A stretch of 47,798 bases of DNA, taken from contig CALQLF020000016.1 of assembly GCA_943331345.2 (NCBI GenBank), positions 1 through 47,798 of the forward strand, read 5' to 3'. The stretch comes from Candidatus Planktophila lacus (GTDB lineage Bacteria; Pseudomonadota; Gammaproteobacteria; Steroidobacterales; Steroidobacteraceae). The notes under the pieces are model-generated. The model did not search any database. It had not been told where the DNA came from and was given only the letters and a program-made list of their open reading frames with translations. Within the stretch, counting starts at the first letter, position 1. Each line of letters opens with the position of its first letter. Position numbers and translations under genes: made by a program. Below, one piece after another: positions 1 through 47,798 of the stretch.

Positions 1-46
1 GGGCAGCGAGTGCATCCGGCACGCGGTCGAGACGAACGGTGGTCAT
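1..46 (-). CDS. Partial CDS, sixth gene of the catabolic operon (cut by window edge)
   Basis: Only the first 15 codons are visible: an ATG at 46-44 opens a frame reading MTTVRLDRVPDALAA and continuing off the left edge. The ATG overlaps the TGA of the upstream amidohydrolase in an ATGA arrangement, the same coupling used by the genes before it, so it is very probably a real gene of the same operon. Too little is present to assign a family. Confidence 0.5.
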   Translation of the reverse strand, partial: MTTVRLDRVPDALAA

Positions 47-1401
47 GGCTCCGTCAAATCCGCAGTCGGTGGCGGCGGCGCGCCAGCCGCTACGTCTTTG
101 CCCAAACGCGCGCCGTAAGTGCTGACGCGCCAGCCCGGCGGATCGCGTCGCGGAGCATCCGGCGTCAAATCCACGGCACGCCCACCGAGCAGCACCTGCT
201 TCAAGCGGGCCGCATCACCGAGCACCGTCACATCCTTGGCCGGATCACCATCCACCACCAGCAAGTCCGCCAGACGGCCCGGCAACACTTCGCCCACCTT
301 GCCCGCCATTCGCATGGCAAAGGCATTGGCCTGGGTAGAGCACTGGATGGCCTGCAACGGTGTCAGGCCGAGTTCGCGCACGAACACTTCCATTTCGCGG
401 TAATGCCAATCGCCATAAGGCGTGATGGAAAACCCGGATTCGCTGCCACAGAGCAGCGGCACGCCAGCGTCGTAAGCGCGGCGCAGCATCTGCGCACTGT
501 CGGCAATCTCGCGGCGGAACATGGCACGCACGGTGTCGTCCGCACCGATACGGGCACCGTAGTCGGCGAGGTTGGCCAGGAAGGTGAAGACCGGCATCAC
601 CGGCGTGCGGTGCTTCACCAGCACCTCGAGCGCGCGGTCGTCCATCAAGGTGGCGTGCAGGATGAGATCCATGCCGGCTTCAACGCAATCGACAATGGCG
701 CCAGCGCCGCGACAATGCCCGAGCACCGGGATGCCGAGTTCATGGGCGGCATCGCAGACGGTACGGAGTTCCTCGCGCGACCAGCTCTGTACTTCGCCAC
801 CTAGCGGGTGCCGCGGCACCAGACCAGTGACGTGCACTTTGATCCAGTCGACACCGCCTTTGATCTGGCGGCGCACCTCGGCAATGATTTCGTCGCGACC
901 GGCAACCACCTTGCCGTAACCCATGACGCCACGGTCCGGAATGAGCCGGCCTGCCGTGCCACCAACGCTAGTCCACAGCGCATAGCCGCCGGTGGAGATG
1001 CGTGGGCCAGTGGTAATGCCAGCTTCGATGGCATCGCGCAGGTCCACACCAATCTCGAAGATGGAGTCGGCATCCATGATGCCGGTAACACCAGATTGCA
1101 GCACGCGTCGTGCGTTGCGCGCCGCCGTGATGGCAGCGAGCCCGTGCCGACGGTGGAAGAACAACTCGTCGTTCGAGTTCGGTTCGTCGAAGCTGATATG
1201 ACAATGGCCGTCGATAAGACCAGGCATGACCGTGCAACCAGCCACGTCCATGGTGTGTACGCCCGGTGTTTGCGCGGCTTGTGCTTCGGCTGCTCCACCG
1301 GTGGCAGCAATCTTCTCGCCGAGAATGAGAACCGACTCCGCACGCGGGGCAGCACCGGTGCCATCGATGACACTACCGTTGGTAATTAGCGTGGCGTTCA
1401 C
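43..1401 (-). CDS. Amidohydrolase family protein (imidazolonepropionase-like)
   Basis: A 452-residue metal-dependent hydrolase of the amidohydrolase superfamily with a GTG start that overlaps the previous stop (GTGA). The small N-terminal beta domain is followed by the barrel with the HxH metal pair at H66/H68 (DGHCH), a lysine at about K188 (WIKVH) where the family often carries a bridging carboxylated lysine, H229 and H249. The usual last ligand, the Asp of a GTD motif, reads GSES (E321), so the catalytic acid looks like Glu instead. There is no signal peptide, so it is probably cytoplasmic. Its position behind a P450, an SDR and another amidohydrolase suggests hydrolysis of a ring or amide/ester-type intermediate in the same catabolic route. 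The family is clear; the substrate is unknown. Confidence 0.88.
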   Translation of the reverse strand: MNATLITNGSVIDGTGAAPRAESVLILGEKIAATGGAAEAQAAQTPGVHTMDVAGCTVMPGLIDGHCHISFDEPNSNDELFFHRRHGLAAITAARNARRVLQSGVTGIMDADSIFEIGVDLRDAIEAGITTGPRISTGGYALWTSVGGTAGRLIPDRGVMGYGKVVAGRDEIIAEVRRQIKGGVDWIKVHVTGLVPRHPLGGEVQSWSREELRTVCDAAHELGIPVLGHCRGAGAIVDCVEAGMDLILHATLMDDRALEVLVKHRTPVMPVFTFLANLADYGARIGADDTVRAMFRREIADSAQMLRRAYDAGVPLLCGSESGFSITPYGDWHYREMEVFVRELGLTPLQAIQCSTQANAFAMRMAGKVGEVLPGRLADLLVVDGDPAKDVTVLGDAARLKQVLLGGRAVDLTPDAPRRDPPGWRVSTYGARLGKDVAAGAPPPPTADLTEP

Positions 1402-2402
1402 GTCCAGTCCTTTCGGCCCAGCAACCGGCGCGCGTTATCAGCCAACCAGACAGGAGCTTCCAGCTTGCCGCCACTGGCGGGCTGGTCCCAACCGGCAAAA
1501 TTCGTTCCCAGGACGAGGCGCTCACGGCCTACCTGCTTTTCCAGCAACTCGACAGCGTCGTCGCTGTGCAGGTGGTTATCGAACCAAAGCTTCTGCAGAC
1601 GCTGCATGAAGGCACCCGGCTCGCGCAGTTCTGCTGAGGCCCAAGGACGCTTCGCGGCAGCTTCGCTAAAGCGACCGGCAAGCAAGGCAATGGCGCCACC
1701 ACCGTGACTGACGCACAAGCGCAAGTCCGGATGACGATCGACGACGCCGCCGTAGATGAGCGTGCCGACAGCAATGGTTTCCTGCGCAGCGAAACCGATG
1801 AGCAGGTCCATGTCGTAATGGGATAACGGCGGGAATGCCGCGGGGCCGTCGATGCCCGCAGGCGACGGGTGCAAGTACAGGGGAACATCCAGCGCCGCAC
1901 AGCAACGGTAGAAATCGTCAAGCGCCGGCGAATCTAGACGGGTACCGAACTCGGTGCCTATGCCTGCACCCCAGAGGCCGAGCTCACCAACTGCGCGGCG
2001 CAGTTCCTCAGCGGCGGCGGCTGGCGATTGCATAGGCAGTGCAGCGAGGCCGGCGAGCCTGCCAGGGTAACGGCGTACCAGTGCTGCCAGCACGTCGTTG
2101 TGGCGACGACAAAAGGCAACCGCCGAGGGAACATCGATGAAGTGGAAATACGTCAGCGGGTTGGGCGACAGCACTTGGCAGTCAATGCCGGCGCGATCCA
2201 TGGCGGCAAGGCGTACCTCGACATCCATGAATGGGCTGCCGCGATAACGCACGCCATGCAGGCGATAGCCCCCGGCACGAAACAACGGGCGACCATCCTC
2301 CGCCACCGTCAGTTCCGGACCGTGCTCACCCGCGGCCCCGAAAGTTTCTTCCAGCACTACGTGAGCGTGGAAATCGATGATGCGCGCGGCTTGCCAAGAC
2401 AT
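1398..2402 (-). CDS. Amidohydrolase-2 (ACMSD-like) metal-dependent hydrolase/decarboxylase
   Basis: A 334-residue TIM-barrel protein of the amidohydrolase-2 group that includes aminocarboxymuconate-semialdehyde decarboxylase. It starts IIDFHAHV with the HxH pair at H12/H14, has a later barrel His in YLHPSP and another in VSHGGG, and ends near GTNFAGWD, where the family's metal-binding or catalytic acid lies. Known relatives decarboxylate or hydrolyse aromatic-ring cleavage products and other beta-keto or enol acids. The ATG overlaps the SDR stop (ATGA), and its own stop overlaps the next GTG, so translation is coupled on both sides. Cytoplasmic by sequence. The reaction is inferred from family only. 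Confidence 0.88.
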   Translation of the reverse strand: MSWQAARIIDFHAHVVLEETFGAAGEHGPELTVAEDGRPLFRAGGYRLHGVRYRGSPFMDVEVRLAAMDRAGIDCQVLSPNPLTYFHFIDVPSAVAFCRRHNDVLAALVRRYPGRLAGLAALPMQSPAAAAEELRRAVGELGLWGAGIGTEFGTRLDSPALDDFYRCCAALDVPLYLHPSPAGIDGPAAFPPLSHYDMDLLIGFAAQETIAVGTLIYGGVVDRHPDLRLCVSHGGGAIALLAGRFSEAAAKRPWASAELREPGAFMQRLQKLWFDNHLHSDDAVELLEKQVGRERLVLGTNFAGWDQPASGGKLEAPVWLADNARRLLGRKDWT

Positions 2403-3193
2403 CAGAGAACTCCCTGCACGATACCGCCGTCTACAGGCAACACCGTTCCCGTGAGGTAACTGGCGCGTTGCGAGGCGAGGAACACAATCACGTCGGCAAT
2501 CTCGGCCGGGTCAGCAAAGCGGGCCAGTGGCACTTGCGCCAGTATTTCCGCTGCCACCACGGCTTCCTCACACTGCCGCTGACCAGCGCGCGCCGCCAGC
2601 ATTTGCCCAACGCGGTCGGTAAGCGTCCAACCGGGTGCGACGGTGTTCACCAGCACGTTATCCGGACCCACTTCCGCTGCCAGCGTCTTGGCCCAGCCGG
2701 CCACCGCGAGACGCAGACTGTTCGACAGCATGAGGTCGGGGATGGGCTGCTTCACCGAATATGAGGAGACATTGACGATGCGTCCCCAGCGCTGTGCGCG
2801 CATGGCAGGCAGCACGGCACTGGTGGTGCGGACAGCCGACATGAGGGTGAGTTGGAATGCCCGCTGCCAATCGGCCTCGGTGAGCCGTGCCGACGGCCCC
2901 GGCGGCGGACCGCCCGCGTTGTTCACCAACACATGGACGGTGCCATAACGTGCCAGCACGGCATCGACCATGCCACCAATCTGGGTTTCGTCTGCGAGGT
3001 CGCAAGGGAGCACCAAGACCGGTTGCCCGTGGGCAGCCTCGAGAGCCGCCGCCGCAGCGGCCAAACCGTCCGCATCGCGAGCGCAGAGCGCCAACAGCGC
3101 GCCCTCCCGGGCCAATGCATGCGCTGTCGCCAGGCCTATACCTTGGCTGCCGGCGGTGACCAATGCCACCTTGCCCTTGAGACCGAGATCCAT
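2402..3193 (-). CDS. SDR family oxidoreductase with non-canonical active site
   Basis: A Rossmann-fold short-chain dehydrogenase/reductase of 263 residues from the ATG at 3193; the frame also allows an ATG at 3226, but 3193 directly precedes the first beta strand and fits the usual family N-terminus. The cofactor motif is TAGSQGIG (residues 13-20), NNAGG is at 91-95, the catalytic-serine strand NVSS is at 141-144 and the APG motif at 187-189. The YxxxK pair is absent: the corresponding stretch reads LMLSN (154-158). An SDR subgroup with an S-N in this position exists, so this is not necessarily an error, but the mechanism cannot be assumed classical. Lies 59 bp after the P450 (26 bp if 3226 is used) and overlaps the next gene. 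Confidence 0.9.
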   Translation of the reverse strand: MDLGLKGKVALVTAGSQGIGLATAHALAREGALLALCARDADGLAAAAAALEAAHGQPVLVLPCDLADETQIGGMVDAVLARYGTVHVLVNNAGGPPPGPSARLTEADWQRAFQLTLMSAVRTTSAVLPAMRAQRWGRIVNVSSYSVKQPIPDLMLSNSLRLAVAGWAKTLAAEVGPDNVLVNTVAPGWTLTDRVGQMLAARAGQRQCEEAVVAAEILAQVPLARFADPAEIADVIVFLASQRASYLTGTVLPVDGGIVQGVL

Positions 3194-3252
3194 GCTGTTA
3201 CTGTTCCGCGACCGTGACCCGCGCAACGAAGTATGCGCCGCTGCATTGTCCG

Positions 3253-4518
3253 TTATCGGTGGGCGATTTCAAGTGTGGTTGCAGGGAGGCTGGCGAGGCC
3301 GCGGAACAAAAAGCCGGGGCGCCACGGCGGGCTGTCCACCTTCACGGCAATACTAGGCAGCCGCCGGGCCAGCGTCTCGAACGCAATACGCCCTTCCAGC
3401 CGCGCCAGCGCCTGACCAATGCAGTGGTGAATGCCGCCGCCGAAGGACTGGATGCGTACATCCTTGCGGGTGATATCGAAGCGATCGGGCTCCGGAAACA
3501 TGGAAGGGTCGCGGTTGGCCGCAGCCACTATGCACAACACCCGCTCGCCGCCTTTCACGTAGGTGCCATCTACTAGTGTGTCTTCCAGCGCCGTCCGGTA
3601 AGTAGCCTGTAGCGACGACTCAAAGCGCAGCACCTCTTCGACGACGCCAGCCGCCAGAGCCGGGTTCGCCACCAATAGCGCCCACTGTTCCGGGTAGCGC
3701 TGCAGCGTGTACAGCCCATTGCTGATGAGATGGGCCGTGGTTTCAAAACCTGCACCGAACATGGCAATGACGATAGTGACCATCTCGCGGTGCGACAGTG
3801 CATCGCCGGTTTCGTCGCGGACGGAAGCCAGCGCGGAAGTGAGGTCGTCACGGGGGTTGGCCTTGCGTCGGTCGAACAAGGCGCCGAAATATTCGTAGAG
3901 GTAATCCATCTGACGATTGGCCAGCGCCAATTCGTCAGCGTTCAGCACGCGCGTTTCAAACACCAGAAACGCTTCGGCGATGGCCCGCGTCAGCTTCGCC
4001 ATGCTGTCCGGCGTGCGTTCGCTCTCTTCCACGCCGAGCAAGTCGAACATGACCAGCACGGGCAAAGGATAAGCGAGGTCGTAAACCACATCGCCCGTAC
4101 CGCCCTTCGCGAGCCAAGCGTCAACAAGGCCATCTTGCAATGCCTGAATACGCGGCGCCATGTCCGCAATACGCTTTGAAGTGAGCGCAAAGCTGACTAA
4201 CTTGCGCAGCCGCGTATGGTGCGGCGGGTCTTGCATCAAGAACACTTCCGACAACCAACGGTAGGCGCTCTGGCCCAGCACGTCGAAGTCGGGCCCGTAG
4301 AATAACTGGATATTGCGGATGAAATTGCCCTGGCCAAAAGCCGGGCTGGCCAGCACTTGCCGGCAATCCAGATGGCGCGTGGCCACGTGGTAACCGCCTG
4401 CCGCCGCGTGCAGGCCGGGAACGGCCTGCAAACGACGGTAGGTGGGGTAAGGGTCTCGCACCAGCGCTTGGTCAGCGGGGTCGAAGCGATAAGTCTCTTC
4501 GGCCGCGCTGCTGCTCAT
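3253..4518 (-). CDS. Cytochrome P450
   Basis: A soluble bacterial-type P450 of 421 residues, about the normal length for the class. The I-helix oxygen-activation motif reads FGAGFETTAH (254-263), the K-helix ExxR is E295-V-L-R298, and the heme-thiolate loop is FGGGIHHCIG with Cys366. It would hydroxylate or otherwise oxidise a hydrophobic substrate using a ferredoxin or other reductase partner, none of which is encoded in this window. It follows the TonB receptor by 30 bp and precedes the SDR, which fits hydroxylation then alcohol oxidation. The CYP family and substrate cannot be told by eye. Confidence 0.95.
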   Translation of the reverse strand: MSSSAAEETYRFDPADQALVRDPYPTYRRLQAVPGLHAAAGGYHVATRHLDCRQVLASPAFGQGNFIRNIQLFYGPDFDVLGQSAYRWLSEVFLMQDPPHHTRLRKLVSFALTSKRIADMAPRIQALQDGLVDAWLAKGGTGDVVYDLAYPLPVLVMFDLLGVEESERTPDSMAKLTRAIAEAFLVFETRVLNADELALANRQMDYLYEYFGALFDRRKANPRDDLTSALASVRDETGDALSHREMVTIVIAMFGAGFETTAHLISNGLYTLQRYPEQWALLVANPALAAGVVEEVLRFESSLQATYRTALEDTLVDGTYVKGGERVLCIVAAANRDPSMFPEPDRFDITRKDVRIQSFGGGIHHCIGQALARLEGRIAFETLARRLPSIAVKVDSPPWRPGFLFRGLASLPATTLEIAHR

Positions 4519-4548
4519 GCGAAAACCCTTGCGGTTAGCAGTTGTCGC

Positions 4549-6765
4549 TTAGAACTTGTAACCAACCGTCAGACCGTAGGTACGCGGCGGTGCCACCGAG
4601 CCTACGCGAATGCTGCCATAGAGCGGTGCGGTGATGATGTTGTTGGTGACGATGAACTCGTCGCCCACATTCTTCACCCAACCACCCACGCTCCAGTGCT
4701 CGCTGCTGTCGGTCCACGTGGCGGCCACGTTGCCGATGGTGTAGCTGGACTGCACCGCGTCCGCGTTGTTGAACTCGGTGAAGTACACCGTGCCCTGATA
4801 CGCAGCTTCGGCGTGCAGAGCCAACGTGCCCGAACCCACCGGCATTTCGTACGTCAGGCCGGCAAAGGCCGTGGACGTCGGTGCGTTCTGCAGATGGTTG
4901 CCCGACAGGTCGACCAAGCTGAAGCCCTGACGGTAGTCACCCGTGGTGAAGTCCGTGTACTTCGCCGACAGCAGGGTGGCGTAGAAGTCTGCGGTGAGCC
5001 CTTCCGCCAACTTGGCGCGCAGTTCAAGTTCGAGACCATAGTTGCTGGCCGAAGCGGCGTTGACCGTGGTCACCACGCTGTCCGCACCGACGAAGCCAAC
5101 CTGCAGGTCCGAGTACTTGTAGTTGAACACCGCAGCGCGGTATTCCACGTTGCCACCCGAGGCACGGCCCTTGACGCCGGCTTCGATGCTCCACACGTAT
5201 TCCGGATTGATGACAGCGTTTTGGCTACCGACATTGATGACGCCCGACTTGAAGCCGCGTGTCAGGCTGCCGTACCACAGCTGTCCGCCTTCGGTGGTGT
5301 ACTCAAGGTTGAAACGCGGCGTGAGGGCATCCCAGGACTTGGCCTTGTCCGTCGGAATGTTGGCACCCAGCGCATCGAAGATGAAGGAGCCTGCACCCTC
5401 GCGCTTCTCGTGGTTGTAGCGAGCGCCCACCGTCAGCTTCAGCTGGTCGTTGATAGGGTAGGTGCCCTGCAGGAAGGCGCCGTACGCGTCCGTCTTCACG
5501 GTACCCAGCTGCCAATAGTTGCCGGCATTGAAGAAGTTGGCAGGCAAGCCGAACAGCAAGCCGAGATTGGTCAGCGGCACCTTCACGGAGCCGAACAGCT
5601 TCTCGTGGAAGTACATGACGCCACCGAGCAGGTCCCACTTGCCAGCCGTGCGGCTGAAGGTGAATTCCTGGCTCCAGGAATTGCTGTCTTCGTCGTAGTT
5701 GTTCTGGCCGAACATGTTCACGTCGGAGACGTCGAGGTCGTCGCGGGTGAAGCGCTTGAAGTCGCGCCAAGCGGTGACGGACTTCACGTCCCAGTCGCCC
5801 AACTTGAAGTCCACGAGGCCGGTGAGGCCGGTACCGTGACGCTGGTTGATGGGCTCCTGGTCGGAGTAGATGTTGCGCAGGTCCGGCGCTTGGCCACGCG
5901 TGGCGTAGTAGTCGAAAATGGTCTTGCCGCCGAGCAGGTTGTGCCCGAGGCCGTTTTCCGGCGTGGCGGTAGTGCCGAAGTAGTGAAAGGCGTAGTTGTT
6001 GTCGTCTTCCTTGAAGTAGTCGGCGATGAGGGTCGCCTTCACATCATCGCTGGGGGCGAACGACACCATGGCGCGCACGGCCACCGCATCGCGGTCGTCG
6101 ATCTGGCTGCCGGTGAACAGGTTCTTGCCGTAGCCATCACGCTGGTCCCACTTCACGGCCACGCGGGCGCCGACGGTGTCGGACACCGGGCCACCCACTG
6201 CGCCTTCGAAGGTCTTGGCAGCGAAGTTGCCAACCGTCAAACGGCCGTAGCCGTTCAGGGTGTCGCCGGGCTTGCGGGTCACGAGGTTCACCACGCCGGC
6301 GGTAGCACCGCGGCCGTAGGTGGTGCCCTGCGGGCCGCGCAGCACTTCCACCTGTTCCAGGTCGAAGAAGCCAGCGAGCTGTGCGGACGGACGCGCAATC
6401 ATGGCGCCGTCCTGCAGGAAGGCCACGGCACCGTCGGCACCGAGGTCGATGCTGGTCATGCCAACGCCGCGGATGAAGGTGCGGTTCACACCGAACTGGT
6501 CACCGACGGACAAGTTGGGCACGGCCGTGGCGAGGTCGGAGATGTCTTCGATGCCACCGGCACCGAGCTGGTCCGCCGTGACGGCCGAAATGGCGGCCGC
6601 CGTGCTGTTGATGGAGTTCGCCTTCTTGGTGGCGGTGACGATGATTTCCTCAAGGCCGTCGCTGGCAGCCTGTTGCGCGGACGCGCCGGCGGCAGCGAGC
6701 AGCAGGGCAGCAGCAACGGCACCCTGCAGGGCGCGAGAAATGATAGGACGGGTGGGTGTGGACAT
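4549..6765 (-). CDS. TonB-dependent outer membrane receptor (first of catabolic operon)
   Basis: A 738-residue outer-membrane receptor. The N-terminus has a signal peptide (about residues 1-31, ending ASAQ-A) followed by a TonB-box-like EEIIVTA segment near residue 40, then a plug domain with PNLSV and an IRGVG motif, and a barrel ending in the aromatic TVGYKF, a standard outer-membrane sorting end. The type matches receptors for hydrophobic or cyclic catabolic substrates in sphingomonads and related groups better than SusC. As first gene of the operon it probably imports the compound oxidised by the P450. The reverse strand is also largely open, which is a codon-use shadow, not a gene. Confidence 0.94.
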   Translation of the reverse strand: MSTPTRPIISRALQGAVAAALLLAAAGASAQQAASDGLEEIIVTATKKANSINSTAAAISAVTADQLGAGGIEDISDLATAVPNLSVGDQFGVNRTFIRGVGMTSIDLGADGAVAFLQDGAMIARPSAQLAGFFDLEQVEVLRGPQGTTYGRGATAGVVNLVTRKPGDTLNGYGRLTVGNFAAKTFEGAVGGPVSDTVGARVAVKWDQRDGYGKNLFTGSQIDDRDAVAVRAMVSFAPSDDVKATLIADYFKEDDNNYAFHYFGTTATPENGLGHNLLGGKTIFDYYATRGQAPDLRNIYSDQEPINQRHGTGLTGLVDFKLGDWDVKSVTAWRDFKRFTRDDLDVSDVNMFGQNNYDEDSNSWSQEFTFSRTAGKWDLLGGVMYFHEKLFGSVKVPLTNLGLLFGLPANFFNAGNYWQLGTVKTDAYGAFLQGTYPINDQLKLTVGARYNHEKREGAGSFIFDALGANIPTDKAKSWDALTPRFNLEYTTEGGQLWYGSLTRGFKSGVINVGSQNAVINPEYVWSIEAGVKGRASGGNVEYRAAVFNYKYSDLQVGFVGADSVVTTVNAASASNYGLELELRAKLAEGLTADFYATLLSAKYTDFTTGDYRQGFSLVDLSGNHLQNAPTSTAFAGLTYEMPVGSGTLALHAEAAYQGTVYFTEFNNADAVQSSYTIGNVAATWTDSSEHWSVGGWVKNVGDEFIVTNNIITAPLYGSIRVGSVAPPRTYGLTVGYKF

Positions 6766-6819
6766 GAGCGTAGGTTCCCCCTCGGCAGCCCGGTACCGGT
6801 CGGCACCTGTCGGCTATCT

Positions 6820-6852
6820 ACTATAAGTATGTTTTTTTATACCATCAGTCAA
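6820..6852 (-). promoter_or_regulatory. Candidate promoter of the TonB receptor/P450 operon
   Basis: The only AT-rich patch in the 193-bp space between the receptor and trmL. On the minus strand there is TTGACT (6852-6847), then 17 bp, then TACTTA (6829-6824), with a better-looking TATAGT at 6825-6820 that sits 21 bp from TTGACT. Neither pairing is ideal, so the exact promoter is uncertain. A run of seven T on the plus strand lies in the spacer. The rest of 6766-6958 shows nothing recognisable. Confidence 0.3.
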
Positions 6853-6958
6853 TACGCACAGACGTTGGGAAGGAAAACACGCCTTTCGTTTTGCAGTGCA
6901 CTATCGGTAACGTTGCGCCCAAGCAACACCATTAGGACGACTGCAATCGATTGGTGGG

Positions 6959-7429
6959 TCAGGCCCCGCTGAATGCCTGTTGGCGCCACGCCTCGTAGGC
7001 AACGATAGCCACCGTGTTGGACAGGTTCACGCTCCGATTTCCCGGAATCATCGGGAGCTGCAGGATGTCCTCGGGCGCGAAACGAGCGAGATCTTCCGCC
7101 GCAATGCCTGGCCCTTCGGCGCCAAACACCAGCACGTCCCCCGGCTGGAAGGCCACCTGGTCGTAGCGGCGCGTCCCGCCCGTCTCCACGGCATAGCGCC
7201 GGCCGGCCCCGTTTTCGTCGAGCCAGCGCCAACAGGCGGCGAAATCCGCATGTTCGCGCACGCGGGCCAGCTCGTGGTAGTCGAGCCCGGCCCGGCGCAC
7301 GTGCGGGCTTTGCAGGGAAAAACCCAAGGGGTGTACCAAGTGCAGCGTGCAGCCGGTGTTGGCGCACAGGCGGATGGCATTGCCGGTATTCGGCGGAATC
7401 TGGGGCTGCAGGAGAACGAGATGGAACAT
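6959..7429 (-). CDS. trmL: tRNA (cytidine(34)-2'-O)-methyltransferase TrmL
   Basis: A SPOUT-class methyltransferase of 156 residues (E. coli TrmL has 157) that 2'-O-methylates the wobble nucleotide of tRNA-Leu isoacceptors. It starts MFHLVLLQPQIPPNTGN; the frame stays open far upstream, but this Met is the conserved family start, and the upstream extension would run through the divergent gene. The knot motifs are NTGNAIRLCANTG, then GAEGPGI, then IPMIPGNRSVNLSN at the C-terminus. It is divergent from the dihydroorotate dehydrogenase gene with only 19 bp between start codons. No Shine-Dalgarno can fit, because a TATAGT box lies 6 bp before the ATG, so a leaderless mRNA is likely. Confidence 0.95.
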   Translation of the reverse strand: MFHLVLLQPQIPPNTGNAIRLCANTGCTLHLVHPLGFSLQSPHVRRAGLDYHELARVREHADFAACWRWLDENGAGRRYAVETGGTRRYDQVAFQPGDVLVFGAEGPGIAAEDLARFAPEDILQLPMIPGNRSVNLSNTVAIVAYEAWRQQAFSGA

Positions 7430-7448
7430 GTGGCCACTATAATGGCGC
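7430..7448. promoter_or_regulatory. Overlapping divergent -10 boxes with no room for a leader
   Basis: The 19 bp between trmL and the dihydroorotate dehydrogenase gene contain TATAAT on the plus strand (7438-7443), 5 bp before ATG 7449, and TATAGT on the minus strand (7441-7436), 6 bp before ATG 7429. The core CCACTATAATGG is almost its own reverse complement. With normal spacing from the -10 box, each transcript would begin at or within a base or two of its start codon. I see no convincing -35 hexamer on either side. Promoter function is inferred. Confidence 0.5.
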
Positions 7449-8420
7449 ATGGCTGCCCATCCCGCTCCCGCCGCGCTCACCGCGCCCGGCTCTCCGCCCG
7501 AATCCCTCCGCCTGAAATTCTGCGGGCTGGATTTCGCCTCCCCCATCGTCCTGCTGTCCGGCTGCGTCGGCTTCGGCGAGGAATACACGCGCATCGAGGG
7601 CTTCTCCAACCGCGATGTCGGCGCCATCGTCCTGAAGGGCACCACGGGTCAACCGCGGCTTGGCAATGCGCCGCACCGGGTCATGGAAACCGCTCAAGGC
7701 ATGATCAACGCCATCGGCCTGCAGAACCCCGGCGTGGACCACGTGGTGCGCCACATCCTCCCGGAACTGGACTTCACCGAGACGCGCTTCTTCGCGAATG
7801 TTTCAGGTAGCACCATCGAGGAATACGTCGAGGTCACGCGCCGCTTCGACGACAGCCCCATCGATGCCATCGAGGTGAACATCTCCTGCCCGAACGTCAA
7901 GGAAGGCGGCGTGCAGTTCGGCAACTATCCGGAGATGAGCGCGAAGGTGGTGGCCGCCTGCCGCAGCGTCACGCAGAAACCGCTCATCATCAAACTCTCG
8001 CCCAACCAGACGGACATCAAGGAAAACGCCCGCGCTTGTCTCGAGGCGGGGGCCGATGCTTTCGCCGTCATCAATACCGTCATGGGCATGGCCATCGACG
8101 TGAAGACGCGCCGCCCCGTCATCGGCAATGTACAAGGTGGCCTTTCCGGCCCGGCCATCAAGCCCATCGCGCTGCTGAAAGTGAAGCAGGTATACGAAGT
8201 AACGAAGGCGCACGGCGTGCCCATCATCGGCCAGGGCGGCATTTGCAGTGCTACCGATGCCGTGGAGTTCCTGCTGGCCGGCGCCACCGCAGTGGGCGTG
8301 GGCACGTCGCTTTTCTACGACCCGTTCAGCTGTCGCCGCATCAACGCCGGCATCGCTGCCTATGTGCAAGAGCAAGGCTTCAGCCACGTGGGCGAACTGA
8401 CAGGCGCGCTGCAGCTCTAG
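7449..8420 (+). CDS. pyrD: Dihydroorotate dehydrogenase, class 1B type (PyrD/PyrDB)
   Basis: A 323-residue FMN barrel enzyme of pyrimidine synthesis (dihydroorotate to orotate). The active-site loop is NISCPN with nucleophilic Cys147; class 2 enzymes use Ser here. NVSGSTIEEYVEV, NTVMGMAIDV, GGLSGPAIKPIAL and GQGGI follow in the order found in class 1B catalytic subunits. There is no C-terminal ferredoxin domain, which argues against PreA. No gene for the electron-transfer subunit PyrK is in the window. The N-terminus carries about 20 extra residues before the usual LKFCGLDF, with no other ATG or GTG start in between. The 3' end overlaps the convergent mscS stop by four bases. Confidence 0.85.
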   Translation: MAAHPAPAALTAPGSPPESLRLKFCGLDFASPIVLLSGCVGFGEEYTRIEGFSNRDVGAIVLKGTTGQPRLGNAPHRVMETAQGMINAIGLQNPGVDHVVRHILPELDFTETRFFANVSGSTIEEYVEVTRRFDDSPIDAIEVNISCPNVKEGGVQFGNYPEMSAKVVAACRSVTQKPLIIKLSPNQTDIKENARACLEAGADAFAVINTVMGMAIDVKTRRPVIGNVQGGLSGPAIKPIALLKVKQVYEVTKAHGVPIIGQGGICSATDAVEFLLAGATAVGVGTSLFYDPFSCRRINAGIAAYVQEQGFSHVGELTGALQL

Positions 8421-9496
8421 GCGTCGCGTTGAACCAGTACGGTCTGTGTCGGGTAAGCGAGAGTAATGCCGGCACCCGCTAGTGCTTCGAGTACGCCCAA
8501 GTTCACTTCGTGCTCCGCCGCCACCAGTGGCTCGAACTCCGGCGCATCGCTGAAGAACACCACTTCGAACACGGCACCGCTTTCGCCAAGCGTGCGCAGA
8601 TGGCAGCGCTCGAAGCGTACGCCAGGCTGACTGCGAACCACCGCTTCCACCAAGCCGGGAACTTGACGCAACCGTTCCACGGGTGTGGCGTAGTGAATGC
8701 ATAGCTGGAACAACTTGCGCCGCTCGGCAGCGCGCCCGTAATTCCGAACGCGGCTCTTCAGCAGGTCCGCATTGGACACCACCACGAGTTCACCATTCAC
8801 GCTGCGGATACGCGTGCTCTTGATGCCGATGTGCTCCACCGTACCGACAACGTTGTCGAGCTCGATGCTATCGCCAGGTAGGAACGGTTTATCGAGCGCA
8901 ATGGACAAGCTGGCGAACAAATCGCCAAGAACGTTTTGCACTGCCAAGGCCACAGCGATACCGCCAATGCCAAGGCCCGTGAGCAGCGCCGTGATGTTGA
9001 CGCCGAGGTTGTCTAGCGCTACTAAACCCACCAGCAACCAGATGAGCACACGCGCCACGAAATCGACGATGGTGAGCGTTGGCGCCTCGGGGCGCCCCTC
9101 CGGGCCGGCATTCGCAGCCTGCTGTTCGCGTAACCAGAACCGCAGCGCGGCCGTGGCCAGAATACCCACCTCCAACGCCAACAGAATGACCATCGCGTCG
9201 TTGGCCAATTCCTTCAAGCGCGGCGGCAGAGCCAACCATTGGCTGGCCAACACCACGGACAGCGCCAACAGAGGCAACATCCGCACCTGCGCCACCAATT
9301 CGGCCAGCAGGCGGACTCCACGAGGCGCAGTACTGGCCGCCAGCCGGCGCATCTGCCGCCGCACCCGCATCCGCAACCACCACCAGCCGGACAAGACGAG
9401 CGCAATCGAAGCGCAGGCCGCCAACCACTCTGCGGGCGTATTACCCCACCAGAGTCCTCCGCTTCCTATCCCAGCGACACGCAGCCATGGTTCCAT
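8417..9496 (-). CDS. Mechanosensitive ion channel, MscS family
   Basis: A small-conductance mechanosensitive channel homologue of 359 residues from ATG 9496. The longer upstream frame overlaps the divergent kinase and has arginine-rich shadow composition, so the short start is chosen. Several hydrophobic helices occupy about residues 20-190. The pore helix contains the glycine/alanine-rich GLGIGGIAVALAVQNVLGD, the signature of the MscS TM3, followed by the beta domain (PGDSIELDNVVGTVEHIGIKS) and a C-terminal alpha/beta domain. It would open under hypo-osmotic membrane tension in the inner membrane. Like trmL and pyrD, a TATAAT lies only 6 bp before the ATG. Confidence 0.92.
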   Translation of the reverse strand: MEPWLRVAGIGSGGLWWGNTPAEWLAACASIALVLSGWWWLRMRVRRQMRRLAASTAPRGVRLLAELVAQVRMLPLLALSVVLASQWLALPPRLKELANDAMVILLALEVGILATAALRFWLREQQAANAGPEGRPEAPTLTIVDFVARVLIWLLVGLVALDNLGVNITALLTGLGIGGIAVALAVQNVLGDLFASLSIALDKPFLPGDSIELDNVVGTVEHIGIKSTRIRSVNGELVVVSNADLLKSRVRNYGRAAERRKLFQLCIHYATPVERLRQVPGLVEAVVRSQPGVRFERCHLRTLGESGAVFEVVFFSDAPEFEPLVAAEHEVNLGVLEALAGAGITLAYPTQTVLVQRDA

Positions 9497-9508
9497 CGTG
9501 CCATTATA
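9497..9508 (-). promoter_or_regulatory. TATAAT box abutting the mscS start codon
   Basis: On the minus strand TATAAT (9508-9503) is followed by GGCACG and then the ATG at 9496. The text CTATAATGGC is shared with the pyrD promoter at 7437-7446. No -35 match is seen 16-18 bp upstream, where a C-run lies. It implies a leaderless or nearly leaderless transcript. Confidence 0.4.
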
Positions 9509-9543
9509 GAGTTTGACCGCGTCACGGGGGGGCCTACGCAGGA

Positions 9544-12405
9544 ATGGACGGCAAAATGGACAACTGGTCCTTGGCGCTGCGCGTCCGCCTGCTCGTCGGC
9601 CTAACGTCCGCTGCGGTGTTGGTCTTGGCCGTGTCCCTGCTGGGCTGGCATGACTACCAGAATGGTCGGGAACAACTGGTACAGCGCACCTTGGGAATCG
9701 CCCGCGTCGCAGCGGCCAACGCCGTCGTCGCCATCGAATACGCCGACCCCCACGCAGCGCGCGAACTGCTCGGTAGTCTGGGCCGGGAACCCGGCATCCT
9801 TTACGCGGAACTGCTGGATCCGGCCGGCCGAACACTGGCGCAATTTACTGCCAGCGATGCACGCCTTGCTGCTGCTGACACGGCAGCAACACGCGCCGAA
9901 CTGGGGCAAATTCTCCAGCACGAGGTCACCGGCTCTGCCAAGGAGCCTTACTGGCATTTCGATGCAGACCACCTCGATCTGCGTTCTCCGGTGCTGCTAG
10001 ATGGTCAAGTGCTCGGCGAATTGCGGTTGATCGCCTCGACGGCGGACGTACGTGACACTTTGCGCTCACTGGTCTTCGGGCTGACTGCCACGGTACTACT
10101 AGCCGCCATACTCGTCGTGTTCATCACAGCTCGTTTGCGGCGCACCATCACCGAGCCGCTGCGGCAATTGGTGGCTGCCATGGACAAGGTGGAAAGCGGT
10201 CAAAACTACGACTTCCGCTTGCAGGAAGACGGCAGCCCGGAAATCCGCGGCGTCTACCGTCGCTTCAATGGCATGCTCGATACCATCGCCTCGCGTGATG
10301 AACGGCTCTCCAGTCAACGCCGTGGGCTGGAAGAACAAGTGGCGGAGCGCACCTCTTACCTCGCTCAGGCCTTGGCTGACGCAGAAGGCTCCAGCCGCGC
10401 CAAGAGCGATTTCCTGGCGCGCATGAGCCACGAGATTCGCACCCCCATGAACGGCGTGCTGGGCATGGCGGAACTACTGGAAGGTACGCGTCTCGATCCG
10501 CGCCAGCGGCGCTTACTCGCCACCATTCGTGGTAGCGGCGAGTCCTTGCTGGAAATCATCAACGACATTCTCGACTTCTCGAAGATCGAGGCCGGTCATC
10601 TGGATATCAGCACCAACGCTTTCTGTCTGGCAGATGTGGTCGAAGAAGTAGGTGAACTGCTGGCGCCGCGTGCCCAGGCCAAGGGCGTGGAACTGGTCTG
10701 TCGCTTCGACCCTGCCCTGCCCACTTGGGTCCGTGGTGATGGTGGGCGCGTCCGGCAGGTCCTGACGAACCTAGCGGGCAATGCAGTGAAATTCACGGCA
10801 AGAGGTGAGGTCGTCATCTGTGCACGACCGGCACCCGTGGACCCCAACAGCACCACACCGGTGGACTTCACCCGCGTCGTGTTCGAGGTGAAAGACACCG
10901 GCCCAGGCATTCCAACCGACCAATTGCAGCGGGTCTTCGAAGCGTTCACGCAGTTGGACAGCTTCGCCACCCGCGCCCATGGTGGCACCGGGCTGGGGCT
11001 GGCCATCACGCGCCAACTGGTGCGCTTGATGGGTGGACGTATCAGTGTCAGTAGCGACTATGGGGTGGGCTCCACCTTCCGCGTCGAGCTGGCTTTCGAC
11101 AACGCCACGAACTCGCCCTCCCAAGCCATCGCCATCGCAGCCACACAGCCCCTATTGGCCGATGTGCGCGTGCTCGTCGCCGATGACAACGCCACCAACC
11201 GCGAATTTCTGGCGACTCTGCTGGCCAGTTGGCACATGGCCGTCATTACCGTCGCTAATGGACAAGCGGCGCTCGACGAAGCGGTAGCCGCTGCGGAGCG
11301 CGGACGCCCTTACGAACTGTTCGTGCTCGACCACCGCATGCCAGGACTCGATGGCCAGCAAACGGCCGCCCGCCTCCGTCAAAATCCTCGCAGTAAGGAC
11401 GCACGCATCGTGCTGTTGTCCTCCATCGACATGACGATGAATACACAGCGCGACCTGCGGAACGGCGCGGATGATTGGCTAACCAAGCCGGTACGACAAG
11501 GGCGATTGCAGGCTTGTCTGGCGCGCGTTCTGGGGCGCACCGGCGGTCTCGAGGTGGCGCCGGCACCGGCTTGGATGACGCCAACGAACGCAATCCCCTT
11601 GCGAGTACTTCTGGTGGAAGACAGTCTCGTCAATCAGGAAGTGGCACTCGGCATGCTCGAAGTGCTGGGCGTCACGGCGGAAGCCGTGGATAACGGACTG
11701 GCAGCCGTGGAACAGGCGGGACTGAAAAAATTTGATGTATTGCTGATGGACTGCCAGATGCCGGGTATGGACGGCTATGAAGCCACCAGACACATCCGCG
11801 CTGCAGAGCTTGCTGCCGGACAGCCGGCCATTCCTATCGTTGCGCTCACCGCCAACGCACTGCAAGGCGACCGCGAAAAATGTCTCGCTGCCGGCATGAC
11901 GGATTTCGTCAGCAAGCCCTTTACTCTGGACCAGTTGCAGAAAGCCTTGGACCGAGTGCGTCAGGCGTTGGCGGCGCTGCAAGCTGGCTCACCATCGCTG
12001 GCAGCCGACGTGATACCAGCAGCAGCCGAGCCGATGTCTTTCGACCCACCCGCTTTACCCGTGCTGGACGCCACACAATTGGCCGAGGTGGCAGCGCTTG
12101 GTCGTCCGGGCCTCGTTGAGCGCATGGCGCAATTGTTCCTCGAACATTCCAGGCAACCTCTGGCCGACGCTGACGCAGCAGTGGCCGGCGGCGACCTAGC
12201 AGGGGCGGAGAATGCGCTGCATGCTTTGCGGTCTTCTGCTTCAAGTCTCGGCGGCAAGCAATTGGCCGAGCGCGCCGGTGATGCAGAGCAAGCCGCGCGC
12301 GCGGGAGATTTGGCGGCAGTGCGCCGCCAGTGGCCGGGCGTTAGCGCGGCTCACCGTGAGCTTTGCGAGGCGCTCAGCGCACTGGTTGCAGGTTTCAAGA
12401 GCTGA
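9544..12405 (+). CDS. Hybrid sensor histidine kinase with two receiver domains and Hpt (BarA-type)
   Basis: A 953-residue membrane phosphorelay kinase. TM1 is at about 15-35, a periplasmic sensor at about 36-173, TM2 at about 175-197, then HAMP, HisKA with the phosphorylated His near residue 295 ([11 protein letters not shown]), HATPase (DTGPGIP, GGTGLGL), receiver 1 with Asp near 595 (FVLDHRMPG), receiver 2 with Asp near 735 (LLMDCQMPG) and a C-terminal Hpt domain with His near 892 ([11 protein letters not shown]). The order matches BarA-type tripartite kinases that signal to a response regulator. No such partner is adjacent; the convergent ntrC is served by ntrB. An ATG at 9556 is an equally possible start, since AGGA touches the first ATG. 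Confidence 0.93.
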
Positions 12406-12418
12406 GCGGCAGCGCCAC

Positions 12419-13831
12419 TCACTCCATCCCAAGCTCTTTGAGCTTGCGGGTAAGCGTGTTGCGGCCCCAGCCCAATAATTTGGCCGCATCCTGGCGCCGG
12501 CCCTCGCAACGCTGCAAGGCGACGCGAATCATCGTGCGTTCAAATTCAGGCACCGCCAAGTCCAGAAGCGGCACATGCTGTCCTTGTTGCACCAACAAAC
12601 TCGCTTGCTGCGCCCAGCTTTCCAAGGAACGCAGCCAGTCTTCGCCACCACGCGCAGTAGCTTGCCCACCCAATTCGGCAGGAATATCGTTCAGCGAGAT
12701 GTCGCGGCCCGGAGCACTCACTGTCAACCGGCGGCACGCATTCACCAGTTGCCGCACATTACCGGGCCACTCAAAGGCACGCAGCGCCGAGTCGGCTTCA
12801 GCGGACAGCACCTTCGGCTCTACGCCAATTTCCTTCGCGGCTACGGTTAGATAGTGACGCATCAGTTCGCCGATATCCTCGCGTCGGGCCCGCAGCGGTG
12901 GCAGCTCTATGCGGATGACATTCAGACGGTGCAGCAAGTCTTCGCGGAAGAGGTTTTGCCCGACGCGTGCGGCAAGGTCCTGGTGCGTAGCCGCAATAAC
13001 GCGTACATCCACTTTGATAGGCGTATTGCCACCAACGCGATAGAACTCGCCTTCTGCCAACACGCGTAACAGACGCGTCTGCAGTTGGGGCGACATGTCG
13101 CCAATTTCATCGAGAAACAACGTGCCACCATCGGCTTGTTCGAAGCGGCCGCGACGCAAGGCGTCGGCGCCCGTGAACGAGCCACGCTCGTGCCCGAACA
13201 GCTCACTTTCCAGCAGCTCGGCCGTAAACGCCGAAGTGTTCAATGCAATGAACGGCTTGTTGGCACGCGGGCTGTGACGGTGCAGCGCCCTTGCCACCAG
13301 TTCCTTGCCAGTGCCCGACTCACCCGTGATAAGCACCGTCATGCTGCTGCGGGACAGCCGGCCAATGGCACGGAAAACTTCTTGCATAGCGGGCGCGGCG
13401 CCCAACAATTCGGGAATGCGTCCCGCATCAGCGGTGGGCTCAGTGACTGGCTGTGCCTGCTGTGCGGCACGGCGTACCAACTCTATGGCGGTATCAATAT
13501 CGAAAGGCTTCGGCAAATACTCGAAGGCACCACCTTGATACGCGGCCACTGCGCTGTCGAGGTCCGAGTGCGCCGTCATGACGATGACGGGCAACGTCGG
13601 GTAATTCGTACGTACTTCATCCAGCAAGGCCAGCCCACTCTTGCCGGGCATGCGAATGTCGGTGATGAGTACGTCGGGCGTCCCACTACCAAGCGCATCC
13701 AGCGCACTTTCGGCTTCTTCGAAAGCGCGTGCCCGCATGCCACCCTGCTTCAAGGCGCGCTCCATCACCCAGCGAATCGAGGCGTCATCATCAACGAGCC
13801 AGACGTTCAAAGGAGGAGCTCCAGGGTTCAT
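12419..13831 (-). CDS. glnG: Nitrogen regulation response regulator NtrC (sigma-54 activator)
   Basis: A 470-residue NtrC (E. coli 469) when started at ATG 13831; an in-frame ATG at 13858 would add nine residues and overlap ntrB. The receiver domain has its phosphoacceptor at D58 (ITDIRMPGKSG), the AAA+ domain has Walker A GESGTGKE and Walker B GGTLFLDEIGDM, and a Fis-type helix-turn-helix ends the protein (RRQDAAKLLGWGRNTLTRKLKEL). The sigma-54 contact loop reads GSFTGA rather than the common GAFTGA. It activates sigma-54 promoters such as that of glnA under nitrogen limitation. It follows ntrB in the same operon and converges with the hybrid kinase gene. Confidence 0.97.
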   Translation of the reverse strand: MNPGAPPLNVWLVDDDASIRWVMERALKQGGMRARAFEEAESALDALGSGTPDVLITDIRMPGKSGLALLDEVRTNYPTLPVIVMTAHSDLDSAVAAYQGGAFEYLPKPFDIDTAIELVRRAAQQAQPVTEPTADAGRIPELLGAAPAMQEVFRAIGRLSRSSMTVLITGESGTGKELVARALHRHSPRANKPFIALNTSAFTAELLESELFGHERGSFTGADALRRGRFEQADGGTLFLDEIGDMSPQLQTRLLRVLAEGEFYRVGGNTPIKVDVRVIAATHQDLAARVGQNLFREDLLHRLNVIRIELPPLRARREDIGELMRHYLTVAAKEIGVEPKVLSAEADSALRAFEWPGNVRQLVNACRRLTVSAPGRDISLNDIPAELGGQATARGGEDWLRSLESWAQQASLLVQQGQHVPLLDLAVPEFERTMIRVALQRCEGRRQDAAKLLGWGRNTLTRKLKELGME

Positions 13832-13841
13832 GGGCGAGAGT

Positions 13842-14960
13842 TCATGGATAAGAACCATGCACTACCGGCTTCGGCGAAGGGTCAGCGCTCATCAACGGCA
13901 ACAGCACCGTGAAGACGGTATGGCCTGGGCGGCTGTCGAATTCGATGATGCCTGCATGGCGGGTGATGAGGTCCTGCGCTACCGCAAGGCCCAGACCCGT
14001 ACCACCAACACGGCCAGTGACCAGCGGGTAGAACAGCGTGTCTTTCAGTTCCGGAGGAACACCGGGGCCGTTATCTTCGAAAGCCACGGCGGCCACGATG
14101 CGATGCCGTTGAGTACCAATAGTGACGTTCGTAAGTGCACGCGTGCGGATAGTCAGGCGCCCCGACTGGCCCAGCACTTGAATGGCGTTGCGGGCAAGGT
14201 TCAAGAACGCTTGAATCACTTGGTCGCGGTCGAGCATGAGTGGCGGCAAGCTCGGGTCGTAGTCGCGCACTATCGCGATGGTCTCCGGCGCCTCTACCCG
14301 CAGCAGGTGGTACACATGCTGCGTCAGTTCATGCAAGTTCACCTGCTGCTTGCGCGGGGGCGTGTGGGGGCCCAGCAAGTTGTCCACCAACGCCCGCAGC
14401 CGGTCTGCCTCGCGAATGATCACCTGCGTGTATTCGCGCTGTGCGCTGTTCGTCAGTTCGCGTTCCAGCAACTGCGCCGCGCCCCGCAATCCACCCAACG
14501 GGTTTTTGATCTCGTGGGCCAACTGCCGAACCATCAAGCGACTGCCACCGAGCTGTGACAGCAAAGCGTTGTCACGGGTGATGCGGCGCTGGCGCGTGGT
14601 ATCGGAGATTTCCAGTAGTGCCAGCTCGTCGCCGTAAGGCGCGGCAGTGCAGTCCACGGTGAATTGCACGTCGCTGCGTAGCACCGGTGTCAGCGGTACT
14701 TCGCGGTTCGCAATGGGTTCGCCTTGCTGCAAAGCGCGGTGGATAACGGCCTCAAGTGGGCCGGCATCGCGCACCAGTTCTGCCAGGAGCCGACCCTTGG
14801 CTTGGGCACGCCCCACCGCCAGCAGCGATTGCGCAGCATTGTTCAGGAAATGCACGGCACCGACGGCATCGACGATGAGTACGGCGGTGGTGAGCGCGTC
14901 CAGCAGGTCCGAAGGGACCAGTGTGCCGGAGGGAAACTGGCGAAGCTCAGCGGCCATCAC
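13842..14960 (-). CDS. glnL: Nitrogen regulation sensor kinase NtrB
   Basis: A 372-residue cytoplasmic kinase/phosphatase that phosphorylates NtrC and is normally governed by the PII protein. It has an N-terminal PAS domain (about 15-120), the H-box RQLAHEIKNPLGG with His149, an N-box NLARNAIQ, and ATP-lid motifs DNGPGVP and GGTGLGLA. There are no membrane segments. The gene lies 40 bp after the DUF4124 gene and directly before ntrC. Two adjacent ATG codons make the start ambiguous by one residue. Confidence 0.97.
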   Translation of the reverse strand: MMAAELRQFPSGTLVPSDLLDALTTAVLIVDAVGAVHFLNNAAQSLLAVGRAQAKGRLLAELVRDAGPLEAVIHRALQQGEPIANREVPLTPVLRSDVQFTVDCTAAPYGDELALLEISDTTRQRRITRDNALLSQLGGSRLMVRQLAHEIKNPLGGLRGAAQLLERELTNSAQREYTQVIIREADRLRALVDNLLGPHTPPRKQQVNLHELTQHVYHLLRVEAPETIAIVRDYDPSLPPLMLDRDQVIQAFLNLARNAIQVLGQSGRLTIRTRALTNVTIGTQRHRIVAAVAFEDNGPGVPPELKDTLFYPLVTGRVGGTGLGLAVAQDLITRHAGIIEFDSRPGHTVFTVLLPLMSADPSPKPVVHGSYP

Positions 14961-15000
14961 GCCGCTCCAGAGCCAAGACCGTAGCCTTGCTGGGAATGAA

Positions 15001-15666
15001 CTAAGGCGTTCGCGGTTTGCGCAAAGCCGGGCCCACCGGCGGCGCAGCCACCGAAGTCTGACGTACGTAAAAGGTTACAGGCGTCGAATTCAACAAGGTT
15101 TTGCCGGTGGCATCCGCCACGCGTGCTTGCAGCGTATGCGCACCGCGCGGCAAAGCGCGCAGAGCCACTTCCGCGGCTTCGCCTTGGTACGCTTGGCCGT
15201 TCAGCAGCCACCATAGCTGCTGCCCTCCATTGAGCGCCGGTTCAACACGGGCGCGAGCGACGAGATGGGGCACATCGCCGAACTGGATGACCGCGTCGTT
15301 GGCCGGAAAGAGCACCTCGACCACCCGCGGTGGCCCACCGGCCACGGGCTCGCGCGGTGCAGCTGCCGGCGCGCGTGGCGCGGGCTTGGCAGCCACCGGC
15401 GCACTGCCACCAGGCGTATAAACGGCAAATTCGTAAGGTTCGGCGCCGGCAGTAGGGCGGTCGAAGTAGACCCACTCGCCGTTAGCACCACGCTTGCGCC
15501 ACAACGTGGCAGCGTCAGCAGGCACCACCAGACTGCAAGCAAAGGCGAAGAAGAGGCCGGCCAGTAGAAGACGGGCGGGCAAACCCCATAGGGATCCGGC
15601 TGTCCCGGCATTGCCCGGGACAGCAGGTTTCGAAGGGCGGCGGTATTCGGGGAATTCTCTGCGCAT
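15001..15666 (-). CDS. DUF4124 domain-containing exported protein
   Basis: A 221-residue exported protein of unknown function with a hydrophobic segment near residues 32-52 (LLLAGLFFAFACSLVVPADA), then the DUF4124 pattern ATLWRKRGANGEWVYFD, a proline/alanine-rich linker and a C-terminal beta-sandwich-like region (GAHTLQARVADATGK) resembling Ig-like extracellular domains. DUF4124 genes between glnA and ntrB are a recurring gammaproteobacterial arrangement. The first 30 residues are polar and contain a translated inverted repeat, unlike a signal peptide; a TTG at 15582 would give a much cleaner one, so the true start may be there. Confidence 0.8.
   Translation of the reverse strand: MRREFPEYRRPSKPAVPGNAGTAGSLWGLPARLLLAGLFFAFACSLVVPADAATLWRKRGANGEWVYFDRPTAGAEPYEFAVYTPGGSAPVAAKPAPRAPAAAPREPVAGGPPRVVEVLFPANDAVIQFGDVPHLVARARVEPALNGGQQLWWLLNGQAYQGEAAEVALRALPRGAHTLQARVADATGKTLLNSTPVTFYVRQTSVAAPPVGPALRKPRTP
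15599..15624 (-). repeat. 10-bp perfect inverted repeat at the 5' end of the DUF4124 gene
   Basis: GCTGTCCCGG (15599-15608) and CCGGGACAGC (15615-15624) flank a 6-nt loop. It falls in the first codons of the annotated frame, or in the leader if translation starts at TTG 15582. No U-run follows on either strand, so it is not a typical terminator. Confidence 0.6.
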
Positions 15667-15699
15667 GGCGTGAGCATAGCCTCTCCCCGGTTACCGTGC

Positions 15700-15741
15700 C
15701 GGGCGTTGCGTTGTACGGCCTTCGGCCCTACCGCGCACGCC
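15700..15741 (-). other. Potential stem-loop between glnA and the DUF4124 gene
   Basis: The 97-bp gap contains an interrupted palindrome: outer arms GGGCGT/ACGCCC and a tight inner hairpin GGCC-TTC-GGCC. No U-tract follows. It might lower read-through from glnA or stabilise its 3' end; the role is a guess. Confidence 0.3.
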
Positions 15742-15763
15742 CTCCTTTCCCTCCGTGACAGCC

Positions 15764-17176
15764 TTACAGGCTGTAGTACATGTCGAACTCGACCGGATGC
15801 GTGGTCATACGCAGACGGGTCACTTCCTGCATCTTCAGAGCGATGTAGGCGTCGATGACGTCGTCGGTGAACACGCCACCCTTCTTCAGGAACTCGCGGT
15901 CCTGATCGAGGGCTTCCAGCGCCATGTCCAGCGAGTGGCACACGGTCGGGATGTGCTTCGCCTCTTCCGGCTCCAGGTCGTACAGGTCCTTGTCCGCGGC
16001 TTCGCCCGGGTGGATCTTGTTCTGGATACCGTCGAGGCCAGCCATCAGCATGGCAGCGAAGGCCAGATAGGGGTTCGCGGTGCTGTCCGGGAAGCGGACC
16101 TCAATGCGACGCGCCTTGGCGGAAGACACGAACGGAATGCGGATGGAAGCCGAACGATTGCGCGCCGAGTAGGCGAGCATGACCGGCGCTTCGAAGCCCG
16201 GCACCAAGCGCTTGTAGCTGTTGGTGCTGGCGTTCGTGAACGCGTTCAGTGCCTTAGCGTGCTTGATGATGCCGCCGATGTAGTACAGGCACTCGTCCGA
16301 CAGGCCGGCGTACTTGTCGCCCGCCATGATGTTCTTGCCATCCTTCGCCAGCGACTGGTGCACGTGCATGCCGCTGCCGTTGTCGCCAACGAGCGGCTTC
16401 GGCATGAAGGTGACCGTCTTGCCGTAAGCAGCGCCAACGTTCTGCAGCGCGTACTTGAGGATGAGGACTTCGTCCGCCTTCTTGACGAGCGTGTTGGCGT
16501 TGATGCCGAGCTCGCACTGGCCGCCGGTGGCCACTTCGTGGTGGTGCACTTCCACCTTCAGGCCCATGTCTTCACAGGCGCGGCACATGGCGGCGCGAAT
16601 GTCCTGGTAGGCGTCGACCGGGGGCACGGGGAAGTAGCCGCCCTTCACGCCCGGACGGTGGCCCTTGTTGCCGCCTTCCAGCATCGAACCGCTGTTCCAG
16701 GCACCCTGGATGGAGTCGATGTGGTGGTAGGACTGGTGCATGTCGTTGCCGAAACGCACGTCGTCGAAGATGAAGAATTCGTTTTCGGGGCCGAAGAGTG
16801 CGGTGTCGGCGATGCCGGTGCTCTTCAGGTAGACCTCGGCGCGCTTGGCGAGGCTGCGCGGGTCGCGCTCGTAGCCCTGCATGGTGGCCGGTTCAATGAT
16901 GTCGCAACGGATGATGACCGTCGGGTCTTCGAAGAACGGGTCAAGGATGGCCGTGGACGGATCCGGCATGAGAATCATGTCGGATTCGTTGATGCCCTTC
17001 CAGCCAGCGATCGACGAACCGTCGAACATCTTGCCGTCGACGAAGAAGTCGTCGTTGATGTAACGGGCCGGGATCGTGACGTGCTGCTCCTTGCCGCGCG
17101 TGTCGCAGAACCGAAGGTCCGCGTACTTGATCTCGTTGTCCTGGATCAGCTTGATGACATCAGCGGGCGTCGACAT
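15764..17176 (-). CDS. glnA: Glutamine synthetase type I (GlnA)
   Basis: The ATP-dependent enzyme joining ammonia to glutamate, 470 residues and dodecameric in known relatives. [13 protein letters not shown] and the metal/ATP-site motifs [21 protein letters not shown] and [10 protein letters not shown] are all present. Tyr399 ([10 protein letters not shown]) matches the adenylylation site, so activity is probably controlled by GlnE. The start has a perfect GGAGGT ribosome binding site (17186-17181) five bases before ATG 17176. A sigma-54 promoter and NtrC sites lie upstream at 17268-17394, and the DUF4124 gene, ntrB and ntrC lie downstream in the same orientation. Confidence 0.99.
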
Positions 17177-17267
17177 CGCAACCTCCGGAAGGGAACTAAG
17201 CTAGAGAAGTGTTTGCTGGAGGGCCTTCCTTGCGGAGGACTCTACAACGGGGCACTACCCAAGATGG

Positions 17268-17283
17268 TGCATGAAGCGTGCCG
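17268..17283 (-). promoter_or_regulatory. Sigma-54 promoter of glnA
   Basis: The minus strand reads CGGCAC-GCTTC-ATGC from 17283, against the consensus TGGCAC-N5-TTGC: the invariant GG and GC are present with exactly 10 bp between them and two mismatches elsewhere. The GC dinucleotide lies at 17270-17269, placing the transcript start near 17257 and giving a leader of about 80 nt before glnA. Confidence 0.8.
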
Positions 17284-17346
17284 ACCTTGGATAGCTTTTG
17301 GAATCAAGGAGTTAGCGCTAGTAATCCCCGACTAGGGGGCTTCTTT

Positions 17347-17361
17347 GCACTAAATAAGAGC
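17347..17361. promoter_or_regulatory. Second, weaker NtrC site upstream of glnA
   Basis: GCACTA-AAT-AAGAGC keeps a good left half-site and a poor right half. Its centre is about 31 bp (three helical turns) from the strong site at 17385, the spacing expected for cooperative NtrC dimers. Confidence 0.45.
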
Positions 17362-17375
17362 GCCCCGGAGTACGT

Positions 17376-17394
17376 GCGCACCAAAAAGGTGCGC
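17376..17394. promoter_or_regulatory. Strong NtrC-binding site upstream of glnA
   Basis: GCGCACC-AAAAA-GGTGCGC is a perfect 7-bp inverted repeat containing GCACCA-N3-AGGTGC, one mismatch from the NtrC consensus GCACCA-N3-TGGTGC. Its centre (17385) is about 128 bp upstream of the predicted start, close to the enhancer position known for E. coli glnA. Confidence 0.75.
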
Positions 17395-17417
17395 GCCTAC
17401 TCTGGAACGACACCAGT

Positions 17418-18134
17418 TTACAGCGTTTCGGCCAAGAACTGCAGCACGCGGCCCCGGGCCTGCGCGGCGGCGCGCTGGTTGTACATGCCGCGGCCCCAGC
17501 AGTTGAAGCCGTGGTCCACCGCCGGGTAGACATGCACGCTCGCATTCGGGCGGTCAGCGAAGGCGGCCTGCACCGCGGCCACGGCCGGTGCTTGGATGTA
17601 GTGGTCCAGCTCGGCGAAGTGGAACTGCATGGGGCAGGTGATTTTCGATGCATCGCCCAGCAGGCTGTCGATGCCGCCACCGTAGTAGCTGACCGCCGCA
17701 TCCACGCCGGAATTCGCCGCAGCAAGGAACGACAAGCGCCCACCCATGCAGTAACCGATAGAAGCCACGCCGCCCGACAATTCCGGGCGCGCGCGCAGGG
17801 CAGCCACGGTCGCGGTGACGTCACTCACCGCCTTCGCGCCGTCCATGGTCATCATCAAATCCAGGCCCGTCTGGAAATCGGCGGGGCCGTAACCCAAATC
17901 CGCGCGGTGACCCTTGCGCCAAAACAGGTCCGGCGCCAGCACCACGTAGCCGTCCAGCGCGTACTGGTCCGCCACCGCACGAATGTGCTCGTTGACGCCG
18001 AAGATTTCCTGAATGAGCACGATGCCGGGACCATGCCCGCCTTGCGGGCCGGAGTCTGCGCCCTTGGGGGGCAGGGCGAGATAGCCGCCGAAAACACCGT
18101 CCTCGGCCTTGATGTCGATCCAGGTACCGCTCAT
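17418..18134 (-). CDS. Dienelactone hydrolase family protein
   Basis: An alpha/beta hydrolase of 238 residues from ATG 18134; the frame runs further upstream, but that part crosses the REP palindrome and the divergent glyQ start. The nucleophile elbow is GYCMGG (Cys, as in dienelactone hydrolases), the acid is in FAELDHYI and the His in PAVDHGFN. Known members hydrolyse dienelactone in chlorocatechol breakdown, but many genomic homologues are general esterases of unknown substrate. It stands alone between glyQ and glnA, so no pathway can be given. Confidence 0.9.
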
Positions 18135-18195
18135 GGGAAAAGCTCCAGCAGAAAAGGGGAAGTCAGGGCGGGAAAGATACCGCAGCGGCCTGCTT

Positions 18196-18222
18196 TGTGG
18201 GAGCGAGCTTGCTCGCGACTCC
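18196..18222. repeat. REP-type palindrome upstream of glyQ
   Basis: TGTGGGAGCGAGCTTGCTCG followed by CGACTCC: a GTGGGAG head and a core palindrome GCGAGC-TT-GCTCGC (18203-18216). This is the layout of the repetitive extragenic palindromes common in Pseudomonas and relatives; read in the glyQ frame it gives CGSELARDS, a peptide often seen when such elements are wrongly translated. Only one copy is seen in this window. Confidence 0.75.
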
Positions 18223-18267
18223 GGTAAACTAATGTATTCGACCGCCTTCAACGGATACCGGACCACC

Positions 18268-19185
18268 ATGGCCTCCCCCGCTCCAGCGCGCCCGCGCACA
18301 TTCCAGGACCTCATCGCCAGTCTCAAGGACTACTGGGCCGCGCAGGGCTGCGTCATCGTCGAGCCCTACGACATGGAAGTGGGCGCCGGTACCTTCCACC
18401 AATCCACGTTCTTGCGCTCCATCGGCCCGGAACCCTGGAACGCCGCTTACGTGCAGCCTTCGCGCCGCCCCACGGACGGCCGCTACGGCGAAAACCCGTT
18501 CCGTCTGCAGCACTACTACCAGTTCCAGGTGGCCATGAAGCCCTCGCCGCCGGACCTCATCGAGCTGTACTTGGGCTCGCTGCGTGCGCTCGGCTTTGAC
18601 CCGCTCACCCACGACATCCGCCTAGTGGAAGACAACTGGGAAAGCCCCACCATCGGTGCTTGGGGCTTGGGCTGGGAAATCTGGCTGAACGGTATGGAAG
18701 TCACGCAGTTCACCTACTTCCAGCAAGTAGGCGGCCTCGACTGCCGTCCGGTGATGGGCGAGATTACTTACGGCTTGGAACGCCTCGCCATGTATCTGCA
18801 AGGCGTGGAAAGCGTTTACGACTTGGTGTGGACCGATGGCCCCAAGGGCCGCGTTACCTATGGCGATGTGTACCACCAGAACGAAGTAGAGCAGAGCACC
18901 TACAACTTCGAATACGCAGACGTGGACATGCTCTTCCGCCAGTTCGAAGAACACGAAAAAGAATGCCAGCGCTTGCTGGAAGTGCCTCTCGCGCTGCCCG
19001 CCTACGAACGCATGCTGAAGACCAGCCACACCTTTAACCTGCTCGATGCACGCCGCGCCATTTCGGTAACAGAGCGCCAGCGCTACATCCTGCGCGTGCG
19101 CACGCTGGCCCGCGGCGTGGCCGAAGCTTATTACCAGAGCCGCGAAAAACTCGGGTTCCCCATGCTGCGTGGAGTAGCGCCATGA
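18268..19185 (+). CDS. glyQ: Glycine--tRNA ligase alpha subunit
   Basis: The catalytic alpha subunit of the bacterial tetrameric (alpha2beta2) glycyl-tRNA synthetase, 305 residues (E. coli 303). [34 protein letters not shown] and [19 protein letters not shown] are characteristic. ATG 18268 is chosen because the longer frame is only translated REP and intergenic sequence. Its TGA overlaps the glyS ATG (ATGA), which should give matched amounts of the two subunits. Confidence 0.98.
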
Positions 19186-21293
19186 GCACTACCCGCGACT
19201 TCTTAGTCGAGATCGGCACCGAAGAACTGCCGCCGCTATCGCTGCCGGAACTCTCCAGCGCCTTCACTGAAGGTGTAGTGACGGGCCTGGCAGCACAAGG
19301 CATTCAGCATGGCGCCGTGCGCAGCTACGCCACGCCACGCCGCTTGGCCATCCTCATCCACGCCATGCCGGAACGACAGGCGGACCAGACCGTACAGCGC
19401 AAGGGCCCGCCGGTTAGCGCGGCCTACGACAAGGAAGGCAACCCCACGCGCGCGGCACAGGCCTTCGCCGACTCTACTGGCACGCCGGTAAGCGAACTGC
19501 AGCGCATTCAGGAAGCGAAGGGCGAATTTTTGTTCTGGTCCGGCGTGAAGCCCGGTGCCGTGGTGGCGGAGTTGCTGCCGGGCCTTGTGCAGGCCTCGCT
19601 CGACAAGCTGCCGATTGCCAAGCGCATGCGCTGGGGCGCCGGTGAAGCGACGTTCGTACGGCCGGTTCACTGGGTGGTGATGCTGTGGGGCAGCGAAGTA
19701 CTGCCCGCCACGCTGTTCGAACTGCCCGCCGGCCGCGAAACCCATGGTCACCGCTTCCACGCGCCGCAAGCCATTGCCATCACGGCGCCGGCCGACTACG
19801 CCGCGTTGTTGCTGGAGCAGGGCCATGTCGTCCCGGATTTCGCTGACCGTCGTGAACGTATCCGCGCCGGCGTGCTCGCTGCGGCCAGTGCTTGTGGTGG
19901 CGAACCCGTGCTCGATGCAGAGCTATTGAACGAAGTCACGGCGCTCGTGGAATGGCCAGTGCCCGTGGCAGGCCAGTTCGAAGAGCGCTTCCTCGCGTTG
20001 CCGGAGCAAGTGCTCATCTCGACGCTCATGGAACACCAGCGCTACTTCCCGGTGCGTGGTGCGGACGGCAAGCTGACACCCTGGTTCATCACCGTCAGCA
20101 ATATTGTCAGCCGCGACCCCGCACAGGTGCGTGCCGGCAACGAACGCGTGGTGCGCCCGCGCCTCACAGACGCTGCGTTCTTCCACGACACCGACCGCAA
20201 GCAACCTCTCGCTGCCCGCGAAGCCGGGCTTGCCAAGGTAACGTATCAAGCTCAACTGGGCAGCTATGCGGACAAGGCGGCACGCGTTGGTGCCTTGGGC
20301 ATGCAGATTGCCAAGCTGCTCGGTGCCGACACAGCGCTGGTGGAACGCGCCGCGAGGCTCGCCAAGTGCGACCTGCTCACCAACATGGTGGGCGAGTTCC
20401 CCGAACTGCAAGGCGAGATGGGCCGTGACTATGCGCGCCATGACGGCGAACCGGCCGAAGTAGCCGAAGCGGTCTTCGAACACTACTTGCCGCGCTTCGC
20501 TGGCGACGTATTGCCCACCACCCGCACCGGCACCGTGCTGGCGCTGGCGGACAAGCTGGACACGCTGGCCGGCATCTTCGCGCTGGGCCAGCGCCCGAGC
20601 GGCACGAAAGATCCGTTCGGTCTGCGGCGTTCGGCACTGGGGCTGCTGCGTATCGTGTTGGAGGGCCGCCTTGCGCTGGATCTCGCGCCATTGCTGCTCG
20701 CCGCGGTGGAAGCAGCACGCACCGATTCGCTACGGGTCACTGGCAAGACGCCAGCACCGGCGGTAGAAGTGGCCGCACAGTTGCAAGAGTTCCTCAACGA
20801 TCGCTTGCGCGGTTTGCTGGTGGACGGTGGCCGCGTAGCGGGTGCCACGGGTGAAATGTTCGAGGCAGTAGCCGCGAACCAGCCGACGGCACCGCTGGAC
20901 TTCGAAGCACGCTTGCTGGCCTTGGTGGCGTTCTTGCAGTTGCCGGCAGCTGCAGCGCTGGCGGCAGCCAACAAGCGCGCCGCCAATCTGCTGAAGAAAA
21001 GCGAAGAAGCCACTGGCACGGTAGACCCCACAGCGCTGGTGCTACCGGCGGAGCAAGCACTGCACGCGGCTATAGAAGCGCTGCGTCCTGCCGTGGAAAC
21101 GGGCTTGGCGGCTGGCGAATATACCGCCGCGCTGTCACTGCTCTCGCAATTGCGCGCGCCAGTGGATGCCTTCTTCGACGGCGTGATGGTGAACGATGAA
21201 AACCCACGCATCCGTGCCAACCGTCTGGCGCTGCTAGCCGGACTGCGGGCATTGTTCCTGCGCGTAGCGGATCTTTCCCGTCTCGCGTTTTAA
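19182..21293 (+). CDS. glyS: Glycine--tRNA ligase beta subunit
   Basis: The tRNA-binding beta subunit, 703 residues (E. coli 689). It begins [15 protein letters not shown], has the HD-type region and [15 protein letters not shown] typical of GlyS, and a C-terminal anticodon-binding DALR-like domain ending in [18 protein letters not shown]. Four-base overlap with glyQ; the PlsC-type gene follows after 13 bp. The gmhB gene often found next in related genomes is absent. Confidence 0.98.
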
Positions 21294-21306
21294 CTGGAGA
21301 ACCAGC

Positions 21307-22017
21307 GTGCAATACCTTCTGTCCATCGTGTTCACGCTGCTGTTCTTCGTCGCCACCCTGTTGACGGCCATCATCATCATCCTCTTCGGCTGGCTGCCGT
21401 GGCGCACTCGTTACGACATCGCACGCGCCTGGGGCTGGACGGTGCTGCATCTTGGCAAATGGCTGTGCGGACTGGACTGGGTCGTCGAAGGTCGCGAGAA
21501 CATTCCCACCGAAGGCGCGCATGTCACCTTCTGGAAGCACAGCAGTAGCTGGGAAACCGTGGCGCAAACCCTGGTGTTCCCACCGCAGGCCTGGGTGTTG
21601 AAGCGCGAAATTCTCTGGATTCCTTTTGTGGGCCAAGCCGCCATGCTCATGAAGCCCATCGCCATCAACCGCAAGGCAGGCAGCCGTGCCGTGATGCAAG
21701 TGGTGGAACAAGGCTGCGCGCGCCTCAAGGAAGGCATGTGGGTGCTCATCTTCCCCGAAGGCACGCGCACTAGCCGTGGCGAAGAACGCAAGTGGGGGCT
21801 CTCAGGTGCGCTCCTTGCCACACGCGCTGGCTGCAAGGCCGTTCCCGTGGCCCATAACGCCGGTGAGCTGTGGGGTCGTCGCGGTCTCTTGAAGCGCCGC
21901 GGCACCATCCGTATCGTCATCGGGCCGCCCATCGACGCTACTGGCATGGACCCGCGTGACTTGAACACGCAATTGCGCGCTTGGGTAGACGCCAAGACCG
22001 CAGAAATTTCGGGCTAG
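21307..22017 (+). CDS. Lysophospholipid (1-acylglycerol-3-phosphate) acyltransferase family, PlsC-like
   Basis: A 236-residue membrane-associated acyltransferase with a GTG start and a CTGGAG ribosome binding site (21294-21299). An N-terminal helix (residues 1-28) anchors it in the inner membrane. Motif I reads H-SSSW-E, an HX4E form instead of the classical HX4D, and motif III is FPEGTRTS. It probably makes phosphatidic acid or acylates a related lipid. It is likely transcribed with glyQS. Confidence 0.9.
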   Translation: MQYLLSIVFTLLFFVATLLTAIIIILFGWLPWRTRYDIARAWGWTVLHLGKWLCGLDWVVEGRENIPTEGAHVTFWKHSSSWETVAQTLVFPPQAWVLKREILWIPFVGQAAMLMKPIAINRKAGSRAVMQVVEQGCARLKEGMWVLIFPEGTRTSRGEERKWGLSGALLATRAGCKAVPVAHNAGELWGRRGLLKRRGTIRIVIGPPIDATGMDPRDLNTQLRAWVDAKTAEISG

Positions 22018-22024
22018 CCGCGGT

Positions 22025-23263
22025 TCAATCCGTCGCCGGTTCCGCGGGCAAGTCCGCAGGGGCTTCGGTAGATGGTTCCGCCGTCGGCTTGCGGCGCGTG
22101 CCGGCGTAAAGTTCGAACACCAACAACCGGCAGGGAATGCTGCCGTTCATCAGGCGATAGGTGCGCGTGGGCCGAAGACCAATGGCTTTGTAAGGCGAAG
22201 CATCTGCCGCCAGCAAGGCCGCACGCCAGCCAGCAAAACGCTGCTTCAGCGTATCGCCTATCTCGCTATATAACGGCTCCAGGTCCGCCATGGCACCGCC
22301 GATACGTTCGCCGTATGGCAGGTTCGTCACCAGCAAGCCACTGGGTGCCGGTGGTTCCACGTCCTGAAAGCGGCAGGTGTTGAACGTGATGTAGCGCTCC
22401 ACCCGCGCAGCCAGTGCGCTCTTGCGGGCCATCTCGACAAACTTGGCTTCCATATCAGAGGCGACCACCAGCGCGGGCGGTGCTTCGAGTTTTTCGGCTC
22501 GCACTTGGTCTTGGGTCTCGCGCCACAACTGGCGGTCGAAATCCTTCAACCACTCGAAGTGAAAGCCACCCTTGGCGCGATGAATTTGCGGCGCCTTGCG
22601 TACCGCCATCATCGCCGCTTCGATAGCCAGCGTGCCGCTGCCACACATGGGGTCCAGGAATGTTTGCGTGCCGTCGTAGCCGGCCAGTCGCAGGATGGCC
22701 GCCGCGAGCGTTTCTTTCAGCGGCGCAGGATGCCCCGATTCGCGATAGCCGCGCTTGTGCAGCGACTTGCCGGAAGTGTCGAGGCTGAGCGTGCAACGCC
22801 CGTTGTCGAGGTGAGCCACCACCACCACTTTCGGGTCGTCGCGGTTCACGGGCGGCACAGCGTCGCCGGCCGCGGCAAAGCTTTCGCGAATGGCTTCACG
22901 TACCTGCGTGATGACCTGCAGCGGCGGCATCGGGGAGTTGCGGCCTTCAGCGCCTAGCGCCTCCACCATGAAGCCACGTGTGGCGTCGAACAACTCGGGC
23001 CAATGAATACGCCGCGCCTGCGAACGCAACATGGGCGGCGTCTTGGCCGGCACCTCGCGCAGCACTCGCAGTACCCGGCTCGCAGTAGCGAGCTTCAGAT
23101 GAACTTCGTAAGCGAGCCCAGGACCTGCGCTGAATTCTACGGCGCGAAATACCGGCTTCAAATCCATAGCCCCGAGGGCCTCGAGCTCCGCGATGAGCGC
23201 CGGCTTGGTTTCTTCGGGGCAGGTGGCAATGAGACGTTGCAGCCCGTGCGCAGGCGCGTTCAC
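22025..23263 (-). CDS. THUMP-domain class I RNA methyltransferase (RlmL-type, 23S rRNA m2G)
   Basis: A 412-residue protein with an N-terminal ferredoxin-like/THUMP RNA-binding region (about 10-160) and a SAM methyltransferase domain with DPMCGSGTLAIEAA and the catalytic TNLPYGER (N/D-P-P-Y class). It corresponds to the N-terminal half of E. coli RlmKL without the RlmK half, the form common outside enterics. The ATG overlaps the acetyltransferase stop (ATGA). The target G is inferred from family. Confidence 0.88.
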   Translation of the reverse strand: MNAPAHGLQRLIATCPEETKPALIAELEALGAMDLKPVFRAVEFSAGPGLAYEVHLKLATASRVLRVLREVPAKTPPMLRSQARRIHWPELFDATRGFMVEALGAEGRNSPMPPLQVITQVREAIRESFAAAGDAVPPVNRDDPKVVVVAHLDNGRCTLSLDTSGKSLHKRGYRESGHPAPLKETLAAAILRLAGYDGTQTFLDPMCGSGTLAIEAAMMAVRKAPQIHRAKGGFHFEWLKDFDRQLWRETQDQVRAEKLEAPPALVVASDMEAKFVEMARKSALAARVERYITFNTCRFQDVEPPAPSGLLVTNLPYGERIGGAMADLEPLYSEIGDTLKQRFAGWRAALLAADASPYKAIGLRPTRTYRLMNGSIPCRLLVFELYAGTRRKPTAEPSTEAPADLPAEPATD

Positions 23264-23769
23264 AGATCCACTTCGAACAGGTTCAGCACGGCGCCGTCAG
23301 TCGGAGAAGTAATCTGTCCGGTGAGGTCGAAGGACAGTTTGCGCAGCAGGGACATGGACGCTTCGTTATCCAGAGAAGTGATGGCGGCGAGACGCGACAT
23401 GCCAAAGTCGTCGCGCGCATGCGATAGCGTGGCACGTGCAGCTTCCAAGGCGTAACCCTGCCCGCGGAAGGCTTTCAAGAAAGCGAAGCCAAGGTCCGCA
23501 TGCTTCAAGTACGGACGCTTCACGAGGCCGCAAAGGCCTACGGGTGTGCCGCTTTCGCGCAATTCCACGATATAGAGGCCATAGCCATGTTCGCGATAGC
23601 TGGCCTGCGGGCCATTGGCCACATAAGCCGGCGTGTCTTCCAAAGTGCGTACACCGCGGTCACCGATGTAGCGAATGAAATCCGGGTCCGTGAGGAGCGC
23701 CAGCAGAAACTCGCCGTCTTCGGGCGAGGCATGCCGCATCGCCAAGCGGTCTGTGCTCAACACGTACAT
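23260..23769 (-). CDS. GNAT family N-acetyltransferase (RimJ-like)
   Basis: A 169-residue acetyltransferase of the RimJ/GNAT_3 type, beginning MYVLSTDRLAMRHASPED, with an acetyl-CoA loop region around FRGQGYALEAARATL. Substrate unknown; relatives acetylate ribosomal-protein N-termini or small amines. AAGAGG lies about nine bases before the ATG. It sits 19 bp after the acyl-CoA dehydrogenase and overlaps the methyltransferase gene. Confidence 0.9.
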   Translation of the reverse strand: MYVLSTDRLAMRHASPEDGEFLLALLTDPDFIRYIGDRGVRTLEDTPAYVANGPQASYREHGYGLYIVELRESGTPVGLCGLVKRPYLKHADLGFAFLKAFRGQGYALEAARATLSHARDDFGMSRLAAITSLDNEASMSLLRKLSFDLTGQITSPTDGAVLNLFEVDL

Positions 23770-23788
23770 TCAATGCGCCTCTTGCTCA

Positions 23789-25630
23789 CTAAAACCAACC
23801 ATCCTGCATTTCGAGTACCGTGGGGTCCGGCGGTGAGAGCACCGCCAGCCATGCGGGTACCCGCGGCAATTCCCATCGCAAAAAGAACCTTGCCGCTTGT
23901 AGCTTGCCGGCATAGAAAGACGCATCCGCTGGCGAAACGCCACCAGCAGCCAAGGCACCGGAAGCCACGCGGGCTTGCTCTAGCCACAGCCAACCCACCA
24001 CCACGTGCCCAAAGGCCTCGAGGTAGGGCGTGGCATTGGCCAACCTTGCCGGCGCGCTGTCCACCATCAGCAACTGCTGGGTAGTGTCCGCCAACTGGTC
24101 CCAGGCTTTGCGAAGACGCATGGCATCGGCCTTCCAGCCGTCGCGGCGTTCCATTTCGTCGAGCGTGGCGCCCACTTGCGCCCGCAGCAGTTCGAACCCA
24201 AAGCCACCCTGCTGCACCACCTTGCGTCCCAGCAAGTCGAGCGCCTGAATACCATGCGTGCCTTCGTGAATAGCGTTCAGACGGTTGTCGCGCCAGTACT
24301 GTTCCACGGGGAAATCGCGGGTATAGCCGTAGCCGCCGTGCACCTGAATGGCGAGGTCGTTTGCCGCCAAGCACCACTGCGACGGCCAACTCTTCGCGAC
24401 CGGCGTCAGTAGGTCGAGCAGGTGACGCGAACGGTCGCGCTCGTCTTCGGGGCCGCTGGCAATATCGTCCACCAGACGTGCGCAATACAGCACCAGCGCC
24501 AGACCGCCTTCCACCCAGGCCTTCTGTGTCAGGAGCATGCGCCGCACGTCGGCATGCTCCACGATGGGCACCGGGGCCTCACGCAAGCGGCGGTCACCCA
24601 AGGGGCGGCCTTGGCGGCGCTCGCGGGCATAGTTCAGCGACTGCAAGTACCCAGCGTAGCCCAAGGCCATCGCACCAGTACCCACCCCAATCCGTGCCTC
24701 ATTCATCATGTGGAACATGCAAGCCAGGCCGTGGCCTTCGGCGCCAACGCGCCAGCCCACCGCACCCGCCGCGCCATTCGGACGGTGTTCACCGTCACCG
24801 AAGTTCAGCACGCAGTTGCTGGTGCCACGATAGCCCAGCTTGTGGTTCAGGCCCGCCACCGTGATGTCGTTGCGTTCCGGAGCGACGCCCGCCGGCGCCG
24901 GCAACCACTTAGGAACCAGAAACAAAGACAAGCCAGCGGTACCGGCAGGCAGACCGCCTTCAGGGGCAGGCACCTTGGCGAGCACCAAGTGAACGATGTT
25001 GCCGGTGAGGTCGTGGTCGCCGCCGGAAATCCACATCTTGTTGCCATGCAGGCGGTAGGTGCCATCCGCTTGCGGCAGCGCGCGCGTGGTGACGTCGGCC
25101 AGCGAGGAACCCGCCTGCGGTTCGGACAGGCACATGGTGCCGAATACCCGGCCCGCCAGCATATCCGGCACGTAGCGTTCCACCAGCACGGGGTCCGCGT
25201 AGGCCAACAACAGGTTGGCATTCGCGATGGTGAGCATGGGGTAGCCGGCGGTGGACACATTGGCGGCGAACAGCCAAGCCATGCCAGCGCGCTCGACCAC
25301 GAACGGCAACTGCATACCGCCGCGCTCTGCGTCTTGGGTAGCAGCCATGAGGCCGGCCGCGCTGAAGGCGCGCAAGGCGGGGCCGATGGCGGGGTGTACC
25401 CGCACCTGCCCGTCCACCAACCGTGGCTCGTCGATATCCAGTGCGCGGTAATGCGGCGCAAAGCAATCGACGGCCACCGTTTCGTAGGTGTCGAGCGCAG
25501 CATCGAAGGTGTCGCGGCTGTGCTCGGCGTAACGCGGGCGCGCGGTCAGGGAGGCCACATCCAGCCACTCGTGCAGCAGGAAGGCGATGTCGCGGCGCGA
25601 CAAGTGCCGCGCGGGAGTACTACCGTCCAA
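23789..25630 (-). CDS. Acyl-CoA dehydrogenase, long (DmdC/FadE-type) with C-terminal extension
   Basis: A flavin-dependent acyl-CoA dehydrogenase of 613 residues from a TTG at 25630, chosen because GAGGAGA stands eight bases before it; the ATG at 25672 has no such site. The N-terminal segment RRDIAFLLHEWLDV is the extra domain of the long subfamily that includes 3-(methylthio)propanoyl-CoA dehydrogenase. Core motifs are MCLSEPQAGSSLADV, MWISGGDHDL and NEARIGVGTGAMALG, with the catalytic Glu probably in AIHEGTHGIQALDLLGRK. The C-terminal domain follows to the end. It would introduce a double bond into an acyl-CoA; chain type unknown. Confidence 0.93.
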   Translation of the reverse strand: MDGSTPARHLSRRDIAFLLHEWLDVASLTARPRYAEHSRDTFDAALDTYETVAVDCFAPHYRALDIDEPRLVDGQVRVHPAIGPALRAFSAAGLMAATQDAERGGMQLPFVVERAGMAWLFAANVSTAGYPMLTIANANLLLAYADPVLVERYVPDMLAGRVFGTMCLSEPQAGSSLADVTTRALPQADGTYRLHGNKMWISGGDHDLTGNIVHLVLAKVPAPEGGLPAGTAGLSLFLVPKWLPAPAGVAPERNDITVAGLNHKLGYRGTSNCVLNFGDGEHRPNGAAGAVGWRVGAEGHGLACMFHMMNEARIGVGTGAMALGYAGYLQSLNYARERRQGRPLGDRRLREAPVPIVEHADVRRMLLTQKAWVEGGLALVLYCARLVDDIASGPEDERDRSRHLLDLLTPVAKSWPSQWCLAANDLAIQVHGGYGYTRDFPVEQYWRDNRLNAIHEGTHGIQALDLLGRKVVQQGGFGFELLRAQVGATLDEMERRDGWKADAMRLRKAWDQLADTTQQLLMVDSAPARLANATPYLEAFGHVVVGWLWLEQARVASGALAAGGVSPADASFYAGKLQAARFFLRWELPRVPAWLAVLSPPDPTVLEMQDGWF

Positions 25631-25732
25631 GAGCCAGTCTCCTCGTTTCCGGCAATAGCCTACACGACCCACGACGCGAACGCCTCAGGCCAACGGCGCC
25701 ACGGCACGGGCTTGGTTGGCCAGTCAGGGCAG

Positions 25733-26539
25733 TCATGCCAGCTGCAGCTCCGTGCTTTTGGCCACCCGCATTCCACGACCGACGAGGTCGGCGAGGAAGC
25801 GCTTCCCCAGTTCCTCAAAGCCCGCCATGGAGCTGGTGCAATCCACCAGGAGCGTCATCTTGCGCACCGCCGAAGGCCCGAGCAGCGCCGCAATGTCGTA
25901 CACCGTCGCCGCCAAACCATGCGACAGGGACTGGCCAGCGATAATCAAATGTTCCGTCTCGGCTAGCGATGTCAGCAGGGCATCACTGGCCATGGTACGG
26001 GCATCAGTCAGGTCCGGCACTTCGGCCTGCAGTGCCGAGTAGTGTTCGGTGTTCGAATTCAAGCCCAGCGGGGCATACGTCACAGAGCGCAAGGTACGGC
26101 GGCACCAGCGGTTCAGGGCACCATGCAGGTCCAGCTGGACACCGGCCCCCCAACTGCCGATGAGGCAGTGTTCCGGCCGGACGATCAACGGGGAACGTCC
26201 CCGCTGCTCCAGCGCACAGACGTAAGCCAGCGCGAGGGCCTGCAGCGCCGGGTCTCGGGCGTACCAGCGCTTGTGCAACACGTCGTCACGGGAAATGACG
26301 GTGAAGGGTACTGGCGACTGACCGGCAGCATCCTGCCACCAGCTAGCGTGCGAAATATTCAGCGGATGGCGAAACTCCAGCATGACCTGGATTCGGCCGA
26401 TGCGGTCCCCGCAGCGGTCCACGAATGCCGCCAACCGCTGCAAGTCCGCATTGGCACCGGGCACCGGCAGCGCAGCGCAATGCACATCGCAGAAATCGTT
26501 CTGCGGTTTGACGACGAGCAGCTGCGTGGCCGCGGGCAC
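25733..26539 (-). CDS. Nicotinamidase/isochorismatase-fold protein lacking the catalytic triad
   Basis: A 268-residue protein of the cysteine-hydrolase fold: PQNDFCD (12-18), RHPLNISH (57-64), RPEHCLIGSWGAG (121-133) and NTEHYSAL (163-170) align with nicotinamidase landmarks. The catalytic residues are missing: the Asp of DxQNDF is Lys11, the KG lysine is not found before NTEHYSAL, and the nucleophilic Cys of the DYCV loop is Gly208 in GQSLSHGLAAT. Two histidines of the metal site (H58, H64) survive but its Asp does not. The start is GTG 26539, abutting the gyrB TAA with no gap, so it is co-translated with gyrB. Probably a pseudoenzyme or a protein with a new role. Confidence 0.75.
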   Translation of the reverse strand: MPAATQLLVVKPQNDFCDVHCAALPVPGANADLQRLAAFVDRCGDRIGRIQVMLEFRHPLNISHASWWQDAAGQSPVPFTVISRDDVLHKRWYARDPALQALALAYVCALEQRGRSPLIVRPEHCLIGSWGAGVQLDLHGALNRWCRRTLRSVTYAPLGLNSNTEHYSALQAEVPDLTDARTMASDALLTSLAETEHLIIAGQSLSHGLAATVYDIAALLGPSAVRKMTLLVDCTSSMAGFEELGKRFLADLVGRGMRVAKSTELQLA

Positions 26540-32760
<6,221 letters not shown>

Positions 32761-32764
<4 letters not shown>

Positions 32765-33930
32765 ATGAACCCATAGAGCGTGGCGCTACCATCGCCGCAC
32801 GCGTCGAAGCCTTCGTCCGGCAAGTGGTCGCGCCCTACGAGCGCGACCCGCGTTGCGGAGCTCATGGCCCTTCAGCCGAACTGGTCGCGGAACTACGTGG
32901 CTTGGCGCGTGCAGCCGGCCTGATGACGCCGCATATCATCGACGGCCACCACCTGACGCATCGCGAGGTAGCACTGGTGTTGCGCGCAGCGGGTTTGTCG
33001 CCATTGGGCCCCGTGGCGGTGAATGTGGCCGCGCCCGATGAAGGCAACATGTTCCTGCTGGGCAAGGTGGCCACGCCAGCACAGCAAGCGCATTTCCTGC
33101 GGCCCTTGTTGCTGGGTGAGGCACGCTCCTCTTTCTTCATGACCGAACCGGCCAGCGACAACGGCGCCGGCTCCGACCCTTCCATGCTGCAGACCACCGC
33201 CACACCCGATGGCGACGGCTGGATCATTCACGGCCGCAAGACCTTCATCACGGGCGCGGAAGGCGCAGCCGTGGGTATTGTCATGGCGCGCGCACCAGAA
33301 GGCGCCACGCTGTTTCTGGTGGACCTGCCCCACCCGCAGGTGCGTATCGAGCGCGTGCTCGACACCCTCGACAACTCCATGCCCGGCGGCCACGCCGTCG
33401 TCGCTTTGGACGGCCTGCGCGTTCCTGCGGCCCAAGTGCTGGGCAACCCGGGCGATGGTTTCCGGTTGGCGCAAGTGCGGCTGGCGCCAGCGCGCTTGAC
33501 GCATTGCATGCGTTGGTTGGGCGCCGTTACGCGTGCCCATGAAATTGCTACGGCGTACGCCTGTCGTCGGCAGGCTTTCGGCAAGCCGCTCATCGACCAC
33601 GAGGGTGTTGGCTTTCAGTTGGCCGACAACCTCATGGACTTGAAGCAGGCAGAGCTGATGATTGACTGGTGCGCGGGCGTTTTGGATACCGGTGCGCCCG
33701 GCGGCACGGAAAGCTCCATGGCCAAAGTGGCGGTGTCCGAAGCGCTGTTCCGCATTGCCGACCGTTGCGTGCAAGTGATGGGTGCCAGTGGCACCAGTGG
33801 CGACACCATCGTGGAGCAAGTGTTCCGCGAAGTGCGGGCCTTCCGTATCTACGACGGCCCCACCGAAGTGCACAAGTGGTCGTTGGCGAAGAAGCTCAAG
33901 CGCGACTGGCTGGCTACGCAACATCACTGA
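32761..33930 (+). CDS. Acyl-CoA dehydrogenase family protein (ACAD10/11-like)
   Basis: A 389-residue flavoprotein of the acyl-CoA dehydrogenase superfamily. GTG 32761 overlaps the TGA of the DUF885 gene (GTGA). FFMTEPASDNGAGSDPSM, IHGRKTFITGA, CRRQAFGKPLIDHEGVGFQLAD and the C-terminal FRIYDGPTEVHKWSLAKK are in normal order. Close relatives include ACAD10/11-type enzymes acting on unusual or hydroxylated acyl-CoAs. A shared operon with a putative peptidase gives no clear pathway. Confidence 0.92.
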
Positions 33931-33936
33931 ATCTTC

Positions 33937-33968
33937 GAGGGATTGCGCTCGCGATGAGCGCAACCCTC
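33937..33968. terminator. Probable bidirectional terminator between acyl-CoA dehydrogenase and GH97 genes
   Basis: GAGGGATTGCGCTC-GCGAT-GAGCGCAACCCTC forms a 13-bp stem with one bulged base in the 54-bp convergent gap. No long U-run follows on either strand, so efficiency is uncertain. Confidence 0.55.
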
Positions 33969-33984
33969 AACTCAACGCAACGTT

Positions 33985-36093
33985 TTACAGCGCCTTGAAG
34001 CGCACCGCCTGGCCACCACCGGGCGCGAGGCGCAGCGTCAGGCGGTCAGCGGCCGTCACCACGCGCTGCTCCACCACGTACTCGTGACGGTGGTCGTTGC
34101 GGAAGTCCGTGGCGTCACCATCGCGATAGATTTGCGCTTGGTAGCGCTTGCCCGGTGCCAGGAAATCGAGCGCCACTTCCAGCGTCCGCGCGCTTTCGTC
34201 GGTGGCTGCGCCCAAGTACCAGTCCGCACTGTTGCGGTCTTGGCGCGCCATGGTCACGTAGTCCCCCACGGCACCGTTCAGCACACGCGTCTCCGCCCAG
34301 TCCGCCGGCACGTCCTTGATGAACTGGAACGCCTTCGGCTCGGCCAGATAGTGCTCGGGCAGGTCGGCGGCCATCTGGATGGGGCTATAGAGCAGCACAT
34401 AGAGCGCCAGCTGGCGCGCCACCGTCGATTCAATATCTCGCCCACCGCGACCCTTCAGGCTCAACACGCCCGGCGTGTAATCCATGGGTCCACCCAGCAT
34501 GCGCGTGAACACCAAGTTGATCTCGTGCTCCGGCGGGTTCCCGGGTGCACCCCAAGCGTTGTACTCCATGCCGCGGGCCCCTTCGCGCGCTACCCAGTTC
34601 GGGTAAGTACGGCGTAGGCCCGTGTCCTTGATGGGCTCATGTGGGTTCACGGCAATGTGCCGCTTCGCCGCTTCTTGCACCACGTACAAATGGTGGCGGC
34701 TCATGCGCTGACCATCGTGCCATTCAAAAACAATACTGCCATCGGCGGCGCGGTCCTGCACGCCACCAGCGTCCGCCACGTAGCCGGTCTTCACCGCATC
34801 TATGCCCAGCCGCTGGTAGAGGTCTAAAGCCGCCGGCAGCTGCGGTTCGTAGTTCGCAATGTTCGCGGACGTCTCGTGGTGGCCGATGAGGTGGACGCCC
34901 TTCTTCAAGCCATAGGCCGAGAGTGCTTCGATGTCGAAATCCGGGTAGGGTTTCGTGAAACTGAAGGTCCAACCGTTGGCGAACCAATCGCCATCCCACC
35001 CTTCGTTCCACCCTTCAACCAGCACGCCGCGAAACCCGTTGGCGGCTGCAAAGTCGATCATCTTCTTGGTGTAGGCGGTGGTGGCGCCATGCTTCGCACC
35101 CGAAGCCCAGCTTTGTTCGTCCAGATGCATGCCCCACCACACCCCCACGTACTTGTGCGGCTTGAACCACGACACGTCGCCGAGTTTATTGGGCTCGTTC
35201 AGGTTCAGGATGATTTTGGCGGCAGCATAGAGACCGGCTGCATCGTCCGCTATCTGGACAGTGCGCCACGGCGTGTTGAATGGCACCGCACGCACGACTT
35301 TTGCGCCACTCGATGAGGGCGATAGATTGGCACGGAAACGCGTGCCTTCCACACGACGCAGCCACATGGCGGAATAGTCGACTAGCGCCGCTTCATGGAA
35401 GGCCAGATGCAGACCGTCATTGCGACGAATGGTGATGGGCGTGTGTGCTTGCGCTACTTCACGCAGCGGGGTGCGTTGATAGAGATATTCGTAGCGGTTC
35501 CAGTCGCCGGCTGGAATCCACCAGGCCTCACCATCGCCGGCCACTGCGAACTCGGTCAGTTCTTCAGCGATACGCGCTTCCTTGAGGTTCGGCTGTACGG
35601 GAAATTCGTAGCGGAAGCCGAAGCCATCGTCGAACAAACGAAACACCACATCAAAGCGCCGCGCCAGCGAGCTGGTTTCCTGAAACTGCACGCGCAGTTC
35701 GCGGTAGTGGTCACGCACATAACGGCTTTCACCCCAAGGCTGTTCCCAAGTGCCGTCCTGGTCGCGCGTACTGCTACCGATGATGGCGAAGTTTCGCTCC
35801 AGCTTCGGGGCGTTGGTGAGCAGGAAACCCAGTCGAGAGCTTTCCAGTACCGGTTGCCCACGGCGCAGCAAGCGGTAATCCGGGCGGCCCTCGCCGTTGG
35901 TGGTCACCTCCACCGTCAGTACGTTGCCCGGAGAAGCCGCCGTGGCAACGACATCGCCTGCATGCGCGAGTGGCATGCTGGCGAACAAGGCGAATGCGAC
36001 GGCACAGAGCGTGCCGACGAAATACAACCTTTTGAATGCTGCCTGCGCCGACAAAGGACCAGCAAAACCCAGTTGATCGAAGCCAGTCTTCAT
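33985..36093 (-). CDS. Glycoside hydrolase family 97 alpha-glucosidase (SusB-like)
   Basis: A 702-residue exported glycosidase from ATG 36093, four bases after the amylase stop. The signal region ends at LAHA-GD near residue 46 of this frame. The GH97 N-terminal beta-sandwich is followed by the barrel with WWGMHLDEQSW, FRGVLVEGWNEGW, HHETSANIANYE and the REGARGMEYNAWG segment carrying an active-site Glu of the inverting alpha-glucosidase type, then a C-terminal beta domain. It would release glucose from the non-reducing end of malto-oligosaccharides in the periplasm. Last gene of the halogenase-amylase-GH97 set. Confidence 0.94.
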   Translation of the reverse strand: MKTGFDQLGFAGPLSAQAAFKRLYFVGTLCAVAFALFASMPLAHAGDVVATAASPGNVLTVEVTTNGEGRPDYRLLRRGQPVLESSRLGFLLTNAPKLERNFAIIGSSTRDQDGTWEQPWGESRYVRDHYRELRVQFQETSSLARRFDVVFRLFDDGFGFRYEFPVQPNLKEARIAEELTEFAVAGDGEAWWIPAGDWNRYEYLYQRTPLREVAQAHTPITIRRNDGLHLAFHEAALVDYSAMWLRRVEGTRFRANLSPSSSGAKVVRAVPFNTPWRTVQIADDAAGLYAAAKIILNLNEPNKLGDVSWFKPHKYVGVWWGMHLDEQSWASGAKHGATTAYTKKMIDFAAANGFRGVLVEGWNEGWDGDWFANGWTFSFTKPYPDFDIEALSAYGLKKGVHLIGHHETSANIANYEPQLPAALDLYQRLGIDAVKTGYVADAGGVQDRAADGSIVFEWHDGQRMSRHHLYVVQEAAKRHIAVNPHEPIKDTGLRRTYPNWVAREGARGMEYNAWGAPGNPPEHEINLVFTRMLGGPMDYTPGVLSLKGRGGRDIESTVARQLALYVLLYSPIQMAADLPEHYLAEPKAFQFIKDVPADWAETRVLNGAVGDYVTMARQDRNSADWYLGAATDESARTLEVALDFLAPGKRYQAQIYRDGDATDFRNDHRHEYVVEQRVVTAADRLTLRLAPGGGQAVRFKAL

Positions 36094-36097
36094 GGCA

Positions 36098-37858
36098 TTA
36101 CTCCGCTGCACAGGCCACAAACCCGAAAGCCGGCAATTTCACGCGATAGCTCCCCGGCTCACGCGCGGTAGCGGCACAAGCCCCGACCAACGAATGGAAC
36201 TGCACGGAACTGCGCTCGACCACCACGTTTGCTTCCACCGGCTCGGCACTGGTGTTGAACGTCAGCAGCACTTCCTTGCCAGTGGTCGGCGAAAAGCGCG
36301 ACACTGCAAACAGCCCCGGCTTCGGCTCGGAATGACGCGGCACTTGGCGCCCGCGCTGAAGCGCATCACTGCCCGCACGCGCAGCAGCCAGCTGTTGAAT
36401 CAAGCGGTACAAAGGATGGGCAGTATCGAAGTTGCTCATGGCCGTTGTGGCGGTAGTGCCGAGCAGAGGCTGCTCGTTGTAGCTGGCCGTCAGGCTCGGG
36501 AACATGTCCTGACGAGCCGCCTGGTCGTTGCCATACCCCGCGAACCCCTGTTCATCGCCGTAGTAAACGGTAGGCACGCCGCGCAGCAGCAGCAGCAAGG
36601 CATGGCCTAGCTTCATTCGCGCCAGCACTTCTTCGTTCGCGGCCTTCGGGCGTGCGCGCTGAATGAAATACGCCAAGCGCCCATCGTCATGATTGCTGAT
36701 GAATGTGGGCAGCGTGAGCGCCTGCGCCTCACCACCCGCATAAAGCACATCCGCCTCGAACAAGCGCGCCAGCAAATCGGTGCCATCGTTGCCCGCCAAG
36801 GTGCGGCGTACAGCCGCGGCAAAGCCGAAATCGATGACGCCCGGCAGGCCGGCAATGCGCGTCCAACGCGCCGTCAGCGCCGGGTCCATTTCACCCGTGG
36901 CCACTTCCCCGAAGATGTGGAAGTTCGGAATGCCGGCCAAACGAGCACGCTGTTCCATGGCGGGCGCGAATTCCTGCCAGAACTCCGGGTTCACGTGCTT
37001 GGCCGTGTCGATACGAAAGCCATCGACGCGGAACTTCGTAATCCAATCGCCATAGATATCAATGAAGCCCTGCACCACCCGCGGGTTGTCAGTGTCGAGG
37101 TCATCCAGACCGAAGAAGTCGCCCAGTTGCGAGTTTTCCCCTTCGAACGTGGTGTTGCCACGGTTGTGGTACCAGCGCACGTCATTCAGCCACGCAGGCA
37201 CCTTCACGTTTTCTTCGCCCGCGGGCACGTAGGCGGTATAGGCCTGTTCCGGGTAGTCCGCCTTCGAGCGGTAAGGGCAACCAATGCGCGGGCATTCGCG
37301 GTAGGTAATGACATCGGCCGTGTGGTTGGCAATGATGTCGAGGTAGACCTTGATACCGCGCGCATGGGCGGCATCGACGAAAGCCTTCATCTCTTGGTTC
37401 GTGCCGTAGTGGGCATCCACCTTCGTGAAGTCGGTAATCCAGTAGCCGTGGTAGGCCGCGCTTTCATCGCCCACCGGCCCTTGCACCGGCTTGTTCTGGT
37501 AGATGGGCCCCAACCAGATAGCGGTAGCGCCTAGTCCTTGAATGTAGTCGAGCCGCGAAACCAGGCCTTTCAAGTCCCCGCCGTGAAAGAAGCCTTTGCT
37601 GGTGGGGTCAAAGCCGGTAGTGAGACGGTCACCCTGAAGACCGCCAAGGTCATTGGCGGTATCGCCGTTTTCGAAGCGGTCCGGCAGCAGGAAATAGATG
37701 AACTCTTCTCCCGGCGAACGCGAGAGAAAGGCGGCCGGGGCAGGCGTTGCAGCCGAGGCAGACGATGCAGCGGGTGCTGTCGATGCGCCAACAGCAAACG
37801 CGGCGGGCGTCAGCATGGCGCAGGCGGAAACCAGTAACAGGGCGCGGAGGCGATGCAT
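36098..37858 (-). CDS. Secreted alpha-amylase family protein (GH13)
   Basis: 586 residues with a signal peptide (about 1-22) and an Ala/Ser/Pro-rich linker to residue 45. The four GH13 regions are visible: DIIANHTADV (I), GFRIDTAKHV with the nucleophile Asp (II), FGEVATG with the acid/base Glu (III) and FISNHDDGR (IV). The FIYFLLPDRFENGD beginning and DYIQGLGATAIWLGPIY are typical of cyclomaltodextrinase/amylase-like bacterial enzymes. It should cleave internal alpha-1,4 bonds of starch or maltodextrin outside the cytoplasm. It lies 15 bp after the halogenase gene. Confidence 0.95.
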   Translation of the reverse strand: MHRLRALLLVSACAMLTPAAFAVGASTAPAASSASAATPAPAAFLSRSPGEEFIYFLLPDRFENGDTANDLGGLQGDRLTTGFDPTSKGFFHGGDLKGLVSRLDYIQGLGATAIWLGPIYQNKPVQGPVGDESAAYHGYWITDFTKVDAHYGTNQEMKAFVDAAHARGIKVYLDIIANHTADVITYRECPRIGCPYRSKADYPEQAYTAYVPAGEENVKVPAWLNDVRWYHNRGNTTFEGENSQLGDFFGLDDLDTDNPRVVQGFIDIYGDWITKFRVDGFRIDTAKHVNPEFWQEFAPAMEQRARLAGIPNFHIFGEVATGEMDPALTARWTRIAGLPGVIDFGFAAAVRRTLAGNDGTDLLARLFEADVLYAGGEAQALTLPTFISNHDDGRLAYFIQRARPKAANEEVLARMKLGHALLLLLRGVPTVYYGDEQGFAGYGNDQAARQDMFPSLTASYNEQPLLGTTATTAMSNFDTAHPLYRLIQQLAAARAGSDALQRGRQVPRHSEPKPGLFAVSRFSPTTGKEVLLTFNTSAEPVEANVVVERSSVQFHSLVGACAATAREPGSYRVKLPAFGFVACAAE

Positions 37859-37873
37859 GGCAGATATCCCGGG

Positions 37874-39382
37874 CTAGTTGAGAGGGGCGGCTTTCGCGAA
37901 GCGCGCAATCCAATCGGTATGGGTCGGCAGTTCTTTGACACGCTGCCGCGTGAGCTTGCCGACGGTGTCCACGAACTCGACGGCTTCAGCGTCGCTCAGA
38001 GCATTGGCTAGCGGGTTATGGCCTTGCGGCACTACACCCTGGCCCAGGAACACTTGCAGCCAGCTGTCTTCGGCGAACAGTTCGTTGTTCACGCGCATGA
38101 TGCGGCCGTTGGCACGGAACACGGCCATCTTCTGCTGCAGTTCAGGCGGCAGCACCAAGTGGCGCATGTAGTCCCACAGGGCGCCTTGGCGTTCGTTTGC
38201 GTGGTAGTGCAGCACGATGAAATCGCGGATGCGCTCGAACTCGAATAGCGTCTGGGCGTTGTATTCGTCGATGTTGGCCTGAGCGAAGTCGAGGTCCGGG
38301 AAAAAATTGATGAGCCGCGCGATGTTCGAGTGCACCAAGTGAATACTGGTGGACTCGAGCGGCTCCAGAAAGCCACTCGCCAAGCCCAAGGCAATACAGT
38401 TGCGGTGCCAGAACTGCCGGCGGTGGCCCGTGGTGAAGCGAATGATCCGCGGCGGCGCGAGGGCGCGACCGTCCAGCCGTGCCATCAAGCCCGCAGCCGC
38501 TTCATCTTCGTTCATGAACTCGCTGCTGAACACGACGCCATTACCAATGCGGTGCTGCAAGGGAATGCGCCACTGCCAGCCCGCTTCGTGCGCCGTGGAG
38601 CGCGTATAAGGCTCGGCGGGGTGCGGCAGTTCGCACGGCACGGCCCAAGCACGGTTCGCGGGCAACCAATGCGACCAGTCCACATAGGGCACGCCGAGGG
38701 CTTGCCCCAGCAGCAAGGAACGGAAGCCGGAGCAGTCGATGAACAGGTCGCCACCGACCAGTTCGCCACTTTCGAGGCGCACGGACTCGATGAAGCCGTC
38801 CGTAGCGCGCAGCTGCGTATCGACAATCTTGCCTTCGATACGCTTCACACCGCGCTGTTCGCACAGCCCGCGCAAATAACGCGCATAGAGCCCGGCGTCG
38901 AAATGGAACGCATGCGTCAGCGCTTGCAGGTGGCTGCCCGGCGGCGGTTCACCGCGCAGGAACTTGCCAGCGAGTGCTGCTACACCGGAAATAGAGTAAT
39001 CATCGATAGGGCCAGCCTGACCGAGCTTGCGCGCCCGCAACCAGTACTGCCAAAAAGACGCCAGCCCGAGGTCTTTGCCAACGGAACCGAAGGCGTGCAT
39101 GTAGGCTTCGCCCGCACGCTTCCAGCCTACGAACTGAATACCCAGCTTGATGGTCCCTTGCGTGGCGCGAAGAAAAGCGTCTTCGTCGAGGCCCACCATG
39201 GCGTTGTAGGCGCGAATAGGCGGAATGGTGGCCTCGCCCACCCCGACGATGCCGATGTCGTCGGACTCCACCAGCGTGACGTTGACGCGTTCGCCAAAAA
39301 TCTTGTTGATGGCGGCGGCAGCCATCCAGCCGGCGGTACCACCGCCAACGACTACTACCCGACGGACTGCCCGGTCATCCAT
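37874..39382 (-). CDS. Flavin-dependent tryptophan halogenase family protein
   Basis: A 502-residue FAD-binding protein. The dinucleotide motif is VVVGGGTAGWMAA near the start, followed by the family's GVGEATIPP, KLGIQFVGW (conserved catalytic Lys) and WQWRIP, the WxWxIP motif that distinguishes halogenases from monooxygenases. It uses reduced FADH2 from a separate reductase that is not in the window. Such genes recur next to TonB receptors in carbohydrate loci of xanthomonads and caulobacters; some homologues halogenate free indoles in vitro, but the physiological substrate there is unknown. It has GGAGAG before ATG 39382 and follows the receptor gene across an intrinsic terminator. Confidence 0.93.
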   Translation of the reverse strand: MDDRAVRRVVVVGGGTAGWMAAAAINKIFGERVNVTLVESDDIGIVGVGEATIPPIRAYNAMVGLDEDAFLRATQGTIKLGIQFVGWKRAGEAYMHAFGSVGKDLGLASFWQYWLRARKLGQAGPIDDYSISGVAALAGKFLRGEPPPGSHLQALTHAFHFDAGLYARYLRGLCEQRGVKRIEGKIVDTQLRATDGFIESVRLESGELVGGDLFIDCSGFRSLLLGQALGVPYVDWSHWLPANRAWAVPCELPHPAEPYTRSTAHEAGWQWRIPLQHRIGNGVVFSSEFMNEDEAAAGLMARLDGRALAPPRIIRFTTGHRRQFWHRNCIALGLASGFLEPLESTSIHLVHSNIARLINFFPDLDFAQANIDEYNAQTLFEFERIRDFIVLHYHANERQGALWDYMRHLVLPPELQQKMAVFRANGRIMRVNNELFAEDSWLQVFLGQGVVPQGHNPLANALSDAEAVEFVDTVGKLTRQRVKELPTHTDWIARFAKAAPLN

Positions 39383-39402
39383 CTGCGTTCTCTCCGCGCA
39401 AG

Positions 39403-39435
39403 AAAAACCCCCGCCGGCACGATGGCCGACGGGGG
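39403..39435 (-). terminator. Intrinsic terminator after the TonB receptor gene
   Basis: On the minus strand CCCCCGTCGGC-CATCGT-GCCGGCGGGGG is followed immediately by TTTTTCTT: an 11-bp stem with one G-U pair and a U-tract (39407-39403). It lies between the receptor stop and the halogenase ATG, so downstream genes depend on partial read-through or a promoter of their own. Confidence 0.85.
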
Positions 39436-39453
39436 TATTTCAACACTGAACGC

Positions 39454-42174
39454 TTACAGCTTGTAGCTGGCGCCCACCAGCACGGTCCGACCGTAGTCCT
39501 GGTAGTTCACCACTTGCTGCAACTGGCCGTTGTTGTAGGTCGAGAACGGCTCGTTCGTCACGTTGTTGAACTGCAGCAGCAGGCTGAGGCCCGCGGCCTT
39601 GCCTTCCTGGAACTCGTAACCGAACTGCAGGTCGACAATGGACTCGCCCTTCACGTAGCGCAGGGTGCGGCCGTTGCCGAAGCCGGCGACCTCACCGAGG
39701 AACTTCGAGCGGTTACGCTGGCTGGCACGGGCCGAGTAGCCGTTCTTCTCGTAGTACGCCGTGAGGTTCCACACCTTCTCCGACAGGCCCGGGAGCGGAG
39801 TCGCCGGGTCCGACGGGTTCGGCTTGATGGAGCTGTCCGTGAACGACGCGTTCGCCGTCAGGCCGAAGTCCGCGAGGGCCTCGGTGAAGAGCGAGCCGGG
39901 CAGCGAGAAGGCGAGTTCCGCACCTTGGATGTTGCCACCCTTGCCGTTCTGCGGAATGGACACCAAGCCCTGAGACAGAGCCGGGGCAGGGCCCGTGTAC
40001 GTGAAGCCGGTGAAGTCATAGACGGCCGGCTGGTTGTAGATGTAGCTCTTCAACTTCTTGTGGAACAGCGCCACCGACACGTAGGCCTTGTTGTCGAAGT
40101 ACTTCTCGTAAGAGAGGTCCAGCGCATCGGCCACCCAAGGACGCAGCTTCGGGTTACCGCCGCCACCGCTCCAGGGCGAGTTGTTGATGTTGGTGCTGGC
40201 CGCAAACGTGCTGTTGTAGCCGTAGTTGATGGCCGCCTTCATTTCGTCCATGCGGGCACGGGCCATTTCGCGGGCCGCGCCGAAGCGCACCACGTGGCCG
40301 CCGTCGAACTTGAACGACAGGTTCAGGCTGGGCAGCACGTTGCTGTAGCTGTCGCTACCCGTCACCGGCACCACCGCCACGCCAGCGGCGAGAGCGGAGG
40401 AGTCCTGCTTGGTCTTCACCAGCTGGACGCCGAAGTTGCCGCTCAGGGCAGCCGCGCCGACCTGGCTGTCGATGGTGGCGCGAACGAAGCCGGTGGTGAC
40501 CTTCTCGTTCACTTCCCAGCTCTTGGTGGTGACATCGCCGTTGGTGTTGCGCAGCAGGTCGTAGACGCCGCCCTTGATCAGCTTCTCCGGGTCGTAGCTG
40601 ATCATGGCGCCGATACCGATGAAGTCGAGACGCGTCGGACGCAGCAGGTACTGCGACGGCACGGCCACGCTAGCACCCACGGAACCGCGCTTCACGCTCA
40701 GGAAGAACTCGTTCACGTCGAGGTTCTTGGAGCGGTCGGTGTAGTCCACGCCCACTTCCACCGAGTTGATGGCGCCTTCCAGCACCTTCTTGGTGGACAG
40801 ACGGAACTGCATCAGTTCGTCCTTGGCGTCCGGGTAGTTGGCGTAGCCGTCTTGGCCGCCCGGAGGCGAACCCCAGCCCTGCGGGCTGGTGAGGAAGATG
40901 GAGGCCGGGTTGGCGTAGTCCAGCGTGCTGCTGAACGTGGCACCCTGCGTGCCCGACATGGTGAAGCCAAGGTTGTCGAACGGCCCAGTACCGCCACCAC
41001 GGCTGGTGCCGGCGTTGCTCTCAATGAGCGAGTCCTTGCGGTCCACCTTGGAGTAGCTGAGGTCGGCGGTGGTGGTCCAGGAATCTGCTACCCATTCGTT
41101 CTTCCAGCCCAGCGCAGTGACCTTGCTGTTGCGGATGTACTTGTGGTTGTTGATGACGCCCTTCACGCCATTGAAGGTGCCCGTCTGCACGAGGCTGTCG
41201 CTGGCGGTGTAGCCCGGCTGCAGTGAAGCGGCCGACCACCACAACGGCATTTCAATGCCGCGCTTGATCTGGTCGTTGTCGAACTTCGAGTAGTACAGGT
41301 CGAGCGTGCTGGTGTAGTTGTCGGTCGGCTTGTACTCAACGGTACCGATGATGCCCGTGCGCTTCAGTTCGTTCGAAGCCACGAACGGCTTGGCGCCGCC
41401 GATGACCTTGTTGCCCGCAGGGCCGTCCGGGTAACCCCAGGCTTCCCACTGGTTGGCCTGACCAGGCGAAGAGATGGTGGCGATGCCGAGGGCCACGCCC
41501 AGGGTGTCGTCAGCGAACTGGTTGATGTACGAAGCACTGGCGCGGTAGCCGATGTCCTTGGAACCGGCGTTCAGCTTGCCCTGGTCGTTCTTTTCACCGC
41601 GGACGTTCACGACGACAGCGCGGCGGCCGTATTCCAGGGGGCGCACGGTGCGCAGGTCCACGGTGCCCGACAGGCCCGAACCGACCATGGAGGCGTCCGG
41701 CGTCTTGTAGACCACCACGCCGCTGAGCAGCTCGGACGGGTACTGGTCGAACTCGACGCTGCGGTTGTCGCCCGAGGACACCTGCTGGCGACCGTTGAGC
41801 AGAGTGGTCGAGAAGTCGCCAGCCATACCGCGGATGGAGATGTTCTGTGCGCGACCATCGAGGCGCTGCGCGGTGAGGCCCGGGAGGCGCGCGATGGACT
41901 CTGCGATGGAGTTGTCCGGCAGCTTGCCGATGTCTTCGGCCGACACGGCTTCGACGATGGTCTCCGCGTCTTTCTTCAGCGCGATGGCGCTTTCGATGGC
42001 GGCGCGAACGCCGGTGACGACGACGGTTTCGACGTCATCGGAGGCGGCTTCCGCGGCCGGGGCGGCGTGCGCAACGCCGGCAGTGGCCATCAGGAAGACG
42101 GCCCAACCGGCCGTGGCGGTACGGGCCATGCCGGTTTCGGCGGCGGCCTTATTCAACTTCTTGGACGTCTTCAC
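39454..42174 (-). CDS. TonB-dependent receptor for alpha-glucan oligosaccharides
   Basis: A 906-residue outer-membrane receptor starting at GTG 42174 behind a GAAGGGG site. The signal peptide ends near AHAA, followed by a TonB box (VETVVVTG) and a plug with DNSIAESIARLPG, NISIRGM and YKTPDASMVGSGLSGTVDL, the pattern of sugar receptors in Caulobacter and Xanthomonas (MalA/SuxA-like group). The barrel ends VGASYKL. It is divergent from the intracellular glucosidase gene across a 281-bp control region and is the probable maltodextrin importer of the locus; the ligand is inferred from the neighbours. Confidence 0.94.
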   Translation of the reverse strand: MKTSKKLNKAAAETGMARTATAGWAVFLMATAGVAHAAPAAEAASDDVETVVVTGVRAAIESAIALKKDAETIVEAVSAEDIGKLPDNSIAESIARLPGLTAQRLDGRAQNISIRGMAGDFSTTLLNGRQQVSSGDNRSVEFDQYPSELLSGVVVYKTPDASMVGSGLSGTVDLRTVRPLEYGRRAVVVNVRGEKNDQGKLNAGSKDIGYRASASYINQFADDTLGVALGIATISSPGQANQWEAWGYPDGPAGNKVIGGAKPFVASNELKRTGIIGTVEYKPTDNYTSTLDLYYSKFDNDQIKRGIEMPLWWSAASLQPGYTASDSLVQTGTFNGVKGVINNHKYIRNSKVTALGWKNEWVADSWTTTADLSYSKVDRKDSLIESNAGTSRGGGTGPFDNLGFTMSGTQGATFSSTLDYANPASIFLTSPQGWGSPPGGQDGYANYPDAKDELMQFRLSTKKVLEGAINSVEVGVDYTDRSKNLDVNEFFLSVKRGSVGASVAVPSQYLLRPTRLDFIGIGAMISYDPEKLIKGGVYDLLRNTNGDVTTKSWEVNEKVTTGFVRATIDSQVGAAALSGNFGVQLVKTKQDSSALAAGVAVVPVTGSDSYSNVLPSLNLSFKFDGGHVVRFGAAREMARARMDEMKAAINYGYNSTFAASTNINNSPWSGGGGNPKLRPWVADALDLSYEKYFDNKAYVSVALFHKKLKSYIYNQPAVYDFTGFTYTGPAPALSQGLVSIPQNGKGGNIQGAELAFSLPGSLFTEALADFGLTANASFTDSSIKPNPSDPATPLPGLSEKVWNLTAYYEKNGYSARASQRNRSKFLGEVAGFGNGRTLRYVKGESIVDLQFGYEFQEGKAAGLSLLLQFNNVTNEPFSTYNNGQLQQVVNYQDYGRTVLVGASYKL

Positions 42175-42382
42175 TTGGATGCCCCTTCTCTTGTGTACGT
42201 TGCTGGCGAATCTGGTGGAAACCGACAACCAACACGAGGGGAGCCACACGCGCACTACGGCCTTGCGGCGGTGCGCCAACTTCAACCCCCTCGCTGTTGC
42301 TCCAACGCCACGACTTCAATGGTCGCGGCTGCCGGAATAAAGCAGGAAGAACCTTAGACCCGTGCCGCTTCAAGGGAAACAT

Positions 42383-42394
42383 GAATACGTATGC
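42383..42394. promoter_or_regulatory. Candidate LacI-family operator in the divergent control region
   Basis: GAATAC-GTATGC is palindromic in 10 of 12 positions around a central CG, the usual shape of LacI-family operators. It lies 62 bp before the glucosidase start and about 210 bp before the receptor start, in the 42175-42455 gap, which otherwise shows no clear element. It was found once; sites upstream of the transporter gene are outside the window. Confidence 0.35.
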
Positions 42395-42455
42395 GGTCGC
42401 TTGGCGTAATGGCAGGACAGTCGGCAAGCTGCAAATTAAGGGGGGTATTTACAAC

Positions 42456-44123
42456 ATGGTCCCGGCGCAACCGCTGAACAACAAGTTTCCTGTCGCCCAG
42501 CTGGCCGAGGCGCCGGCTTGGTGGCGTGGCGCCGTCATTTACCAAATCTACCCGCGCAGCTTTCAAGACAGCAACGGCGACGGCATCGGCGACTTGCCCG
42601 GCATCGTCGAGCGCATGGACTACTTGGCCAGCCTCGGCGTGGACGCGCTTTGGGTGTCGCCGTTCTTTCGTTCGCCCATGCGCGACTTCGGCTACGACAT
42701 CGCGGACTACCGCGCCGTCGACCCCATGTTTGGTGAACTCGCGGACTTCGACCAACTTATAGCGAAGGCGCACGCTGCAGGCCTGCGCGTCATGATTGAC
42801 CAGGTGTTGAGCCACACCTCCATCGAACACGAATGGTTCCGCGAAAGCCGCCAGAACCGTACTAACGCCAAGGCGGATTGGTACGTCTGGGCGGACCCAA
42901 AACCCGACGGTGGCCCGCCGAACAACTGGCTGTCCATCTTTGGTGGTGTGGCTTGGCAATGGGAACCGCGACGCGGGCAGTACTACCTGCACAACTTTTT
43001 GGTGGAACAGCCAGATCTGAACTTCCACCATCCGGAAGTGCAGCAAGCCGTACTGGACAACTTGCGGTTCTGGCTCGAGCGCGGCGTTGATGGCGTGCGC
43101 CTCGATGCCATCAATTTCTGCTTCCACGACCAGCAACTGCGCGACAACCCACCCAAGCCTGCCGCACAGCGAGGCGGTGGCGGCTACACCGCGGACAACC
43201 CCTACGCGTATCAAGTCCACCAGTACGACAACACGCAGCCAGAGTGCCTACCCTTCTTGCACCGCTTGCGCGCGTTGCTCGATGAATACCCGGGAACTGT
43301 CACCCTCGGCGAACTGACGGCCGAGGACACCATCGCAGCGACAGCCGAATACACCGCACCGGGCCGCCTGCACATGGCCTACAGCTTCGCCTTGCTCGGC
43401 AAGGACAGCTCCCCTGGCCATATCCGCGCGCATGTGGAGCAGATGTGTCGGGCACTGGACGCCGGCTGGCCTTGTTGGGCCATCTCGAACCACGATGTGG
43501 AACGCGTCGCCACGCGTTGGGGCTACGCCGGGGCACCGGCGCACTTGGCCACGCAGCTTTCGGCGCTCATCGCTTCTCTGCGCGGGTCTATCTGCCTTTA
43601 CCAAGGCGAAGAGCTTGGCTTGGGCGAAGCGGAGGTTCCGTTCGAACTGCTGCAAGACCCTTACGGCATTACCTTCTGGCCGGCCTTCAAGGGTCGCGAT
43701 GGTTGCCGCACCCCCATGCCGTGGAACGAGACAGCGCATGGCGGCTTTACGCAGGCGAAGCCTTGGTTGCCCGTGGCTGCGCAGCACTTGGCGCAGTCGG
43801 TGGCCTTCCAGGAAGCCAGTCCACAGTCGCCGCTGAACGCGTTCCGCAAGTTCATGCACTGGCGCAACCAGCACCCCATTTTGCGTTGGGGTGAATTGCA
43901 TTTCGAACACGACGACGCGTCCATCCTGGCCTTCACGCGCGCACTGGATGGCGTGCGCTGGTGGGTAGCGTTCAATCTTTCGGCTGCACCAGCCGCTATT
44001 GATGCCCCCGCCCTGCAACGCGCCACCGCGGTCACCGGTCATGGTTTGCCGGAGGGCGTGCTCGAGGGAACACGGCTGGTTTTGCCGCCGCATGGGGTCT
44101 ACTACGCCCGGCTGCACACTTGA
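42456..44123 (+). CDS. Cytoplasmic alpha-glucosidase, GH13 (XgtA-like subfamily)
   Basis: A 555-residue enzyme from ATG 42456, preceded by AAGGGGGGT nine bases upstream; the frame opens earlier but lacks a site. No signal peptide. The N-terminus WWRGAVIYQIYPRSFQDSNGDG is that of oligo-1,6-glucosidase/alpha-glucosidase. Region I reads DQVLSHTS, where most have DLVLNHTS, a variant seen in alpha-glucosidases of Xanthomonas and Halomonas; region II is GVRLDAINF, region III TLGELTAED and region IV ISNHDVERV. It would hydrolyse maltose and short maltodextrins to glucose. Its stop overlaps the esterase start. Confidence 0.95.
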   Translation: MVPAQPLNNKFPVAQLAEAPAWWRGAVIYQIYPRSFQDSNGDGIGDLPGIVERMDYLASLGVDALWVSPFFRSPMRDFGYDIADYRAVDPMFGELADFDQLIAKAHAAGLRVMIDQVLSHTSIEHEWFRESRQNRTNAKADWYVWADPKPDGGPPNNWLSIFGGVAWQWEPRRGQYYLHNFLVEQPDLNFHHPEVQQAVLDNLRFWLERGVDGVRLDAINFCFHDQQLRDNPPKPAAQRGGGGYTADNPYAYQVHQYDNTQPECLPFLHRLRALLDEYPGTVTLGELTAEDTIAATAEYTAPGRLHMAYSFALLGKDSSPGHIRAHVEQMCRALDAGWPCWAISNHDVERVATRWGYAGAPAHLATQLSALIASLRGSICLYQGEELGLGEAEVPFELLQDPYGITFWPAFKGRDGCRTPMPWNETAHGGFTQAKPWLPVAAQHLAQSVAFQEASPQSPLNAFRKFMHWRNQHPILRWGELHFEHDDASILAFTRALDGVRWWVAFNLSAAPAAIDAPALQRATAVTGHGLPEGVLEGTRLVLPPHGVYYARLHT

Positions 44124-45145
44124 AGCGGCGCGAGGCACTGCAGGGTGGTTTGGCGCTGGCGATAAGCGCATTGGCAGCGTGGACAGGGCGCGCTGACACT
44201 ACCAAGGCCACGCGCAGTGTCGCCACGAAAAATGTAGACCCTCCCCAAGTGGTCGACCGCACTATCGCCAGTGCCGATGTCCGGCCCGTCAGCGCCGGCA
44301 GGCTGTTGCATTTTTCGGCGGTGCGCTCCACCTTCGCCGCCCCACGCGACGTGTGGGTTTGGCTGCCGGACAGCTACACCCCTGAAGGCCCACCGCACGA
44401 TGTGCTCTACATGCACGATGGCGCCAACCTCTTCGAGCCCGGTGGCGCTTTCGGCGGCAAGGAATGGGGTGTCGACGAAGCGCTGACGCAGTTAGCGGGC
44501 AAGTTACCGCCTACGCTCGTGGTGGGCATCGGTAATACCCCGCTGCGCTTTCGCGAATACATGCCGAACGGCGTGTGGGCGCGTCTGCCCGCCGAGCAAC
44601 GCGCCTTCATCACCAAGGGCCATGGCGGGGAACCGCTTTCCGACGGCTACTTGAAGTTCATCGTGCGGGAACTGAAGCCCTGGGTGGACGCCACCTTCCG
44701 CACGCTACCCGGCCCGGACCACACCCACGTCATGGGTTCCAGCATGGGCGGACTCATCTCGTTCTATGCGCTGGGCGAATACCCCGAAGTGTTCGGCGGC
44801 GCCGCCTGCCTTTCGACCCACTGGCCGGCTGGGGTGCCTGCGTCCTTGGAGCCGCGCCCCGCCGCGGAAGTCCAAGGGATGGCGGCCGCCTTTGCGGCTT
44901 GGTTGGAGCCGCATTGGCCGCAACTACGGGGCCATCGCTTGTACCTCGACCGCGGCGACGCCACGCTCGATGTGCTTTACCCACCGTTTCAGGACGCCAT
45001 CGACCACTGGCTGCAGGGGCGCGCGCCTGCCGCGGGCCTGCAGTGGCAAAGCCGCGCTTTCCCGGGCGCAGAGCACAACGAAGTGGCTTGGCGGGCCAGA
45101 CTGGCCGAACCCCTGCAATTCCTGCTGGAAAAACCCCGCAACTGA
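44120..45145 (+). CDS. Exported alpha/beta-hydrolase esterase (esterase D/Fes-like)
   Basis: 341 residues from a TTG at 44120 that overlaps the glucosidase TGA (TTGA). The N-terminus MKRREALQGGLALAISALAAW resembles a Tat-type signal with a double Arg. The catalytic elbow is GSSMGGLIS, with a later Asp in YLDRGDATLD and His in AEHNEVAWR. The family includes enterochelin esterases and carbohydrate deacylases. In an alpha-glucan locus it might remove acyl groups from sugars, but this is inference only; no substrate can be read from sequence. Confidence 0.88.
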   Translation: MKRREALQGGLALAISALAAWTGRADTTKATRSVATKNVDPPQVVDRTIASADVRPVSAGRLLHFSAVRSTFAAPRDVWVWLPDSYTPEGPPHDVLYMHDGANLFEPGGAFGGKEWGVDEALTQLAGKLPPTLVVGIGNTPLRFREYMPNGVWARLPAEQRAFITKGHGGEPLSDGYLKFIVRELKPWVDATFRTLPGPDHTHVMGSSMGGLISFYALGEYPEVFGGAACLSTHWPAGVPASLEPRPAAEVQGMAAAFAAWLEPHWPQLRGHRLYLDRGDATLDVLYPPFQDAIDHWLQGRAPAAGLQWQSRAFPGAEHNEVAWRARLAEPLQFLLEKPRN

Positions 45146-45168
45146 CCGCTGCGGAACCCCGCAAAACG

Positions 45169-45202
45169 GCTCCCCTGTGGCATCATCAGTTCACAGGGGA
45201 GC
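45169..45202 (+). promoter_or_regulatory. Inverted repeat covering the lacI ribosome binding site
   Basis: GCTCCCCTGTG (45169-45179) and CACAGGGGAGC (45192-45202) form a perfect 11-bp stem with a 12-nt loop. The right arm contains the AGGGGAG Shine-Dalgarno of the GTG start at 45208. In RNA it would hide the site; in DNA it could be an operator for autoregulation. No U-run follows, so a terminator is less likely. Confidence 0.6.
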
Positions 45203-45207
45203 GCCGC

Positions 45208-46257
45208 GTGCCCGATGCCAAAAGCCGTGGACGTACGCCGGGCAGACCGACGTCGTTCGACATTGCCTATCTCGCCGGGGTTTCCCAGCCCACGGTGTCC
45301 CGCGCCTTGCGCGGCAGTGCCAGCGTCAGCGAAGCCACACGCCGCAAGGTCGAGGCCATTGCCCGCCAACTGAACTACACCGTCGACAAGAACGCTTCGA
45401 ACCTGCGCTTCCAGCACTCCAACACGCTGGCCCTGTTGTTCTTCGAAGACCCCACCGGCGATGACCAGTTCATCAACCCCTTCTTCCTCGCCATGCTCGG
45501 CACCATCACCCGGGCCTGCACCCAACGCGGTTACGACCTGCTCATCTCCTTCCAGGAGCTGAGCTCGAACTGGCATATGGACTACGAAGACAGCCGCAAG
45601 GCAGATGGCATCATCTTGCTGGGCTACGGCGACTATCTGGAATACCAGAGCCGGCTGGAACAGCTCGTGTCGCAGGGCACGCACTTCGTGCGTTGGGGCG
45701 CCGTGCTGGAAGGCCAGCCAGGCCTTTCCGTGGGCTGTGACAACTTCCGCGGTGGCCACGATGCCGCACAACACCTGCTAAAGCTTGGCCGCAAGAACAT
45801 TGCCTTTCTCGGCAATGCTGGTAACAACTACCCAGAGTTCCAGGAACGCTACCGCGGCTATGCCGCAGCACTACAGGAAGCCGGGCTGCAAGCGAACCCC
45901 GCACTGCAAGTGAATGGCCTGAGCAGCGAAGCCGATGGCCGCGCGGCCGCCGAGCTGCTGCTGAAACGGCAGTTGCCATTCGACGCGGTGGTGGCAGCCA
46001 GCGACCTGCTCGCCATCGGCGCCATGCGCTATCTGCAAGAGCACGGCTGGCAAGTGCCGCAACAAGTGGCTTTCGTGGGCTTCGACGACATACCGGCCGC
46101 GAGCATGGCCAGTCCGCCGCTCACCACCGTAGTGCAAGACACGCGCCGTGCTGGCGAGGTGTTGGTGGACACGCTGTTGCGGTTGGTCGGCGGCGAGGCC
46201 GCCATCGGCACGGTGCTACCCACACGGCTGGTGGTGCGCGCTTCCTGCGGGAGTTGA
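45208..46257 (+). CDS. LacI family transcriptional regulator
   Basis: 349 residues from GTG 45208. The N-terminal helix-turn-helix is FDIAYLAGVSQPTVSRALRGSASVS (about 13-37), followed by the hinge helix and a periplasmic-binding-like effector domain (GHDAAQHLLKLGRKNIAFLG, VGFDDIPAASMASPPLTTV). It is encoded 62 bp after the esterase and converges with the MFS gene. It most likely represses the receptor, glucosidase and transporter genes until an alpha-glucoside binds; the ligand is inferred from context. Confidence 0.94.
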   Translation: MPDAKSRGRTPGRPTSFDIAYLAGVSQPTVSRALRGSASVSEATRRKVEAIARQLNYTVDKNASNLRFQHSNTLALLFFEDPTGDDQFINPFFLAMLGTITRACTQRGYDLLISFQELSSNWHMDYEDSRKADGIILLGYGDYLEYQSRLEQLVSQGTHFVRWGAVLEGQPGLSVGCDNFRGGHDAAQHLLKLGRKNIAFLGNAGNNYPEFQERYRGYAAALQEAGLQANPALQVNGLSSEADGRAAAELLLKRQLPFDAVVAASDLLAIGAMRYLQEHGWQVPQQVAFVGFDDIPAASMASPPLTTVVQDTRRAGEVLVDTLLRLVGGEAAIGTVLPTRLVVRASCGS

Positions 46258-46272
46258 GTTCCGCAGGAAGCG
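46239..46272. terminator. 12-bp hairpin at the end of lacI
   Basis: CGCTTCCTGCGG (46239-46250) and CCGCAGGAAGCG (46261-46272) pair perfectly around a 10-nt loop that contains the lacI TGA. No U-tract follows on either strand. It sits between two convergent genes, so a termination or transcript-protecting role is likely. Confidence 0.55.
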
Positions 46273-46309
46273 ACTCAGTGGCTGACTGCTCGAGCTGAGC
46301 CCGTTCGCC

Positions 46310-47798
46310 TCAGCGCACCTTCACCCGCAGTGCCAGCAGGCCGGCAATGAAGAAGCACGCGCCGCCGATAACCAAAGCATAGATAGGCTGGCCGCCGAAG
46401 GCGACCTTCAACACGGTGCCCAGCACGGTAGCGGCCACCAACTGCGGAATGACGATGAAGAAGTTGAACAGGCCCATATAGACGCCCATCTTCGCGGCCG
46501 GCACGCTGTCCGAGAGCAGCGCATAGGGCAGTGACAGGATGGAGGCCCAGGCGAAGCCAACACCCACCATTGATAGCAGCAACCACTGCGGGTCGCGGAT
46601 GACCAAGAACGACAGGAACCCGGCCGCACCGAGGAAGAGGTTGATCATGTGGGCCTTGCGCAGACCCATCGCCTTCACCATGGGTGGGATGAGCAACGCC
46701 GCGATGGCGGCAAAGCCGTTGTAGGCACCAAACAGCACACCCACCCAGTTCGCACCAGCGTTGTAGGCCTTGCCGAACGTGTCCGTCGCGTGGAAGTGAA
46801 CTTCCGTGACCGCCGGCGTGGTGTAGATCCACATGGCGAACAACGCCACCCACGAGAAGAACTGCACCGGCGCCAGCTGACGCATAGCCGCAGGCATGGT
46901 GTCGAGGTCCCGCAAGATGCTGAAGAACAAGCCTTCCCCGGCGGCACCGCGTTGGTAAGCGATGCGCGCCAAACCCCACACCAAACATCCCGCACCCAGC
47001 AAGAACAGTTGGCGGTCGAGGTCGAGTGCATAAACGCCAGCCAGCAGCGCCACACCACCGGCGGCCCACGCAAGGCCCGTGCCAGAAGCGTTGGTCGATG
47101 CTGAAATGGCGGGGGCCAGTTCGCCCTCGGCACCCTTGAACCCGGCGAGCTCTGCCGGCGAATACTCGCGCGTGCTCAGCACGGTCCACAGCACCGCGCC
47201 CAAAAACGCCGCCGCGCCGAAGTAGAACGAATAGCGGACGGTATCCGGCACTTGGCCTTGGGCCGCTTCATTCGCCACGCCCTGCATTTCCATGAGCCAC
47301 GGCAAGGCACTGCCCACCACCGCGCCGATGCCGATAAAGAACCCTTGCATCGAATAGCCGCGAGCACGCTGCTGCGTGGGCAACTGGTCGCCAACGAAAG
47401 CGCGGAACGGCTCCATCGACACATTGATGGAAGCATCCAGAATCCAGAGCAGCCCCGCCGCCATCCACAGTGCGGGCACCGTGGGGAACGCAATGAGCGC
47501 CAAAGAAGACAACACGGCGCCAGCTAGAAAATACGGCCGACGACGACCGAGGCCATTCCACGTACGGTCCGAGAAGTGGCCAATCACCGGCTGCACCAGC
47601 AAGCCGGTGAGCGGCGCGGCAATCCAGAGCGCGGGGATATCGTCGACGCTGGCGCCTAGCGTCTGGAAGATGCGGCTGACATTCGCGTTCTGTAGAGCAA
47701 ACCCGAACTGGATGCCCAGAAAACCGAAGCACATGTTCCAGATCTGCCAGAACGACATGGCAGGCTTGTCACGCGGCAGCAGCGCCGCCCCCGTTGCA
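46310..47798 (-). CDS. MFS sugar transporter (GPH/SUC-type), 5' end possibly beyond the window
   Basis: An inner-membrane symporter of about 482 residues from ATG 47758, with about 12 hydrophobic segments. It begins SFWQIWNMCFGFLGIQFGFA and has the loop SDRTWNGLGRRRPY of the glycoside-pentoside-hexuronide/sucrose-maltose transporter group. The frame stays open upstream to the edge (13 codons, ALLPRDKPA just before the Met), and relatives usually have a short leader with KP before this region, so the real start may lie outside. It would carry maltose or maltodextrin into the cytoplasm. Confidence 0.9.
   Translation of the reverse strand, partial: ATGAALLPRDKPAMSFWQIWNMCFGFLGIQFGFALQNANVSRIFQTLGASVDDIPALWIAAPLTGLLVQPVIGHFSDRTWNGLGRRRPYFLAGAVLSSLALIAFPTVPALWMAAGLLWILDASINVSMEPFRAFVGDQLPTQQRARGYSMQGFFIGIGAVVGSALPWLMEMQGVANEAAQGQVPDTVRYSFYFGAAAFLGAVLWTVLSTREYSPAELAGFKGAEGELAPAISASTNASGTGLAWAAGGVALLAGVYALDLDRQLFLLGAGCLVWGLARIAYQRGAAGEGLFFSILRDLDTMPAAMRQLAPVQFFSWVALFAMWIYTTPAVTEVHFHATDTFGKAYNAGANWVGVLFGAYNGFAAIAALLIPPMVKAMGLRKAHMINLFLGAAGFLSFLVIRDPQWLLLSMVGVGFAWASILSLPYALLSDSVPAAKMGVYMGLFNFFIVIPQLVAATVLGTVLKVAFGGQPIYALVIGGACFFIAGLLALRVKVR

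Follow-up and report, generated by a model that had tools for sequence, protein, structure and literature searches.

A receptor-led operon in a Steroidobacteraceae genome is probably a hybrid of two catabolic gene clusters

Introduction

Neatly packed genes for a TonB-dependent receptor (TBDR), a P450, an SDR and two amidohydrolases raise the question of whether their order reflects a single degradation pathway, or whether they came together from different sources. Such a row of genes lies at one end of the window analysed here, a 47,798-nucleotide stretch that is the whole of contig C16 in a 3.17 Mb genome of 184 contigs (G000). A sequence-only reading had described it as an operon that resembles a complete front end for degradation, in which import would be followed by hydroxylation, oxidation and decarboxylation or hydrolysis. 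The labels P450a/b/c, AH1/AH2 and cluster A/B used below were coined in the present analysis.

Results

Organization of the operon

Gene coordinates and Pfam matches agreed with the TBDR-P450-SDR-two amidohydrolase content and order first proposed (Table 1); the whole operon runs on the minus strand from TBDR through P450a, SDR1, AH2 and AH1 to the start of P450b. The receptor and P450a are separated by 30 bp, as first reported, and 59 bp lie between the P450a stop codon and the SDR1 ATG, so that these two genes are not fused; the SDR1 open frame also contains a TTG at 3226. Overlaps of the ATGA, GTGA and ATGA type had been reported from the SDR onward, and those of AH2/AH1 (GTGA) and AH1/P450b (ATGA), of 4 nt each, were found as described, whereas SDR1 and AH2 have 1 nt in common within TGATG.

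Table 1 Features of the operon in the window
Feature	Position	Strand	Evidence or remark
Conserved stretch preceding TBDR, containing TTGACTGATGGTATAA	6767..6860	-	Candidate promoter/operator of cluster B
TBDR, 738 aa, head of cluster B	4549..6765	-	Pfam Plug and TonB_dep_Rec_b-barrel
P450a, canonical bacterial P450, 421 aa, cluster B	3253..4518	-	Pfam p450, 1.8e-31
P450a/SDR1 left joint (cluster B/cluster A)	3194..3252	-	No called gene, no terminator-like site
SDR1, SDR fold, 263 aa from ATG, cluster A	2402..3193	-	Pfam adh_short_C2
AH2, Amidohydro_2 related to ACMSD, 334 aa, cluster A	1398..2402	-	Pfam PF04909
AH1, Amidohydro_1 related to Xaa-Pro dipeptidase/Arg carboxypeptidase, 452 aa, cluster A	43..1401	-	Pfam PF01979
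P450b, first 15 codons, cut by contig edge	1..46	-	ATG at 46

The arrangement is more than a chance one, since the same gene order was found in two other genomes with 93-98.5% protein identity, at locus L007, which holds all five operon genes, and at L008, which follows the window as far as the end of its contig inside AH2; gene calls in the relatives came from a simple codon-usage caller rather than a standard gene finder, with Pfam backing the families in the examples scanned. L007 also bears out the expectation of a further gene beyond the edge, as the reading frame that leaves our contig matches the start of its divergent second P450 (P450b) at 14/15 residues and 96% of 46 nt, and is followed there by an SDR, a ThuA-like gene and another SDR. 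The remainder of P450b was not found in the window's assembly. Compared with the window, the operon genes of L007 and L008 gave dN/dS values of 0.013-0.081 each (AH1 against L007 only), and all five are thus under purifying selection.

In a scan of positions 3100-7100, where 3.4 terminator-like sites would be expected by chance, a single one was detected, within the coding sequence of TBDR; the TBDR-P450a and P450a-SDR1 gaps had none. From the spacing and the empty gaps, TBDR through AH1 and beyond may form a single transcript. The sequence TTGACTGATGGTATAA upstream of TBDR is the same in the window, L007 and L008, and the window and L008 share 100% identity over a 76-bp stretch upstream of the receptor. 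L012 and L013 have a looser pattern, TGAC-(3-5 bases)-GGTA, ahead of their TBDR genes, and a near form was spotted by eye in L009; it had four additional matches elsewhere in the 21 sequences scanned. This sequence conservation makes a promoter/operator of cluster B in the region possible. No palindrome upstream of TBDR was common to the sequences compared.

The two halves of the operon belong to separate clusters

The linear front end proposed earlier breaks into two parts when these genes are followed into other genomes, the TBDR and P450a heading one cluster (B) and the genes from the SDR onward belonging to another (A), which has its own P450 pair and an LEH-like enzyme. Cluster-B genes surround P450a homologues in 18 loci (L009-L023, L026, L056, L057), with P450a identities of 51-65%, rising to 87% in L009, whose receptor is 81% identical to that of the window. 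Elsewhere, cluster B combines TBDR and P450a with an acyl-CoA ligase, Fe-ADH and either a B12 mutase or a flavin monooxygenase (FMO-like by Pfam). In G015, a genome of the same genus, it comprises an SDR, enoyl-CoA hydratase, a two-subunit B12 acyl-CoA mutase with MeaB, Fe-ADH, an AMP-dependent acyl-CoA ligase, TetR, thiolase, a FadB-like protein and acyl-CoA dehydrogenase.

Cluster A was found in 18 loci (L046-L050, L055, L089-L100). It occurs in five other genomes of the same family, in 12 of the 397 sphingomonad genomes and on a megaplasmid of Novosphingobium. Its full set is P450c, LEH, SDR1, AH2, AH1, P450b, SDR2, ThuA and SDR3, frequently accompanied by VOC, MFS and MarR; of these, the window holds SDR1, AH2, AH1 and the first codons of P450b. 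L007 has the complete seven-gene set used for testing (adjoining SDR1-AH2, with AH1, P450b, SDR2, ThuA and SDR3), and P450c and LEH lie on a small contig of G052, a genome of this genus. A class-wide search for P450b gave 0/369 genomes, in a set that had no positive control and included G000, where the gene is cut off. Stretches with paralogous P450s on other contigs of G000 (L051-L053) have 24-50% matches to single cluster A or B genes, and searching them with the proteins of both clusters revealed no cluster.

Joints between the clusters

The left joint, P450a|SDR1, has a layout common to the window, L007 and L008, namely the P450a C-terminus, a gap of 59 bp and the SDR1 start. At the corresponding, uninterrupted site of G015 (L009), the gene next to P450a, 31 bp on, encodes the mutase small subunit and lies on the opposite strand. 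The right joint, LEH|mutS, is known from one 5.4-kb contig (C188, locus L104) of G052, a 75%-complete genome in which C20 carries the left joint. LEH directly precedes SDR1 in the same direction in 15 of the 18 cluster-A loci, and it is this adjacency that is disrupted at either end of the insert. No single contig runs across the whole island. Contigs of G468, the genome of L007, agree with the insertion on both sides: C148 ends in the C-terminal part of the MFS gene, L104 begins in its N-terminal part, and the distal cluster-B genes, present in both G015 and G468, lie in the latter on C253 in the G015 order with one extra SDR. The mutase, LEH and P450c were not found in G468, nor were the mutase, LEH, further P450b/c or a close acyl-CoA ligase homologue in G000, which may have lost these genes or have them unassembled.

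Other features of the joint were also considered. Base composition bears no mark of recent import, G+C being almost equal on the two sides (0.624 vs 0.641). The stretch across the joint is identical at 74/76 nt between the window and L007, and sliding windows find other stretches equally conserved, so special conservation was discarded, as was a promoter at the joint, for which there was one weak match vs 0.9 expected by chance. In L007 and L008 an open frame runs across the joint and could be a remnant of another gene; it gave nothing beyond weak, chance-level matches in the collected loci.

Active-site residues

Classical SDRs carry a catalytic Tyr and Lys (YxxxK). SDR1 has Ser and Arg at these positions in 18/18 aligned rows (17 distinct), all of them from relatives, and the translation of the window's SDR1 shows the same LSNSLR; the oxidation step assigned to it is therefore doubtful. 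SDR2 and SDR3 keep Tyr and Lys in 18/18 rows each. Metal ligands of the ACMSD type are HxH, two further His and an Asp. Among solved structures, ACMSD chains come closest to AH2 (1.8e-36), which aligns to ACMSD of the ACMSD/LigW/LigY branch (PF04909) over about 246 residues and keeps all four His, but differs in having N301 in place of D291 of ACMSD (4igm), with Asn in 20/20 rows (19 distinct); four outgroups have Asp (two), Asn (one) and Glu (one) at this position. In prolidase-like Amidohydro_1 proteins the site consists of HxH, Lys, two His and a catalytic Asp. The best solved relatives of AH1 are 2qs8 and 3mtw, and the Asp is the sole changed element, E321 standing where relatives have Asp (Glu in 19/19 untruncated rows, Asp in 4/4 outgroups).

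P450s are characterized by a heme Cys motif, ExxR and an acid-alcohol pair in the I-helix. P450a keeps the heme Cys, ExxR and an AGFETT I-helix in 21/21 aligned sequences, the window's included, which were picked by similarity alone. Heme Cys and ExxR are present in 18/18 rows of P450b and 19/19 rows of P450c (18 distinct), and one example of each, when scanned, matched Pfam p450; the I-helix acid position, however, is His in 18/18 rows of P450b and in 17 of the 18 distinct rows of P450c, the other having Phe. LEH enzymes act through a catalytic triad, and the cluster-A LEH matches solved limonene-1,2-epoxide hydrolase (PF07858) at 1e-23, with the catalytic motifs TERxD and WRDYFD in 15/15 rows (14 distinct), its gene lying in cluster A of other genomes. 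Because SDR1 is without Tyr/Lys, the Asp is changed in AH1 and AH2 and P450b/c mostly have His, the sequence of import, hydroxylation, oxidation and hydrolysis is unsupported.

Discussion

These data point to an operon that probably combines two catabolic clusters, A most likely having been inserted in B; its catabolic nature, as first suggested, is upheld as probable. In this genus, a single insertion event would most likely have placed cluster A between P450a and the mutase gene, in permuted form with SDR1 at the left end and LEH at the right, which would thereby put SDR1, AH2, AH1, P450b and the genes that follow behind the receptor/P450a promoter and under common regulation. A more elaborate version, which we offer tentatively, is that a complete cluster A moved in circular form, was broken open between LEH and SDR1, integrated in cluster B and was captured by the receptor-P450 promoter, and that its core enzymes (SDR1, AH2, AH1, P450b and P450c, each with a lost or changed catalytic residue) jointly cut a ring or side chain by a chemistry not described so far.

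The same hybrid operon could have arisen by a different event, a reciprocal exchange or inversion in which cluster B was broken behind P450a and cluster A between LEH and SDR1, and the presence in G052 of both P450a|SDR1 and LEH|mutS is what an inversion would also produce. This would require the MFS gene to be present twice, past SDR3 as it is in L007 and also next to P450c as it is in L104, but G468 and G052 each have one close cluster MFS fragment, the two being complementary, both at contig ends and that of G052 in a genome 75% complete, with other matches being paralogues of about 40%; we consider such an exchange unlikely. Nor is it easy to see one coherent, co-evolved pathway, in which TBDR imports, P450a hydroxylates, SDR1 oxidizes and AH2/AH1 cut, and in which the joint is no more than a common kind of operon variation under selection for a single substrate. 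The maintenance of the fused order in three genomes, the low dN/dS of the genes compared and the gaps free of terminator-like sites would suit it, but in 18 loci TBDR and P450a are found with different partners, and in 18 loci the remaining genes occur without P450a; since either half is thus conserved on its own, we rejected a single linear pathway as the main reading. The lack of Tyr/Lys in SDR1 also speaks against it and, because LEH and SDR1 are split and the G015 site is uninterrupted, the two clusters appear to have been joined later, which leaves a single co-evolved pathway rather improbable. A chimeric contig from assembly or binning, for which one could cite the draft state of the genomes concerned (184, about 310 and about 350 contigs) and nearby contig ends, is ruled out for practical purposes by a joint layout that three genomes share at synonymous distances of 0.23-0.68, the project names differing for at least two of these genomes.

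With insertion of cluster A in cluster B as the preferred reading, the TBDR would import a hydrophobic cyclic compound and P450a would hydroxylate it, the product passing through the functions of cluster B to an acyl-CoA and β-oxidation, with the mutase serving a branched acyl group. In a complete cluster A, P450c and LEH may make and then open an epoxide, while oxidation and cleavage of the ring or side chain may fall to P450b, SDR2/3, AH1 and AH2. Our best guess for the substrate is an unsaturated cyclic, terpenoid-like compound.

Among the closest known systems are a plasmid locus and the cluster B of Sphingomonadales. At about 204-215 kb, the megaplasmid pTHN of Novosphingobium sp. THN1 (NZ_CP028348.1) encodes LEH, SDR1, AH2, SDR3, ThuA, SDR2, P450b, P450c, AH1, MFS and an old-yellow-enzyme homologue with 36-66% identity to the query proteins, but in two oppositely oriented runs that adjoin a CoxLMS-type molybdenum hydroxylase, and with no P450a match within the 29 kb examined; no function for this cluster was found in the portions of the literature covered. 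Sphingomonadales (Blastomonas, Erythrobacter, Sphingopyxis, Polymorphobacter, Novosphingobium EMRT-2 and others) have a cluster B with TBDR and P450a identities of 52-58% and 51-56% respectively, the two genes adjoining or separated by one MBL-fold gene in 9/12 loci. Unlike those in the window, their partners are flavin monooxygenase, acyl-CoA ligase, Fe-ADH, TetR and CaiB, and the stretches examined held no AH1/AH2 match of at least 80 bits. The first reading recognised no described pathway with this combination of genes, and none was apparent in titles and the opening parts of abstracts, nor did any paper seem, at that level, to describe cluster A or cluster B. The main text of PMC6167471 gave no match to the terms searched, and the passages concerned in PMC12997858 deal with lignin dimers, not with the cluster analysed here.

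The locus is a caution that a neat gene order need not correspond to one pathway, as the order here looks like a product of recombination. It also defines two conserved clusters, with no published description found among titles and abstract openings, in gammaproteobacterial metagenome genomes and in sphingomonads. One of these contains five enzymes with non-standard active sites that are kept in both groups, and their chemistry is therefore directly testable in Novosphingobium sp. THN1.

Organization of the operon

The window is the complete contig C16 of a genome of 3.17 Mb in 184 contigs, and its left edge had been described in the sequence-only reading as a single operon of a TonB-dependent receptor (TBDR), a P450, an SDR and two amidohydrolases. 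We recovered the same gene content and order, together with the 30 bp spacing between TBDR and P450a; the P450a–SDR1 gap differs from that reading, being 59 bp counted to the SDR1 ATG. Overlaps had also been reported from the SDR onward, and these hold for AH2/AH1 (GTGA) and for AH1 and the next gene (ATGA), whereas the SDR1/AH2 junction is TGATG.

Features of the window and their coordinates
Feature	Description	Coordinates	Strand
TBDR	TonB-dependent receptor	6765-4549	minus
P450a	P450	4518-3253	minus
SDR1	SDR	3193-2402	minus
AH2	Amidohydro_2 protein	2402-1398	minus
AH1	Amidohydro_1 protein	1401-43	minus
Next gene	first 15 codons (P450b by comparison with L007)	46 to contig edge	minus
GyrB	1430 aa, with intein	26540-30832	minus
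Alpha-glucan use locus		33985-45145	

Elsewhere in the window, the Intein_splicing and LAGLIDADG_3 domains of the GyrB intein separate the Toprim domain from the GyrB C-terminal domain. The alpha-glucan locus contains GH97, two alpha-amylase-family proteins, a tryptophan halogenase, a second TBDR and an esterase, and is adjoined by a LacI-like gene identified by reading alone.

A scan of genome contigs with P450a gave 25 loci. All five operon genes are present in unchanged order in L007 (contig C148 of genome G468; 94.5–98.5% protein identity), and L008 (contig C20 of genome G052) has the order of the window at 93–97% identity until its contig ends inside AH2. The prediction of further genes beyond the edge was borne out by L007, in which the truncated gene is P450b, a second P450 of 399 aa, followed by SDR2, a ThuA-like protein and SDR3; past SDR3 the opposite strand carries Dabb, VOC and an MFS-like transporter of which only the end is present, as this contig stops there too. 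The rest of P450b was not found in the window's own assembly, in which only the 46 edge bases matched, besides one 34-base match elsewhere.

Two clusters and their distribution

On sequence comparison, the operon combines parts of two clusters, B (TBDR and P450a) and A (the genes from SDR1 on), and is not one cluster. TBDR and P450a homologues share one stretch in 18 other loci (L009–L023, L026 and the plasmids L056 and L057) from gammaproteobacterial MAGs and Sphingomonadales, with identities to the L007 proteins of 46–80% (TBDR) and 51–87% (P450a). The two are adjacent, or separated by one MBL-fold gene, in 13 of these and have at least three genes between them in L010, L014, L017, L020 and L057. 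Where the stretch is long enough, their neighbours are varying subsets of acyl-CoA ligase, Fe-ADH and TetR, to which one variant of cluster B adds subsets of SDR, enoyl-CoA hydratase, a two-subunit B12 acyl-CoA mutase (mutS/mutL) and MeaB, and a second variant subsets of an FMO-like monooxygenase, a quinone-oxidoreductase-like protein and CaiB. At E <= 1e-60, P450a was found in 6/100 genomes of the window's family.

AH2 (E <= 1e-50) was found in 8/100 genomes of this family, namely three of the window's genus, its own included, and five others at 70–75% identity in which P450a was not found at E <= 1e-60. In these five, AH2 is accompanied by P450c, a limonene-epoxide-hydrolase-like enzyme (LEH), SDR1, AH1, P450b, SDR2, ThuA and SDR3, with VOC, MFS and MarR alongside in two; L048 has no SDR2, L049 ends at a contig edge inside AH1 and L050 is reordered. 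The cluster A set is also carried by the Novosphingobium sp. THN1 megaplasmid, and in the family that includes a Sphingopyxis genome P450b was found in 12/397 genomes, each time as paired P450c and P450b matches. In 15 of 18 cluster A loci SDR1 is immediately preceded by LEH; the exceptions are L050, L099, in which neither gene was found, and L100, where the contig ends. P450c adjoins P450b in 15 of the 17 loci showing both. On an Azospirillum plasmid, AH2, SDR1, SDR2 and ThuA occur without any P450 in the 29 kb fetched, which suggests that the P450 part of cluster A is exchangeable.

Genes for a CoxL-type molybdenum hydroxylase, possibly of the same pathway, lie near cluster A in 7/18 loci (L055, L047, L094, L096, L097, L098 and L099; L055 and L098 are near-identical in this region), and L095 has a single weak CoxS match.

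Probable joining of the clusters

The same-genus genome G015 (locus L009) has mutS 31 bp behind P450a, with the remaining cluster B beyond it, and AH2 and LEH were not found there at the cut-offs used. P450a stands directly before SDR1 in the window, L007 and L008. A second G052 contig, C188 (L104), has the order MFS<, P450c>, LEH>, mutS<, mutL<, SDR>, and its mutase subunits are 91–96% identical to those of G015. Thus P450a and mutS, which touch in G015, are joined in G052 to SDR1 and LEH, themselves neighbours elsewhere. The simplest account is that cluster A was inserted between P450a and mutS, permuted at LEH/SDR1. The MFS fragments fit such a permuted insertion, since complementary pieces (query residues 310–399 and 2–272) lie at the L007 contig end and on L104, and neither G468 nor G052 yielded another close copy, the remaining matches being paralogues of approx. 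40%. The main rival, inversion at these two breakpoints, would change the event and leave the hybrid operon as it is.

G468 is consistent with insertion of cluster A. The first gene of its contig C253 is 45% identical to the gene at the same place in G015, and MeaB, Fe-ADH, ligase, TetR, thiolase, FadB-like and acyl-CoA dehydrogenase genes follow in the G015 order, with one extra SDR after TetR. No mutase, LEH or P450c was detected in G468, a result compatible with a single unassembled gap separating C148 from C253 and also with loss of these genes.

Both halves appear to have been under selection since joining, as dN/dS is low against L007 (TBDR 0.071, P450a 0.031, SDR1 0.031, AH2 0.013 and AH1 0.043) and L008 (0.025–0.081, four genes). 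The sequence TTGACTGATGGTATAA is present upstream of TBDR in the window, L007 and L008, and a looser form in L012, L013 and, by eye only, L009; across the 21 sequences scanned, this looser pattern also had four matches at other positions. We infer that the cluster A genes may now be under a cluster B promoter.

Active sites

P450a is canonical in 21/21 sequences, chosen by similarity alone. P450b and P450c retain the heme cysteine and ExxR, and the I-helix acid is replaced by histidine in 18/18 P450b and 17 of 18 distinct P450c sequences (phenylalanine in one); solved P450s are distant from P450b (best match 1.9e-06). SDR1 has serine and arginine at the catalytic tyrosine and lysine positions (18/18 rows, 17 distinct), and SDR2 and SDR3 are canonical there (18/18 rows each). 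AH2 retains four histidines, with asparagine at the aspartate position of the reference decarboxylase ACMSD (20/20 rows, 19 distinct). Among four outgroups this position is Asn (one, with a similar GWDQ motif), Glu (one) or Asp (two), so the change marks a wider subfamily and is not cluster-specific. AH1 has glutamate for aspartate in 19/19 untruncated rows, with aspartate in 4/4 outgroups. Both LEH catalytic motifs are intact in 14 distinct rows, and its best matches are limonene-1,2-epoxide hydrolases.

A distant Amidohydro_2 protein on Novosphingobium pentaromativorans US6-1 plasmid pLA3 (L125, 286-1338) has the same Asp-to-Asn change and a GWDQ motif, consistent with a wider subfamily. Streptantibioticus cattleyicolor plasmid pSCAT (L058, 11989-13188) encodes a P450b/c-like P450 (46% to P450c), behind which lies a gene read as ferredoxin-like; the adjoining region reads like an NRPS biosynthetic cluster.

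Proposed function

Among titles and abstract openings in the open-licence PMC literature, there is apparently no publication describing cluster A or B, and the functions proposed here derive from protein families. TBDR would take up a hydrophobic compound for hydroxylation by P450a, and cluster B would provide acyl-CoA activation, beta-oxidation and a B12 mutase acting on a branched acyl chain. For cluster A, which may act on this or on another compound, P450c would form an epoxide to be opened by LEH, P450b, SDR2 and SDR3 would oxidize further, and AH2 and AH1 would cleave C–C or C–O/C–N bonds. A cyclic, unsaturated, terpenoid-like compound fits best as the putative substrate.
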